A stretch of 64,000 nucleotides of DNA from Acidihalobacter ferrooxydans (GTDB taxonomy: Bacteria > Pseudomonadota > Gammaproteobacteria > DSM-5130 > Acidihalobacteraceae), in NCBI RefSeq assembly GCF_001975725.1, contig NZ_CP019434.1, positions 1,695,486-1,759,485 on the forward strand, given 5' to 3'. Both the position numbers and the translations under genes were made by a program. Shown here piece by piece: positions 1 through 64,000 of this stretch. The notes under the pieces were generated by a model. The model saw nothing but the letters and a program-made list of their open reading frames with translations. It did no database searches and was not told the origin of the DNA. Within the stretch, counting starts at the first letter, position 1; every line of letters begins with the position of its first letter.

Positions 1-133
1 GCGTTGCCGCAGCTGGGTACAGCGTGAAGGCAACCAACAGCACAAGCGCAGGAGTGATGAGCAACCAGGCTACAAGGTGATCACCAAACTGTGCAGTCCT
101 GATGCGTGCCAGTGTGGGGGCAATGACGGACAT
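1..133 (-). CDS. ugpA: ABC transporter permease, UgpA-like (N-terminal fragment, runs off window)
   Basis: Translating the minus strand from an ATG at 133 gives 44 codons, open at the window edge. After a short cytoplasmic leader the residues AWLLITPALVLLVAFTLYPA form the first membrane segment typical of MalF/UgpA-type permeases of sugar and glycerol-3-phosphate importers. It lies 67 bases downstream of a UgpB-like binding protein and in the same direction, so it is probably the inner-membrane channel of that importer. Only the first membrane helix is visible, so the substrate cannot be read from this gene. The family call rests on the helix plus context. Confidence 0.7.
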   Translation of the reverse strand, partial: MSVIAPTLARIRTAQFGDHLVAWLLITPALVLLVAFTLYPAAAT

Positions 134-163
134 GTGAGTGTCTCGTGCGAAATGACCAAGCCT

Positions 164-191
164 CCCGCCCCGTGCGGCAGCACGGGGCGGG
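164..191. other. perfect 12-bp stem-loop between the ugpB-like and ugpA-like genes
   Basis: CCCGCCCCGTGC at 164-175 pairs exactly with 180-191 around a GGCA loop. It lies just after the binding-protein stop codon. On the transcribed strand it is not followed by a U run, so a strong intrinsic terminator is unlikely. Such hairpins after binding-protein genes often protect upstream mRNA and lower expression of the permease genes; that role is inferred here. Confidence 0.5.
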
Positions 192-200
192 GGCTCGGTT

Positions 201-1502
201 TCAGGCGCGGTAGCGGCGCAGGATCGCGTTGGCCCTGGACTGCGCCTCGTGCAGCGCGACGGCCGGCGCTTTCTGTCCGGTTAGCGCGGCTTCCAGGGCG
301 TCGTTGAACACTTTGGTCACGCGCTGGTTCTGGTGGGTGGACAGCTCCGGCTCGGCATACTGCAGCTGGTTGCGGGCGACGACAGCCTGCGGGAAACCGG
401 CAACGTACTGTTTAAGTGCGTCGGTATCCCAGGCCGCAGGACTGGTAGCGATGTAGCCGGTTTGCATGCTCCAGTCGGCGGCCATCTCGGGCGAAGTGAC
501 CCACCGAATGAAGCGCAGTGCTGCTGCGCGCTCAGCGTCCGTGGTGTTATTGAACACGTACAAATTACCGCCGCCGGTGGGCGCGCCGTAGCGCTTATGC
601 TTGGGCAGCATGCCGACGCCGAAGGGGAAAGGCGCGTGCTTGCGCACGTTGGTCAGGTTACCGGTGGTGGTCCACATCATGGCACATCGGTTCTGGAAGA
701 AGTCCTGCGGCGTGGTGCCCCAGTTGATGATGCCGGAGGGCATGACCTTGCTCTTGCGGCCCAGGTCGACCATGTATTCCAGCGCACCGATGGTCTCGGG
801 AGTGTCGAAATAGGTGTGGGTACCGTCGACGGAGGCCAGGCGGGCCTGGCCGTTTTCGATTGCCAGACCCTGGAACAGCCAGTAGGGAAAGCCGGAAGAG
901 GGAATCTGGATCCCCCACTCGGTGACGCTTTTGGCGTTGTGCCTGCGAGTCAAGCGACGCGCGTAGTCTTGCATCTCGGCCCAGTCGGCCGGCGCGCGCT
1001 CGGGATCGAGGCCGACCGCCTTGAACGCCGCCTTGTTCCAATAGAGCACGGGCGTCGAACGCTGGAAGGGCGCGCTCCAGATTTTGCCGTTTGCGCGCGA
1101 ATTAGTCAGAAAGGCAGGATAGAAGCTGTTCAACCAGGCCTTATCGCCCTTGGCCAGTTCCTCGACGGCGACCAGCACACCTTGATCAAGATAAGTGAAT
1201 ATGTCCACGGCCAGCGCTACGGCCATTTTGGGCGCGCTGCTGCCACCGCCGCGCAAGGCGGTGAGCGCCTTGATGGTGGTGTCCTGGTAGCTGCCGGTAT
1301 AGATCGGGCGAATACGCACGTCGGGGTTGGCTCTATGGAAGGCGGCAGCATAGCCATCCATGATCTTGGCGATCGGGCCGCCCACTGCGACCGGATAGTA
1401 CATCGGCAATTCTATAAGCTCGGCTGCGTGGGCGCGCTGAAGCGGCAGCGCGGCAGTCAGGGCCGTGGCGGCGGAAAGCTTGAGAAAGTCACGACGTTGC
1501 AT
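201..1502 (-). CDS. ugpB: extracellular solute-binding protein, UgpB-like
   Basis: The 433-residue protein starts with MQRRDFLKLSAATALTAA, a signal peptide with a twin-arginine-like RRDFLK motif and an AHA-A cleavage region. The mature part matches the family 1 solute-binding fold of UgpB-type proteins, which capture glycerol-3-phosphate, glycerophosphodiesters or sugars in the periplasm. The open frame extends 62 codons upstream, but that extension lies inside the ATPase gene. The ATG at 1502 puts the signal peptide at the N-terminus and gives a 14-base overlap with the preceding ATPase, which suggests translational coupling. A permease gene follows. The substrate is inferred from family resemblance only. 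Confidence 0.8.
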   Translation of the reverse strand: MQRRDFLKLSAATALTAALPLQRAHAAELIELPMYYPVAVGGPIAKIMDGYAAAFHRANPDVRIRPIYTGSYQDTTIKALTALRGGGSSAPKMAVALAVDIFTYLDQGVLVAVEELAKGDKAWLNSFYPAFLTNSRANGKIWSAPFQRSTPVLYWNKAAFKAVGLDPERAPADWAEMQDYARRLTRRHNAKSVTEWGIQIPSSGFPYWLFQGLAIENGQARLASVDGTHTYFDTPETIGALEYMVDLGRKSKVMPSGIINWGTTPQDFFQNRCAMMWTTTGNLTNVRKHAPFPFGVGMLPKHKRYGAPTGGGNLYVFNNTTDAERAAALRFIRWVTSPEMAADWSMQTGYIATSPAAWDTDALKQYVAGFPQAVVARNQLQYAEPELSTHQNQRVTKVFNDALEAALTGQKAPAVALHEAQSRANAILRRYRA

Positions 1503-2595
1503 TGCAGATCTCCAAGGAGTTTGATTCGGGTGTTTGCGTGAGAAGAGCCGGCGGATCGGGCAGGCGGCAGCCGGTGTCGGCATCGAAGAGATTGACTGCG
1601 TGGGGCGCCCAGCCCAGACACAGACGCTCGCCAGGCTGCGGGTGCAGGCGACCCGGGAGACGGGCGGATAACGCGTGCGGGCCGGCACGGCAGGCGACTA
1701 CGGCATCGGCGCCGAGGTATTCGACCGCTTCGACCGTAACCTCGATGCCGTTGCCGTACTCGACGACCTCAATCTGCTCCGGGCGTAGGCCGAGAACCTG
1801 ATTTTCGCCGCTTGCGATGAAGTTCAGGGTGTGTTCGCAATCCTGCAGCTGCGGTCCTGACTGCAAGGGCAGGAGGTTCATCGGCGGTGTGCCGATGAAG
1901 CGGGCGACGAACAGGCTGGCCGGGCGTTCGTAGAGTGTTTCCGGATCGGCGATCTGTTCGATCCGGCCCTGGTTCATGACGATGACCACATCGCCCATGC
2001 CCAATGCCTCGGCCTGATCATGGGTGACATAGAGCACAGTCATGTCCAGTTCGCGGGCCAGGCTCTTCAGCTCTCGGCGCATTTCGTGACGCAGTTTGGC
2101 ATCGAGGTTGGACAGAGGCTCATCCATCAGCACGGTGCGTCGGCCACCGATGATCGCCCGGCCGAGTGCGACGCGCTGCTGCTGGCCCCCGGAGAGTTGG
2201 GACGGCTTGCGCGTGAGCAGCGTTTCAAGCCCGAGCAGTCTTGCCGTATCCTTCAGCCGACGGTGGCGCTCGCCGCGTGACACGCGGCGCAGCTTGAGGC
2301 CGAACATCAGGTTTTCCGCCACATTCAAATGCGGAAACAACGCGTAGCTTTGGAATACCATGCTCAGTTCGCGACGTCCCGGTGGCAGGTTCGTTGCGTC
2401 TTTGCCATGCAGTTCGATGCGACCGGAATCGGGGCGCTCCAGGCCGGCGACGAGGCGCAACAGCGTGGTCTTACCACAGCCCGACGGGCCGAGCACAACA
2501 GCGAACTGCCCGGGTTCGATGCCGAGGCTCACCGCGTCGGTGGCGCGGTGGTGGGCGTAGTATTTGCTGACGGCGTCGAGGTGGATCGCAGGCAT
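1489..2595 (-). CDS. ugpC: ABC transporter ATP-binding protein, UgpC/MalK-like
   Basis: The 368-residue protein contains Walker A GPSGCGKTT, the ABC signature LSGGQQQRVALGRA and Walker B VLMDEPLSNLDAK. A C-terminal TOBE-like region (from about residue 260) is typical of MalK/UgpC ATPases that energise import. The start at MPAIHLDAVSKYY is preferred over an upstream in-frame ATG at 2643, which precedes the conserved beginning of the fold and lies against the preceding permease gene. It sits between an Fe/phosphonate-type permease upstream and the UgpB-like binding protein downstream, so it could serve either system. The TOBE region and overlap with ugpB favour the Ugp-like one. Confidence 0.8.
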   Translation of the reverse strand: MPAIHLDAVSKYYAHHRATDAVSLGIEPGQFAVVLGPSGCGKTTLLRLVAGLERPDSGRIELHGKDATNLPPGRRELSMVFQSYALFPHLNVAENLMFGLKLRRVSRGERHRRLKDTARLLGLETLLTRKPSQLSGGQQQRVALGRAIIGGRRTVLMDEPLSNLDAKLRHEMRRELKSLARELDMTVLYVTHDQAEALGMGDVVIVMNQGRIEQIADPETLYERPASLFVARFIGTPPMNLLPLQSGPQLQDCEHTLNFIASGENQVLGLRPEQIEVVEYGNGIEVTVEAVEYLGADAVVACRAGPHALSARLPGRLHPQPGERLCLGWAPHAVNLFDADTGCRLPDPPALLTQTPESNSLEICNATS

Positions 2596-2650
2596 GGACA
2601 AGAGTCTAGTGCCGCATTGTGACACGTCGATGAACTGCGACAATACCTGT

Positions 2651-4333
2651 TCAGGACCAGGGCAGGCTACCGACGGGCAAACGGCGTGCGAGCGCCTGCA
2701 GCGCGGCGAGCAGGAGCAGTATGCCGGCCAGTGTGGCGATGGACAGTGCGGCGGCGGCGCCGGTAGAACCGCCGTCTTCCAGGTTGTAGATCATCACGCC
2801 CAAGGTTTCGGAGCCGGACGACCAGAGCAGCGCGGACACGGTCAGTTCGTTGATCGCCATGAGGAAGATCATGATCGCACTGCCGAGCAGCAGCGGGCTG
2901 GCAAGCGGCCAGACAATGGTGCGCAGGCGCATGCCGAGCCCGGCTCCGCAGGCACGCGCGGCTTCGTTCAGTGCCGGATCGGCCTGAGCCAAACCGGAGA
3001 CAACCGGTTTGATTGCCAAGGTGAGGAAGCGCAACAGATAGGCGTAGAGGATGATCCACAGCGTACCGTACAGGCTGAAGCCGAGCAGCGGTAACGGTTT
3101 CAAAAGCAACAGGATCGCCGCCACTGCCACGATGGCGCCAGGCAGTGCGAAGGGCAGGTCAGACAACCCGGCGAGAATGCGCGTCAAATGACTCTTTTCC
3201 CAGGCCGTCAGATAGGCGATCGGCAGCGCGATGAGCCCAGCGATCAGCGCCGCCAGCGAGGCCAGCAGCACGCTGTGCCCGACCGCCGCACGGATCATGG
3301 CGTCGGCGAGCAGTGTGCCGTAGTGGGTGAGGGTGATGGTGTGTGCGTCGAGCGGCAGGCCGTAGGCGGAGACCATGGACGCGGCGAGCAGCGCCAGCGT
3401 CGGCACGCCGAGTAAGCTGCCGAGCAGCCCCCAGGCGAGTGCTTCCAGCGGCAGCCGACGTTGGCCAAGCACGATGCGCAGTGGTGGTGATGATGCGTTC
3501 AAACGTCGCCGCCAACGACGCTGCAGCAGACCCTGTGCGCCGAGACCGACCAGCGCGAGCCCAGCGGCGAGCAGGCTGAGCTGAGCGACTTGCGTCAAGA
3601 CTGAGGTGCCGAAGCTGGACAAGCGCTGGTAAATCAGCGTCGAGAGCACGTTGTAGCCGATCGGCGCGCCGAGCAGGGCAGGAATGCCGAAATTGTCTAG
3701 GCAGGAAACGAAGCTCAGCGCCGCGCCGGCGAGAATGCCGGGCATGGACAATGGCAGCAGGATATCGACGAAACGACGCCCGCTATCGGCACCGGCGCAA
3801 CGCGCCGCCTCGAACAGGTCGCGCGGCAATGTAGCCACGCCGGCACGCAAGGCCAGGAAGACCAATGGCGTCTGTTGGAGCCCGAGCAGCAGGGCAATGC
3901 CCCAGGCGCTGTAGATCGGGTTCGGGCTGCCTGGCGGAGGTGCCAGGCCGAGCGTCTTGAGCAGCACGCTGGACGGCCCCATCAGCTGCGACCAACTCAG
4001 CGCGGTGATCTGTGGCGGAATCATCAGCGGCAGTAAGAGCAGGAACACCAACGCGCGACGGGCGCGGATGTCGGTGAGGCCGAGCAACAGGGCGTAAAAC
4101 GTGCCCAGTATGACCGCCACCGCAGTTCCGCCGGCAGACACCACTAGACTGTTCAGCGTGGCATTCAACGTGACCGGAGCACTCAGGGTATGCCACAGTG
4201 TCGGCGCACCGCCAGATGGCGTCAGTGCTTGCTGCGCGAGACGCGCAAGCGGCGCGACAACGATGCCGAGCAGTACTGCAGTCGTACCCAGCCCGAGCAG
4301 CCGCTCTGGTGACAGCGTTCCGCTGCTCTTCAT
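2651..4333 (-). CDS. ABC transporter permease, fused double-domain (FbpB-like)
   Basis: This 560-residue integral membrane protein has about twelve hydrophobic segments and two binding-protein-dependent transport domains in tandem. Each carries an EAA coupling loop: EAARCAGADSGRRFVDILLP in the first half and EAARACGAGLGMRLRTIVWP in the second. This fused architecture is usual for ferric-iron and some phosphonate importers. Its ATG overlaps the stop of the upstream binding-protein gene by four bases (ATGA), which implies translational coupling. The cargo (Fe3+, phosphonate or another small anion) cannot be assigned from sequence alone. Confidence 0.8.
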   Translation of the reverse strand: MKSSGTLSPERLLGLGTTAVLLGIVVAPLARLAQQALTPSGGAPTLWHTLSAPVTLNATLNSLVVSAGGTAVAVILGTFYALLLGLTDIRARRALVFLLLLPLMIPPQITALSWSQLMGPSSVLLKTLGLAPPPGSPNPIYSAWGIALLLGLQQTPLVFLALRAGVATLPRDLFEAARCAGADSGRRFVDILLPLSMPGILAGAALSFVSCLDNFGIPALLGAPIGYNVLSTLIYQRLSSFGTSVLTQVAQLSLLAAGLALVGLGAQGLLQRRWRRRLNASSPPLRIVLGQRRLPLEALAWGLLGSLLGVPTLALLAASMVSAYGLPLDAHTITLTHYGTLLADAMIRAAVGHSVLLASLAALIAGLIALPIAYLTAWEKSHLTRILAGLSDLPFALPGAIVAVAAILLLLKPLPLLGFSLYGTLWIILYAYLLRFLTLAIKPVVSGLAQADPALNEAARACGAGLGMRLRTIVWPLASPLLLGSAIMIFLMAINELTVSALLWSSGSETLGVMIYNLEDGGSTGAAAALSIATLAGILLLLAALQALARRLPVGSLPWS

Positions 4334-5334
4334 GCAAAAAGCGAAGCAAATCTCTGCTTGTCGGACTGCACCGTCCGTAGCGCACGTTCCACATTGAGAT
4401 TAAGCAACTTGATCTGGTTGGGTTTGGGGAAGCCCGGAGGAGGGGTGACGTCGGAACGTGCCGGCAGCATGCCTTGCTGGGCAATCAGTCGCTGGCCCGG
4501 TAACGAGAGTACGAAGTCGACAAAAGCACGCGCGGCGGGGACATTGCGTGCGGTCTTGAGAATCGCGACGGGTTCGGTGACCGCTGAGACGCCTTCCTCG
4601 GGGAACACGAAGCGAATCGGTGAACCTTTCTGCTCCGCGCGGATGGCAAGGAAGTCGATCATGATGCCGTATAGCTTGGCGCCGCCGGCCACTTTGCGGA
4701 AAACGCCGCCGTTGCCGCCCTGGGCGATCGCGTGAGCGCGGGCGAGCGCCTCATAGTACTTCCAGCCGAGAGCGGGATGCTGCGTGAAGGTTTCGAGCAT
4801 CACTGTGGCCGCGCCGGAATAAAGCGGACTGGGCATGGCGATCTGGCCGGTAGCATCGGCCAGATCCCACCAACTTTGCGGCGCATGCGGTGCGGCGGTG
4901 TTGTAGGCGATACCCGTGGTAATGAGCTTGGTACCGTACCAGTAGCCATCATGATCACGTAGCTGTTTCGGTAGTACGTCGGCGGGGGCGTCGCGATAGG
5001 GCGCGAGGCAGTCGGCCTGCTTGAGGCCGGCCATGGCTAGCGTGTCGGCGATGAGCAACACATCGGGCTGCGGATCGCCAGCGGCGAATTCCGCGCGCAG
5101 TCTGGTGAGCAGCTGCGTGGTTCCATCGCGAATCCACTTGACTTCAATGTTGGGATGAATCTGCTGGAATGCAGCGGCAGTTTGCTGGGCATCCCGCATC
5201 AGCTGACTGGTGTAGAGTACCAGTTGGCCCTTGACCGAGGTGTCGGCACGCACGGTCTGCGGGAGCAGCGCGGCGGCGCCGAGTCCGAGACCGGCGCCAA
5301 GCAGGCGGCGACGTTGGCGATCAACTCGTTCCAT
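4330..5334 (-). CDS. ABC transporter periplasmic substrate-binding protein, Fe/phosphonate type
   Basis: The 334-residue protein begins with an arginine-rich leader (RQRRRLLGAGLGLGAAALL) that looks like a Tat or Sec signal ending near RAD. The mature part fits the SBP_bac_6-like class II fold that binds ferric iron, putrescine-like compounds or 2-aminoethylphosphonate, with a start such as GQLVLYTSQLMRD and the segment PDVLLIADTLAMAG. It is the first gene of a minus-strand run into the fused permease, divergent from another ATPase gene. These three probably make one importer. I cannot choose the substrate. Confidence 0.7.
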   Translation of the reverse strand: MERVDRQRRRLLGAGLGLGAAALLPQTVRADTSVKGQLVLYTSQLMRDAQQTAAAFQQIHPNIEVKWIRDGTTQLLTRLRAEFAAGDPQPDVLLIADTLAMAGLKQADCLAPYRDAPADVLPKQLRDHDGYWYGTKLITTGIAYNTAAPHAPQSWWDLADATGQIAMPSPLYSGAATVMLETFTQHPALGWKYYEALARAHAIAQGGNGGVFRKVAGGAKLYGIMIDFLAIRAEQKGSPIRFVFPEEGVSAVTEPVAILKTARNVPAARAFVDFVLSLPGQRLIAQQGMLPARSDVTPPPGFPKPNQIKLLNLNVERALRTVQSDKQRFASLFA

Positions 5335-5569
5335 AAATGCAAAATCCCTGTGCGTGATTCCAGAGTCAAAATATAGCGTTTACATGTGACTTGCGTATGA
5401 CAAGGGATTGAATGCAGCATGTGCTGCGTGTTTTGTGAATGCCTGAATGCGCGTGAATTTTTGATTAAGACTGAACCTGCTACCGTGGCCTGGGAAGAGC
5501 ACTGCGTTGCGTCGGTTACGCATTGCATAATAGTGTGAATAGTCTTTGAAGCTGAGGATGTCTGTAGAG
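5335..5569. promoter_or_regulatory. divergent intergenic region between two ABC importer genes
   Basis: This 235-base gap separates a leftward binding-protein gene from a rightward ATPase gene and must hold promoters for both. A CATAAT hexamer near 5525 could be a -10 for the ATPase gene. An imperfect palindrome TGCGT-N5-ACGCA lies just before it and could be an operator. No riboswitch or known operator (for example a Fur box) was recognised. Confidence 0.35.
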
Positions 5570-6640
5570 ATGGCTACGATCCATTTATCTACTGTCGGCA
5601 AACAGTACGAACGTGAACAGTGGGCCTTGCGCGGCATCGATCTGCATATCGAGCAGGGCGAATTCCTCGCTCTTCTGGGGCCATCCGGCTGCGGCAAGAC
5701 CACGTTGTTACGTTTGCTCGCTGGCTTTGAGGCGCCTACCGAAGGCGAAATTTTTTTTGCCGGAGAACGTGTGGCCAGCTCTGCCGGGTCGGTGCCGCCT
5801 GAGCGCCGTAACGTGGGCGTAGTGTTCCAGAGTTTCGCGTTGTGGCCGCATATGAACGTCGCGGAAAACGTCGCCTATTCGCTCAGGGCGAGGGGCCGCG
5901 TCGGTACGCAGTCGGCACACCGTATTCCAGCAGTGGCCGACGCGCTTGAGCGGATGGGACTACAACGCTATGCCGAGCGCTACCCGGAGACGCTCTCCGG
6001 CGGTCAACGGCAGCGTGTGGCATTGGCCCGTTGCCTGGTGCAGCGTCCACGCCTGGCCTTGCTCGACGAGCCGCTTGCGAGCCTCGACGTGCATTTGCGC
6101 GAGGATATGATGGAGCTCATCCGCGAGTTTCATCAGGCGCTCGATGGCGCTCTGGTTTACGTCACACACGATCAGAGCGAGGCGATGGCCTTGGCTGATC
6201 GCATCGCGGTGTTGACCGAGGGGCGCCTGTTGCAGATAGATACGCCGCACCGGCTTTATCGAGAGCCGCGCAGCGAGACGGTGGCGCGGTTTCTCGGACG
6301 CGGACGTGTGTTGGACGTCGAACTTGTCGCTGCCGCCGGGACTGGGCGATTCAGTGCGCGTTGTGCGGGTGAGGTGTTTTCTGTGCGCACGGAGGCAGAT
6401 GCTGCTCTCGGACCTGCCCGTGCTTTGGTGCGTGCGGGAGACGTGCGTCTCGAGGACATCGGGACAGTCAACGCCAAGGTGATTCGGCAGCGCTATCTGG
6501 GGGGGAAATACGAACTCGAGCTGGAGTTATTCCATGCACCGGGGTCATCACTCGTGTGTGAGCACGGCTCCAGCTTACCGCTTGGACACGACGTCGTCTT
6601 ATCCATTAAGGATGGATGGATCGTGCCCGAATCGGTGTAG
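5570..6640 (+). CDS. ABC transporter ATP-binding protein, Fe/putrescine type
   Basis: This protein of about 356 residues has Walker A GPSGCGKTT, signature LSGGQRQRVALARC and Walker B LALLDEPLASLDVH, plus a C-terminal TOBE-like domain. It resembles FbpC/PotA-type ATPases. TTG 5546, ATG 5558 and ATG 5570 are in frame. GAGG at 5554-5557 abuts the second start but lies 12 bases before the third, so 5570 (MATIHLSTVGKQYE) is chosen with moderate certainty. It is transcribed away from the binding-protein/permease pair that it probably energises. Confidence 0.75.
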   Translation: MATIHLSTVGKQYEREQWALRGIDLHIEQGEFLALLGPSGCGKTTLLRLLAGFEAPTEGEIFFAGERVASSAGSVPPERRNVGVVFQSFALWPHMNVAENVAYSLRARGRVGTQSAHRIPAVADALERMGLQRYAERYPETLSGGQRQRVALARCLVQRPRLALLDEPLASLDVHLREDMMELIREFHQALDGALVYVTHDQSEAMALADRIAVLTEGRLLQIDTPHRLYREPRSETVARFLGRGRVLDVELVAAAGTGRFSARCAGEVFSVRTEADAALGPARALVRAGDVRLEDIGTVNAKVIRQRYLGGKYELELELFHAPGSSLVCEHGSSLPLGHDVVLSIKDGWIVPESV

Positions 6641-7861
<1,221 letters not shown>

Positions 7862-7964
7862 GGGTGAATCCGCACTGCGTTGCGCAGCGGTCGGCGATTT
7901 TCTGTGCGCACGCTGACAAACAGGTGGAACCTGAGAGAGGTTTTGTTCTGGCACCGACTCGTTT

Positions 7965-8975
7965 TTATGCCAATTTATCGGCCAGATCCTCTACCTTGGG
8001 CGCGTAGTAGACGTTCTGCAGGATACGCAGGTCGCGGTGTCCACTGATACGCGCCAGCTCCATGACGCTGAAGACCTTCGAAAGCCGGGTGAGCGCTTCA
8101 CGCCGCGTGTCGTGGAAATGCAAGCTGCGGATGTCCTTAAGAGGGCCGTCGACGGCCAGGCGATCCCGGGCCTTTCTGAACAGGGCATCGAGCAAGGCGC
8201 TGGTCAGGTCGAATACATGCGCGTGTTCGCCTGTGACAGGCCGCAGTTGTTCGATGATGCGCCGGGCTTGCGTCGAGAGCGGCACATCGCGAGGATGACC
8301 GTTTTTCGTCAGCGGCAAATGCACGTGGCGCTCATGCACACCATCCCATTGCAAGGCGCAAATCTCCCCGGCGCGCATCGCGGTTTCGCAGGCGAACAGG
8401 AAGGCGGCGCCGACACGCGCCATGGCGGTCTCCGGAGCCCGGTCGGGCGCGTACCCCATCGTGAACAGCAACGCCTCGATTTCTTCCTCAGTCGGGCGCC
8501 GTGTGCGGGCCTGGGGAGACGCGGGCCGGCGCACGTCGGCCATCGGGTTGGTGTTGAGCCATCCCCATTCCCGCCGGGCAATCGAGCAGGCGTGGGAGAG
8601 AATGGTCATCTCTCGAATGACGGTGCTGGCGCTCACTTGTTCAAGTCGTCGTTCCCGCCAGGCGGACAGGTCGGAAGGGCGTAAATCCCGAAGTGGGATT
8701 ATGGAAATCTCGGTGTCACGCAAAATGACCTGGATCATCATGCGTTCCCGCCGGGCTCCGCGTTTGTGAACCGAGACCTCATCGGCGTACCGATGCATCA
8801 GTTCCTCGAAAGATTTGTCAGGGATATCCGCCGTGCTCTGCGTGTAAAGCTTCGCTTCGGTCTGCGCCGCCCAGGCCTGGGCCTCTCGTTTGGTGGTGAA
8901 GGTTGCCGAGCGACGCTGACCCTTCACGAACAATTCGGCTCGCCAGCGGGTGCCCCGTTTGCGGAAGGTTGCCAT
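7965..8975 (-). CDS. tyrosine-type site-specific integrase
   Basis: The 336-residue recombinase has an N-terminal arm-binding region (MATFRKRGTRWRAELFVKGQ), a SAM-like core-binding domain, and a C-terminal catalytic domain. The first catalytic Arg is in CETAMRAGEICALQWDG, the HxxR motif is HDTRRE, the late His is in ISGHRD and the nucleophile Tyr is in QNVYYAP. The frame is open through the neighbouring tRNA, so the long upstream extension is an artefact; ATG 8975 is the first sensible start. It begins 178 bases from the 3' end of tRNA-Leu and reads away from it, the usual arrangement when the tRNA is the attachment site. No second copy of the tRNA 3' end was found in the window. Confidence 0.85.
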   Translation of the reverse strand: MATFRKRGTRWRAELFVKGQRRSATFTTKREAQAWAAQTEAKLYTQSTADIPDKSFEELMHRYADEVSVHKRGARRERMMIQVILRDTEISIIPLRDLRPSDLSAWRERRLEQVSASTVIREMTILSHACSIARREWGWLNTNPMADVRRPASPQARTRRPTEEEIEALLFTMGYAPDRAPETAMARVGAAFLFACETAMRAGEICALQWDGVHERHVHLPLTKNGHPRDVPLSTQARRIIEQLRPVTGEHAHVFDLTSALLDALFRKARDRLAVDGPLKDIRSLHFHDTRREALTRLSKVFSVMELARISGHRDLRILQNVYYAPKVEDLADKLA

Positions 8976-9152
8976 CTGTTTTAATCGCGAGACTACGCCA
9001 TGCGCGTAAATACGGCACAACAAGATAATAAAAGAAGCGGCGCTGAGCGATGGAAAGTGGGGCGGTGAGGCCGCTATACTGGCCTTAAGATGCTGATTAA
9101 CAATAAAAATGAAAATGCTGGAAAATGTTGTAACTTGTTGATTCTTCGTTGA

Positions 9153-9239
9153 TGGTGCCGGGAGCGAGAATCGAACTCGCACTTCCTTGCGGAAACCAGA
9201 TTTTGAGTCTGGCGCGTCTACCAGTTCCGCCATCCCGGC
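9153..9239 (-). tRNA. tRNA-Leu (anticodon CAA)
   Basis: The 87-base gene has acceptor stem GCCGGGA/TCCCGGC and encoded A-CCA at 9156-9153. The anticodon stem is CCAGA/TCTGG with loop CTCAAAA, giving anticodon CAA at 9205-9203. The long variable arm and the T-arm GTTCGATTC fit a class II leucine tRNA. It would read UUG codons. Its 3' half faces the integrase gene and is a plausible attachment site. Confidence 0.95.
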
Positions 9240-9250
9240 ACGAGCGCGGT

Positions 9251-9279
9251 AGTGTACCTTAAGCATACGGCTTCACCAA
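9251..9279 (-). promoter_or_regulatory. promoter of tRNA-Leu
   Basis: On the minus strand, -35 TTGGTG (9279-9274) and -10 TACACT (9256-9251) are separated by exactly 17 bases and followed by a GC-rich discriminator before the tRNA at 9239. The insertion sequence begins only 22 bases upstream of the -35 box, so the core promoter is intact but any upstream activating sequence is gone. A hairpin CGGCTT-CACC-AAGCCG (9268-9283) overlaps the -35 region. Confidence 0.55.
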
Positions 9280-9300
9280 GCCGTAGCCTTGTCCAATATG

Positions 9301-10681
9301 AAATGAGTCTGAAAGGAGGATCCTGTTTCTAACATGAAATGAGTCTGGAGCGGGCTGAAGTGGCGTCGGGTTCCGTTCATGATGAGAGGATGAAAGCCAT
9401 CATGAAACTCGAAGACCTAAAGACCATTGATCAACTTGAAGATTTCCTCTCAGGCACCCAGGCGGTAGCCTTTTCCGTACTCAGCGACAAGGATGCCTGC
9501 TACCGCTGGATTCAGGGCGAACTGGTCAAATTCCGCTATCTGCAGCTCTCTCGCTCGGGCAAAGGGGTGGTCATCCGTTACCTGATGAAGGTCAGTGGCT
9601 ATTCCCGCCCGCAATTGACCCGACTGATTGCTCAGTACCGCAAGACGGGCCAAGTCAAACGTCGTCAGCGCACGATGGCGGGTTTCAAACGAAGGTACAC
9701 CGAGAAGGATATTCGCTTGTTGGCCGCCATGGACGAGCGCCACGACACGCCCTGCGGCCCGGCGGTCAAGAAGCTCTGTGAGCGAGCCTGTGAGGTTTTT
9801 GGCCAAGCAGAGTACATCGCGTTGGCATCGATCTCCGTGAGCCACGTGTACAATCTGAGAAAGTCCACGACTTACACCCGGCAACGACGGCACTTCGAAA
9901 AGACGCGGCCCAAGCCTTCAAAGATCGGCGAGCGGCGCAAACCCCAGCCCGAAGGCCGCCCAGGCTATATCCGCATTGATACGGTACACCAAGGGGATCT
10001 GGATCAACAAAAGGGCGTTTACCACATCAACGCCGTCGATGAAGTCACCCAGTTCGAGGTCGTGTGTAGCGTTGAAAAAATCTCCGAGCGCTACCTCATC
10101 CCCGCCCTAGAGCAGATGCTGGAAGCCTTCCCTTTTGTGATCCTCGGTTTCCACTCCGACAACGGCTCAGAATACATCAACAAGCGCGTCGCCGCGCTGC
10201 TGGAGAAGCTGCGCATCGAGTTCACCAAGTCACGTTCCCGGCAGAGTAACGACAACGCGCTGGCGGAAAGCAAAAACGGGGCGGTGGTGAGAAAATACTA
10301 TGGCTACAGCCATATCCCGCAACGGTAGGCGCCGCTGATCAACGACTTCAATCAGCAGTATTTAAACCCGTATATCAACTTCCACCGCCCCTGCTTTTTC
10401 CCGATAACACGCACCGATGGCAAGGGAAAACAGCGCAAAATCTACCGCTACGAGAACCTGATGACGCCCTATGACAAGCTCAAATCATTGCCGTGCGCCC
10501 AGGACTCTTTGAAACCCGGCATCAACTTTGAAATACTCGACAAGCACGCTTACCAGATCAGCGACAACCAGGCAGCGGACCGACTCCAGAAGGCTCGCCA
10601 GATACTCTTCAAAACCATTCATGGACGGACGATGAAAACCGGCTGACAGAACACGCTCTCACCCGCCCTTCAGACTCATTT
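9301..10681 (+). mobile_element. insertion sequence with rve-type transposase (IS481/ISNCY-like)
   Basis: AAATGAGTCTGA at 9301-9312 is inverted exactly at 10670-10681 (TCAGACTCATTT) and brackets a single transposase gene. A second copy of the left motif with one change (AAATGAGTCTGG, 9337-9348) lies inside the left end. The sequences beside the ends, ATATG on the left and ATGG on the right, may hold a short target duplication but are not decisive. It is inserted between tRNA-Leu and queA, both transcribed away from it. IS481 or an unclassified (ISNCY) family is a guess from protein style. Confidence 0.75.
9390..10646 (+). pseudogene. DDE (rve) transposase with in-frame amber stop
   Basis: The N-terminal half holds a helix-turn-helix region (LTRLIAQYRKTGQVKRRQR). 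The C-terminal half holds an rve integrase core with Asp in RIDTVHQGDLD, Asp in FHSDNGSEY and Glu in NALAESKNG. A TAG at 10326-10328 interrupts the frame after HIPQR. Reading resumes without a shift (APLINDFNQQYLNPYINFHR) and continues to 10646. A single base change from a Tyr-like codon would explain it. Starts at 9339, 9390 or 9402 are possible; GAGAGG precedes the last two. All three acidic residues lie before the stop, so a shortened product might keep partial activity, but full function is doubtful. Confidence 0.75.
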
Positions 10682-10756
10682 ATGGATTGGAAAATACTGC
10701 CGTAATGTGTAGTGGCGGCATCGACTGTGTTCGATGCGTGCTACTATCGCGCCCCC

Positions 10757-12899
<2,143 letters not shown>

Positions 12900-12980
12900 T
12901 GCCGCCCTTTGCGGGTCCGGCGTCTGCTTGACAGGCTTGGCGGGGCGGGGTTTTGTGTTTTCAAAGAGGTTGACAAGGGC

Positions 12981-13322
12981 ATGAGTTTCTTTATTTCCAA
13001 TGCGTACGCGGCTGATCCTGGCGCGGCCACCGGATCGGCCGGTGGCGGTATCGAACTGATCATCATGATCGCGATTTTCTTCGGTCTGATGTATTTCATG
13101 ATCATCCGTCCGCAGAGCAAGCGCGCGAAAGAACATCGCAAGCTGCTCGAAGCTTTGTCCAAAGGCGACGAAGTGGTGACCACTGGTGGTGTGGTCGGCA
13201 AGGTCAGCGCGGTCGGCGAAAACTTCGTGGAAGTCGAAGTGTCCGAAGGCGGCCCGGTGCTCAAGGTGCAGAAGCAGGCGGTGACCGGCATTCTGCCCAA
13301 GGGCACGATCAAGGGACTCTAA
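12981..13322 (+). CDS. yajC: Sec translocon accessory subunit YajC
   Basis: The 113-residue protein has a short periplasmic/signal-like start, one membrane helix (IELIIMIAIFFGLMYFMII), then RPQSKRAKEHRKLLE and a cytoplasmic domain with GDEVVTTGGVVGKV, all hallmarks of YajC. It associates with SecDF to aid preprotein export. The ATG at 12981 is preceded by a GA-rich stretch ending AAGGGC. secD follows 18 bases downstream. Confidence 0.95.
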   Translation: MSFFISNAYAADPGAATGSAGGGIELIIMIAIFFGLMYFMIIRPQSKRAKEHRKLLEALSKGDEVVTTGGVVGKVSAVGENFVEVEVSEGGPVLKVQKQAVTGILPKGTIKGL

Positions 13323-13340
13323 GCGGAAGGTTGAAGCGGG

Positions 13341-15194
13341 ATGAATCGATATCCGCTATGGAAGTATCTGCTGCTGGTCGTCGTGGTGGTGATCGGGGTG
13401 CTTTATGCGCTCCCGAATCTGTACGGCGAGGATCCGGCGATCCAGATTTCCAAACGCGACGGCGCGATTGGCTCGGGTTTGCAGGCGCAAGTGGCTGCGG
13501 TGCTCAAGAAGGACAATCTGCGCTACAAGCGCATAGAGACCGAAGGCAGCAATCTGTTGGTGCGTTTCTATGGCACGGGCACTCAGCTCCGAGCCATTGA
13601 TCCGATCAAGAAGGCGCTGGGGAAACAGTACATCGTCGCGGTCAATCTCGCGCCTTCGACGCCACAATGGTTGCGCGCCATCGGCGCCAAGCCGATGTAT
13701 CTCGGTCTTGATCTGCGTGGTGGCGTCCATTTTTTGCTGCAAATCGACATGGCGGCTGCGGTCGGGCAGGTGCTGGATCGCGATGAGACAGCAATTCGTC
13801 GGTTTTTGATGAACAAGCAGGTGCCGTACGCGTCCGTAACACGGCACAACGAGCAATTGCTGATTCGCTTCACCAGTACGGCGCAGCGCGACAAGGCGCA
13901 GGGTCTGTTGGCTGGCCAGTACCGCGATCTGACGTTCACTGCAAAGAACACCGGTGGTCCCGCGCTCGTGGCACAGTTGAGCGATGCCGCGCTGCTCCAG
14001 ACCAAGCAGTATGCGCTGGAGCAGAACATCACCACGCTGCGTAATCGTGTCAATGAACTTGGCGTGGCCGAGCCGGTTATTCAGCGTCAGGGGCAGGACC
14101 GTATCGTGGTCGAGTTGCCGGGTGTACAGGACACCGCACGCGCCAAGAATATCCTCGGCGCCACTGCGGGGCTGGAGTTCCGGCTCGTCTACCAGGGCGG
14201 CAATGCCGCTGCGGCTGCCAAGTCCGGCAACGTGCCCTTGGGTGCGCGCTTGTTTTATGAACGTAATGGCCAGCCGATTCTGTTGAAGAGCCAGGTTATT
14301 CTGACCGGCGACTACATTACCAACGCCTCGTCCGGTTTCGAGCAGCAGAATAATACGCCTGCGGTGTTCATCACGTTGGACGGGCAGGGTGCCAGTCTGA
14401 TGACTGCCGCGACGCGCAACAACGTCGGCAAATTCATGGCGGTGGTCTATATCGACACCACGCCGGAAACCAAGATGGTTAATGGCAAAAAAACGACCGT
14501 CTACGTCAAACACGATAGCGTGATCAACGTTGCCCGTATCCAGCAAACACTGGGACAGCGTTTCCAGATCACCGGTTTGTCCAGCCCGCAGCAGGCACGG
14601 AATCTGTCACTGTTGCTGCGTGCGGGCTCATTGGCCGCGCCGATGAATATTGTCGAGGAGCGCACGGTCGGCCCGAGTCTGGGTAAGGAGAATATCCAGC
14701 AGGGCTTCAATTCGGCAGTGATCGGCTTCCTGCTGGTGGTACTGTTCATGGCCGCGTATTACCGCGTGTTTGGCATGATCGCCAACCTCGCATTGTTCGC
14801 CAACGTGGTGCTGGTGGTTGCGGTGATGTCGATGATCCAGGCGACTCTGACGCTGCCGGGCATTGCCGGTATCACTCTGACCGTCGGTATGGCAGTAGAT
14901 GCCAACGTGCTGATTTTCGAGCGTATCCGTGAGGAGCTGCGTAACGGCAATACGCCTCAGGCGAGTATTCACGCAGGCTACGACCGGGCGATGGCGACGA
15001 TCGTGGACTCCAATGTGACCACGCTGATCGCGGCTTTGATCCTGTTCGCTTTCGGTAGCGGTGCGGTCAAGGGCTTCGCCATTACCCTCTCCATCGGCAT
15101 CGTTACGTCCATGTTTACCGCGATCATGGGCACGCGCGCCGTGGTTAATCTGATTTACGGCCGACGGCGCCGGATCAAGAAGCTCGCCGTCTGA
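13341..15194 (+). CDS. secD: protein translocase subunit SecD
   Basis: The 617-residue membrane protein uses the proton gradient with SecF to complete protein export. It has an N-terminal membrane anchor (about residues 8-26), a large periplasmic domain containing LGLDLRGGVHFLLQ, and five C-terminal helices with the conserved TLPGIAGITLTVGMAVDANV. The RIREELRNG loop follows. It is cotranscribed with yajC upstream and secF 11 bases downstream. Confidence 0.97.
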   Translation: MNRYPLWKYLLLVVVVVIGVLYALPNLYGEDPAIQISKRDGAIGSGLQAQVAAVLKKDNLRYKRIETEGSNLLVRFYGTGTQLRAIDPIKKALGKQYIVAVNLAPSTPQWLRAIGAKPMYLGLDLRGGVHFLLQIDMAAAVGQVLDRDETAIRRFLMNKQVPYASVTRHNEQLLIRFTSTAQRDKAQGLLAGQYRDLTFTAKNTGGPALVAQLSDAALLQTKQYALEQNITTLRNRVNELGVAEPVIQRQGQDRIVVELPGVQDTARAKNILGATAGLEFRLVYQGGNAAAAAKSGNVPLGARLFYERNGQPILLKSQVILTGDYITNASSGFEQQNNTPAVFITLDGQGASLMTAATRNNVGKFMAVVYIDTTPETKMVNGKKTTVYVKHDSVINVARIQQTLGQRFQITGLSSPQQARNLSLLLRAGSLAAPMNIVEERTVGPSLGKENIQQGFNSAVIGFLLVVLFMAAYYRVFGMIANLALFANVVLVVAVMSMIQATLTLPGIAGITLTVGMAVDANVLIFERIREELRNGNTPQASIHAGYDRAMATIVDSNVTTLIAALILFAFGSGAVKGFAITLSIGIVTSMFTAIMGTRAVVNLIYGRRRRIKKLAV

Positions 15195-15205
15195 GGAGCC
15201 CGGCC

Positions 15206-16132
15206 ATGTTCTACGTAAAAAACACGATCAATTTCATGCGGCCACGCTGGATTTTCATGGCGATGTCCGCGACGCTGGTGCTCATCTCCATTTTCGCTAT
15301 TGTCACGCGCGGACTGAATTTTGGTATTCAGTTCACGGGTGGTACGGTTATCGAGGTGCACTACAGTAAGTCGGTGCCTCTGAGTGATGTGCGCAGCTTG
15401 CTGCACAAGGCGGGCTTTCCGGACGCCCAGGTCAGCAACATCGGCACGGCTCGGGACGTGATGATTCGCGTTGCTCCGCGTGCAGAGAAAAATCGCTCCA
15501 AGGTGGGCGATAAGGTCGTGCAGCTGTTGAGTCAGGATACGACGCAGAAAGTGACCTTGCGCAAGGTCGATTTCGTCGGGCCGACAGTGGGGAGCGAACT
15601 GCGGCAGGACGGCGCGCTGGCGCTACTCTATACAGTCATAGCGATTCTGATATACGTCACACTGCGCTTCGAGTGGCGCTTTGCGCTGGGTGCCGTGCTG
15701 GCGCTGGTGCACGACATCATCATTACGGTCGGCGTCTTCGCCATCACCCAGCTTGAGTTCAATATGACAGTGTTAGCTGCGCTATTAGCGCTGCTTGGTT
15801 ATTCGCTCAACGACACCATCGTGGTGTTCGACCGCGTGCGCGAAAATTTTCGCAAGATGCGCAAAGGCTCTCCGGCCGGCATCATGAACGCAGCGGTCAC
15901 GCAGACGCTCTCACGTACCGTGATCACTTCGTTCACCGTGGTGCTGGTATTGTTGTCATTGTTTTTCTTCGGTGGCAGCGTCATTCACAACTTCTCGCTG
16001 GCCATGCTGATCGGCGTCATTTTCGGGACGTACTCTTCCGTATACGTTGCCAGTGCATTGGCGTTGACGCTGGGTGTGAGCAAGGCGGATTTGATGCCGA
16101 CGAAGAAGGCGGATGTCGACGATCGTCCCTGA
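15206..16132 (+). CDS. secF: protein translocase subunit SecF
   Basis: The 308-residue partner of SecD has an N-terminal helix, a small periplasmic domain starting with NFGIQFTGGTVIEV, and five helices carrying the SecF signature LLGYSLNDTIVVFDRVREN and the segment ALGAVLALVHDIIITVGV. It ends the queA-tgt-yajC-secDF run; a strong bidirectional terminator follows 20 bases later. Confidence 0.97.
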   Translation: MFYVKNTINFMRPRWIFMAMSATLVLISIFAIVTRGLNFGIQFTGGTVIEVHYSKSVPLSDVRSLLHKAGFPDAQVSNIGTARDVMIRVAPRAEKNRSKVGDKVVQLLSQDTTQKVTLRKVDFVGPTVGSELRQDGALALLYTVIAILIYVTLRFEWRFALGAVLALVHDIIITVGVFAITQLEFNMTVLAALLALLGYSLNDTIVVFDRVRENFRKMRKGSPAGIMNAAVTQTLSRTVITSFTVVLVLLSLFFFGGSVIHNFSLAMLIGVIFGTYSSVYVASALALTLGVSKADLMPTKKADVDDRP

Positions 16133-16151
16133 GTCTGATCGGCGCAGGGAG

Positions 16152-16194
16152 ACGTGACAAAAAAGCCCGGCAAAGTCGGGCTTTTTTGTCACGT
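16152..16194. terminator. bidirectional intrinsic terminator between secF and suhB
   Basis: ACGTGACAAAAAAGCCCG pairs with CGGGCTTTTTTGTCACGT around a 7-base loop. The GC stem has an A tract on one side and a T tract on the other, so it can stop transcription from both the secF and the suhB directions. Confidence 0.9.
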
Positions 16195-16207
16195 ATATTC
16201 TCCGAGT

Positions 16208-17008
16208 TTACTTTTTCTGCGCTGCTTTCCCCAGATGTGGGTGCACAGCCGCCAGCATTGGCTTAAGAAGTTTCGGCGAAGCTGCGATCACATTGCCGCT
16301 GTCCAGATAATGATCGTCGGCTTCAAAATCGGTGACCAGGCCGCCCGCTTCGCGTACTAGCAGTACGCCGGCGGCGATGTCCCACGGATGCAGACCGGCT
16401 TCCCAGTAGCCATCGAAGCGGCCGGCGGCCACGTAGGCCAGATCCAGCGCCGCTGATCCGGGACGACGGATACCGGCGATAGGGCCGAGGAAGGCGCGTA
16501 GCGAGCCCATGTAGCTGTCGATATCCTGATCTTCGCGGAACGGGATGCCGGTGCCGAGCAAGGCGCCTTCGAGCGTTTTGCAGGAGCTGACGCGGATGCG
16601 GCGATTGTTCAGCGTGGCGCCTGCGCCGCGCGAGGCGCTGAACATCTCATCCTTGGCCGGGTCATAGACCACGGCATGTTCGATGCGGTTGCGGTAGCGC
16701 AGTGCGATCGACACTGCGTAGTGCGGGATGCCGTGCAGGTAGTTCGTTGTGCCGTCCAGCGGATCAATGATCCACTGGTATTCGCCGTCGCCGCTGTGGC
16801 CGCTTTCTTCGGCAAGGATTGCATGAGACGGATAGGCCTTGCGCAGCGTCCGTATAATGCTGTCCTCGGCCTGACGGTCGACTTCGGAAACGAAATCGTT
16901 ACGCTGTTTTTTCTCAACGGTCAGCGTATCGAGACGATCAGCGTGGCGCTGGATGAACGAGCCGGCGATCCGCGCGGCTTTGACAGCGGTATTCAGAAAA
17001 GGATGCAT
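16208..17008 (-). CDS. suhB: inositol-1-monophosphatase family protein SuhB
   Basis: This 266-residue Mg-dependent phosphatase of the IMPase fold also acts in rRNA transcription antitermination in enterobacteria. Metal-site motifs are ILAEESG, WIIDPLDGTTNYLHG and the late HPWDIAAG. MHPFLNTAVKAARIAG matches the family N-terminus, so the in-frame extension upstream is not used. The start codon (17008-17006) overlaps the start of the divergent trmJ gene, leaving no intergenic DNA. Confidence 0.93.
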   Translation of the reverse strand: MHPFLNTAVKAARIAGSFIQRHADRLDTLTVEKKQRNDFVSEVDRQAEDSIIRTLRKAYPSHAILAEESGHSGDGEYQWIIDPLDGTTNYLHGIPHYAVSIALRYRNRIEHAVVYDPAKDEMFSASRGAGATLNNRRIRVSSCKTLEGALLGTGIPFREDQDIDSYMGSLRAFLGPIAGIRRPGSAALDLAYVAAGRFDGYWEAGLHPWDIAAGVLLVREAGGLVTDFEADDHYLDSGNVIAASPKLLKPMLAAVHPHLGKAAQKK

Positions 17009-17009
17009 G

Positions 17010-17816
17010 ATGCAAGAAGGTTGCGAATCGGGCGCGCAAGAATACCAGACTATACACACGAATGATGAATCGTGCGGGATCGATGCGACGCGCATACGCT
17101 TTGTGCTGGTCGAACCAAGCCATCCCGGCAATATCGGCGCGGCGGCTCGCGCCCTGAAAACGATGGGGATGACGCGACTCTATCTGGTTAACCCGGCGCA
17201 GTACCCGAGCGCCGAGGCGACCGCGCGTGCGTCGGGCGCGGATGATGTGCTGGCTCGGACGGTGGTTTGCTCGACACTGGATCAGGCGTTGACCGGCTGC
17301 AGTTTGGTGTTCGGCACCAGTGCCCGTTCGCGGTCTCTTGAATGGCCAACGATTGCGCCGCGTGTGTGTGCCGAGTATGCAGCGCGAGAGCAGGCCGGCG
17401 GCCGCGAGATCGCCTTGTTGTTCGGACGCGAACGCAGCGGCCTTACCAATGCCGAACTGGAGCGCTGCCAATACCGCGTGCACATTCCGAGCAATCCGCA
17501 TTACAGTTCGCTCAATCTGGCTTCCGCCGTGCAGATACTCGCCTACGAGATGGCGTTGATGCGCGGCGCAGCGCCGACTCTGGCCGATCAACTCGGCGAA
17601 GAGGCCGCCGACCAGGTCGAGGTCGAGCGGTTTTTCGAGCATTTACAGCAGGCACTGGTGGATATCGAATTCCTCGACCCGGACAATCCGCGCTTGCTGC
17701 TGCGCAGATTGCGGCGGCTGTTCGGGCGTACGCGCCTGCTGCGCGCCGAGGTCAGTATTCTGCGTGGTATCCTGACCGCTGCTCAGCGCCAGGCACGCCT
17801 GGCCGCTAAACGCTGA
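17010..17816 (+). CDS. trmJ: tRNA (cytidine/uridine-2'-O-)-methyltransferase TrmJ
   Basis: The SpoU-class knotted methyltransferase modifies position 32 of tRNAs. Motifs are FVLVEPSHPGNIGAAARALK, LLFGRERSGLTN and NPHYSSLNLASAVQI. The C-terminal extension is typical of TrmJ. ATG 17007 and ATG 17010 are adjacent; AAAAGG ends 7 bases before the second, which is chosen. Homologues begin close to the RIRFVLVEP segment, so this version carries about 28 extra N-terminal residues and has no internal ATG, GTG or TTG to shorten it. The start coincides with that of divergent suhB. cysE follows. Confidence 0.9.
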   Translation: MQEGCESGAQEYQTIHTNDESCGIDATRIRFVLVEPSHPGNIGAAARALKTMGMTRLYLVNPAQYPSAEATARASGADDVLARTVVCSTLDQALTGCSLVFGTSARSRSLEWPTIAPRVCAEYAAREQAGGREIALLFGRERSGLTNAELERCQYRVHIPSNPHYSSLNLASAVQILAYEMALMRGAAPTLADQLGEEAADQVEVERFFEHLQQALVDIEFLDPDNPRLLLRRLRRLFGRTRLLRAEVSILRGILTAAQRQARLAAKR

Positions 17817-17855
17817 GGGCTTGCGCTCTACGGGCTTTTCCTGTCTGAGGATTTT

Positions 17856-18644
17856 ATGTTCGATCGTTTGCGTGAAGATATTCGCTCCGTTTTCGACCGC
17901 GACCCGGCGGCGCGCAACACGCTCGAAGTCCTGACGACGTATCCGGGCCTGCATGCCGTGATACTGCATCGTTGGGCGCACGCCCTGTGGCGAAACCGCC
18001 TGTTGTGGCTGGCGCGCGCACTCTCGGTATTCGCGCGCTGGTGGACGGGTATCGAAATTCATCCTGGCGCACGCATCGGCCGACGCTTTTTTATCGATCA
18101 CGGTATGGGTGTGGTCATCGGCGAGACAGCGGAAATCGGCGATGACTGTACGCTGTACCACGGGGTGACCCTGGGGGGTACGTCCTGGCAGAAGGGCAAG
18201 CGCCATCCCACTCTGGCCAACAATGTGGTCATCGGCGCGGGCGCCAAGGTGCTTGGTCCGATTACGCTGGGAGACGGCGCGCGCATCGGCTCGAACGCCG
18301 TGGTGCTGAAGGATATCCCCGCGGGAGCGACTGCAGTCGGGATACCTGCGCATGTGGTGCGGCGTGAGCAATACGACGAACGCAGGCGCAATCAGGCCAG
18401 TAAGCTGGGTTTCGATGCCTACGGCGTCACGCGGGATGCGCCGGATCCGGTTGCGCACGCAATCGAGTGTCTGCTCGACCACACGCATCTCGTTGACGAA
18501 AAAATGGCGCAGTTGTGCGCGGCAGTCCGTCAGTTAGGCGGTGATATTGATGCCTCGCGTTTACCGGGCATCACCGGTTGCGAATTGGATTCCGCGCGGC
18601 CGGACGCCGTCGAACTCAAGAGGGATCAGACAGAAAATACTTGA
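17856..18644 (+). CDS. cysE: serine O-acetyltransferase
   Basis: The 262-residue enzyme makes O-acetylserine for cysteine synthesis. It has the left-handed beta-helix hexapeptide repeats with [39 protein letters not shown] and [10 protein letters not shown], like the short CysE/NifP-type enzymes that accompany isc operons. The C-terminal 60 residues are family-variable. The end of the gene overlaps the IscR-like operator of the isc operon, linking cysteine supply with Fe-S assembly at least by position. Confidence 0.93.
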
Positions 18645-18661
18645 CTAAAATACTCTGTTAT
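18637..18661 (+). promoter_or_regulatory. IscR type 1 operator upstream of iscR
   Basis: The 25-base imperfect palindrome starting ATACTTGACTAAAATACTC fits the known type 1 IscR site (ATA-N3-GACT-N4-pyrimidine-rich half-site-TAT) at nearly every conserved position. It lies 35 bases before the iscR ATG and includes a TTGACT that could be the -35 box. Holo-IscR binding here would autorepress the operon. It overlaps the last 8 bases of cysE. Confidence 0.75.
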
Positions 18662-18695
18662 GGGAGAGTCTAAAACGTAACTGGAGTGTATTGCG

Positions 18696-19181
18696 ATGAA
18701 GCTCACCACCAAAGGCCGCTATGCGGTCACAGCCATGCTGGATCTGGCGCTGCATGACGCCTCGGGTCCGGTCACGCTTGCGGACATATCGGCCCGCCAG
18801 GACATTTCGCTGTCCTATCTTGAGCAGCTGTTTTCACGTTTGCGCAAGAAAGGGCTGGTGGTCAGTACGCGTGGACCGGGCGGAGGGTACAACCTGGCGC
18901 GTTCGGCGTCCACGATGGCGGTTGGCGAAGTGGTCGATGCCGTGGATGAGCCGGTGGACGCTACCCGCTGTGGCGGCACCGGCGATTGCCAGAATCATCA
19001 GCGCTGCCTCACCCACGATCTGTGGGAGGAGCTCAGCGAGCAGATTCGCCATTATCTGATGCGGGTCACGCTGGGCGAGTTGATGCAGCGCGATGGCGTG
19101 CGCAGCGTCGCTACACGTCAGTCGAAAACCAACCCTCTTCGTCGGCATGCCGCTGGCGCGGTTTTGGCCGACGCAAAATAA
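18696..19181 (+). CDS. iscR: Fe-S cluster assembly transcription factor IscR
   Basis: The 161-residue Rrf2-family repressor has a winged HTH ([40 protein letters not shown]). The [2Fe-2S] ligands Cys92, Cys98 and Cys104 lie in [14 protein letters not shown] and the ligand His107 follows. It senses Fe-S status and controls the downstream iscSUA-hscBA-fdx operon through the operator at 18637-18661. Confidence 0.96.
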
Positions 19182-19223
19182 GCGGTCGAAGCCATCCGAA
19201 CAGTTTCAATGGAGTTTAGTAGC

Positions 19224-20447
19224 ATGAGCGATTTGCAGACCCCGATTTATTTTGACTACGCAGCGACTGCGCCGGTGGACGAGCGTGTCGCCAAGCGTAT
19301 GTGTGAATGCCTGACCCGCGAGGGCGTCTATGGCAACCCTGCGTCGCGCAGCCATCAGTTCGGCTGGGATGCGGAGAAACTCGTCGAAGAGGCGCGCGCC
19401 AATGTTGCGCAGTTGATCAACGCCGATCCGAAGGAAATCGTCTGGACCAGTGGTGCGACCGAATCCGACAATCTGGCGATCAAGGGTGCGGCGCATTTTT
19501 ATCAGCGCAAAGGCAAACACATCATCACCAGCCGTACCGAACACAAGGCGGTGCTGGATACCTGCCGCCAGCTTGAGCGCGAAGGTTACGATGTGACTTA
19601 TCTCGACCCCGACCCAAATGGTCTGATCCCGCTGGAGCGCATCGAGGCGGCGCTGCGCGAGGACACCACGCTGGTGTCGATCATGCACGTCAACAACGAA
19701 ATCGGCGTGATTCAGGATATCGCCGCGATCGGCGAACTGACCCGCAGCCGCGGTGTGCTGTTTCATGTCGATGCCGCACAGAGCGCCGGCAAGGTGCCGC
19801 TGGACGTGCAGCAGGTCAAGGTCGACCTGATCAGTATGTCAGGCCACAAAATGTACGGCCCGAAAGGTATCGGCGCGCTTTATGTGCGCCGCAAGCCCCG
19901 TGTGCGTCTGGAGGCGCAGATGCATGGTGGTGGGCATGAGCGGGGCATGCGCTCCGGCACTCTGGCGACGCATCAGATTGTCGGCATGGGAGAGGCTGCG
20001 CGCATCGCTCGCGAAGAGATGGGCGCCGATCTGGAGCGTATCCGCGGCTTGCGTGATCGCTTGCTGGCCGGCGTGCAGGACATGGACGAGGTCTATATCA
20101 ATGGCGATCTCGACCACGGTTATCCAGGGATATTCAATGTCAGTTTCGCCTTCGTTGAAGGTGAAAGTCTGTTGATGGCGCTCAAGGAACTGGCGGTGTC
20201 GTCCGGCTCTGCCTGTACCTCGGCAAGTCTGGAGCCAAGCTATGTGCTCCGCGCGCTCGGACGAGAGGACGAACTGGCGCACAGTTCACTGCGGTTTTCC
20301 ATCGGTCGGTTCACGCGCGCCGAAGAAATTGACTATGCGATAGAGCGCATTCGCGCTGCGGTTGGCAAACTGCGTGAGTTGTCTCCGCTGTGGGAAATGC
20401 ATCAGGACGGTATCGATCTCAAGAGTATCGAATGGGCTGCTCACTGA
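19224..20447 (+). CDS. iscS: cysteine desulfurase IscS
   Basis: The 407-residue PLP enzyme removes sulfur from cysteine as a persulfide for Fe-S clusters and tRNA thiolation. The PLP lysine is in [15 protein letters not shown] and the catalytic loop cysteine in [14 protein letters not shown]. The C-terminal tail [18 protein letters not shown] is the IscU-binding region of IscS proteins. ATG 19224 has GGAG nine bases upstream and matches homologues; ATG 19209 lacks one. Confidence 0.97.
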
Positions 20448-20478
20448 GCGCCCGACACGTAATCCGGAGGACTGAATC

Positions 20479-20916
20479 ATGGCATACAGCGACAAAGTTA
20501 TCGATCACTACGAGAATCCCCGCAATGTGGGCGTACTGGACAAGGACGCGCAGGACGTGGGCACCGGGATGGTGGGCGCGCCGGCCTGCGGCGACGTGAT
20601 GAAGCTGCAGATCAAGGTGGGCGCCGACGGCGTGATCGAGGACGCGAAGTTCAAGACCTATGGCTGCGGTTCGGCGATTGCGAGTTCAAGTCTGTTGACT
20701 GAGTGGGTCAAGGGCAAGACGTTGGCCGAGGCAGGCGAGATCAAGAATACGCAGATTGCCGAGGAGCTGGCGTTGCCGCCGGTGAAAATCCATTGCTCGG
20801 TGCTGGCCGAGGATGCGATCAAGGCCGCGATTGCCAATTATCAAGAGAAGCATCAAGGAAAGCATCAGGGAAGACATCAGGACCAGCGCGGTTCAGCCGC
20901 GCAGCAGAGCGCCTGA
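20479..20916 (+). CDS. iscU: Fe-S cluster assembly scaffold IscU
   Basis: The scaffold has the three cluster cysteines Cys37 (APACGD), Cys63 (YGCGSA) and Cys106 (IHCSV), Asp39, and the HscA-recognition motif LPPVK at 99-103. At 145 residues it is longer than the usual 128. The extra tail after NYQEKHQ is a Gln/His/Gly/Arg-rich low-complexity stretch ([12 protein letters not shown]) from a short imperfect repeat of AAGCATCAGGGA-like units. Confidence 0.97.
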
Positions 20917-20936
20917 GACAACAGATGGAGACGGCA

Positions 20937-21260
20937 ATGACAATCACGCTCAGCGATACGGCAGCCGATCGCATGCGCAGCTTTCTCGCCAAGCGCGAGA
21001 AAGGCGTTGGCGTGCGTCTCGGCGTAAAAACGACCGGGTGTTCCGGCATGGCGTATACCATGGAATTCGCCGATGAAGTCGATGCAGGCGATACGGTGTT
21101 CGAGGACAAGGGCATCAAGATCCTCGTCGGTGCCAAGAGCTTGGTATACCTTGAGGGTACAGAGCTCGATTACGTGCGCGAAGGGTTGAACGAAGGGTTC
21201 AAGTTCAGCAACCCGAATGAAAAATCGCGCTGCGGCTGTGGCGAAAGCTTTAACGTTTAG
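20937..21260 (+). CDS. iscA: A-type Fe-S carrier IscA
   Basis: The 107-residue protein delivers or holds iron and Fe-S clusters for targets. Conserved cysteines lie in TTGCSGMAY and the C-terminal CGCGESF pair. GGAG is six bases before ATG 20937. A longer in-frame opening upstream overlaps iscU and is not used. It is followed 7 bases later by hscB. Confidence 0.96.
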
Positions 21261-21267
21261 GCGCGAC

Positions 21268-21822
21268 ATGAGCGGCTCCCAATTCGACTACGCGCTCAAT
21301 CATTTTGAGCTGTTCGGGCTCGCGCCCGAGTTTGAGCTTGATATGCAGGCGCTGGAGGAGGCGTATCGCGGATTGCAGGCTCGCTATCACCCGGATCGCC
21401 ATGCTTCGGGCGATGCGCGAGATCAACGCGAAGCGTTGCAAGCGGCAACCCGGCTCAACGAAGCCTACCGCACCTTGCGTGATCCGCGGCTGCGCGCGGG
21501 TTATCTACTGGGCATGGCCGGAATCGAGTTCGATGCGGAGCGGGATACGCTACAGGATCCCGATTTCCTCATGCGACAACTGGAATTGCGCGAGGCGCAG
21601 GAAGAAGCCGCACAAGCGGACGACCCGATCGCCGCTCTGGAAGGCTTGCATCTGCGTCTGCGGCGCGAACGCGACGCAATGATCGCTGCATTCGCCGCGC
21701 ATTATGCGCAGGGCGCGTTTGATACCGCCAAGGCTGATGTGCTGCGGTTGAGTTTCTATGATCGGCTGTGTGAGCAACTCGACGAACAGCTGGCAACGCT
21801 GGAAGATGCCGCGCTCGATTAG
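21268..21822 (+). CDS. hscB: Fe-S assembly co-chaperone HscB
   Basis: This 184-residue J-domain protein has HPD in the segment ARYHPDRH and a C-terminal three-helix bundle that binds IscU. It recruits the Hsp70 HscA to IscU. The start at MSGSQFDY is seven bases after iscA. In most relatives hscA follows directly; here a 167-bp repeat element lies between. Confidence 0.95.
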   Translation: MSGSQFDYALNHFELFGLAPEFELDMQALEEAYRGLQARYHPDRHASGDARDQREALQAATRLNEAYRTLRDPRLRAGYLLGMAGIEFDAERDTLQDPDFLMRQLELREAQEEAAQADDPIAALEGLHLRLRRERDAMIAAFAAHYAQGAFDTAKADVLRLSFYDRLCEQLDEQLATLEDAALD

Positions 21823-21874
21823 TCGGTTCACGGTCAGCGATGGCGCTCGAAGGCGATTTCACGTAGACGATTCC

Positions 21875-22041
21875 AACCCTGGACGTTTCCTGAATTTGTG
21901 CCGATATCGCGCCGGACTTTGATTACACCATAGGGAGTTCAGAAGGAGCGGCACATCGGTAATCAAGAACGCCCGAGGAAATCCCCTTATGGAATCAAGA
22001 GGCAATCAGATCGGCGGGAATTCGTGAAGCATCCGGGCTAA
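21875..22041 (-). repeat. R1 element, copy A (between hscB and hscA)
   Basis: This is a full-length 167-bp copy of the MITE-like family described at 37801-37967, in the opposite orientation. On the minus strand it opens with TTAGCCCGGATGCTTCAC and closes with GTCCAGGGTT, which is degraded compared with the terminal repeat of copy C. It fills most of the 314-base gap that separates hscB from hscA. No gene is present in that gap. Confidence 0.8.
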
Positions 22042-22136
22042 GCGCCAACACGGGGCTATGCCGTGCAGAGCACAGCATAGCGAACACTTATTCAGCGAAA
22101 CGATACACACGACGTTTCGCCGCACGACGGAACATT

Positions 22137-24011
22137 ATGGCTTTATTGCAGATTGCAGAACCCGGCATGTCGACGAACCCGCACGAACATCGTTTGGCGG
22201 CAGGGATCGACCTGGGCACCACAAACTCGCTCGTCGCAACGGTGCGCAGTGGCACGGCTGAGACGCTGGCAGACGCTGAAGGTCGGCATCTTCTGCCCTC
22301 AGTGGTGCGTTATGTCGCGGCCGGGGCGCCGCAAGTGGGTTATGCGGCCAAGGCTGGCGCAGCTGACGATCCGCTCAATACGCTGGCTTCGATCAAGCGC
22401 CTGATGGGCCGCAGTGCGAGTGATCTCAAGACAGTCGCCGGGTATGTGCCTTATCAGTTTGCTCCCGCAGAGAGTGGTGTACCGCGTATTCGTACTGCAG
22501 CCGGAGAAGTTACCCCTGTAGAAGTATCCGCAGAAATTCTCCGGGCGCTGAAGCAGCGCGCGGAGGAGTCTTTGGGCGGCGAATTGAGCGGCGTGGTGAT
22601 CACTGTGCCGGCTTATTTTGACGACGCCCAGCGTCAGGCGACCAAAGATGCTGCGACGCTGGCCGGACTCAACGTGTTCCGTTTGCTCAACGAACCGACC
22701 GCAGCGGCAGTTGCCTACGGTCTGGATCAAGGCGGGGAGGGCGTCATTGCCGTCTACGATCTGGGTGGCGGCACATTTGATGTTTCCATCCTGCGCCTGA
22801 ACCGTGGCGTTTTTGAGGTGCTGGCGACCGGCGGCGACAGTGCGCTGGGCGGGGATGACTTCGATCGCGCCATCTCCGAATGGATGCTGCGCGAGGCCGG
22901 TATCGACGACACTGCCGATCACCGGCTGATGCGGCGCGTCATGCGCGATGCCTGCCAGGCGAAGGAAGCGCTCAGTGAGCAGGTCGCAGCCGAACTCGTC
23001 GTGCGGACCGGTGACGGACAGGAATGGCGCGGCACGCTCGATCGGACGAAGTTCAACGAATTGGTCGATCCGTTGATTCAAAAGACCCTGGCAGCCTGTC
23101 GGCGCGCTTTGCGCGATGCCGGCGTAGCGCGCGATGAAATCGACAGCGTCGTGATGGTGGGCGGTTCGACCCGCGCCCTGCGCGTGCGTGAGCGGGTCGA
23201 GGCGTTCTTCGAGCGTGAACCCCTGGTCGATATCGATCCGGACAAGGTCGTCGCGATCGGTGCCGCCTTGCAGGCCGACGTGTTGGCCGGCAACAAGCCC
23301 GACGATGAAATCCTGTTGCTCGATGTGATTCCGCTCTCGCTCGGCATCGAGACCATGGGCGGTCTGGTCGAGAAAATTGTCGCGCGTAACACCACGATCC
23401 CTGTGGCGCGAGCGCAAGAGTTCACTACGTTCAAGGACGGACAGACCGGTTTGATGGTGCATGTGGTGCAGGGCGAGCGTGAACTGGTCGATGACTGCCG
23501 TTCGCTGGCGCGCTTCACGCTGGGCGGAATTCCGCCCATGGTTGCCGGCGCGGCACGCATTCGAGTGACCTTCCAGGTGGATGCGGACGGTCTGGTCAGC
23601 GTGACCGCACAAGAGCAGACCAGCGGCGCGCAGGCCAGCGTACAGGTCAAGCCGTCCTACGGCCTGTCCGACGAGGAGATCGCGGGCATGCTGCGCAGCT
23701 CTCTGGATCATGCGCGTGACGACATGCTCGCGCGGCGCCTGCGCGAGGAACAGGTTGAGGCGCAGCGCGTCGTTGAGGCGCTGGACGCCGCGATGGCAGC
23801 CGATGGCGAGCGTTTGCTGAACACGCAGGAGCGCGCAGAAATTGCCGCCGCGCGCGCAGCGCTGATTGCGGCGGCAAATAATGACGAGCCGCAGTCGATT
23901 GAGGCGGCAATCAAGGCGGTCGAAACCGCCGCCGCCGATTTCGTCGCACGACGTATGGATGCTTCGATTCGCAGCGCAATGGCCGGTCACCGCGTCGAAG
24001 ACTTTCACTGA
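22137..24011 (+). CDS. hscA: Fe-S assembly Hsp70 chaperone HscA
   Basis: The 624-residue chaperone uses ATP to act on IscU. Nucleotide-binding motifs are [30 protein letters not shown] and [15 protein letters not shown]. The substrate-binding half begins near residue 385. The N-terminus [10 protein letters not shown] matches HscA proteins. The gap to hscB contains an R1 element, so hscA may depend on readthrough or on a promoter in that gap. fdx follows 41 bases later. Confidence 0.97.
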
Positions 24012-24052
24012 CCGCGGCCCGCGGCACTTCACAAACAGAATCAGGATTACGC

Positions 24053-24388
24053 ATGCCACGAATTACTTTCATGCCTCATGAAACCCTTTGCCCGGATGGG
24101 CTGGTTGTCGAAGCCGAACCCGGCGTGAGCGTGTGCAATCTTGCCTTGAGCAACGGCATCGCCATCGAGCACGCCTGCGAAAAAGCCTGCGCCTGCACGA
24201 CCTGCCATGTCTATATACGCGACGGCTATGAATCGCTGGCGGACCCCGAAGAAAAAGAAGAAGATATGCTCGACAAGGCTTGGGGTCTGGAGCCCGACTC
24301 CCGCTTGAGCTGCCAGGCTATCGTTGGCGATGAAGACCTGACCATTGAAATTCCGAAATACACGATCAATCTGGTATCGGAAAACTGA
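24053..24388 (+). CDS. fdx: ISC-system [2Fe-2S] ferredoxin
   Basis: This 111-residue adrenodoxin-type ferredoxin supplies electrons for cluster assembly. Cluster cysteines lie in [14 protein letters not shown] and SRLSCQAIV. The motif [20 protein letters not shown] is standard for isc ferredoxins. It is flanked by hscA and iscX as in enterobacteria. Confidence 0.96.
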
Positions 24389-24399
24389 GGGAATCTGTT

Positions 24400-24600
24400 A
24401 TGGGGTTGACTTGGAAGGACATTCAGGAAATTGCCATCGCGCTCGACGAAGCGCATCCCGAGATCGATCCGCGTTACGTGCGCTTTACCGATCTGCACCG
24501 CTGGGTTTGCGAATTGGAAGACTTTGACGACGATCCCGAGCACTCTGGAGAGAAAATTCTGGAGGCTATTCAGGCGACCTGGCTTGAAGAGCGTGAATGA
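24400..24600 (+). CDS. iscX: Fe-S assembly protein IscX
   Basis: This 66-residue acidic protein binds IscS and iron and tunes cysteine desulfurase activity. It shows the conserved start [14 protein letters not shown] and [10 protein letters not shown] with the acidic patch [14 protein letters not shown]. It is the last gene of the isc operon; a weak hairpin follows. Confidence 0.95.
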
Positions 24601-24664
24601 ACGAATCGGGTATTTGTCAGCAAGCCCGCATCGCGCGTAAAATTACTGCCCCCAAGGCACTCTA

Positions 24665-24687
24665 AAACCCGTGTAAGATGCGGGTTT
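24665..24687. terminator. weak stem-loop after the isc operon
   Basis: AAACCCG and CGGGTTT form a 7-bp stem with a 9-base loop, followed by ATT. It could end the isc transcript before ndk, but the stem is short and the T run is poor. Confidence 0.4.
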
Positions 24688-24737
24688 ATTGTCACTTGGG
24701 ATACTGAATTTCCGAACTCTAAGGAGCTGTACCGAAC

Positions 24738-25169
24738 ATGGCGGTTGAACGCACGCTTTCCATTATCAAACCCGATGCCGTAGCCAAGAATGTCATCGGC
24801 GAAATTTACAGCCGCTTCGAACACGCTGGGCTCAAGATTATTGCAGCACGAATGCAGCATTTGTCACGCGAGCGCGCTGAGGCTTTCTACGCTGTGCACA
24901 GCGAACGACCCTTTTTCAAGGATCTGGTTTCCTTCATGATTTCGGGGCCCGTCATGGTGCAGGTGCTGGAAGGCGAGAATGCAATCGCTCTGCACCGCGA
25001 CATCATGGGCGCGACCGACCCGAAAAAGGCTGACCCGGGTACGATCCGTGCCGACTTTGCCGACTCCATCGACGAGAACGCGGTGCATGGATCTGATAGT
25101 CCGGATACCGCAGCACAGGAGATTAATTTCTTTTTCGGGCCGGATGAAGTCTGCCCGCGCACGCGTTGA
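24738..25169 (+). CDS. ndk: nucleoside diphosphate kinase
   Basis: The 143-residue enzyme equilibrates nucleoside di- and triphosphates. The N-terminal [15 protein letters not shown] and the phospho-His motif [16 protein letters not shown] are diagnostic. AAGGAG precedes the start by 11 bases. rlmN starts 6 bases after the stop. Confidence 0.97.
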
Positions 25170-25175
25170 TTGCTG

Positions 25176-26285
25176 ATGCACGCAGACCCGACACCCGTCA
25201 ATCTCCTCGGTCTGGCACAACCGGAACTTGAGGCATTCTTTGCCGCGCGCGGTGAAGCGGGTTTCCGTGCCCGCCAGCTCATGAAATGGGTGCACCATCA
25301 TGGGCTGGCGGATTTTCAGTTGATGACCGATCTGTCACGCAATCTGCGGACCAGCCTGGCCGTGGACGCCGAGATTCGTGCGCCGGAAATGGTGTTGGAG
25401 CAGAACTCGACCGATGGCACACGCAAGTGGTTACTCCGGCTGGATGACGGCAATTGTATCGAAACCGTGTTCATTCCCGAGGATGGGCGCGGTACGTTGT
25501 GCGTGTCATCTCAGGTCGGCTGTGCACTCGATTGCACTTTCTGTTCCACCGCACGCCAGGGATTCAATCGGAATCTGACGTCAGCGGAGATCGTCGGTCA
25601 GCTGTGGATTGCCAAATCACGCCTGCAACCTGAAGCAGGCCAGTCGCGGGCGATCACCAATGTCGTATTGATGGGTATGGGCGAACCGCTGCTGAACTAT
25701 GATGCGGTGATCAGCGCGATGTCTCTTATGATGGACGATCTGGCCTACGGTCTGGGCAAGCGACGGGTAACCCTGAGTACCTCCGGCGTTGTACCGGCAA
25801 TGGATCGCCTCAAGGATACGCTGGACGTGAGTCTGGCCGTGTCGCTGCATGCGCCGAACAACGCCTTGCGCGACCAGTTGGTGCCGTTGAATAAAAAGTA
25901 TCCAATCGAGCCGCTGCTGGCGGCTTGCAAACGCTTTGTTGCGGGCAAAGCGCGCAAGCAGAGCGTGACCTTCGAGTACGTCATGCTCAAGGGGGTCAAT
26001 GACCGGCTTGAGCATGCGCGCGAACTGGTCAGGCTGCTGCACGACGTGCCGGCGAAAGTGAACCTGATTCCGTTCAATCCGTTCCCGCAGACCCGTTACG
26101 AACGGTCCGATCCGGTGACGATCGAGCGCTTTCGCAATGTGCTGATCGCCGGTGGCTTGCACACGATTACGCGCAAGACGCGCGGCGACGATATCGATGC
26201 GGCCTGTGGACAATTAGCCGGCAAGGTGGAAGATCGCAGCCGCCGCGCCCTGCGCTTTGCGCGTCTTGAGGAAGGACTGCATTAA
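25176..26285 (+). CDS. rlmN: dual-specificity RNA methyltransferase RlmN
   Basis: This 369-residue radical-SAM enzyme methylates C2 of A2503 in 23S rRNA and A37 in some tRNAs. The cluster motif [15 protein letters not shown], the glycine-rich [13 protein letters not shown] and the late catalytic cysteine ([10 protein letters not shown]) are present. ATG 25176 is chosen; the frame also opens at TTG 25170. Its stop shares one base with the start of pilF. Confidence 0.96.
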
Positions 26286-27040
26286 TGTGGCGTTCCGTCA
26301 GTTTTCTGCTGTTCGTATCGGTCGTGCTGATCAGCGGATGCGCGTCGCAGCCGACGCGTGTCAATGAAAAGCGATTGCACGATGCCGCGTTGATCAATAC
26401 GCAACTCGGCGTCGATTACATGAACTCCGGCAATAAGCAGCGCGCCTACGACAAGCTCAAACTCGCGCTGTCGCAAGACCCGAACTCCTCGACCGTCCGT
26501 TATGCGTATGCACTGTTGATGCAGCGTCTTGGTGAAAACCGCAAGGCGCAAGAAAATTTCCAGAAGGCGATCGAGCTGAATCCGAAGGATTCGGACGCAC
26601 GCAATAATTTCGGCGCGTTTCTGTGCAGCCAGAAGCGGTATCAGCAGGCGCAGCGACAGTTCAGGGCTGCACTGGGTAATCCGCTGTACTCGACACCGCA
26701 ATACGCCTATGCAAACTCCGGTCTTTGCTATCTTCAGGAAGGTGACAACAGCAAGGCCACGAAAGCATTCAAGCAAGCCTTGAACGTGGACCCCACATTC
26801 GCGCCAGCGCTGTATCAACTGGCCAAACTGGCGGTCGGGAAGGGCGACTGGCAGAAAGCGAACGGGTATCTGAATCAGATCAAGGGGACCAATCGCTATA
26901 CGCCGTCGAATCTTGCTCTGTGCATCAGAGTCAAACGCAATCTCGGCGATACGAATGGCGCAGCGAACTGCGCGCGCGACCTTTATCGTCTGTTCCCGAA
27001 TTCTCAGGCGGCGAAGTCGCTATTGAACGGGGGGACATGA
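26285..27040 (+). CDS. pilF: type IV pilus biogenesis lipoprotein PilF/PilW
   Basis: The 251-residue protein has a lipoprotein signal (LLFVSVVLISGC) and about five TPR repeats, for example the segments YAYALLMQRLGENRKAQENF and ARNNFGAFLCSQKRYQQAQR. PilF is the pilotin that brings the secretin PilQ to the outer membrane. The conserved neighbourhood rlmN-pilF-rodZ supports the call. The start overlaps the rlmN stop (TAATG). Confidence 0.92.
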   Translation: MWRSVSFLLFVSVVLISGCASQPTRVNEKRLHDAALINTQLGVDYMNSGNKQRAYDKLKLALSQDPNSSTVRYAYALLMQRLGENRKAQENFQKAIELNPKDSDARNNFGAFLCSQKRYQQAQRQFRAALGNPLYSTPQYAYANSGLCYLQEGDNSKATKAFKQALNVDPTFAPALYQLAKLAVGKGDWQKANGYLNQIKGTNRYTPSNLALCIRVKRNLGDTNGAANCARDLYRLFPNSQAAKSLLNGGT

Positions 27041-27041
27041 A

Positions 27042-27995
27042 ATGACGCATCAGGCCGATTCCAGTCCGCCCATCGACGCGCCTGATTCCACTGTGGGCGC
27101 ACGTTTGCGCCGCGCACGTGAAGCGTTGGGCATGAGCCTCGAACATGCCGCGCAAACGCTGAATCTGGATAAAAAAACCATTGCGGCGCTTGAGTCTGAT
27201 GCAAAAGAGAGCTTGCCGGAGTCCGCTTACGTCAAGGGTTATCTGCGCGCCTATGCGCGCCTCCTGAACCTGGATGCGGATGCGTTGCTGGCACTCTATG
27301 CGGAAGATGAAGAGCCCACGCGTGTCGTGACACCGCCACCGATCCGCCGCAGTCAACGCGATCAGCCGCGCATGTCTGTTTCCGTGGTCGGCGGCGTTGT
27401 CGTGCTGTTGCTGATCGTGCTTTCTGTGTGGTGGTTTTCGCGCCCGAAACACACGTCAATACCTGTACAGGGCGTCGTACCCGCCACGCAGCCATCGCTC
27501 GCGTCGTCTGGTTCGGCGGTGCCCGCGAATCCTGTCCGTCTGGCGAACGCTGCCACAGCCACGGCGACGCCGGCAGCATCCACTACGCTCGGTGTGACGG
27601 CGACTGCCACCGCTGCGCCGGTCGTTGAGCCAACGATCACCGCGCCAGCCAGTCCACCTCCTGTGGCGGCCGCTCCGGTCAGCGCTCCCGCTGTTCAGAC
27701 TGCTGCACCGACGCAGCCTGCCAACACGGCATCCGGCACGCAGTTGTTGTTGCGCACAACGGCCAAAAGCTGGGTGAAAATCGATGATGCGACAGGCAAG
27801 CAGCTCCTGATCGGTTTGCTTCCCGGCGATGCGCGCAAGACGCTGACCGGCAAGCCGCCGTTCAGCGTGTTCCTTGGTTACGCCCCTGGCGTCACGCTGA
27901 TCATCAACGGGAATCAGGTCGCATTTTCGTCCTATACGCAAAGCAACAATACCGCCCGTTTTAAGGTTCTGGCGGACGGGCAGACACGTCGCTGA
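27042..27995 (+). CDS. rodZ: cytoskeletal membrane protein RodZ
   Basis: The 317-residue protein has an N-terminal HTH_25 domain (GARLRRAREALGMSLEHAAQ), one membrane helix near residues 108-130 (SVVGGVVVLLLIVLSVWWFS), a long Ala/Thr/Pro linker, and a C-terminal beta domain (DUF4115). It anchors MreB and helps maintain rod shape. In many relatives ispG lies between rodZ and hisS; here hisS follows at once. Confidence 0.92.
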   Translation: MTHQADSSPPIDAPDSTVGARLRRAREALGMSLEHAAQTLNLDKKTIAALESDAKESLPESAYVKGYLRAYARLLNLDADALLALYAEDEEPTRVVTPPPIRRSQRDQPRMSVSVVGGVVVLLLIVLSVWWFSRPKHTSIPVQGVVPATQPSLASSGSAVPANPVRLANAATATATPAASTTLGVTATATAAPVVEPTITAPASPPPVAAAPVSAPAVQTAAPTQPANTASGTQLLLRTTAKSWVKIDDATGKQLLIGLLPGDARKTLTGKPPFSVFLGYAPGVTLIINGNQVAFSSYTQSNNTARFKVLADGQTRR

Positions 27996-28061
27996 TGCTG
28001 CCGGCCTATACCGGTTCGCCCGGCTTGTGGCTGCAATAGCGATGAATTGACAAGGATTTTC

Positions 28062-29339
28062 ATGGCAGAACGTATTCAGTCCATTCGCGGGATGCACGAC
28101 ATCCTGCCCGAGCAAGGTGCTGCGTGGTCCTGGCTGGAAGCGCGGATACGCGGGGTCGTCGAGCAGTACGGCTATCGCCGGATTCGGTTACCCATTGTGG
28201 AAAAAACCGAGTTGTTTGCACGCTCGATCGGCGCGGTGACGGACATCGTAGAGAAGGAGATGTACACCTTCCAGGATCGCAATGGGGAAAGCCTGACACT
28301 GCGTCCGGAGGGAACTGCGGGTTGCGTGCGTGCCGGGATCGAGCACGGTCTGCTGCACAATCAACTTGTACGGTTGTGGTATGCCGGTCCGATGTTTCGC
28401 CACGAACGCCCGCAGAAAGGGCGTTATCGTCAGTTTCACCAGGCGGGTGTAGAGACGTTCGGCATGGAAGGTCCGGATATCGACGCCGAGCTGATTCTGA
28501 TGACGGCCCGATTATGGCGTGAACTCGGGCTTGAAAATGTACGCCTGGAAGTCAATTCGCTCGGTAGCGCCGAGGCGCGCGCGGCGCACCGCGTAGCGCT
28601 ACAGGCGTTCTTGCGCAGCCGCATCGATGAGCTCGACGAAGACAGCCGTCGTCGCCTCGAAAGCAATCCATTGCGCGTTCTTGACAGCAAGCATCCGGCG
28701 ACGCGCGAGGTGTTGCGCGACGCGCCGCAGCTCCTGGAGGCGCTGGACGATGCTTCCCGTGAGCATTTCGACGCGCTGTGCGCGACGCTCAGTGAAGCCG
28801 GCATCGAGTATGTGGTTAATCCCTCGCTGGTGCGCGGCCTCGATTATTACTCGCGGACGGTGTTCGAGTGGATAACAGACGAACTCGGCGCGCAGGGCAC
28901 GATTTGCGCCGGCGGCCGTTATGATGGACTCGTCGATCAACTCGGTGGCAGGTCTGCGCCGGGCTGCGGATTTGCGATGGGGCTGGAGCGCCTGCTGGAT
29001 CTGCTGGCAATCCAGGGTTTGCTGCCCGAGATGCCGGGGCCACAGGTCTATGTGCTCAGTCAGGGTGAGGCGGAACGCCGTGCCGCGCTGCTGCTGGGCG
29101 AAGCGCTGCGGCAGGCCCGCCCGGATCTCGACGTGCTAGTGCATTGTGGTGAAGGCGGACTCAAGGCACAGATGAAACGCGCCGATCGCAGTGGTGCGCA
29201 GATGGCCTTGATCATCGGCGAACAAGAACGGGTCGAAGGTTCGGTAACGGTACGCAAACTGCGTGGCGACTCCGAGCAGGTGAAGGTGGCGCAGACGGCG
29301 GTTCTGGCGGAATTGCAGCGTCTTTGGCCCAACGCATAA
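28062..29339 (+). CDS. hisS: histidine--tRNA ligase
   Basis: This 425-residue class II synthetase charges tRNA-His. Motif 2 ([20 protein letters not shown]), the histidine-binding [15 protein letters not shown] and motif 3 ([15 protein letters not shown]) are present, followed by an anticodon-binding domain. ATG 28062 has AAGGA six bases upstream. It precedes yfgM and bamB as in E. coli. Confidence 0.97.
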
Positions 29340-29357
29340 CGATTCAAGGACGTAAAC

Positions 29358-29999
29358 GTGTATACAACGGAAGACGAAGAATTCGAACGCATCAAACGTT
29401 GGTTCGCTTCGTATGGCATCTGGCTGCTTGCGCTGGTTGTGCTTGCGGCGCTTGGATTCGGTGGCTGGAAGGGCTGGGGATACTATCAGGCCAGACAGGG
29501 AACGCAGGCGTCCGCGCTGTACAGCCAGTTCCAGAAGGCCGTGCAGAACAAAAACACCCAGGCCATCGACTCCACAGCACAGAAATTGACCGGCAGCTAT
29601 GCCGGGACACCTTACGCGGCTTTGGCGCAGCTCATGCGAGCGAAGCTGGCCGTGACGGGAAACAAGCTCGACGCAGCGGCAAGCGACTTGCAGTGGGTGA
29701 TCGCGCATGGCTCGCAGACAACGCTGCGCACTCTCGCAACCTTGCGTCTGGCGCAGGTGCGCGTCGCCCAAAAACGACCGGATGCCGCTCTGGTTCTGCT
29801 CAACAGCAGTCTGCCCACCGCCTACATGCCCTTGGCGAAGCAGATTCAAGGCGACGCATGGTTGATAAAGGGCGACGACGCCAAGGCCCGTGCGGCCTAT
29901 GAGGAGGCGTTGGCCAGCGCACAGCTGGCCGGGCTGCCGACCGAGACATTGCAAATGAAGATCGCGGCGCTTCCCGCGAACACCAAGGGAGGTGCGTAA
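29358..29999 (+). CDS. yfgM: YfgM-family periplasmic TPR protein
   Basis: The 213-residue protein has a short cytoplasmic head (YTTEDEEFERIKRWF), one membrane helix (about residues 20-38) and a periplasmic TPR-like domain. YfgM works with PpiD at the Sec translocon and forms part of periplasmic chaperoning. It begins with GTG, preceded by AAGGA. Its stop overlaps bamB by one base. Confidence 0.88.
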   Translation: MYTTEDEEFERIKRWFASYGIWLLALVVLAALGFGGWKGWGYYQARQGTQASALYSQFQKAVQNKNTQAIDSTAQKLTGSYAGTPYAALAQLMRAKLAVTGNKLDAAASDLQWVIAHGSQTTLRTLATLRLAQVRVAQKRPDAALVLLNSSLPTAYMPLAKQIQGDAWLIKGDDAKARAAYEEALASAQLAGLPTETLQMKIAALPANTKGGA

Positions 30000-31276
30000 T
30001 GCAAGCGTTTATGCGTATGGCGGCGTGGTTTGGGATGCTGCTGGGGGTGGGACTGCTGGCCGGCTGCGGAGGCGCGCAGAACACGCGTCCACCAAACGTC
30101 CTGCACCCGATCAAGACCGAACTGGCGATCAAGCGGCTTTGGTCGGTGAACGTTGGCACGCATCCGGCACCCAGTCCGACCGGCGAGTATGTCGGCGATA
30201 CCTACGGCGGCGGTAATGGCGGGTATTTTCTGCATTTGCACCCCTACGTGTCGGGCCCGAATATTTATGCCGCTACCTATTCGGGATTGGTCGTGGCTTA
30301 CGCACGCAAAAACGGTCATCAGCTCTGGACGGTGGATACCGGTCACAAGCTGGTCGGTGGGGTCAGCGGCGGTGACGGGATGCTGTTCGTCGGGGCGCAG
30401 GATGGCAAGGTCATCGGCATTTCGCTCAAACAGCGCGGTGTGATCTGGCAAACACAACTGTCCAGTGAAGTGATGGCGCTATCCGAAGCCGGGCAGGGTG
30501 AAGTTGTCGCGCATACCAATGATGGCAACCTGTTTGCACTCGATGTGACCACGGGCAATGTGGTCTGGAGTCACACCACGGAGGCGCCGAATCTGATTCT
30601 GCGCGGTAAGTCGCAGCCGTTGCTGGTCGGCGGTACGGTGATTGCGGGTTTCGCCAATGGCAAGTTGGGCGCGTTTTCGCTCGCCTCGGGTACCGAGTTG
30701 TGGCGCTTGACGGTTGCCGTGCCGCAAGGCGCGTCCAAGCTGCAGCGTCTGGTCGATGTGGATGGGCACATCGCCTTGTCGGACAGCGGGAACACGGTCT
30801 ATGCGGCCAGTTACAATGGCCGCGTGGTTGCCGCGCAGACCAGTAACGGGCAGTTGCTCTGGTCGCATCCGATGTCGTCCTACGCCGGCTTGACCGTCGG
30901 CGATGGCCAGGTGTTCGTCACCGGTGCCAATAGTGATATATGGGCGCTGGATCGCAGTACCGGAGCGGTGATGTGGAAGCAGGACGCGCTGCACTTTCGC
31001 GAGCTGACCGCGCCGGCGCTGGTTGACGGCAAATATCTGGTCGTCGGCGACTATGCCGGCTATCTCCAATGGCTCTCGGCGAGTGACGGCTCCATTCTGG
31101 CGCGTGAAGAAGTCGACAGCCGGGGCATTCAGGCCGCCCCCGTTGTCGTCGGCAATACGGTCTATGTGCAGGCGGTGCATGGCAACCTCGCCGCGTACCG
31201 TGTGCTGGGCCCGGTCGGTACAGCCGGCACAGGCGCTGCTGCGAACCCGTTCCACATTGGTGGTTTTCATTTCTGA
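29999..31276 (+). CDS. bamB: outer membrane protein assembly factor BamB
   Basis: This 425-residue lipoprotein has a LLAGC lipobox at about residues 19-23 and an eight-bladed beta-propeller built of PQQ-like repeats (GHQLWTVDTG, GNVVWSHTT, GQLLWSHP, GAVMWKQDA). It supports BamA in inserting outer-membrane proteins. It lies between yfgM and der, the conserved order. Confidence 0.95.
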   Translation: MQAFMRMAAWFGMLLGVGLLAGCGGAQNTRPPNVLHPIKTELAIKRLWSVNVGTHPAPSPTGEYVGDTYGGGNGGYFLHLHPYVSGPNIYAATYSGLVVAYARKNGHQLWTVDTGHKLVGGVSGGDGMLFVGAQDGKVIGISLKQRGVIWQTQLSSEVMALSEAGQGEVVAHTNDGNLFALDVTTGNVVWSHTTEAPNLILRGKSQPLLVGGTVIAGFANGKLGAFSLASGTELWRLTVAVPQGASKLQRLVDVDGHIALSDSGNTVYAASYNGRVVAAQTSNGQLLWSHPMSSYAGLTVGDGQVFVTGANSDIWALDRSTGAVMWKQDALHFRELTAPALVDGKYLVVGDYAGYLQWLSASDGSILAREEVDSRGIQAAPVVVGNTVYVQAVHGNLAAYRVLGPVGTAGTGAAANPFHIGGFHF

Positions 31277-31306
31277 TGCCGCATGCGGCTGGGTGGTAGT
31301 GGCATC

Positions 31307-32710
31307 ATGCAGGCAGTAGTGGCTCTGGTCGGGCGTCCCAATGTGGGCAAATCGACGCTGTTCAATCGCCTCACGCGCAGCCGGGATGCGTTGGTGGCCG
31401 ATATTCCCGGCCTGACCCGCGATCGCAAATACGGTCTGGGGCGCATCGGAAGCGGCAATTATCTGGTCATTGATACCGGTGGCCTCGGGGAAGAAGTCGA
31501 CGCCATCGATTTGTTGATGAGCGGGCAGAGTCGTCAGGCCATGCGTGAAGCCACGCATGTGCTGTTCTTGATGGACGGTCGGGCTGGCGTGACGGCGGGC
31601 GATGAACATCTCGCGCAGGAATTGCGTACGCTCGGCAAGCCAGTCACTCTGGTGATCAACAAATCCGATATTGCCAATCGCGATCTCGCGCTCGCCGAGG
31701 CTGCGCGGCTCGGGCTGGGCGCGCCGGTGTTCATCTCGGCGCAGCAGGGCAGTGGCGTCGAAGCACTGATCGACGACATCGTTCCCGCTAACGATCCGAT
31801 CGAGCCGGGCGATGCCACTCTCGAGGACGCGGCGGACAGGCCGATCCGAATCGCCTTCGTCGGGCGGCCGAACGTGGGCAAATCGACCCTGATTAATCGC
31901 ATTTTGGGCGAAGATCGTGTCGTCGTATTTGACCGCCCCGGTACGACGCGTGATGCGATCGATGTGCCCTTCGAGCGTGATGGTCACGCCTACACGCTGA
32001 TCGATACCGCCGGGGTGCGCCGTCGCGCCCGGGTCAACGAAACCATCGAAAAATTCAGCGTCGTCAAGACGCTGGATGCGATCAAGTCAGCCGATGTGGT
32101 GATCCTGGTGCTCGATGCACAGGCCGGCGTGAGCGAGCAGGATGCTCATCTGATCGGTCTGGTACTGGACGCCGGGGCCGCGCTGGTGGTCGCAATCAAC
32201 AAGTGGGATGGCCTGGATGGCAGCGACCGCGAGAGCGTTAAACGCGGTCTGGACCTCAAGTTGACTTTCCTTGATTTCGCCGAGCGGCATTTCATTTCGG
32301 CGCTGCACGGTACCGGCGTCGGCACTTTGTTCAATGCGGTGCTCAAGGCGCACGCAAGCGCTCATTGCGAGGTGTCTACCGCCGATCTGAACCGCCTGCT
32401 GGAAGGTCTCGTGCTCGCGCATCAACCGCCGATGTCGCGCGGACGGCGTATCAAGCTGCGTTACGCGCACCTGGGCGGGCATCGCCCTTTTACAGTTGTC
32501 ATCCACGGGAACCAGACCGAGCGACTGCCGGGCGCTTACAAGCGCTATCTCGCCAACGGTTTCCGACGCGCCTTACATCTTGTTGGCACGCCGGTGGTGG
32601 TGGAATTCCGCACCGGAGACAATCCTTATGCCGGCAAGCGCAATACGCTGACACCGCGACAGGAGCACAGTCGCGCGCGTATGCTGCGCCATTTCAAGCG
32701 CCGCAAATGA
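31307..32710 (+). CDS. der: ribosome biogenesis GTPase Der
   Basis: The 467-residue double GTPase acts in 50S subunit assembly. It has two G domains, each with [10 protein letters not shown] and a DTxG switch ([20 protein letters not shown]), two NKxD motifs (NKSD, NKWD) and a KH-like C-terminal domain. Start [12 protein letters not shown] fits the family; the in-frame ATG at 31283 would add eight unrelated residues. Confidence 0.96.
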
Positions 32711-32720
32711 ACCGAGACCG

Positions 32721-33896
32721 ATGAATCGGATCAACCCGCATTTTGCCGCTCGCGTGCACGACATCGAGCCGTTCCACGTGATGGAACTGCTGGCCCGCGC
32801 CAGACAGCTCGAGCACGAAGGGCGTACGATCGTGCATATGGAAGTCGGTGAACCCGATTTTGCCACAGCGGAACCGATCATCAGAGCCGGGCAACGCGCT
32901 CTCGCCGAGGGTCATACCGGATACAGTCCGGCGCTTGGCCTGCCGGCCCTGCGCGAGGCGATTGCCGGCCATTACGCGCGCCGCTACGGTGTCGCGGTCG
33001 ATTCCAGTCGGATCATCATCACCAGCGGCGGTTCGGCCGCGTTGCAGCTTGCGCTCGGCGTGTTGGTCGATATCGGCAACGAGGTGTTGCTGACCGATCC
33101 CGGCTATCCCTGTAACCGGCATTTCGTGCGTCTGTTCGAAGGGCACGCGCGCAATGTCCCGGTGCATCGCGAGACGCGCTACCAGCTTACGGCCGAGTTG
33201 CTGCGCGCGCACTGGACGCGCAGTACGGTGGCGGCGCTGGTTTCCTCACCAGCCAATCCGACCGGTACGCTGATCGATGCAGATGAGATGGCCGCGATGG
33301 CAGCCTTCGCCGCGCAGCAGGGCGGCACCCTACTGGTGGACGAGATCTATCACGGCCTGGTCTATGGTGCCGATGCGCCGACCGCGCTGGCGCTGTCGGA
33401 TGACGTGTTCGTGCTCAACAGTTTTTCCAAGTATTTCGGCATGACCGGCTGGCGGCTTGGCTGGATCGTCGTGCCCGATGCCTATGTGCGCGCCGTCGAA
33501 AAATTACAGCAGAACATCTATATTTCCGCGGCAAAACCCGCCCAGCATGCCGCCCTGGCCGCGTTTACACCCGAAGCCGAAGCGATTTTCGAGGCGCGTC
33601 GCGAAGCGTTCAGAGAACGCCGGGATTACCTCTTGCCCGCGCTGCGCGGGCTGGGCTTCGATATCCCGGTCACGCCGGACGGCGCATTCTATCTGTACGC
33701 CAACTGCGCGCGCTTTGGTGTGGACAGCTTCGAATTGTCAAAGCGTTTGCTGGAAGAGGTCGGGGTGGCGGTGACGCCGGGCATCGATTTCGGCGAGTTC
33801 GGAGCGGCGCAGCATCTGCGCTTTGCTTACACCACGGGGCTGGATCAGCTGCGCGAAGGTGTGGCACGCCTGGAGCGCTTCCTGGGCAGCAAGTGA
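32721..33896 (+). CDS. PLP-dependent class I/II aminotransferase
   Basis: The 391-residue enzyme of fold type I has the substrate-site segment MEVGEPDFATA, LVSSPANPTGTL, the Asp of VDEIYHGLVYG that contacts PLP nitrogen, the Schiff-base lysine in NSFSKYFGMTGWRLGW, and the substrate-carboxylate Arg in LRFAYTTGLDQL. It resembles AspC/AlaA-like aspartate or aromatic aminotransferases common next to der. The amino donor cannot be fixed from sequence. Confidence 0.88.
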   Translation: MNRINPHFAARVHDIEPFHVMELLARARQLEHEGRTIVHMEVGEPDFATAEPIIRAGQRALAEGHTGYSPALGLPALREAIAGHYARRYGVAVDSSRIIITSGGSAALQLALGVLVDIGNEVLLTDPGYPCNRHFVRLFEGHARNVPVHRETRYQLTAELLRAHWTRSTVAALVSSPANPTGTLIDADEMAAMAAFAAQQGGTLLVDEIYHGLVYGADAPTALALSDDVFVLNSFSKYFGMTGWRLGWIVVPDAYVRAVEKLQQNIYISAAKPAQHAALAAFTPEAEAIFEARREAFRERRDYLLPALRGLGFDIPVTPDGAFYLYANCARFGVDSFELSKRLLEEVGVAVTPGIDFGEFGAAQHLRFAYTTGLDQLREGVARLERFLGSK

Positions 33897-33900
33897 TATG

Positions 33901-33930
33901 CCGGGCATCGGGCGATTCCCCGATGCCCGG
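33901..33930. terminator. perfect 12-bp hairpin between convergent genes
   Basis: CCGGGCATCGGG and CCCGATGCCCGG enclose a six-base loop, 4 bases after the aminotransferase stop and 16 before the stop of the convergent gene. Both T tracts are weak, yet the position suggests a bidirectional terminator. Confidence 0.65.
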
Positions 33931-33945
33931 TCTGACATGAATGCC

Positions 33946-35181
33946 TCAGCGGCGCGCTGCGGCTTCGAGTTCCTTCAGCGACGCATCGGCACCCGCCGCG
34001 CGGGTCAGCTCGGCCACATTGTCGCGGGCGAAGAACCCGTCAAAGGCGCCGAATCGCTGCACGTACTCAATGATCAGGGACGAGTGCTCGGAGGCGCTGG
34101 AAAAAATCTGTTTGAGCCCTTCTTCCTTGGAGCCGATCACGTCGAGCAGGAAGTCCTTGCCCTGTTCGGCGATAGCTTTAACCACGTAATCGATATTTTC
34201 CTCGCCATTGGTTTCGCCGTCGTTTACTCCGACCGCGATATGGTGCAGGCGCGGGCCGTAGTTGCGCACGAAGGTTTCCGTGGGTGAAGGCAGGCCGTCG
34301 AGATGGTTGACGAAATACGGCGTGTTGTTGGCGGTAAACACCTTGGCCGGGCTCTTCGATTCGGCGTTGTAGTGCACGCTCTTGGTCACATTGGTTGAGG
34401 AATTCTGATTGTTGATGTCGTAAGAACCCCAGTAGTAGTAGCTGGACCATGACAGATATTCGAGAATCGCGACTTCGCGGTTCTGGCTGTAGACGCGCGT
34501 GGCCAGATGGTCTATCGGCTGTAGCAGGGTGTGCACGCCCAGTTTGACCTGCATTTCCTTGGCCGTCTCATAGGCTTCCTGCGCGGCTGCATCGATGCGG
34601 CTCAAACCCAGCGCGTACACGCGGTGTTCATCGGTTCCGCGCTCCATGTAGGCGACGATATTGTGCGTGTATGGCGAAGGCTTGCTGACGGCGATGTTGC
34701 CGGGCAGTTCGAGCTTGCGAACCTCGTCAGCGCCAAAAAAACGGAATTCGCGTTCGCGTTGCAGTTCGACGACTTCATGCAGGTTGGTTACGCGCAGGAT
34801 TTCGCCCATGTAGCGGCTGTAGGGTTTGTGATGGCCGACGGGATAAACTTCGTTGAGACTGCGGAAAATGCCGCGCGTGGCGGTATCCTTGACTTCGCGG
34901 ATCAACAGATCCGGGCTGTCGAAATCGATGCGCAGAATATGCGTGAGATGACTTTCGCTTTCGAGCGTCACCAGATAGTGATAAGGCGTCATCAGCGCGA
35001 GTTCGGCGATATAGGCGATCGCATGGCCGGGTTCGACCGTGATCATCATCGCTTCGATTTCGTGGATCATATCGGTGAGGCCGATGCGATCGCGTTCTTC
35101 GAGCAAACGGCCGAGATACGTTTCAAAAAATTCGGAATTGTGCTTGTCGCCGTGACGCGCAAACTCCAGTGAATTAGACAT
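33946..35181 (-). CDS. VOC-fold protein resembling 4-hydroxyphenylpyruvate dioxygenase
   Basis: The 411-residue protein has an N-terminal region I do not recognise and a C-terminal half that looks like the vicinal-oxygen-chelate fold of HPPD. The spacing and setting of QPIDHLATRV (His225), RLHHIAVGVN (His314) and SLIIEYVQR (Glu372) match the two-His-one-Glu iron site of that family, and YVQRFGAFDGFFARDN resembles the C-terminal gate helix region. It would then be a non-haem Fe(II) dioxygenase or hydroxylase of an unknown keto acid. The start at MSNSLEFARHG avoids an unlikely N-terminal extension. It stands alone, with no tyrosine catabolism genes beside it. Confidence 0.55.
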   Translation of the reverse strand: MSNSLEFARHGDKHNSEFFETYLGRLLEERDRIGLTDMIHEIEAMMITVEPGHAIAYIAELALMTPYHYLVTLESESHLTHILRIDFDSPDLLIREVKDTATRGIFRSLNEVYPVGHHKPYSRYMGEILRVTNLHEVVELQREREFRFFGADEVRKLELPGNIAVSKPSPYTHNIVAYMERGTDEHRVYALGLSRIDAAAQEAYETAKEMQVKLGVHTLLQPIDHLATRVYSQNREVAILEYLSWSSYYYWGSYDINNQNSSTNVTKSVHYNAESKSPAKVFTANNTPYFVNHLDGLPSPTETFVRNYGPRLHHIAVGVNDGETNGEENIDYVVKAIAEQGKDFLLDVIGSKEEGLKQIFSSASEHSSLIIEYVQRFGAFDGFFARDNVAELTRAAGADASLKELEAAARR

Positions 35182-35645
35182 TGGGGCACCTGTGGTTGGC
35201 TTGTTTTCTGACGTGGTTCGTGCGCCGGTGCATGAGGTCATGCTGACGCAGTTCCTATGATCGCATAATGCGCAATCGGAATGCGCGGGGAGACCGGCGG
35301 GGTCTGTCGAAAAAAACCGGCAGTTGCGCCTGAACGCGAGTTTTGTTCACCCCCAACAATCCATTCGCTGTTGTTGTCGCCCAGTCGATGCGAGAGAAGG
35401 TTTCCGCGCGAAAAAGCGCGGTTTACAGCGTGTAAATGAGCACAAGAGCTTGATTCTGACGCCTTGGCGTGCCGCATGCGTAGACAACAACAGTCGCTGT
35501 CAGGCGGGGTGATGATTGCGCAGAGATATGGATTCACAGTCAATTTTCTTCAGCGTGTGACCTGGTTGCGCTATGCCGGACAGGAGAAAAACAACTGTGT
35601 ATTCAAAACGTAAGAGAGCGTTTCTCGCCTAAAAAATATCCGGCG
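35182..35645. other. 464-base gene-free region with a TTTACA-N3-TGTAAA palindrome
   Basis: This region separates two leftward genes. No plausible gene is seen. A perfect palindrome TTTACAGCGTGTAAA lies at 35422-35436 and could be a repressor site. A short hairpin CCGCGC-GAAAAA-GCGCGG lies at 35404-35421. Promoters for the dioxygenase-like gene should be here. Confidence 0.4.
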
Positions 35646-36245
35646 TTAACGCGATGACGCAATCCTGGAGGTCACGGTTCTCCAGGGCAGCATGTGGCGC
35701 AGTACGTTGTCGCGCAGCACGAAGTGATGATGGAATGCAGCGAGTGCGTGCACAACGATCGCGAACGCCAACAGCGCGGCGACTGCGGCATGTATCTGGA
35801 GGACGCCACCGAACACCAGCCGTGGATCGGCTGTGATCGGTAGACCCACGTGCCAGAAGAACAAGGTCAGTCCTCTGCCGAGCAGTCCCATCATCCAGAT
35901 CCCAAGCGCGGATTGGATGAATATGAGCAAATAGAGCGCCGCATGCATCATGCCGGCCAGTTGCGCCTGTCGTTTGCTGAGTCCGTCAGCGGGTCGGCGA
36001 CCTTCGATCCAGCGCAGCATCAGCATCCACAGGGTCAAGCCCAAGAGAATCAAACCGGCTTCTTCATGTACGAGCATGCCTGTTGCCAGTCGTTCATGAA
36101 ACCAGGCGACATGCAAATTGGCATAGCCAAGCAAGCCCTGGAAAATCACCAGCAAGGTGATCAGCCAGTGCAGCGACCGACTGGTCAGGCTGCGGGGCGT
36201 TGCTTGCGCAGCGTCGTTCTTGGGGTGTCTCAGCGTCGACGTCAT
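35646..36245 (-). CDS. cytochrome b561 family protein
   Basis: The 199-residue membrane protein has four hydrophobic helices and haem-ligand histidines in the SLHWLITLLVIFQGLLGYAN and LVHEEAGLILLGLTLWMLML helices and in the later HAAVAALLAFAIVVHALAAF segment. CybB-type cytochromes pass electrons between quinol and periplasmic partners. The start at MTSTLRHPK is preferred over an ATG 12 codons upstream because the latter adds a polar leader; either is possible. Confidence 0.85.
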   Translation of the reverse strand: MTSTLRHPKNDAAQATPRSLTSRSLHWLITLLVIFQGLLGYANLHVAWFHERLATGMLVHEEAGLILLGLTLWMLMLRWIEGRRPADGLSKRQAQLAGMMHAALYLLIFIQSALGIWMMGLLGRGLTLFFWHVGLPITADPRLVFGGVLQIHAAVAALLAFAIVVHALAAFHHHFVLRDNVLRHMLPWRTVTSRIASSR

Positions 36246-36376
36246 GGCGGGATTTCCTCGTGATGTGAATGATTTGTGCAAACATTACCGCGCACTGTTT
36301 GCGGCGATTTTTACTGTTTGGTAATGCCGCCCGGCGAGTGGCCGGTTCATTGCTGACTGAGCGGCGCAGGATGTCT

Positions 36377-36535
36377 GGCCCGGATGGTCGTGAATGTGTG
36401 CTGAAATCGCGCCGGATAGTGGTTTCACAAGGGAGTTCAGAAGGATCGGCGTATCGATGATGACGGTCGATTGAGGGACTATTCCTTTGAAATCAGGAGA
36501 CCCGCGAGATCGGCAGTCGTCGTGAGACATACGAG
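36377..36535 (-). repeat. R1 element, copy B
   Basis: This copy, about 159 bp and opposite in orientation to copy C, keeps the internal blocks GCCGATCTCGCGGG, GATCCTTCTGAACTCCC and ATCCGGCGCGAT (minus strand). One end, GGCCCGGATGGTCGTGA on the plus strand, matches the family terminus; the other (near 36530) is degraded. Confidence 0.7.
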
Positions 36536-36613
36536 CGACGTATCGGCCTGCGCACGTTGTGTGAATGTAGCGTGGCAGACCTGTTGGTAACCCGCGATGC
36601 TACTCGTTGTCCT

Positions 36614-36774
36614 GGGAGCTTGTCGGACTTGGAAAGAATCGGCTGCGGCGATGGGATAATGGACCCACACCTCGCTCTTTTTCGTCGAATAGAACCACTC
36701 GTCCTCAAAAGACCGGGGAAATGGGTCCATTCCCCACTCGCCTCGCTTCGATCCTCCAAGTCCGTCAAGCTCCC
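36614..36774 (+). repeat. R3 element, copy 1 (161 bp)
   Basis: GGGAGCTTGTCGGACTTGGA at the left is inverted with one mismatch at the right (TCCAAGTCCGTCAAGCTCCC). Against copy 2 at 40261-40362 it has about 58 extra bases in the middle. It lies just upstream of the MBL-fold gene and forms, with R1 copy B, most of the 619-base gap between 36246 and 36864. The open frame that runs through it into the next gene is incidental. Confidence 0.75.
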
Positions 36775-36864
36775 GGAAATGAGTGTGCGAATCAGACACG
36801 GCGAGTTGTCGACGAAAAGCCCCGCCGATGTGATTTCTGCCGAGTCCGGCGCTACTATCCGCAC

Positions 36865-37797
36865 ATGGATTCGAATGACGGTATACACACTATCGATACG
36901 GGCTTCAAACGCCCCGGTTTCGACGCGGCCTACCTGATCGTCGAGGCCGGCCGCGGCGCCTTCATCGACACGGGGACGTATCACAGCGTGCCGCGCCTGC
37001 TGGCAGCGCTGGCGCAAGCGGGGATCGAACGCGAAGCCGTCGACTGGGTGATTCTGACCCATGTGCATCTCGATCATGCCGGCGGTGCCGGCGAACTGAT
37101 GCGCCAGTTGCCGCGGGCCCGGCTTGCCGTGCATCCGCGCGGCGCGCGTCACATGATCGACCCGAGTCAGTTATGGACGGGCGCGACGGCTGTCTATGGC
37201 GAGGCGACGATGCGCGCGGATTACGGTCAGGCCGTCCCGGTGCCGGCCGAACGGGTGGTCGAGGCGGGTGAAGGGGCTGTGCTCGAACTTGCGGGACGGG
37301 CGTTGCTTTGCCTCGATACGCCGGGTCACGCGCGCCACCACATTTGTATCTGGGATGCACGCAGCCGCAGTTTCTTCACCGGCGACACTTTCGGTCTTTC
37401 CTACCGCGCGCTTGACACGCGCAACGGACCGTTTGCGCTGCCGACCACAACGCCTGTGCAGTTCGACCCCGAGGCGCTGCATGCCTCCATCGACCGTCTG
37501 CTTGACTACCGCCCGCTGGGCATGCACCTCACCCATTATGGTCGCGTGACTGATGTAGAGCGCATGGCGGGCGATCTGCATCGCTGTATCGACGCGATGG
37601 TCGAGGTAGCTCAGGCGCATGCCAGTGCCGCAGACTCGCAGGCGGCCATTGCCGCCGGGCTGGCCGCGCTGTACGAACGCGAACTGGCGGCGCACGGTGT
37701 ACCCGATCCGCGTGCGGCGCTTGCTGCCGTGCTGCGCGAAGACATCGAACTCAATGCGCAGGGCCTGGTCGTGTGGCTGAGTCGCCGAGCGGGTTAG
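36865..37797 (+). CDS. metallo-beta-lactamase fold hydrolase
   Basis: The 310-residue protein has the metal motif THVHLDHAG, a further metal His in LDTPGHARHH, the bridging Asp in FFTGDTFGLS and a late His in LTHYGRV. A glyoxalase-II-like dinuclear metal site is expected. The C-terminal 70 residues are helical and lack a known motif. ATG 36865 has no Shine-Dalgarno, but TACTAT at 36853-36858 would place the transcript start at the ATG. Function among thioesterase-like hydrolases is undefined. Confidence 0.85.
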   Translation: MDSNDGIHTIDTGFKRPGFDAAYLIVEAGRGAFIDTGTYHSVPRLLAALAQAGIEREAVDWVILTHVHLDHAGGAGELMRQLPRARLAVHPRGARHMIDPSQLWTGATAVYGEATMRADYGQAVPVPAERVVEAGEGAVLELAGRALLCLDTPGHARHHICIWDARSRSFFTGDTFGLSYRALDTRNGPFALPTTTPVQFDPEALHASIDRLLDYRPLGMHLTHYGRVTDVERMAGDLHRCIDAMVEVAQAHASAADSQAAIAAGLAALYERELAAHGVPDPRAALAAVLREDIELNAQGLVVWLSRRAG

Positions 37798-37800
37798 CAC

Positions 37801-37967
37801 TTAACCCGGATGTTTCACAACGACCGCCGATCTCACTAGTCTATTGATCCCACAAGGGATATTTCTTCAGTCGGTCGTAATCACCGGTACGCCGCTCCTT
37901 CTGAAATCCCCTTGTGAAATCAATATCCGGCGTGATATCTGCACTCGTTATGAAATATCCGGGTTAA
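37801..37967 (+). repeat. R1 element, copy C (best-preserved MITE-like repeat)
   Basis: The element begins TTAACCCGGATGTTTCA and ends TGAAATATCCGGGTTAA, terminal inverted repeats matching at 16 of 17 bases, 167 bp in all. An inner inverted repeat pairs CACAAGGGATATTTC with GAAATCCCCTTGTG. There is no coding capacity. Copies occur at 21875-22041, 36377-36535, 41822-41988 and 57269-57397. It directly follows the MBL-fold gene. Confidence 0.85.
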
Positions 37968-38007
37968 TAATCAAGAGACCTGCTAGATCGGTAAGAGTTG
38001 TGGGGTA
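37968..38007 (-). repeat. partial R1 fragment joined to copy C
   Basis: Read on the minus strand, this stretch gives CCACAACTCTTACCGATCT, followed by a GTCTCTTGATT block. It matches the first third of R1 with several changes, so an inverted partial copy abuts the full element. Confidence 0.5.
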
Positions 38008-38013
38008 CCCTGG

Positions 38014-39078
38014 CTACAACGGTATGGGCATTCCCTGGTCGTGCGCGCGGCTGGCGGCTTCGATGATTTCGAGCACGCGCAAGGCATCGCGCGGGTCTAC
38101 CGGCAGGGCGGCATCGTAGCGCAGTGCGGAGGCGAGCCTTGCGTAGAACTGCAGGTATGCGCCGGGGAGCGAGGGGATGCGGCGACGTTCCCGCTCGCTG
38201 CCGAGCCAGCCGTGATTCCCCTCGTCCTCGATGCCCCAGTCGCGCACGCCCGGACGTTCGCCGCGGCGCAGGGCCGCTTCCTGGGGGTCAAGTCCGTATT
38301 TGACATAGGCTGAACGGGAACCGAGTACCCGCAGGCGCGGGCCGGGCTGAGCGGCCAGGCTGCTCATCCACAGGTGTGATCGCACGCCGCTGGCATGGGT
38401 CAGGGCGACGAAGCTGTCGTCGTCGACCTCCGATTCCGAGTAACGTGGATCGAGTTCTGCGTAAACGCGCTGCGCCGGGCCGAATAGCTGCAACGCCTGA
38501 TCGATGAGATGGCTGCCGAGGTCGAACAAAATGCCCCCGGCCGCCGTCTGCGCACCGCTGCGTCGCCAACCGGATTTGGGTTGCGGACGCCAGCGCTCGA
38601 AACGCGATTCATAGCGGTAAACGTCGCCCAATTCGCCTTGCTCGATAAGGCTGCGCAGGGTCAGGAAATCGTTGTCCCAGCGCCGGTTCTGGAACACAGT
38701 AAGGCGCCGTCCGCAAGCGTCTGCATACGCAATCAGCGCCCGCGCTTCGTCCGAACAAGTCGCCAGCGGCTTGTCGACGACGACGTGCAAACCCGCGTCC
38801 ATGGCTGCACGCGCCAGCGTGGCATGCGTGCTGTTGGGTGTGGCGATCACGGCCAGGTCGAGTTGATAGGCGTTTTGCCACAGAGTCTGCACGTCTGCAA
38901 CGACGGTCGTTTGCGGATGTGCGGCGTGGGCGGCGCGGATCCGTTCGCGGGCGCTGGTCACGATATGCGTGAGCCGTAGCCCCGGTGTCGAATCGATCAG
39001 CGGACCATGGAAAACGGCGCCGGCAAGACCGTAACCGATAAGCGCGACATTGAGTGCATCAGGGGGTTGAAAGCTCAT
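38014..39078 (-). CDS. Gfo/Idh/MocA family oxidoreductase
   Basis: The 354-residue NAD(P)-dependent protein has an N-terminal Rossmann domain (LNVALIGYGLAGAVFHGPL), the EKP-like motif as VVVDKPLATC (Lys conserved) and a C-terminal alpha/beta domain with GGILFDLGSHLIDQALQLFG, where the GSHLID motif provides the catalytic His/Asp region. It resembles YdgJ/YcjS-type sugar or inositol-like oxidoreductases. The substrate is unknown. It stands alone. Confidence 0.88.
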   Translation of the reverse strand: MSFQPPDALNVALIGYGLAGAVFHGPLIDSTPGLRLTHIVTSARERIRAAHAAHPQTTVVADVQTLWQNAYQLDLAVIATPNSTHATLARAAMDAGLHVVVDKPLATCSDEARALIAYADACGRRLTVFQNRRWDNDFLTLRSLIEQGELGDVYRYESRFERWRPQPKSGWRRSGAQTAAGGILFDLGSHLIDQALQLFGPAQRVYAELDPRYSESEVDDDSFVALTHASGVRSHLWMSSLAAQPGPRLRVLGSRSAYVKYGLDPQEAALRRGERPGVRDWGIEDEGNHGWLGSERERRRIPSLPGAYLQFYARLASALRYDAALPVDPRDALRVLEIIEAASRAHDQGMPIPL

Positions 39079-39291
39079 ATTTATGTCTATGAATTCAGGT
39101 ATTAATGAAAACTTATTAATGTATTATATGCTTCGTGAAACATGCTCGCCGTAACGCTGATGCCGCGTCGATGAGGCCCATCTTAGCCCGGTAGCAAGAA
39201 TTTCGGGGGAGCATGCACGAACGCGTCCGGTTCATGGCAGACGCTGTGCTACTATCCCGCGCCATGTCAGTGCGACGATATTCTCGATTCT

Positions 39292-40263
39292 ATGCCCGAT
39301 TCAAACGGCGTTCCGGGCCCGCGATGCGGGGGCACGATGCCTGAGCCTCGGTTGTCGGAATCTCGGCCGCCATTAGGCCCGGCTCACTGGCCCGGCTGGT
39401 TGTTGATTGGCTCGATCTGGCTGTCGCACTGGGTGCTGCCGCGCCGCGTGCGGCGCGGCATCGGGCGCGGACTCGGTGCGCTGGCTTGGCACTTCAACAA
39501 GGAGCCGCGCCGCCTGGCCGGCATCAATCTGGCGCGTTGCCTGCCGGAACTTGACGCGCCTGCGCGCGAGGCGCTGCTGCGCGAACATTTTCGCCTCATG
39601 GGGCAGGCGATATGGGATTACCCGCTGGTCTGGTTCGGTAGCCGTGGCCGTTTGCGGCGGGAAATCGTGATCGACGGGATCGAACACCTGCGGTCCCTGC
39701 GCGCCGAAGGCCGCGCGGCGATTCTGATGGTGGCGCACACGACGGCGTTGGACATAGCGCCTCCGCGACTGGCTCTCGAAGGCCCGATGTACGGGCCATA
39801 CAATCCGTTCGATAACGCACTTGCAGACTGGTTAATCAGCCATGGCCGCAGCCGCTTCGGCAATCTGCCGGTGTCGCGGGATGCCGGTTTGCGCGGTCTG
39901 CTCAAGGCTTTGCGTGGCGGCGGCGTGCTGTACTATCTGGCGGACGAGGATTATGGGCGCGAACGCTCGGAGTTCGTCCCGTTTTTCGGTCATCTGAAGG
40001 CCACCTTGCCGATCATCGGCCGGCTGGCTGCGGCCAGTGGCGCGGCAGTATTACCGACGATGACGGTCTACGATGAAGCGCGTGGATGCTATCGAGTGAT
40101 CATCGATCCGCCGCTGGATGATTTCTCCACCACAAACCCGGCGGAGGCTGCGTTGCGCATGAACGTCGCGCTGGAATCACAAATCCGACGATTTCCAGAG
40201 TCTTACATGTGGACGTTGAAGTTGTTTCGCACCCGGCCCGAAGGCGAACCCCGCTGGTACTAG
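39292..40263 (+). CDS. lipid A biosynthesis acyltransferase, LpxL/HtrB-like
   Basis: This protein of about 323 residues has an N-terminal hydrophobic anchor (WLLIGSIWLSHWVLP) and the LpxL/LpxM domain with the catalytic HxxxxD motif in VAHTTALDIA and an acceptor region YYLADEDYGRERSEFVPFFG. These enzymes acylate Kdo2-lipid IVA at the inner membrane. ATG 39292 and ATG 39337 are both possible, with no clear ribosome site; a 26-codon frame from ATG 39264 overlaps them. The stop codon TAG is the first three bases of an R3 repeat, so the C-terminus may have been reset by that insertion. Confidence 0.88.
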   Translation: MPDSNGVPGPRCGGTMPEPRLSESRPPLGPAHWPGWLLIGSIWLSHWVLPRRVRRGIGRGLGALAWHFNKEPRRLAGINLARCLPELDAPAREALLREHFRLMGQAIWDYPLVWFGSRGRLRREIVIDGIEHLRSLRAEGRAAILMVAHTTALDIAPPRLALEGPMYGPYNPFDNALADWLISHGRSRFGNLPVSRDAGLRGLLKALRGGGVLYYLADEDYGRERSEFVPFFGHLKATLPIIGRLAAASGAAVLPTMTVYDEARGCYRVIIDPPLDDFSTTNPAEAALRMNVALESQIRRFPESYMWTLKLFRTRPEGEPRWY

Positions 40264-40362
40264 GAGCCTGTCGGACTTGGAAAGAATAGACTGCGGCGAT
40301 GGGATACTGGGTCCATTTCCCCACTCGCCTCGCTACGATCCTCCAAGTCCGACAGGCACCTA
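40261..40362 (+). repeat. R3 element, copy 2 (102 bp)
   Basis: The ends TAGGAGCCTGTCGGACTTGG and its inverted counterpart CAAGTCCGACAGGCACCTA match at 20 of 21 bases. The middle shares the blocks CTGCGGCGATGGGATA and CCCCACTCGCCTCGCT with copy 1. The element lies between two convergent genes, starts at the acyltransferase stop codon and could act as a terminator-like hairpin. Confidence 0.8.
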
Positions 40363-40417
40363 GCCCGGCCATGGATGATCGTGACGACGCGAGCAGACCG
40401 CTGGGGTCGCAAGATGC

Positions 40418-41086
40418 TCATTCCCGCCGCAGCACACGTTCGACCAGCGCGTCGAACCAGGGATTGCTGCGAAAGCTGCTGCGTACCGCTTCCTGGGTGT
40501 ACTCGTCGCGGATCCAGTCGCTCAGCTCGATGCCGGATTTTTCGCGCGCGGCGAGATAGCATTCGAAGAAGTGGTCGAGCAGGCCGGTACGGGCGTAACG
40601 GTAGTGCCAGTATGGCCAGAGCTTGAGCTGGTCGGTCTGTTCGATCGGCACATGCTCGACCCAGTGCAGATAGAGTGTGGACATGAAGCCGGCGCGGTCG
40701 GCCCCCGCCATGCAGTGAAACAGTGCGGGGTACTCGATGGTTTCGAGCAGATGTTTGGTTTCGAGGAGGACTTCGCGGCTATGCGTGCCGCGGGAAAACA
40801 GGCGTAGATCGATGTGGCGGACGTTTTCGCGCGCGCACAGTTCCCGTTCGAGTTCGAGCGTGGGTGTGTCAACGGGGCCGCGTAGATTGATGACGGTACG
40901 CAGTCCGTAACGGCGTATGCGGTCGACCAGAATCCAGGGTGGCAATTGCCCTGAGCGGTAGGCCTGACGACCGACCGGGTGAAAATTAATCGTGAGCAGC
41001 AGGCGCAACCAGCCGTGTTCATGCACCAGCGCGTGCCAGTAAGCCCAGGCGCGTTGCCGGGCAGTGAGTGTGGTGCGCTTTGACAT
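40418..41086 (-). CDS. protein tyrosine/dual-specificity phosphatase-like protein
   Basis: The 222-residue protein has the phosphatase P-loop HCMAGADRAG (HCx5R) and an upstream YGLRTVINLRG segment typical of the DSP/SIW14-like family. The Asp general acid could be in the LFSRGTHS or IDLRLFSRG region but is not certain. The last 80 residues are helical and variable. It is divergent from the Nudix gene. Protein, phosphoinositide or lipid-phosphate substrates are all possible. Confidence 0.8.
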   Translation of the reverse strand: MSKRTTLTARQRAWAYWHALVHEHGWLRLLLTINFHPVGRQAYRSGQLPPWILVDRIRRYGLRTVINLRGPVDTPTLELERELCARENVRHIDLRLFSRGTHSREVLLETKHLLETIEYPALFHCMAGADRAGFMSTLYLHWVEHVPIEQTDQLKLWPYWHYRYARTGLLDHFFECYLAAREKSGIELSDWIRDEYTQEAVRSSFRSNPWFDALVERVLRRE

Positions 41087-41176
41087 CGGTTGATTGGAAG
41101 TGACGTAGAAGTGTTCGGAAAGGATTTAAAAGAGATTTAAGTGTACGCGAAACGTGTAACGATACGGGAGAGCGCG

Positions 41177-41767
41177 ATGAAGTGGGAAGTGATGCAGGAG
41201 GAATTGTGTTTCCAGGGCTTCTATCGGCTGAAGCGCTATCAGGTCCGGCACGCGCTGTTCGAAGGAGGCATGGGCGCGCCGATCAGGCGCGAACTGCTGC
41301 TGCGCGGCAACGCCGCCGGGGTATTGCCGTATGACCCGGTGCGTGATGCGGTTGTGCTGGTCGAGCAGTTTCGCATCGGCGCGATGAATTCGCCGCACGG
41401 TCCCTGGTTGACGGAAATCGTCGCCGGCCTGATGGAGCCCGGCGAGCAACCAGAGGACGTCGTGCGGCGCGAAGCGGTGGAAGAGGCCGGCTGTCAACTG
41501 CGCGAACTGGAACACATCAGCACGTACTACTCCAGCCCCGGTGGCAGCGACGAGCGCGTCAGCCTGTTCGTCGGTTGCGTCGACAGCGAAGGCATGGGCG
41601 GCATCCACGGTCTGGCCGAGGAGGGCGAGAACATCCGGGTCAGTGTGCGCGCGGCCGAGGAGGCGTTTGCGCAGATGGCCGGCGGGCTGATCGACAATGC
41701 AATGACCATCATCGCCTTGCAATGGCTGCAACTGCACCGCGAACGTCTGCGCGGTCTCTGGCGTTGA
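41177..41767 (+). CDS. nudF: Nudix hydrolase, ADP-ribose pyrophosphatase-like
   Basis: The 196-residue enzyme has a full Nudix box, GLMEPGEQPEDVV followed by RREAVEEAG, the preceding LVEQFRIGAMN and the TYYSSPGGSDERVSLF segment found in ADP-ribose pyrophosphatases. It hydrolyses ADP-ribose to AMP and ribose-5-phosphate. ATG 41177 has GGGAG six bases upstream; a longer frame from 41141 lacks one. Confidence 0.9.
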   Translation: MKWEVMQEELCFQGFYRLKRYQVRHALFEGGMGAPIRRELLLRGNAAGVLPYDPVRDAVVLVEQFRIGAMNSPHGPWLTEIVAGLMEPGEQPEDVVRREAVEEAGCQLRELEHISTYYSSPGGSDERVSLFVGCVDSEGMGGIHGLAEEGENIRVSVRAAEEAFAQMAGGLIDNAMTIIALQWLQLHRERLRGLWR

Positions 41768-41821
41768 GGCATCGCCCCGGAACAGCGGCGCGGTTCTGCG
41801 GTCAGATCGTGGGTGCGGCGG

Positions 41822-41988
41822 CGATTCCGGATATTTCATGACGACCGCCGACCTCGCGGGCATCCTGGCTCCACAAGGGAGATTTCCTCAGTCGGTCGTC
41901 ATCACCAATGCGCCTTCCCTTCGGAGATCCCTTGTGAAACCCCTATCCGGCGCGATAGCAACACATAGTCATGAAACATCCGGGCGCT
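41822..41988 (+). repeat. R1 element, copy D
   Basis: This full-length 167-bp copy, in the same orientation as copy C, has CCGGATATTTCATGACGACC at the left and GAAACATCCGGGC at the right, with the inner blocks CACAAGGGAGATTTC and GAGATCCCTTGTGAAA. The outermost bases of the termini have drifted. It occupies the gap between the Nudix gene and the 28-codon frame before hpnB. Confidence 0.8.
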
Positions 41989-42070
41989 GTTGTGCTATGC
42001 CCGAACGAAGAAACAATCTGTGAGTCAGCCGGGGTAAATCTGGAATCGAACGCAGGGGAGACGAACTAAG

Positions 42071-42157
42071 ATGAACGGATCGAAACTCTTGAGCGTGAAC
42101 TGCCGGTACGCGGGTTTCTGGCGCCTGTCGGGTCATGCCGGGGGCTGGGTCAGATGA
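42071..42157 (+). CDS. possible 28-residue leader peptide overlapping hpnB
   Basis: ATG 42071 opens 28 codons (MNGSKLLSVNCRYAGFWRLS, then SGHAGGWVR after the overlap of one residue) and ends in a TGA that overlaps the ATG of the glycosyltransferase gene (ATGA). GGGGAG lies 11 bases before it, whereas the glycosyltransferase has only a weak ribosome site. It may act through translational coupling. No homology is recognised, so this could be a chance frame. Confidence 0.3.
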   Translation: MNGSKLLSVNCRYAGFWRLSGHAGGWVR

Positions 42158-43263
42158 TCTGGACACTTACCGCCCTCGCCGCGTGCCTGATCTGGTTTGG
42201 CGTGCTGGTTCTGCCGTGGCAAGCCTGGCGGGTGCGCGAGGTGTTCGATGCGGAGCAGGAAGTTGGCAGCACGCGTGATTTCGCTGATGTCACCGTATTG
42301 ATTCCTGCACGCGACGAGGCGCATGTCATCGCGCACACGCTTGCCGCTCTGCACGCGCAGGGCGAAAATCTGCGCGTGCTTGTCATAGACGACGCATCCG
42401 GTGACGACACCGCCGCCATCGCGCGTCAGGCAGGTGCCGAAACGCTCGCCGCTGGCACCTTGCCGCCCGGATGGGCGGGCAAGCTCTGGGCTCTTGAGCA
42501 GGGTCGTCGCAGCGTGGAGACCCCCCTGGTGCTGCTGCTCGATGCCGATATTGCGCTGCAACCCGGTGCGCTGGCCGGTCTGCGCCGCAAGCTGCGGGAG
42601 GAAAAATTACAGCTCGTTTCACTCATGGCCGAGCTTCGGATGCACAGCTTCTGGGAGCGCTTATTGATGCCGGCGTTCGTGTATTTTTTCAAATTGCTGT
42701 ACCCGTTCCGACTGGCCAACAATCCGCGCAGCCGCTTCGCGGCCGCAGCGGGGGGCTGCATCCTGTTGGATACCGCAATGCTGGAGCGCATCGGCGGCTT
42801 CGCGTGCCTGCGCGATGCATTGATCGACGACTGCACCCTGGCGGCGCGGGTCAAACAAGCCGGTGGCCGCAGCTGGCTCGGCCTCAGCCATGCCGCACGC
42901 AGCCAGCGTGCCTACGACGATCTGGGCAGTATCTGGGCCATGGTCGCCCGGACGGCATTCACCCAGCTGCACTATTCCGCAGCGCTGCTGCTGGTGTGCA
43001 GCGTGCTCATGGTGGCTGCATTCTGGTTCCCGCTGCTTGCGTTGGCCGGTCCGCCGTTGGCGCGCGCCCTTGGCGCCGCCGCATTGCTGGCGATGTTTGC
43101 GGCCTATTGGCCGACGCTACGCTATTACCGCCGGGCTCCGGCCTGGACGCTGATGTTGCCGGTGATCGGCACGCTGTACCTGGCCATGACCTGGAGTTCA
43201 GCGCTGCGCTACTGGCGCGGCGAACGTTCGCGCTGGAAGGGGCGGGTCTACCGGCGCACCTGA
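42154..43263 (+). CDS. hpnB: hopanoid-associated glycosyltransferase HpnB-like
   Basis: The 369-residue membrane-bound GT2 protein has an N-terminal helix (IWTLTALAACLIWFGVLVLP), the nucleotide-sugar fold with VTVLIPARDEAHVI, VLVIDDASGDDT, the metal DxD in LLLDADIALQPG, the segment PPGWAGKLWALEQG that marks HpnB, and three to four C-terminal helices. HpnB proteins go with hopanoid biosynthesis. A partner GT gene follows, but no squalene-hopene cyclase is in the window, so the call rests on sequence style alone. Confidence 0.75.
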   Translation: MIWTLTALAACLIWFGVLVLPWQAWRVREVFDAEQEVGSTRDFADVTVLIPARDEAHVIAHTLAALHAQGENLRVLVIDDASGDDTAAIARQAGAETLAAGTLPPGWAGKLWALEQGRRSVETPLVLLLDADIALQPGALAGLRRKLREEKLQLVSLMAELRMHSFWERLLMPAFVYFFKLLYPFRLANNPRSRFAAAAGGCILLDTAMLERIGGFACLRDALIDDCTLAARVKQAGGRSWLGLSHAARSQRAYDDLGSIWAMVARTAFTQLHYSAALLLVCSVLMVAAFWFPLLALAGPPLARALGAAALLAMFAAYWPTLRYYRRAPAWTLMLPVIGTLYLAMTWSSALRYWRGERSRWKGRVYRRT

Positions 43264-43321
43264 TACAGCGTTTTTCCAGGCCCGACAAACTACTGGGCGA
43301 ACCACAGCCTTTTAAGAGGAT

Positions 43322-44422
43322 ATGTTGTCTGTGAAGTATCTATTTGCCGTACACGATTGGGGGCTGGGCCATGCGACCCGTGATCTGTTGCTGATCCGCG
43401 CCCTGCTCGACGCCGATCATGAAGTGACCGTGCTGACGACCGGCCGTGCGCTGGTTCTGTTGCGCCAGGAACTGGGCGAACGGTGCCGCTATATCGATTA
43501 TCCCGACATCCCCAAGCCATTGGGGCGCTCCGCGTTCGGCTTCTACGTGCGCATGACCCTCAGCATGCCTGCGGTGCTGCGCCGCTTCCGCCTGGAGCGC
43601 GCGTACACGCGACGGCTTTGCCGCGAACAGAATTTTGATTGCGTGATCTCCGACAGCCGGATGGGCGTGGTCTCCACGCAGGTGCCGAGCTATTACATCT
43701 TCCATTCTCTGCGTCAGATCATGCCGCGTCCCTTGCGTGCGTTGAGCCGCGCTGTGGAGCGCAACCAACAGCGCCTGCTGAGCAGCGCACGGCTCGTGCT
43801 GGTGCCTGACGAAGAGGCCGACGGCGGCATTGCCGGGGCATTGTGTCATGACACGGACTGCGACTGGAGCGGTCGCATCGCCTACCTCGGTATCTTGTCC
43901 GGGGTGGCCGCGCAGGATGTCGAGACGGATGTCGACGTATTCGTGAGCATCTCGGGCGCGGAACCGCAGCGGGGTTATTTCGAAGAAAAAATCCTCGCCC
44001 AGGTAGCCGGGCTGGCTCCGCGGCGCGTTGTGGTCACACTCGGGCGGCCCGATCTGCCATACCGCTGCTGGGAGCATGGCGGCGCGACCGTGCACACCTA
44101 CCTGGACCGCTTGCAACAACAGGCGCTGCTCAATCGCGCGCGCCTAGTGGTCACGCGTTCAGGCTACACCACGTTGATGGAATTGGCGGAACTGGGCAAA
44201 CGCGCCTTGCTGGTGCCGACAGTGGGCCAGAGCGAACAGGAATATCTGGCCGATTACCACCACGAGCGCGGACATGCGCACGCCGTGCGTCAACCGCAGT
44301 TGCAACTCGACCGCGACGTGCCGTTGGCAGAGCGCACGGCAGGTTTGCCGCGGGTGCACCCGACGCGCGAGTCGATCCGTCGTTTTCTCGACATTGTGAC
44401 CGCCACCACGGGCGGTGCTTGA
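43322..44422 (+). CDS. MurG-like glycosyltransferase family protein
   Basis: The 366-residue protein has a GT-B layout: an N-terminal FAVHDWGLGHATRDLLLIRA like the start of MurG/MGDG-synthase-type enzymes, and a C-terminal donor site with ARLVVTRSGYTTLMELAELG and LLVPTVGQSEQEYLA. ATG 43322 lies one base after AGAGGA; GTG 43331, ten bases after it, gives MKYLFAVHDWG and may be the true start. It follows the HpnB-like gene by 58 bases, and the two may act on one glycolipid. Confidence 0.75.
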   Translation: MLSVKYLFAVHDWGLGHATRDLLLIRALLDADHEVTVLTTGRALVLLRQELGERCRYIDYPDIPKPLGRSAFGFYVRMTLSMPAVLRRFRLERAYTRRLCREQNFDCVISDSRMGVVSTQVPSYYIFHSLRQIMPRPLRALSRAVERNQQRLLSSARLVLVPDEEADGGIAGALCHDTDCDWSGRIAYLGILSGVAAQDVETDVDVFVSISGAEPQRGYFEEKILAQVAGLAPRRVVVTLGRPDLPYRCWEHGGATVHTYLDRLQQQALLNRARLVVTRSGYTTLMELAELGKRALLVPTVGQSEQEYLADYHHERGHAHAVRQPQLQLDRDVPLAERTAGLPRVHPTRESIRRFLDIVTATTGGA

Positions 44423-44471
44423 ATCGGATGCGCGAACCGCCGTTCGCCAGCGCCGGGCATGTTGATTTCGA

Positions 44472-44864
44472 TCATGTCGTCTGCTCCTGCTCCTGTATCC
44501 GGGCGGCAGTTCGTACCGCGTGCGCCGGGTGTTCCTCGCCCAGACGCGCGAGTGCGTGTTCGGCCCCGGCGACAGGCAACATGGCGCGCAGCGCGCGGAC
44601 GATTTCGAGCCCCTGAATCACATCGCCGGGCCAGACCAGCGCGCAGTGCAGCAATGCCGCGCAGGCGGCGGTTTCGCGGCGCTTGCCGAGGGCGATGATG
44701 GCGCCCATGCGCACTTCGGAATGCGGGTGTCCCAGTGCGTGAATCAGCCTCTCGGCATAGGGAATGTCGCGCTCCCAGGCATCGGGGTCGAGGCCGCATC
44801 GCACGCACTGTCGCGCATTGTCCGGCAGCCTCGTGAAGCAGCGGGGGCAGAACTGCGCGTTCAT
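44472..44864 (-). CDS. small zinc-ribbon/HEAT-repeat protein
   Basis: The 130-residue protein begins with a CxxC-CxxC zinc ribbon (FCPRCFTRLPDNARQCVRCG), followed by helical HEAT-like repeats (HPHSEVRMGAIIALGKRRET). No enzyme motif is seen. A scaffold or adaptor role is possible; it sits after DUF190 in the same direction. The name of the family is not certain. Confidence 0.6.
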   Translation of the reverse strand: MNAQFCPRCFTRLPDNARQCVRCGLDPDAWERDIPYAERLIHALGHPHSEVRMGAIIALGKRRETAACAALLHCALVWPGDVIQGLEIVRALRAMLPVAGAEHALARLGEEHPAHAVRTAARIQEQEQTT

Positions 44865-44873
44865 GGCCCGTGG

Positions 44874-45194
44874 TCACGAATCGGCGAGTTGCGCCTCCCA
44901 GCAGATGATGTGCTTGGCGGGAACGAGTTCGCGCAGTTGTGGCAGAACGCGATCGATGATTTCGGGATCGTCGAACACTTCCAATACCAGCGGTAAATGC
45001 ACGTTCAGGCGCAGCAGGTCGTCGGCCTGAACCACGCCGTGCGCGCCGAATCCCGCCACGCCGCGAAACACGCTGGCGCCGCGTATCTTGTGCTCGTCGT
45101 GCAGCAGGTGGAACAGTTCTTTCATCAGATTGTGGTGAGAAGGCGTCTTTTCACCTTCTTTGAAGTAGATGCGAACGAGTTTGACCGTGGACAT
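44874..45194 (-). CDS. DUF190 family protein
   Basis: The 106-residue protein has the DUF190 pattern (VRIYFKEGEK at the start, HDEHKIRGASVFRGVAGFG, PLVLEVFDDPEIIDRVLPQL). The fold is ferredoxin-like and related to PII, and the gene usually accompanies crcB. Here crcB lies 3 bases upstream in the same direction, so it may sense or modulate fluoride export. It continues the leftward operon that begins with the Ehr-like complex. Confidence 0.85.
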   Translation of the reverse strand: MSTVKLVRIYFKEGEKTPSHHNLMKELFHLLHDEHKIRGASVFRGVAGFGAHGVVQADDLLRLNVHLPLVLEVFDDPEIIDRVLPQLRELVPAKHIICWEAQLADS

Positions 45195-45197
45195 GAT

Positions 45198-45581
45198 TCA
45201 GACCCCCAGATTACGGGAAAGGAAGGCACCGAGCATGGCTGCAAAGAGTGACAGCACAACGGAGCCGCCGATGTACAGAACGCCTCGCAGCGCCTCACCG
45301 TTTTCAAACAAATTCATGGTCTCCAGCGAGAAAGTGGAGAAAGTGGTGTAAGCGCCGAGGCCGCCGGTCAGCAGGCCCGTACGCAGTTCGGGCGACAGAT
45401 TGATGCGATCGAGTGTTTCGAAGAACAGAAATCCCATGAGAAACGAACCCAGCACGTTGATCGATAGCGTCGCCCACGGGAATTCGCGGCCGAACAGCGT
45501 TTGCACGAGCAGGGTCTGGCCGTAACGCGCCCAGGCGCCGAGCGAGGCGAAAACGGCGATGGAAAGCAGGGTCAGAGGCAT
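45198..45581 (-). CDS. crcB: fluoride channel/exporter CrcB (Fluc)
   Basis: The 127-residue protein has four transmembrane segments and family motifs LGAWARYGQTLL, ATLSINVLGSFLMGFLF and GLLTGGLGAYTTFSTFS. CrcB passively exports fluoride as a dual-topology dimer. It lies 30 bases after the HyfB-like gene and is followed by DUF190. No fluoride riboswitch was seen directly upstream. Confidence 0.93.
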   Translation of the reverse strand: MPLTLLSIAVFASLGAWARYGQTLLVQTLFGREFPWATLSINVLGSFLMGFLFFETLDRINLSPELRTGLLTGGLGAYTTFSTFSLETMNLFENGEALRGVLYIGGSVVLSLFAAMLGAFLSRNLGV

Positions 45582-45611
45582 GGGTTCTCCTTGTGGTGGG
45601 TTGGCGAAGGT

Positions 45612-47609
45612 TCAATAGAAAAAGACGGTGGTGAAAATGGCTAGCAACAACAGGCCGATAATAGCCAGATAATCGTTCAAAAAGCCCGATTGCAGATGAC
45701 GGAAAATCTGCGCCAGTCGGGCGATCAGGCGCAGGATAGGGCGGAACAGCAGCGGCGTGAAGATGGCCGTCTGGGCATAGTCGAAACGCAGTGCCTGGAT
45801 AAAATACTGGCGGCTGCCATAGTCGCGCTGCGTCTCGGTGCTGGGACGGTAGACAAAGCCATAGAACACGCGCATCGCATTGGCAAAGGCGAGCGCGGTG
45901 GTCGCGTTGCGTTCGGTCACCGGCAGGCCGCCGCTCCATAAGGGCGCGCGGCGCAGCCCGCGCCGTGCGATGGCCCACCACACCGCTGCCAGCGCGGGCA
46001 GCGCCAGCAGCGGCCCGACGACCACCAGTATGGCTGGCGAGATGAAGGCAAAACCGCTGCTCAGCGGCACCAGCAAGGCACCGTGGGTCAGCGCCGGGGC
46101 CGCCTGGCCCAATCCTGCCGGCCAGGGATCGGCGCCCAGCCACGGCAGCAGCCAGACCAACGCCACCGCTAACCCCGGCACGGCCAGCCCGGTGATCAAT
46201 ACCGCCAGCCGGTAGCGTAGCGCGGGCCGGCCCACGCCATCACTGCGCGGGCCAAGCAGGCCCACGCCCAGCAGCTTGACGAAAGTAGCCAGCGCCAGGG
46301 CCGCAGTCAGCGCCACGCCGGCACCGGCCAGCGCCAGCGTGATGCGTGCGCCCTGTCCGTGCAGCGCGAAATCGTGAAAGATGGTCTGGAACAGATACCA
46401 CTCGCTGACGAAGCCGATGGTCGGCGGCATCGCGGCCAGACTCATGCCGGCGAACACCGCGCCGAGGCCCAGCGTCCAGGGTGCGCGGCGCAACAGCCCG
46501 CGCGGCGCGATGGCGTAGCTGCCGGTGGCCTGCTGCACCGCGTCAGCGGCGAACAGCAACGCGCCCTTGGCCAGCGCGTGACCGGCGAGGTGAATCATGC
46601 CGACCAGAAACGCCAGCCCGGCGAGCCGGGGCAAATCCTGGGCGTGAAACAGCAAGGCGGCACCCAGCGCCACCACTGCCAGCCCAGCGTTTTCGGCGGT
46701 GGAATAACCGAGCAGGCGACGCCAGTCGTTTTCTTGCAGGGCGAACAGCATGGCCAGAATGGCCGAGAGGACGCCGACGGCCACCAGGATTACGCCGAGG
46801 GCCAGCGCCACCGCGCCGCCGGGTGCCCAGTCGAGCAGGGCGCGGGCAAGCACGAACCAGGCCGCATTCAGGAACAGCCCGGAGAACAGCGCGCCAGTGC
46901 CGCCGCCGGCCTGCCCGTAGGCGCTCGGGAACCATTCATAAAACGGCAGCAGACCGAGCTTGGCGCCGCTGCCGACGACAAACAGCAGCCCGAGCAGCAG
47001 CGCCGGCCAGAAGTCGAGCGCATGGAAGCGCGCCGCGACGGCGGCGAAACCGGGATCAAACGCTCCCAACGCAGCCAGCGCCAGCAGCAAGGCCACGGCA
47101 CCGACTTCGAGCAGGCCGAGCATGAACAGCCCGGCGAGCCCGCCGGCGGCATCGCCACGGTCGGCCAACAGCATCAGCGCACCGCCCAGACTCATCGCCT
47201 CCCAGGCGATCAGCAGCGCGACGCCGTCCTGCAGACCAAACACGCCCAGCGCGCCGAGCAGCCCGACAGCGGCGCCGAATACCCAACGCCCGGCGCGCCC
47301 GGCCGGTGCCGGCGCGCCGCCCAGCGCCACGGCACAAGTCGCCGGCAGCGCGGCCCAGCCGATCAGCCACAGCGCCGCGACGTCCAGATGGAAACGCACC
47401 GGCATGCCACCGAGCGTGGACAGCATGGCCGTCCCGCTGCCACCCTGGGCGATCCCCAGCGCACTGCCCAGCATGCAGACGAGGCCGCCGCCGCTCAGCG
47501 CCGCGCGACCCAGGCGCGGGTCGAGTCCGGCCAGGGCAAACAGCGCGGCGCTACCCCACAGCCCGGCTGCGAGGGCGAAGCAGAGCATGGCCGCATCAGT
47601 CACCGGCAT
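45612..47609 (-). CDS. hyfB: HyfB/NuoL-like antiporter subunit of an Ehr-type complex
   Basis: The 665-residue membrane protein has about 16 hydrophobic segments and resembles HyfB/HycC, the NuoL-like proton-channel subunits of hydrogenase-4. Charged channel residues occur in AWEAMSLGGALMLLADRG, KLGLLPFYEWFPSAY and the segment LFALQENDWRRLLGYSTAEN. Start MPVTDAAMLCF is chosen because it overlaps the upstream small-subunit gene by 14 bases; the longer frame lies in that gene. It is the last gene of the complex before crcB. Confidence 0.85.
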   Translation of the reverse strand: MPVTDAAMLCFALAAGLWGSAALFALAGLDPRLGRAALSGGGLVCMLGSALGIAQGGSGTAMLSTLGGMPVRFHLDVAALWLIGWAALPATCAVALGGAPAPAGRAGRWVFGAAVGLLGALGVFGLQDGVALLIAWEAMSLGGALMLLADRGDAAGGLAGLFMLGLLEVGAVALLLALAALGAFDPGFAAVAARFHALDFWPALLLGLLFVVGSGAKLGLLPFYEWFPSAYGQAGGGTGALFSGLFLNAAWFVLARALLDWAPGGAVALALGVILVAVGVLSAILAMLFALQENDWRRLLGYSTAENAGLAVVALGAALLFHAQDLPRLAGLAFLVGMIHLAGHALAKGALLFAADAVQQATGSYAIAPRGLLRRAPWTLGLGAVFAGMSLAAMPPTIGFVSEWYLFQTIFHDFALHGQGARITLALAGAGVALTAALALATFVKLLGVGLLGPRSDGVGRPALRYRLAVLITGLAVPGLAVALVWLLPWLGADPWPAGLGQAAPALTHGALLVPLSSGFAFISPAILVVVGPLLALPALAAVWWAIARRGLRRAPLWSGGLPVTERNATTALAFANAMRVFYGFVYRPSTETQRDYGSRQYFIQALRFDYAQTAIFTPLLFRPILRLIARLAQIFRHLQSGFLNDYLAIIGLLLLAIFTTVFFY

Positions 47610-48390
47610 GGCCGTTCTCCTGAGCTGTCGCGCGTGGCGGACGACGTTCCAGCAACAACAACAAGGCATCGATGAAGGCGGCCGGATTCGGCGGACAACC
47701 GGGCAGCCACAGATCCACCGGCAGAAGGCCTTCCAGCCCCGCGTGACAGGCATAACCGCCGCCATTGTAGCCGCCGGTGGCGCAGGTGCCGGCGGCCATC
47801 ACCCAGCGCGGTTCAGGCATGGCGGCATAAGTCGCTTCGAGCGGCGCGCGCATGGCGCGGGTGACCGGACCGGTGACCAGCAGCAGGTCGGCGAAGCGCG
47901 GCGACGGGGTGAAGAAAATGCCGAGCCGGTGCAGATTGTAGAAGGGGTTGTTCAGCGTCTGGATCTCGGATTCGCAACCGTTGCAGGAACCGGCGTCGAC
48001 ATGACGCACATGCAGGCTGCGGCCGAAGGCGCGTTCAATGGCGTGGCGCACCTGCGTTTCGCGCGACGCGGGCCATCCGCGCAGAGCGTTGCGGTCGCGG
48101 GTGCCGAAGGCCCAGTCGTGGGTGGCTTCGAGCGCGCCTTCGGGGCAGACCTCGATGCACAGCTGGCAGGTGATGCAGCGGGCATAGTCGAGGCTTGCGT
48201 TGCCGTGCTCGTTCAGGCCCAGTGCCCCGCTGGGGCAGGTTTCGACGCAAGCGGTACAGGCCGGCGCGCAACGTTCAGCGTGCAGCCGTGGCATGCCGAG
48301 CACGCCTTCCTGCCCGGCCGGGCCATCGCGCAGTGGCCAGCGGGTCGTGGCGCGGCCGGCGCGCAGGCCGGTCAGTGTCCAGAACGGCAT
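47596..48390 (-). CDS. hyfI: NuoB/HyfI-like small subunit fused to a 2x[4Fe-4S] ferredoxin domain
   Basis: This 264-residue protein starts with two ferredoxin motifs (CAPACTACVETCP, residues 41-52, and CITCQLCIEVCP, residues 72-82) and ends with a hydrogenase-small-subunit/NuoB domain. The cluster cysteines of that domain are in AGSCNGCESE, AAGTCATGG and LPGCPPNP. In E. coli these are separate HyfH-like and HyfI subunits, so this is a fusion. ATG 48390 has GGAGG upstream. It should shuttle electrons to the N2-like cluster next to the large subunit. Confidence 0.82.
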   Translation of the reverse strand: MPFWTLTGLRAGRATTRWPLRDGPAGQEGVLGMPRLHAERCAPACTACVETCPSGALGLNEHGNASLDYARCITCQLCIEVCPEGALEATHDWAFGTRDRNALRGWPASRETQVRHAIERAFGRSLHVRHVDAGSCNGCESEIQTLNNPFYNLHRLGIFFTPSPRFADLLLVTGPVTRAMRAPLEATYAAMPEPRWVMAAGTCATGGYNGGGYACHAGLEGLLPVDLWLPGCPPNPAAFIDALLLLLERRPPRATAQENGHAGD

Positions 48391-48583
48391 GAATACCTCC
48401 ATAGGTGCAAGATCAGACCAGGGTGACGGCGCAGATTTGCTGGCGCGTCGCACCACGCCAGCAAAGCGGCAGGCGCCGATGCGGGCCTGCGATAGGCTGC
48501 CACTGCCGAGGCAAATCCATCACGGCAAAGTGCGGAACCAACACGGAAATTGGCTATCAGACGGAAATGGATGGTCGAAAATC

Positions 48584-50074
48584 TCACCGGTCACACCCCG
48601 CCACGCTCAAGCCGAAACTGGCCTCGTTGATGGCGTAGTCCATCAAATTGGTGTCATGCACCGTGTACGGGAACACCCGCCAGTTGGAAAAAGACGGTGA
48701 CTTGATCTTGACCCGCGCAAGCCGTCCGTCGGCGCCGAAGAGCACGGTGTAGAACAGGGTGCCGCGCGGTGATTCGACCCAGCCCAGCCCCTCGGCAGTG
48801 GCTGCTGCATCCGGCAGTGGTGCGCGCACCGGGCCGGGTTCGAGCCGGGTCAATGCCTGGTAGATCAGGCTGAGTGATTCGTGCAGTTCGCCCATGCGCA
48901 CCTTAGCCCGGGCATGCGCGTCGCCTGCCTGTTCCACCGGCACATCGAAGCGCAGCTCGGCATAGGCTGCATAGGGGTGGTCGCGCCGGGTGTCGCGGTC
49001 GATGCCCGAGGCGCGCTCTACCGGCCCGGTGGCGCCCTGGTCATAGGCCGTCTGCCGCGTCAACGGGCCCGTAGTGATCAGCCGGTCGAGGTGGCTGCGG
49101 GTGTTTTCGAGATCGCGCAGATAGGATTCGATCTGCCGTTGCAGCTCGCGCAGCGCCTGATCCAGACCCGTGAAATCGAGATCGCGGCGCAGGCCACCGG
49201 GGGTCAGCAGCCCACGCGGCAGGCGGTTTCCGATGTGGCGACCGATGAGCTGCTTGACGCGCTCTTCCAGCAGCAGGCCTTGCGCCGCACCGACCTTGAG
49301 TGTGGTGGTCTGGCACAGATGGCCAAAGTAATGCAGATGATTGTACAGGCGCTCCAGCTCGGCGAGGATCAGGCGCAGCCAGTGCGCACGCCTGGGCACC
49401 TCGACGCCGAGCGCGTCCTCGACCGCCTGGCAGTAGGCCAAGGCGTGCGCCAGACTGCCGACGCCGGAGACACGCTCGGCGAGGATCACGCCTTGGGCGG
49501 CGCTCTGGCCCTCGAAGCGTCTTTCCATGCCGCGGTGCTTCCAGAACAGGCGCGGATGATAGTGCAGGATGCCTTCGCCGATATAAAGAAACTGGAATTC
49601 GGCCGATTCGACGACATCGGCGCGGATCGGCCCGAACGGCAGGTGCTGGATCGCCGGGTTGTCCTGTTTCGGCAGCCAGGCCTGGGTCGATACGCAGTCC
49701 AGCGGCGTGCCGTCGTCCAGCATCGGCGGAACAAGCGGTTTGACTCCTTCGTGCAGCACCAGCGACTGCGGATGTGGATGATGTTCGAAGCCGATGCCGA
49801 ACAGGTCGGCCATTTCGCTCTCGTACCAGGACAGCATGGGCAGGTGGTGCGCCAGCGAAGGCAGCGAACCGGTCACCGGTACACGCCATTCGACGAACGG
49901 CTCATGGGCGCCGCAAGACAGCAGATAACGGACTTCCAGCCCCTCGCTCGTTTGCAGCGCCCAGGCCATTTGCATGCGCCGGTGCGGGCTGTCGTGACCG
50001 GTTTCGCCAAAGGTCTCGCGCACCTTGTCAGGCAATGCGGCCGCGGCGAGACCGACGCTCACGCGGCGGTTCAT
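48584..50074 (-). CDS. hyfG: HyfG/NuoCD-like large subunit lacking NiFe ligands (Ehr type)
   Basis: The 496-residue protein joins a NuoC-like N-terminal domain (LSWYESEMADLFGIGFEHHP) to a large-subunit fold. In [NiFe] hydrogenases the N-terminal motif reads RxCGxC; here it is RVSGVG at residues 201-206. The C-terminal DPCxxC is replaced by a tail ending FGLSVAGCDR. Hence it cannot bind the NiFe centre. The protein resembles quinone/ferredoxin-linked Ehr or complex-I-like subunits. Start overlaps the upstream hyfF-like stop (ATGA). Its partner acceptor is unknown. Confidence 0.85.
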   Translation of the reverse strand: MNRRVSVGLAAAALPDKVRETFGETGHDSPHRRMQMAWALQTSEGLEVRYLLSCGAHEPFVEWRVPVTGSLPSLAHHLPMLSWYESEMADLFGIGFEHHPHPQSLVLHEGVKPLVPPMLDDGTPLDCVSTQAWLPKQDNPAIQHLPFGPIRADVVESAEFQFLYIGEGILHYHPRLFWKHRGMERRFEGQSAAQGVILAERVSGVGSLAHALAYCQAVEDALGVEVPRRAHWLRLILAELERLYNHLHYFGHLCQTTTLKVGAAQGLLLEERVKQLIGRHIGNRLPRGLLTPGGLRRDLDFTGLDQALRELQRQIESYLRDLENTRSHLDRLITTGPLTRQTAYDQGATGPVERASGIDRDTRRDHPYAAYAELRFDVPVEQAGDAHARAKVRMGELHESLSLIYQALTRLEPGPVRAPLPDAAATAEGLGWVESPRGTLFYTVLFGADGRLARVKIKSPSFSNWRVFPYTVHDTNLMDYAINEASFGLSVAGCDR

Positions 50075-51540
50075 GGCGCCGCCCCCACGCCGAGACTGGC
50101 GGCGATGTGCTGGAACAGCGCCCACAGGCCGTGCGGCAGCCACAGGCCAAGCAGCAACAACGGCAGCAGGCTCAGCCACATCGGCGCGGTCTGCCAGGTG
50201 CTCAGCGCGCGCGCTGGCGGCGTATCCGGCACAGCGCCGTAATACATGCGGCGGAAATGGGCGAGAAAGCCGATAAAGATGACGATCAGCAACAGGCCCA
50301 TCCATAGCGCCGCCCACCACTGCTGCCCGGCAAAGCCGGCGCGCAGGATGGTGAATTCGCTGATGAACAGGGCAAAAGGCGGCGCGCCGGTGATCGCGAT
50401 GGCCCCGGCCAGCCACAGGCTGCCGGTGACCGGGGAAAAGTCGCCGATCCGGCGCATGGCCTCCATGTCCTTGCTGCGGTAGGCGTGCATCATGTTGCCG
50501 GCGCCGAAGAACATGAGCGATTTATTGAGACTGTGATTGAGCATATGGAACAGCGCGCCGGCCACACCGAGTGGGCCGCCGAAGCCGAAGCCGAGCGCGA
50601 CCACCCCCATGTGCTCGACGCTGGAATAGGCCATCAGCCTCTTGGCGCCGGTCTGGCGGGTGATGAACAGGGCGGCGACCAGCAGCGAGAATGCGCCAAG
50701 CACGATCAGCACAATGTGCGGCAGCGCGCCCAGACCCGCCCGTTCGAGCACGCCGAGATAGCGCACCACGCCGAGCATGGCGCAGTTGAGCAAGGCGCCC
50801 GAGAGCATCGCCGAGACCGGCGCCGGGCCTTCGCTGTGCGCATCCGGCAACCAGGTGTGCATGGGCGCCAGGCCGACCTTGGTGCCGAAGCCGATCGCTA
50901 CCAGCAGGAAAGACAGGATCAACAGCGCTGGCGCGACATGCGGGGCGACCGCATCCAGCGAGGCCCAGGTCATGGCGTAGACCGGCCCGAGCGTGAAGGT
51001 GCCGCCCCAGTAGAACAACACGGTGCCCAGCAGTGCCAGCGCCAGCCCGGCCGACACCAGCACGATGTACTTCCACGCCGCCTCGATACACTCGGGTTCA
51101 CGCTGAAAGCCGACCAGAAAGGCGCTGACGATGGTGGTCAGATCGATGCAGATCCAGTACAGGCCGGGGTTGTTCTGCACCGGCGCGAGCAACATGGTCA
51201 GGCCGAAGGCCGCGAACAAGGCATAGTAGCGATGCAGGCGGCCAGCAGCCTCGGCCATCTGGCGCATATAGCCGATCGAGTACAGCGAGGCGAGCAGGTA
51301 GACCGTAGCCGTGCACAGGGTGACCCAGGCGGCAAAGCGATCCAGCAGGAGATAACCATGCAGCCAGACCAGGGGTTCGTGTACCCGCCAGGGCAAGGGC
51401 GCGGCCAGCGCGAAGACCAGCGCGGCTGCGGCAAGGTTGAGATATTCGGCGAAGCGCGGCCGCGCGATCAGCAGGCTGAGCAGGATCGCCAGCGTAGGGG
51501 CGGCGAGTATCAGATAGACGGTGGCGCTCAGATCGGGCAT
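50071..51540 (-). CDS. hyfF: HyfF/NuoN-like antiporter subunit
   Basis: The 489-residue membrane protein is related to NuoN/HyfF proton-channel subunits. It has about 14 helices, the conserved FGTKVGLAPMHTWLPDAHSE with the central channel Lys and Glu, and the segment HSLNKSLMFFGAGNMMHA with the second Lys. It is one of two antiporter-like subunits in this operon, overlapping hyfG by four bases. Confidence 0.88.
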   Translation of the reverse strand: MPDLSATVYLILAAPTLAILLSLLIARPRFAEYLNLAAAALVFALAAPLPWRVHEPLVWLHGYLLLDRFAAWVTLCTATVYLLASLYSIGYMRQMAEAAGRLHRYYALFAAFGLTMLLAPVQNNPGLYWICIDLTTIVSAFLVGFQREPECIEAAWKYIVLVSAGLALALLGTVLFYWGGTFTLGPVYAMTWASLDAVAPHVAPALLILSFLLVAIGFGTKVGLAPMHTWLPDAHSEGPAPVSAMLSGALLNCAMLGVVRYLGVLERAGLGALPHIVLIVLGAFSLLVAALFITRQTGAKRLMAYSSVEHMGVVALGFGFGGPLGVAGALFHMLNHSLNKSLMFFGAGNMMHAYRSKDMEAMRRIGDFSPVTGSLWLAGAIAITGAPPFALFISEFTILRAGFAGQQWWAALWMGLLLIVIFIGFLAHFRRMYYGAVPDTPPARALSTWQTAPMWLSLLPLLLLGLWLPHGLWALFQHIAASLGVGAAP

Positions 51541-51544
51541 GGCG

Positions 51545-52225
51545 TCATCCCACCAGTCGCTTGAGGTCGTGCGAGCTGGTGCTGCCGACGTGGGTCTTGA
51601 GATAGCGCGTCAGCAGGCCAAAGGCGCTGACGATGACCAGCAGGTCGAACAGGATGACCAGTTCCAGCAGCAGCGGCATGCCCGGCACCAGAATCTGCGA
51701 GCCGAGAAAGATGCCGTTTTCGATCAGCAGCAGACCGAGGATGTGGCTGACCGCCTCGGTGCGCAGCACCATCATCAGAAAGCCGATCAGCTTGAGTCCG
51801 AACATCGCGGTCAGGGCCAACACCGCAATGTTGCTGGCCAGCCCCATGCGCACGCCCAGATGCGCGGACACCTCATAGGCGAAAACCACCAGCACGATAC
51901 CGAGCACCAGACTGCGCGCCGGACTCAGGCGGGCGTGAATCTCGCGCTGCACCTGCAGGCCGTTGACGATGCGCAGCAGCAGGTAAGGCAGCAGCAGACC
52001 GCGAAACAGAATGGTCAGCACCGCGATGGCGTACAGCTCGGGATAGTGGCCATACAGACCGATGGTGATCGACAGCCCCGCAATCACCCAGGACTCGATG
52101 GCGAAGGCCCAGATATGATTCTTCAGCCAGTGCGAGCCAAGCATGACAAAGGACAGCGTCAGCGCGATGATCACCAGCAGGCTGAACAGTGCGCTGGCGA
52201 GTGGATCGAGATGAAAGATCAACAC
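51545..52225 (-). CDS. hyfE: HyfE-like membrane subunit
   Basis: The protein of about 226 residues has six to seven helices and resembles HyfE, a NuoK-related subunit with an extended N-terminus. The core segment FGLKLIGFLMMVLRTEAVSH is visible. The frame also starts at GTG 52234, but GAGG lies eight bases before GTG 52225, which is preferred. It begins right after the NuoH-like gene and is followed 4 bases later by hyfF. Confidence 0.75.
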   Translation of the reverse strand: MLIFHLDPLASALFSLLVIIALTLSFVMLGSHWLKNHIWAFAIESWVIAGLSITIGLYGHYPELYAIAVLTILFRGLLLPYLLLRIVNGLQVQREIHARLSPARSLVLGIVLVVFAYEVSAHLGVRMGLASNIAVLALTAMFGLKLIGFLMMVLRTEAVSHILGLLLIENGIFLGSQILVPGMPLLLELVILFDLLVIVSAFGLLTRYLKTHVGSTSSHDLKRLVG

Positions 52226-52235
52226 GACGCGCACC

Positions 52236-53183
52236 TCACAATTGGTTCGCGATGATGGCCAGCAAGGCCAACAGGAAAGACAGGGCCAGCGGTTCCTGAT
52301 ACCGATAAAAGCGCAGCCGCGACTGAGTCGTTTCCACGGTCACCATCAACAGTCCGACCAGGGCCCATTTGCCAAGCAGCGCCAGCAGGCTGCCGAGCAC
52401 TCCCAGCGGGGTGCCCAGCGCCGACAGTCCCCAGGGAATGGTCAGCACATTTAGAAAGATGGTGTAGAGGATCGCCTGTTTCATCCACCCCGCCCATTTG
52501 AGCAACGCCAGCAGTGGCCCCGAGTATTCGAGGATGCGCGCCTCGCCAATCATGTAGATCTCCCACTGGATACTGGAATGGATCGGCAGGCGTTCGGTCT
52601 CCACGGTGAGCAGAATAAAAAACGCCGCAACCAGAAACAGATGCGACGGCGACCAGTACACCGCCGGCTGTGCCACCAGCAGGTGATTGACCACGAACGG
52701 CAGCATCGACTTGGCGAACAGGGTGATGCCGACAAACACCAGAATCAGCGTCGGCTCGGCCAGAATGGCCAGCATGGACTCGCGGCTGGAGCCCAGTCCG
52801 CCGTAGGGATGCCCGCTGTCCAGCCCGGCCAGCAGAATGGAGAATCCGGCCAGGGTCAGGATCAGGCCGCCGCCGAGGATGTCGCCCATGTCCGACAAGG
52901 GCAGGGGGTAGTTGGTCAGCACCGGGATCAGCAACGGCACGATCAGCATGGCGGTGAAGGCGACGAACGGGGCGGACCAGAACACCCAGGTGGCCGTCTC
53001 GGGGAGCACCAGTTCCTTATGAAACAGCTTCCACAGGTCACGGTAGGGCTGGAAAATGGACGGCCCGGCACCACGCTGCACACGTTCTTCGGCGGTGACG
53101 ATGAAGCCGTGCAACAGGGGAGAGAAAATCAGAACGGTCAGCACCTGACCGATTTGCAGTACGGATTGAGGGAGGGTCGTCAT
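52236..53183 (-). CDS. hyfC: HyfC/NuoH-like membrane subunit
   Basis: The 315-residue protein has about eight helices and typical NuoH features: AEERVQRGAGPSIFQPYRDL near the N-terminus and the acidic loop TVETERLPIHSSIQWEI. It joins the hydrophilic and antiporter parts of the complex. Start MTTLPQSVLQ is chosen over a frame 19 codons longer because it follows a GGGAGG sequence. It is the first gene of the operon hyfC-E-F-G-I-B-crcB-DUF190. Confidence 0.85.
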   Translation of the reverse strand: MTTLPQSVLQIGQVLTVLIFSPLLHGFIVTAEERVQRGAGPSIFQPYRDLWKLFHKELVLPETATWVFWSAPFVAFTAMLIVPLLIPVLTNYPLPLSDMGDILGGGLILTLAGFSILLAGLDSGHPYGGLGSSRESMLAILAEPTLILVFVGITLFAKSMLPFVVNHLLVAQPAVYWSPSHLFLVAAFFILLTVETERLPIHSSIQWEIYMIGEARILEYSGPLLALLKWAGWMKQAILYTIFLNVLTIPWGLSALGTPLGVLGSLLALLGKWALVGLLMVTVETTQSRLRFYRYQEPLALSFLLALLAIIANQL

Positions 53184-53244
53184 GCGGGCGGCCTTCGTTA
53201 AACTCCAGATACGACAAGTACTCCGCGCTATACGCGGCACCTGT

Positions 53245-53296
53245 AGGAGTCATCAGCCGAGGCCGGCGGTTCGCGGCGAACTCCATCGCCGTGTTC
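53245..53296 (+). repeat. R4 direct repeat, left copy
   Basis: AGGAGTCATCAGCCGAGGCC and the following GGCGGTTCGCGGCGAACTCC block match 56539-56589 at roughly 85 percent with one indel. It lies between the stop of the MutS-like gene and the start of hyfC. The two copies flank the MutS-like pair in direct orientation. Confidence 0.7.
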
Positions 53297-53305
53297 AGTT
53301 GCTTT

Positions 53306-54853
53306 TTAAGCAGTATGTGGTGTCTTGTCAACTTTTTCGGTGCTGTTATCGACATTTTCGATAAAAATGCGTTCAAAGATGTCTTTGCCGAAACTCGTGT
53401 CCAGCGGTGCGGATGGCAGCACGCGAAAGCTGCGTTCGCCATCATCCAGCCGTTCGGCGCGCAGGTAGAGCACGTCGGCGCAGCCGGTTTCGTGGAGGGT
53501 ATGCGCGAAGGAGTACAAATGCGTCACGAAGACGCATTTGATGTGCCGTTCGAGCAGTGCGGTGCAGACCTGTCGCGCGACTTCCGAGCCTTCTTTCTCG
53601 TTGGTGGCGGCGAAGGACTCGTTGAGCAGCAGCAGGGCATGCGGCGCCAGTTCGTCGACGATGTCGCTCATGCGCAGCAATTCCTCCTCGAACTTACCGC
53701 TGTGCATGGCGGCGTCTTCGGTTTGCTTGAAGTGAGTAAAAATGCGCGTACAAAGGTTCGCGCTGAAACGTTCGGCAGTGATGAACAAACCGGCCTGGAG
53801 CATGATCTGCGCGATTCCGAGCGCGCGCAGGAAGGTCGATTTACCGCCACGGTTGGCACCTGTGACGATGAGCATGCTGATGTCGTCGGCGGCAAGATCG
53901 TTCGGCACGGCCGGCTGCGAAGTGCTCAGCGTGAGGCAGGCGTCGTACAGTCCGGTGGCCGCGAGGCGCCGCTGTTCGGTGGGGACCGGTTCGGGGAAGC
54001 AGAGCCCGGCGCCGGTTTTGCTCAGCGCGGCGTGCAGGTTCATGGTGGCGATGTAGAAGGCCAGTTCGCTGCGCATCTGTTTGAAAAAACCGAGTACATG
54101 ATCGCCGGCCTGGGCCAGGGCGTCGGCCACCGTGGCGATGCCGCGCTCGCGCAATTCGGCGAGTGCCGTATGCCCGGCTTCGTCGCGCTCCGCGATCCGA
54201 AAGGTGTATTCGTCGGCATGGTTGAGCGGCAGCAGGCGTTGTAGCCAGTTGTCGTCTTCGCGCAGTTCCTTGAGCGCGTAGTTCGCGCCTTTGTTGCCGG
54301 GGCCGAGTTGCGCGCCGATCAGCACGCCGTGTTTGAAGCGCAGCGTTTCGATCTGTGCTTCGAGTACGCTCAGATACGCGTCATCGAGTTCCTTGTCCAG
54401 CCTGTCGAACAGGGTTCTGAAGCCTTCCGATTCAAATTCATGCGCATGATCCTTCGAGAAGTTTCTGATGGTCCTGATCTGCTCCAGCAGCATGCTCAGC
54501 AATTCGACGCCGCGGTGCAGAAGGCTCGTCGGCGAGTGCCCGAAGGCCCAGAAGCGCATTGCGCGCCGCTCGGTGTCGAGCGTGTCGAGTACCGTGGCAT
54601 AGAGCGCGCGAATCCGCTCCGGATGCGCGAGACAATCGCGTAACACCTGCTGGCGGTAGCGCACCATGCGCACACTGGCGGGTGTGGCCGCAAGCAGTAC
54701 CGCGCGCGAGATGGTGCGCAGAAAGTCATCGTCGCCGGCCATGGCTGCGAGGAGCGTATCGAGTTCGAGATCGCGGGCAACCGTTTCCGCCTGGGCCGGC
54801 AGGGCGGCATCGGGGTCGAAATCGCGGTCGGGGTACAGCAGGTGGACGTTCAT
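53306..54853 (-). CDS. MutS-family ATPase, clamp/lever-lacking (gene 2 of pair)
   Basis: The 515-residue protein has the MutS ATPase domain with Walker A TGANRGGKST at 331-340 and a Walker-B-like LLLLNESFAATN at 407-418, where the usual Asp before Glu is Asn. The N-terminal 300 residues look like the helical MutS core (domain III), without a mismatch-recognition or clamp domain and without an Smr domain. A segment near HSGKFEEELLRM resembles the MutS signature. It overlaps gene 1 by ATGA, so a heterodimer is likely. Function in DNA repair or structure surveillance is unproven. Confidence 0.8.
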   Translation of the reverse strand: MNVHLLYPDRDFDPDAALPAQAETVARDLELDTLLAAMAGDDDFLRTISRAVLLAATPASVRMVRYRQQVLRDCLAHPERIRALYATVLDTLDTERRAMRFWAFGHSPTSLLHRGVELLSMLLEQIRTIRNFSKDHAHEFESEGFRTLFDRLDKELDDAYLSVLEAQIETLRFKHGVLIGAQLGPGNKGANYALKELREDDNWLQRLLPLNHADEYTFRIAERDEAGHTALAELRERGIATVADALAQAGDHVLGFFKQMRSELAFYIATMNLHAALSKTGAGLCFPEPVPTEQRRLAATGLYDACLTLSTSQPAVPNDLAADDISMLIVTGANRGGKSTFLRALGIAQIMLQAGLFITAERFSANLCTRIFTHFKQTEDAAMHSGKFEEELLRMSDIVDELAPHALLLLNESFAATNEKEGSEVARQVCTALLERHIKCVFVTHLYSFAHTLHETGCADVLYLRAERLDDGERSFRVLPSAPLDTSFGKDIFERIFIENVDNSTEKVDKTPHTA

Positions 54854-56511
54854 GTGGGCAGTCGCTCCAGCAGCGCGTGGTAGGTGAGCCGGTATTTACC
54901 GGCCAGACTGAGCGCGTAGGCGATGCCGTCCGCGGCGCGCCGTTCGATGCGGTAGGTGCGCTGCGTCGGATCGCCCGGCACTATCGAACCGGCCATGCTC
55001 ACCACGCTCGGATCGGCTGTGGCGAGTTCGTCGATGAACGTCACCCAGGCGGCGACGAACTCGCGCTGCACGAGGCGGGCGAGTATCTCACGGCTCAGGT
55101 AGAGCGCGTCGGCGTAGGTCGTCGAATCGAAAATTTCATTGAACAGAATCAGGCTGTCGTTGCTGGCGCGGGTGAATGTCTCATGCAGACGCATCAGATC
55201 GTCTTCGAGCTTGCTGCGACGGGTGGCAATGTCTTCGCGGCGCTCGAAATGCGTGAAGATGCGGTCGCACAGCAGCAGGCGAACGTTCGCGCCGGGCACG
55301 CAGCAACCGAGCCCGCCCAGGTGATGTAACTGCCCCAGCATGCGTGCGAACGTGGTTTTACCGCTTTGGTTGGGGCCGGTGACGACAAAGATGCGTTCCT
55401 CGTCCTGCAAGTGAAATGCGTTGTCCACGGGCGTTTCGCCGCTGCCGGCCAGCGTGGTCGCAAGGGCGAGGTCGAAGGCATGGTCGGCGTGGAGCGCGCG
55501 GTCGTCGGTGGCGAACTCGGGGTAGGAAAACGTCAGCCCCGCCGCGCGCAGCGGAGCGATGTAGTCGAGCCATGCGAGGTGGAACTGCATCTCGCGCTCG
55601 CAGGTGGCGACTTGCGTCGCAATGAACGGATAACGCGCAAAATCCACGGCACGCCCAGCGGGTGAGGGGGTGGCCAGCGCGGCGGGCGCGGCGGCGTAGC
55701 GCTCGCAAAATGCGCCAAGCTCGGAGAACAGTTCGGCGTAAAGTTGTGCGACGCCATCCAGAATCCGGGCTTCGACCGCGTTCATCTCTATCGCATCGGT
55801 GAAGCGGAACGCATGCGTTTCGACAGCCCTCAGCCTGAAGCGGTCGAAGGCACGCTCAACCTGCGGGCTGTAATCGGGCTCGCCCTCATCCCGCCGGACC
55901 GTGATTCGATTGTCGCGGATCAGAAGGGTGTAGCGCACGGCGTCCAGAGCCGTCCGCAGGGTCTGCGTTGCCTGCGCCAGGGTCTTGAATGCTTCGCTTT
56001 CGGTATAGGTGCGCAGAACGCCGAGCAGGGCGCGCAAACCTTCGGATTCGACCGTATTCAGGTCGCCGACGAGCGCGCTGACCGCGGCGCAGTAAATGGC
56101 TGCCGCATCGAGCTGGTCACGCTGGCGCTGCAAGGGGTAATACGCCGCCTCCGCGCGCTCCAGCAAAGCGCGCATGGCCTGCATCTGCTGCGCGAAATGC
56201 CGGCAGCCGGCATAAAGTGCCGGGCGTTCCAGATCGCGCATGATCGCCTGCCGGTAACGAACCGTCGGCGCGTGGTGCGGCAGATGGCGAAAGAACGGCT
56301 CCAGGGCATAGTCCTCCCGGCCGGCGGTGACGGCGCCAACGATCTGGTCGAGGTTGAGATCGGTGAACCAGGGTGGTTCGGGCGCATCGGCCGGCGGTTC
56401 TGTATGGGGAAACAAAATGCTCGCGGCATGCCCGGTCGACGCATCGACAGGCCGCGATTGCGGCGATGGGTGGGGTGATGGCGGAGGCAGAGAATGGCTG
56501 GAATCGGACAT
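54850..56511 (-). CDS. MutS-family ATPase (gene 1 of pair)
   Basis: The protein of about 553 residues is a paralogue of its neighbour. Walker A is TGPNQSGKTTF at 378-388 and the Walker-B-like segment is LILFNEIFDST, again Asn-Glu rather than Asp-Glu. Both proteins share IFTHF ahead of a helical signature region. The first 45 residues are Pro/Ser-rich and disordered-looking. No mismatch-binding domain is seen. Start MSDSSHSLPP is preferred over an ATG 12 codons upstream that lies in the R4 region. Confidence 0.8.
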   Translation of the reverse strand: MSDSSHSLPPPSPHPSPQSRPVDASTGHAASILFPHTEPPADAPEPPWFTDLNLDQIVGAVTAGREDYALEPFFRHLPHHAPTVRYRQAIMRDLERPALYAGCRHFAQQMQAMRALLERAEAAYYPLQRQRDQLDAAAIYCAAVSALVGDLNTVESEGLRALLGVLRTYTESEAFKTLAQATQTLRTALDAVRYTLLIRDNRITVRRDEGEPDYSPQVERAFDRFRLRAVETHAFRFTDAIEMNAVEARILDGVAQLYAELFSELGAFCERYAAAPAALATPSPAGRAVDFARYPFIATQVATCEREMQFHLAWLDYIAPLRAAGLTFSYPEFATDDRALHADHAFDLALATTLAGSGETPVDNAFHLQDEERIFVVTGPNQSGKTTFARMLGQLHHLGGLGCCVPGANVRLLLCDRIFTHFERREDIATRRSKLEDDLMRLHETFTRASNDSLILFNEIFDSTTYADALYLSREILARLVQREFVAAWVTFIDELATADPSVVSMAGSIVPGDPTQRTYRIERRAADGIAYALSLAGKYRLTYHALLERLPT

Positions 56512-56538
56512 GGCAGGCTCCCGTGCAGCGCGCAACTC

Positions 56539-56589
56539 AGGAGTCATCGGCCGGGATGGCGGTTTGTGGCGAACTCCAGCGCCATGTCT
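56539..56589 (+). repeat. R4 direct repeat, right copy
   Basis: AGGAGTCATCGGCCGGGATG and the following GGCGGTTTGTGGCGAACTCC block match the left copy at 53245-53296. Both contain GGAGT and ACTCC arms about 30 bases apart, so each could fold. It lies just upstream of gene 1 of the MutS-like pair. Confidence 0.7.
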
Positions 56590-56624
56590 ATACCTGTTTA
56601 GTGTCCAATGTGCCGGTTAAGTTC

Positions 56625-56652
56625 AACCCGGATAATCCATTAGGCGAGCGCC
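56625..56652 (+). repeat. R2 terminus fragment
   Basis: AACCCGGATAATCCATTAGG and the next eight bases match the left terminus of the R2 element at 61915 and the inverted right end of R2 copy 2. It is an isolated end fragment in the gap upstream of the MutS-like pair. Confidence 0.5.
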
Positions 56653-56700
56653 CGATTGTGACGCGCCGCGATGGCTGGACGTTGGAGCCGACAGTCGCTT

Positions 56701-57213
56701 CTAGCCGACGAACGCCAGCCGACGCAGATGCGGATCGTCGATGGAGTAATCCCACAGACGCTGGAATTCGGCGCTGAGCGACCGCGCCCAGCGGCGGTCA
56801 TGCATGCTGACGCGTGCTTCGTATACAGTCGTTTGAGGTTGATAGAACACACCATCGTCGGCGATCAGAAAACCGTGCATGCTATGCCGATGCTCGGGCG
56901 CGATGCGGCGTATCTCGATGTGACTGGGGATCTGCTGCGCCAGTCGGAGCAACCGATGGCCCTGCCGTACCAGGGTGTCGTGCTCGCGTATCAGCAGACG
57001 AACCCGGGCGTGTCGCCCGTTGCGGGCGAGGTGTGACACTGCTTCGGTAAATGACTCTTCGTTGTAAAGCAGAGGTTCGAGTTCGTGGCTGCAAATGGCC
57101 AGATCGTACTTTGCCGCCTGTACCAGCGACAGCGTGGCACAGCGTATCGCCGCCAGACCTTCCAGACGTTCGGCGTCGTCACTGACCTCGGGTGGGGAAA
57201 CAGGTGGTTCCAT
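56701..57213 (-). CDS. DUF7931-like, phospholipase-D-like fold protein
   Basis: The 170-residue protein resembles small proteobacterial proteins with a PLD-like half: KYDLAICSHELEPLLYNEES, ARVRLLIREHDTLVRQGHRL and RIAPEHRHSMHGFLIADDGV. No complete HKD catalytic motif is present, so enzymatic function is doubtful. It is cooriented with the downstream MutS-like pair but separated by 189 bases with repeats. Confidence 0.55.
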   Translation of the reverse strand: MEPPVSPPEVSDDAERLEGLAAIRCATLSLVQAAKYDLAICSHELEPLLYNEESFTEAVSHLARNGRHARVRLLIREHDTLVRQGHRLLRLAQQIPSHIEIRRIAPEHRHSMHGFLIADDGVFYQPQTTVYEARVSMHDRRWARSLSAEFQRLWDYSIDDPHLRRLAFVG

Positions 57214-57268
57214 GTTTTTTATCTCATGCCGTAGGGGCGTATCGCCTGTGTTGAACGCCGATACTCTT

Positions 57269-57397
57269 TCCGCCCGGATATTTCACAACCATCACCGATC
57301 TCGCGGGGTTCTTGATTCCGCACGGAATATTTCTTCAGACGGCCGTCATCACTGATACGTCGCTCCTTCGGAAATCTCCTTTGTGAAACATCCGGCC
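57269..57397 (+). repeat. R1 element, copy E (internally deleted)
   Basis: CCCGGATATTTCACAACC at the left, the inner blocks GATACGTCGCTCCTTCGG and TTTGTGAAACATCCGG at the right. Relative to copy C it lacks about 38 bases between two GTGAAA/TGAAAT-like repeats near the right end, consistent with a recombination deletion. It abuts R2 copy 2. Confidence 0.75.
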
Positions 57398-57547
57398 TGG
57401 GAGAAGCGCCATTGCTCAATCCTTAGAATCCACAGCTTGGTGCTTCGTTCGAGCATAGCGCAACAATGTCGCTCGCTGAAGAAAATTCCCCGTGAATCCG
57501 GATCTCTGCGCATTCATTGCCTCGCCTAATGGAATATCTGGATTCAT
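57398..57547 (+). repeat. R2 element, copy 2
   Basis: GAATCCACAG, GCATAGCGCAACAATGTCGC and GATCTCTGCGCATTCATTGC align with 61915-62077 in the same order. The right end TAATGGAATATCTGGATTCA corresponds to the R2 right terminus. The left end has merged with R1 copy E. Together the two elements fill most of the 476-base gap 57214-57689. Confidence 0.65.
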
Positions 57548-57689
57548 GGTGTATCCGCAACTGGCGTAAACGGCCATGATCGCTTTATCGCGATCAGCAT
57601 GGTGGCGCTGATAATGCGCCACGAATAGCGGCGGTGGGCGTTCGCGTGACTTGCCGTTTCCGTTGCATGGTGCGGCGCACTGCCTTTCT

Positions 57690-58538
57690 TCATCCTTTAG
57701 ACAGCGCGGCCGCGTGGTAGGCGAGATGCTCGCCGATGAAGCTGGCGACGAAGTGATAGCTGTGGTCGTAGTCGTCGCGCATGCGCAACGTCAGCGGGAA
57801 TCCCCGCGCGTTGCAGGCTGTCTGGAGGTCCTGCGGGTAGAGCTGGTCAGGCAGGAATTCGTCGCCCGTACCCTGTTCGATCAACAGCGGGATCGGTTCC
57901 GCGCCGGCGGCGACCAGTTCGGTCGCGTCATAGGCTTTCCAGGCTTCGCGGTCGTCGCCCAGATAGGCGCCGAAACAGCCCTCGCCCCAGCCGCATACCG
58001 TCGGGTGGCAGATCGGCGCGAAGGCCGACACCGAGCGGTAGGCGCCGGGATGCTTCAGTGCGCAGATCAGTGCGCCGTGGCCGCCCATGGAGTGGCCGGA
58101 AATCGATTTCAGGCCGGGTATCAGGGGCAGTTCGGCCTCGACCAGCGCCGGCAACTCACGGGCGACATAGTCGTACATCTGATAGTGCTCGGACCACGGC
58201 GCTTGCGTGGCGTTGACGTAAAAGCCCGCGCCCTGGCCGAGGTCGTAGCGTTCCGGCTCGTCCGGCACGCCATCGCCGCGCGGGCTGGTGTCCGGGATGA
58301 CCAGCGCCAGTCCGAGTTCGGCGGCGTAGCGCTGGGCGCCGGCCTTGGTGCGGAAGTTGTCGTCCGTGCAGGTCAGGCCGGACAGCCAGTAGACGGCTGG
58401 CACCGGACCCTGTGCGGCTTGCGGCGGTAGGTAGACGGAAAAAGTCATGCGGCAGCGGCAGCCGGTGGAGTCGTGCTGGTAACGATCCAGCCAGCCGCCG
58501 CTTTCCTTGATGTGTTCGATACGTTCGAGTGTTGACAT
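57690..58538 (-). CDS. fghA: S-formylglutathione hydrolase
   Basis: This 282-residue alpha/beta hydrolase (esterase D family) cleaves S-formylglutathione to formate and glutathione. It shows WLSGLTCTDDNF, the nucleophile elbow SGHSMGGHGAL, the acid region GTGDEFLPDQLYP and the catalytic His in DDYDHSYHF. It is the last gene of the minus-strand run mtoX-gfa-adhC-fghA, 8 bases after adhC. Confidence 0.95.
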   Translation of the reverse strand: MSTLERIEHIKESGGWLDRYQHDSTGCRCRMTFSVYLPPQAAQGPVPAVYWLSGLTCTDDNFRTKAGAQRYAAELGLALVIPDTSPRGDGVPDEPERYDLGQGAGFYVNATQAPWSEHYQMYDYVARELPALVEAELPLIPGLKSISGHSMGGHGALICALKHPGAYRSVSAFAPICHPTVCGWGEGCFGAYLGDDREAWKAYDATELVAAGAEPIPLLIEQGTGDEFLPDQLYPQDLQTACNARGFPLTLRMRDDYDHSYHFVASFIGEHLAYHAAALSKG

Positions 58539-58546
58539 GAAGCCTC

Positions 58547-59656
<1,110 letters not shown>

Positions 59657-59699
59657 GATGGATCGTCTCCTTCGTGTTGTCGTTGGTGTGTCGGGCGGT

Positions 59700-60281
59700 T
59701 CAGGCGGCCGACAATACACCTTTCTGTTTGGCAGTGTGGGTGGCGATCAGGTCCATCAGCGCCGGCGAGAGGCAATCGTAGGGTTCGAGGCCCAGCTCAT
59801 GCAATCGCGCGCGGATGGCGTCCATTTCCGACGGCGGGGTGCCGCCTTCAATGAGCGAGGAAACGAACGCGGCGAACTGCGGTTCGCACCAGCCGGCTTC
59901 GTCCGACAGTTCGGTGTGAATGAAGTCAAGCCCATAGAACGGGTGGGTCTTGTCTTCGATGCGACCGAACATGTGCGCTCCGCACGCGCGGCAGGCATGA
60001 CGCTGGATCGCGGCAGAGGCATCGACGATTTCGAGTTTTTCACCGTGCGCGACAACGCTGACCGAATCACGCGGGACGACGGCGACAAGCGAGAATTTCG
60101 CCCCTTCCGGCTTCCAGCATTGTGTGCAACCGCAGGCGTGGTTGAAGGCGCTCTGCGCGGCGACCTTGACCACCACCGGGTCGTGGGCGCATTTGCAATG
60201 CAGAGTGCCACCCTGGAAGTTCTCGGCGGCGGGCTTGATGCCATGATCGATGGCGGGATGTAACGATACGAACTGGTTCAT
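59700..60281 (-). CDS. gfa: S-(hydroxymethyl)glutathione synthase Gfa
   Basis: The 193-residue zinc protein of the GFA family speeds up the reaction of formaldehyde with glutathione. Zinc ligands are in [22 protein letters not shown] and [14 protein letters not shown]. It is 43 bases upstream of adhC, and its position after the methanethiol oxidase gene places formaldehyde capture directly after formaldehyde production. Confidence 0.94.
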
Positions 60282-60370
60282 GGTCGTGTACCTCGTGTTC
60301 GAGCGGGTGCTTCGCGGGAATAGCTGTTCGCGCGAAGACGTTGGAGGTGATGTTGAACTGGGTAAGCGGG

Positions 60371-61792
60371 CTACACCGAGCTGTAGCAGAACGAATCCGT
60401 CGAGCAGTCGCCGCCTTCGAGGCGGATCTGATGCGCCCGGTAGCCGTCCTCGAAGGTGACGTAAAAGTCCGGATCGAGGCGCAGGCCGCCGTTGGGATCG
60501 GCGTGCACCAGCACCTGCACCCCGGGCATACCGCTTTCGGGATAGAACTGATCATCCCAGGTGCTGTACAGCGAATTGGTGAAGTAGATACGGCGCCCGT
60601 CGCGGCTGATTTCCAGCATCTGCGGAGCACCGTGGAAGGGGTTGCCCGACGGATGTGGTGTGCGGCGAACGATGCCACCCAGATGGACACTGCCTGCAAG
60701 ATGCGGGTTGTGTGGGTCGCTCACGTTGTATTGGCGCAGTTCGCCGGTGCCCCAGCAGGCGACATACAGGAACTTGTCGTCCAGAGACAGGTCGATATCG
60801 GTCACGGTCGGCGGGACCGCGGCGAAACCCTTGAGCAGATCGGGCAGGTCGGCCGGATCGGCGGACTCGGCCGGGATGTCGATGATCTTTTTGACCTTGA
60901 AGTCGTCGCCGACGTTCGCATCCTCGCGATACCACAGCCAGATTTCACCGTTCAGGTTTTCCGTGTTGACGACGACGCCGAGGAAACCGTAATCGCGGTT
61001 CGGCTCATGCGCCGGGCGTACCTCCAGGGCCATCTGGTGGCTGGGGCCGAGGTCGATGGTCTGTTTCAGGCGGCGTTTGGACAGGTCCCAGAAATGCAGC
61101 CGATGGCCATATTTGTTCGACAGAAGGTCTTCCGGGATGATGCCGTTCTCGTACTGCCGCGGCGTGCCCCACTCGCTGGTCATGGCGACGTTTTGCGACA
61201 GGTGCCACCAGAAATCGTAGGAGAGCCTCTGGTCGCCGTGGTCCATTTCCCACGGACCGAGGATTTCGAACGATTCACAGTCCATGATGAAGATGCCGGC
61301 GGGGGTTTCGTCGCCATTGGCGCCTTTGCCGCCGAGGCAGCTGATATAGATGCCGTCCGGTCCGCAGTGCACCGTGTGCGGCCGCGAATAGCCGGTTTTG
61401 CGCATGACCTCTTCGGGTTCGATGATTTTGACGATGCGTGACTGCGTCGGGTGCGGCTTGGTGTCGACGATGTAGATACGCGACGAGCGGATGCCGGGAA
61501 TGACCAGAAAGCGCCGTTCCACGAAGGGGTGGCCGCCCATCGGGCTGAGCACCGAACTGCAGGCGTTCCAGCCGAAGTGATGCAGCTCGTCGCCGATGTT
61601 CGGCATCCGCACCTGATGGACGACTTGACCGTACGCGCCCGAGCGCGGGTCCAGGTCCACCACCGAGAGCGCGTCGGGCATGCTGCCGTCGGTGCACAGG
61701 TTCACGACGTAGCCGTAGGTTTCCCTCGGCGCCTCCATCGCCAGTTTCGGCGAAGGATAAAAAGTTGGATCTGTACGCATTACGCTGGCCAT
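60371..61792 (-). CDS. mtoX: methanethiol oxidase / selenium-binding protein (SBP56/SELENBP1 family)
   Basis: The 473-residue beta-propeller protein shows the SBP56 pattern: [76 protein letters not shown], and [20 protein letters not shown]. Bacterial members (MtoX) oxidise methanethiol to formaldehyde, H2S and H2O2. Unlike some MtoX proteins it shows no signal peptide. GGAGGA lies just before the chosen ATG 61792. It is the first gene of an operon with the glutathione formaldehyde pathway, which supports the methanethiol role. A purely selenium-binding function is not excluded. Confidence 0.85.
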
Positions 61793-61904
61793 GATTTCCT
61801 CCAATCTGGACGTCGTCTGGATCGTTGATTGTCGATCCTGAATGTACTAACCCTGTTGTCCCCGTGGCCGTGTGAATGGTTTTCCACAAGCGGACTCCAG
61901 GGTG

Positions 61905-61920
61905 TGCGAAATGGAACCCG
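61905..61920 (-). promoter_or_regulatory. weak sigma-54 -24/-12 candidate upstream of mtoX
   Basis: On the minus strand CGGGTTCCATTTCGCA has GG and GC ten bases apart and ends with GCA, as in the sigma-54 consensus, but other consensus positions fail. It ends 113 bases upstream of the mtoX ATG. The GG half lies in the left terminus of the R2 repeat. It is offered because a sigma-54 activator is divergent from the operon. Confidence 0.25.
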
Positions 61921-62077
61921 GATAACCCATTAGCAGAGGCGCCCTTACTTGATTCTTGAATCCACAGAAAATCTTTTTCACTCGGGCATAGTGCAACGAT
62001 GCCACTCACTGAAGAGTCTTCCCTGTAAATCCAGATCTCTGCGCAATCACTGCCTCGCCCAATGAAATATCTGGGTT
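61915..62077 (+). repeat. R2 element, copy 1 (about 163 bp)
   Basis: The left end AACCCGGATAACCCATTAGC and right end AATGAAATATCTGGGTTT are imperfect inverted repeats with shared CCCA/ATTGG-type blocks and a GAGGC/GCCTC pair further in. The AACCCGGATA terminus resembles that of R1, so R1 and R2 are probably related elements. It sits between mtoX and the divergent regulator. Confidence 0.7.
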
Positions 62078-62312
62078 TAACGAAAGCATACTGCGTGCCA
62101 TTTATGCGTCCATAAGAAAATACGTTGCATTCCGCCGATGACTATCTAAGCTCAAGGTTTGGGCGCGGCGCGCGATGGGCGCGTATCTAGCCGTGCTTGA
62201 CTGCACGGGCGGTAATGGAACTCGGCGATGTACGCGAATCAGACTCAGTCGATTGAAGCGCGCCACGATAGCCGGATGACTGCATCCACGATGGTGTGCC
62301 TGATCTGGGAAT

Positions 62313-62331
62313 ACGTGACGCAGTGTCACGT
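62313..62331. promoter_or_regulatory. perfect palindrome ACGTGAC-N5-GTCACGT
   Basis: A 7-base perfect inverted repeat with a 5-base spacer lies 84 bases before the regulator start and about 520 bases from mtoX. It has no T run, so it is unlikely to be a terminator. Its symmetry and position in the shared upstream region suit an upstream activating site for the sigma-54 activator. The rest of this 622-base gap (61793-62414) shows no other gene. Confidence 0.45.
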
Positions 62332-62414
62332 TCTCGGTACAGCTGTAAGCGTGTTCGCAACGGCGCCATCCGCGAGCGGTGGTTGGCCGTTGCGTGGCGG
62401 CAGGGTGGTGGCGC

Positions 62415-64000
62415 GTGTCTGATCGTGAGGTTGCCCGCCATCTAGAACGTATCCAGGCGATCATTGCCGACGGCGCCTTGGCGCACGACGTCGAATCCTA
62501 TATTTCGGATTCCTGGCGACGCTGCGTGGCGGAACATCGATTAAATCCCAGTGATTGCCGCGAACCCGAGGTGCTCGAATCTGCACTGTTGCGCGAGCGC
62601 CGCCAGCGGCACGAACGTCTGCTATCGCTGGCGTCTGATGAGATGGGCAGTTTGTACCAGCAGGTGGCTGGTTCAGGGCACGTCGTTATCCTGACGGACG
62701 CCGACGGCTGCGTGCTCGACTATGTGGGCGACATGGCGTTGGAACGGCAAACCGGCAGCGCTGGTCTGCTCCCCGGCGCGTTGTGGAACGAGCGCGTCCA
62801 GGGCACCAACGGTATGGGCACCTGCCTGATGACCGGCAAGCCGGTGACCGTGCACCACGACGAGCATTTTCTGGTCAGGAACACAGTGCTGACCTGTTCG
62901 GCTGCGCCCATCTACGATCCCGAGGGCGATCTGATGGCGGTGCTGGACGTGTCGAGCACCGCCAGCGTGGCCCAGCAGCATGCGCTGAGTCTGGTGGGCA
63001 TGTCTGCCCAACTCATCGAAAACAGGGTGTTCCACTGCGCGTACCGTGATCAGTACCTCCTGCATTTCCACAGTCGACCGGAGTTCCTCAACACGCTGGG
63101 GGAGGGTGTACTGTCCTTCGATCCAGCGGGCAGGGTGCTCGGCGCCACTCGCAGCGCGCTGTTCCAACTAGGCGTGGATGCACGCGTGACGCTGGTCGGC
63201 CAGGACATCGCCGAGGTGTTCGACATGCGGCTGGCCGACCTGATAGACGAGGCTGCCAGGCTCCATCACGGTCAGCCGATTCCCCTGCGCGGTGTGGTGG
63301 ACGGCAGGCGGTTCTTTGCCTCACTGAAGTGTCCCGCGCGCAGCGGTTCACACACCGGGCATAACGTGCGCGCAGCGAAGATCCGCGACGCTGGCGCATC
63401 GGAGCTCGACCTGGAGCAGCTCAATTTCGGCGACCCGCGCATGGCCCAGGCCATTCGGCAGGCAAAGAAGCTCATCGACCGCGACGTGTCGCTGCTACTG
63501 TCGGGACCAACCGGTGTCGGCAAGGGCCTGTTTGCCAAGGCGCTGCATGGCTATAGCGACCGCGCCGACAAGCCGTTCGTTACAGTCAACTGCGCAGCTA
63601 TCCCCGAAACGCTGATAGAAAGCGAGTTGTTTGGCTACAAGGCCGGCGCGTTCACCGGAGCCAACCGCCAGGGCAGTCGCGGCAAGATCGTGCTGGCGAA
63701 CGGCGGCACGCTGTTTCTGGACGAGATCGGCGACATGCCGCTGCCGTTGCAGGCGCGGCTGCTGCGCGTGCTGGAAGAACGAGAGGTGGTGCCGCTGGGA
63801 GCGGACACCGCGATCAGGGTCGACCTCAACATCATCAGCGCGACGCACCGCGATCTAAAGACGCTGGTGCAATGCGGCGAGTTCCGCGAGGATCTGTACT
63901 ACCGTTTGCGTGGCCAGGCGCTGATCCTGCCGCCCCTGCGCCAGCGCACAGACAAACGCCAGCTCATCGAATACATCCTCAAGCTCGAACAGGCCGAGGA
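62415..64000 (+). CDS. sigma-54-dependent transcriptional activator, AcoR-like (C-terminus outside window)
   Basis: Translation from GTG 62415 is open to the right edge (528 codons). The N-terminal part is AcoR-like: a helical start ([20 protein letters not shown]), a GAF domain with [17 protein letters not shown] and [20 protein letters not shown], then a PAS-like segment. A sigma-54 AAA domain follows, with Walker A GPTGVGKG at 364-371, GAFTGA at 411-416 and the DEIG Walker B. The C-terminal HTH is not visible. AGGG lies nine bases upstream of the GTG. Such regulators sense small molecules through GAF and activate nearby operons; mtoX-gfa-adhC-fghA, transcribed divergently, is the likely target. 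Confidence 0.9.

Follow-up and report, generated by a model that had tools for sequence, protein, structure and literature searches.

The crcB RNA motif was described with mutS listed among the genes behind it, and DNA damage was proposed as the trigger (Weinberg 2010, PMC2864571). The ligand of the motif was later identified as fluoride (PMC7266159). The genetic association reported by Weinberg 2010 is the same as at the locus described here, formate-hydrogenlyase-like genes included, but the main text says only DNA repair (mutS) and mentions no pairing, missing domains, asymmetric H-loop or Walker B Asn (PMC2864571). An operon of Enterobacter cloacae FRM (ppaC-uspA-eno-gpmA-crcB-orf5249) experimentally confers fluoride resistance (PMC5533749). 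It is also a riboswitch-controlled island that combines crcB with fluoride-target enzymes, but it carries no mutS pair (PMC5533749), and the pair is therefore dispensable for fluoride resistance in general. A 2024 review on fluoride resistance leaves mismatch or DNA repair unmentioned (PMC11139923). Literature on fluoride and MutS or mismatch repair, searched mainly outside subscription journals, yielded no study of what the pair does. The first-pass annotation of the locus suggested that it may be an undescribed pair. This has to be qualified, as mutS behind the crcB RNA was already listed in 2010 (PMC2864571) and the association is thus partly known. In the literature covered, we found no description of the pairing, the asymmetry or the invariant Asn, and the protein family and its mechanism are uncharacterised.

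Several MutS-fold ATPases are comparable to the pair. Msh2-Msh6 and Msh2-Msh3 are heterodimers of the MutS fold whose two ATP sites are unequal; they carry mismatch as well as connector domains and have Asp-Glu in Walker B. The pair would be a separate duplication from these, the Msh proteins being outside the tree presented here. MutS2 is recruited to ribosomes by its KOW and SMR domains. Its ATPase splits stalled ribosomes (PMC10897456). The MutS2 core of B. subtilis and T. thermophilus consists of lever, clamp and ABC ATPase with no mismatch or connector domains, as in the pair. However, MutS2 forms homodimers and has KOW and SMR domains and an Asp-Glu Walker B, whereas the pair is encoded by two genes without either domain, has Asn-Glu instead and falls outside the MutS2 clade. 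E. coli MutS D693N (PDB entry 3k0s) also has Asn in place of the Walker B Asp, but that protein is an engineered mutant, while Asn is fixed in both wild-type subunits of the pair. KamC (NF052383) is another MutS-fold ATPase and is annotated as acting on an enzyme, but it has Asp-Glu, groups with MutS2 and aligns with the pair only over the ATPase domain.

Organization of the gene pair and its riboswitches

The window is a 64,000-nucleotide stretch of contig NZ_CP019434.1 of Acidihalobacter ferrooxydans, and all the features of the locus lie on its minus strand. Gene A, the 5' gene of the pair (54850–56511), encodes a MutS-like ATPase of 553 residues, and gene B (53306–54853) encodes one of 515 residues; both assignments are based on PF00488, motif counts and AlphaFold2 models. 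In the ORF calls, an ATGA overlap at 54850–54853 couples gene A to gene B. The two proteins match the Pfam domain MutS_V (PF00488) with 57.6 and 77.3 bits, against a cut-off of 30.2. Pfam identifies no other MutS domain in either of them, and the mismatch-recognition domains are all absent. The description of the locus in the first-pass annotation, as two ATGA-overlapping MutS-like ATPases without mismatch-recognition domains, is therefore accurate. A 565-residue model of gene A starting at 56547 is an artefact. Its ATG falls within the riboswitch RS1, and the gene end at 56511, as originally annotated, is thus correct. A sigma-70 promoter scan gave no match, and PHROGs gave matches to the ATPase domain only, all in families of unknown function.

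Each end of the pair is flanked by a fluoride riboswitch aptamer (RF01734). RS1 (56531–56592) lies 5' of gene A, on the same strand and 19 nt before its ATG, and scores 40.7 bits in Rfam with an E-value of 7.5e-8, over the gathering score of 34. RS2 (53237–53299), between gene B and a hyf-like operon, scores 61.7 bits (E 1.1e-14). RS1 and RS2 are the sole fluoride riboswitches of the 3.45-Mb genome. With an aptamer above the gathering score, on the same strand and immediately 5', the pair belongs to a fluoride-riboswitch regulon. The riboswitches and the fluoride context were overlooked in the first-pass annotation, and they reorient the functional question.

The score of RS1 is modest, and C/C occupies the long-range tertiary pair that is normally A/U. 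Several Acidobacteriota riboswitches (loci L083, L125, L129 and L133) have U/A at these positions. The C/C of RS1 and the U/A of these Acidobacteriota riboswitches look like covariation of a non-canonical pair. In the predicted ligand-free fold of the leader, the aptamer 3' strand CUCCUG pairs with the Shine-Dalgarno-like CGGGAG, and GACAUGGC pairs with the start codon region GCCAUGUC. The P1 helix and pseudoknot, when stabilised by fluoride, would compete with both ligand-free pairings. From this model we infer that RS1 may be a translational ON switch, though the ligand-free fold hiding the ribosome-binding site has an energy no better than that of shuffled sequences (z -0.8).

Fold and phylogeny

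The AlphaFold2 models of gene A and gene B have pLDDT values of 85.7 and 84.1, respectively. Both models match the lever-clamp-ATPase cores of MutS and MutS2 with Z-scores of 27–30. Gene A superposes on the MutS2 core 7vuf with a Z-score of 27.7 and an rmsd of 3.1 Å over 366 residues, and gene B matches 9kce with a Z-score of 27.9. The two proteins thus share the MutS2 core fold, in agreement with the likeness to MutS2 proposed earlier; a common fold is no proof of common function.

Clear membership in a characterised MutS subfamily would have spoken against the first-pass reading; profile cut-offs and the tree place the pair in none. In the ATPase-domain tree, A and B are sister clades, and the joint clade stands apart from MutS1, MutS2 and KamC with support of 100/99. 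Several branches in this tree are long, so the attachment point of the A+B clade is unsure. MutS1 is rejected because Pfam finds only domain V, the scores of 66.9 and 65.5 bits compare with a TIGR01070 cut-off of 641.7, and the proteins fall outside the MutS1 clade (100/99). The scores for MutS2 are 70.5 and 32 bits against the TIGR01069 cut-off of 400, and MutS2 forms a separate clade. No SMR domain is matched by Pfam in A or B, the proteins stopping at the ATPase domain, and no KOW domain is present as judged by length and Pfam. The KamC profile gives 72.8 and 43.6 bits against the NF052383 cut-off of 300. KamC is not a close relative either; only its ATPase domain aligns, it has Asp-Glu in Walker B, and it sits on a very long branch with MutS2.

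ATPase motifs and subunit asymmetry

Both subunits carry the ATPase motifs reported in the first-pass annotation. Walker A is TGPNQSGKTT in gene A and TGANRGGKST in gene B, Walker B is LILFNEI in gene A and LLLLNES in gene B, and an IFTHF segment is common to both. With phmmer, Asn458 of gene A falls opposite residue 693 of E. coli MutS, an Asp in the wild type, and the top PDB match of gene A is 3k0s, the D693N mutant. The comparison covered 86 sequences of A and 88 of B, counting the pair of the window. Orthologues with Asp would contradict the reading of Asn as characteristic of the pair; Asn-Glu is kept in 86/86 A and 87/88 B sequences, so Asn is a family trait. Asp-Glu is found in all the other MutS-family proteins inspected, including MutS1, MutS2, KamC and an unclassified family. 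Lys of Walker A and Glu of Walker B are invariant in both subunits, and GK[LF] replaces the usual MutS signature in both. In the window's gene A, the second Gly of Walker A is replaced by Ser, which is unique among 85.

The H-loop distinguishes the subunits. It is VTF in gene A, with Phe in place of His, and VTH in gene B. The Phe is found in every A sequence (86/86) and the His in every B sequence (88/88). Walker A and the Walker B Glu are thus present in both subunits and the H-loop is altered in one, which is the pattern of an asymmetric ABC ATPase, and an asymmetric heterodimer is therefore predicted. The distal segments also differ. That of subunit B is basic, with a mean net charge of +4.7 against -10.9 for the rest of the protein, while that of subunit A is almost neutral (+0.9).

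Mutation of the Walker B Asp in E. coli MutS weakens Mg2+ handling and ATP-driven switching. This effect suggests a speculative link between the Asn and fluoride. The Asn would be an adaptation to fluoride; replacement of the Asp that helps to hold Mg2+ could prevent locking as ADP-Mg-fluoride, and the result would be a P-loop ATPase for high fluoride that frees other nucleotide-driven complexes trapped by fluoride. We regard this as distinctly improbable.

Distribution and genomic neighborhood of relatives

Matches in the 95 class relatives are confined to MutS1- and MutS2-type proteins, and among 398 phylum genomes only one besides the window's own has the pair, so the pair is sparse. A scan of species genomes gave at least 553 confirmed relatives, which form a widespread clade. 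The pair is also found on plasmids of Rubrobacter, Burkholderia, Rhodococcus, Mycobacterium and Klebsiella, beside crcB, enolase, pyrophosphatases, universal stress proteins and cation/proton antiporters. The loci analysed are the best 80 of at least 553 and are not a random sample. They come from Chloroflexota, Bacillota, Pseudomonadota, Acidobacteriota, Atribacterota, Spirochaetota, Verrucomicrobiota and other phyla. In these best 80 of at least 553, both genes are adjacent in 79/80 loci, the exception being a 3.8-kb contig. Start and stop overlap by 4 nt in 77/79 paired genome loci (ATGA in 72, GTGA or TTGA in 5). The heterodimer suggested from the overlap is likely, as the two subunits are always encoded together; A and B very probably assemble with each other.

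A custom model built here detects a fluoride riboswitch in 56/80 loci, and Rfam adds three among eight further loci tested, for at least 59/80. About 21/80 loci have no riboswitch in the searches made; many of these are short contigs, and Rfam was run on part only. The custom model gives 110 hits in 1.30 Mb of pair loci versus no hit in the 0.21 Mb surrounding other MutS genes, although its E-values are rough owing to the short calibration, and weak ones of the 110 hits may be spurious. The same model places a site over the cut-off in 4/95 class genomes.

Recurrent neighbours were clustered without preselection of families. The DUF190-CBS family occurs in 31 loci, plasmids included, enolase is among the commonest (25–28/80 loci), and an MFS transporter occurs in 23. 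A Na+/H+ exchanger is found in 13 loci, with 10/14 genes directly behind a riboswitch. CrcB is present in 10 loci by clustering and in 18 by direct search, and pyrophosphatase in 8; P-type ATPases occur too. The pair is thus linked with known fluoride genes, as crcB and DUF190 are present in the window's island and recur in relatives. The neighbourhood had been proposed as a place to look for defence or recombination genes; none recurs, and fluoride genes are found instead.

A dynamin-like GTPase is found in 20 loci, plus smaller groups of 9 and 6. It stands beside the pair in about a quarter of loci (examples are L069:17080-19197, L125:2286-4382 and 13047-14750, and L142:3063-4847), in some directly behind a fluoride riboswitch. 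The portions of the fluoride literature consulted here do not name dynamins as fluoride genes.

The fluoride-resistance island

Downstream of the pair, RS2 stands at the head of an operon in which genes for six NADH-dehydrogenase/hydrogenase-4-like subunits are followed by crcB, a DUF190 gene and a HEAT-repeat gene. The first product is a NuoH/HyfC-like membrane subunit (52236–53183; PF00146), whose start is set at 53183 because a longer ORF enters RS2. A HyfE-like membrane protein follows (51545–52234), identified from its operon position and a homologue at the same place in locus L170, with no Pfam match. Next are a HyfF-like proton-translocating subunit (50071–51540; PF00361, with NCBIfam hydrogenase 4 subunit F below cut-off), a fused 30-kDa/49-kDa large subunit (48584–50074; PF00329 and PF00346), a fused ferredoxin/20-kDa small subunit (47596–48456; PF01058 and Fer4) and a HyfB-like subunit (45612–47765; PF00361). 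The CrcB/Fluc fluoride exporter (45198–45581; PF02537, 96.6 bits) is the only CrcB found in the genome. The DUF190 protein (44874–45194; PF02641) and a HEAT-repeat protein with a possible zinc ribbon (44472–44864; PF13646) complete the operon. The whole stretch 56592–44472 reads as a single fluoride-resistance island.

The large subunit of the hyf-like operon (45612–53183) has cysteines only at positions 54, 127, 215, 254 and 494. It has no CxxC nickel ligands, so a nickel hydrogenase is unlikely. Some of the 'formate hydrogenlyase' genes of fluoride riboswitches may encode proton pumps that are related to complex I and are not hydrogenases. The small HEAT-repeat protein is also seen in other fluoride loci (L155:8709-9155). 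In a same-genus genome (L169), read by eye, a riboswitch is followed by crcB and DUF190 without the MutS pair, and in another class member (L170) a riboswitch is followed by hyfC and hyfE without MutS. The island looks modular, with the MutS pair as a separate insert.

Two further features were seen in the window. On the 5' side of the island, positions 57690–61804 of the minus strand carry in one run an S-formylglutathione hydrolase, a glutathione-dependent formaldehyde dehydrogenase, a GFA-family protein and a methanethiol-oxidase-like gene. An ALIL pseudoknot (RF01497, 99.6 bits), an IS3-family frameshift signal, is located at 7417–7533 of the minus strand, near a tRNA at 9156–9239.

Proposed mechanism and alternatives

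Membership in the fluoride regulon, obligate pairing, the fold and the motif asymmetry are well supported, and the pair almost certainly helps cells to survive fluoride. Fluoride would bind RS1 in the mRNA leader and turn on A and B, while RS2 would turn on the membrane complex and CrcB. A and B would assemble as an obligate heterodimer whose lever-clamp-ATPase ring is that of the MutS2 core. One composite ATP site would have the complete H-loop of B, and the other, that of A, would be degenerate. ATP binding and slow hydrolysis would open and close the ring around a fluoride-stalled substrate. The chances are about even that this whole reading is right, namely that the pair is a fluoride-island accessory, a heterodimeric clamp that uses ATP to remodel an assembly stalled by fluoride.

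The substrate is speculative. Fluoride inhibits both enolase and pyrophosphatase, and as metal-fluoride it acts as a phosphate mimic in enzymes of phosphoryl transfer. Since fluoride acts in these ways and MutS2 splits stalled ribosomes with the same core, a nucleic-acid or ribosome complex would be the likeliest substrate. The MutS2 analogy and the basic distal segment of B make it our first choice and a protein reactivase the main rival. A clamp on nucleic acid or ribosomes has a little less than an even chance; the missing KOW and SMR domains and the nearly neutral distal segment of subunit A stand against it.

As a protein reactivase, the heterodimer would use ATP to free fluoride-trapped enzymes (enolase-Mg-F-Pi, pyrophosphatase-MgF, P-type ATPases). 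The frequent enolase neighbours (25–28/80 loci) and the presence of pyrophosphatase and P-type ATPases fit this role, but a larger supply of an inhibited enzyme would account for the enolase neighbours equally well. NCBIfam annotates the MutS-fold KamC as reactivating lysine 5,6-aminomutase, and the fold may therefore act on proteins. However, KamC has the Walker B Asp, groups with MutS2 away from the pair and shares only the ATPase domain, and the literature search found no study testing KamC. We consider such a reactivase somewhat unlikely. DNA maintenance under fluoride stress, in which a MutS-like clamp would act on branched or damaged DNA, would agree with the lever and clamp of the MutS fold and with the listing of mutS behind the crcB RNA as DNA repair, for which a DNA-damaging stress was suggested (Weinberg 2010, PMC2864571). 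As the ligand proved to be fluoride (PMC7266159), the original DNA-damage argument falls. The pair also lacks mismatch and connector domains and an Smr nuclease, and the recurrent neighbour families include neither MutL nor recombination or repair genes, which makes this role unlikely.

An anti-phage or other defence module, considered in the first-pass annotation, would be in keeping with the sparse and in places plasmid-borne occurrence of the pair. The PADLOC matches are weak and cover the P-loop region only, the best scoring 18.1 bits with an E-value of 3.7e-4. Viral contigs yielded no relatives, and the neighbours are fluoride genes with no defence gene among the recurrent ones; we therefore abandon defence as extremely improbable.

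Public records frequently label such genes 'DNA mismatch repair protein MutS', and mismatch repair is unsupported by any result here. The fixed Walker B Asn makes it possible to see, in natural proteins, how well a MutS ATPase manages without its metal-binding Asp. Identification of the substrate would reveal cellular damage by fluoride beyond the inhibition of enolase and pyrophosphatase.
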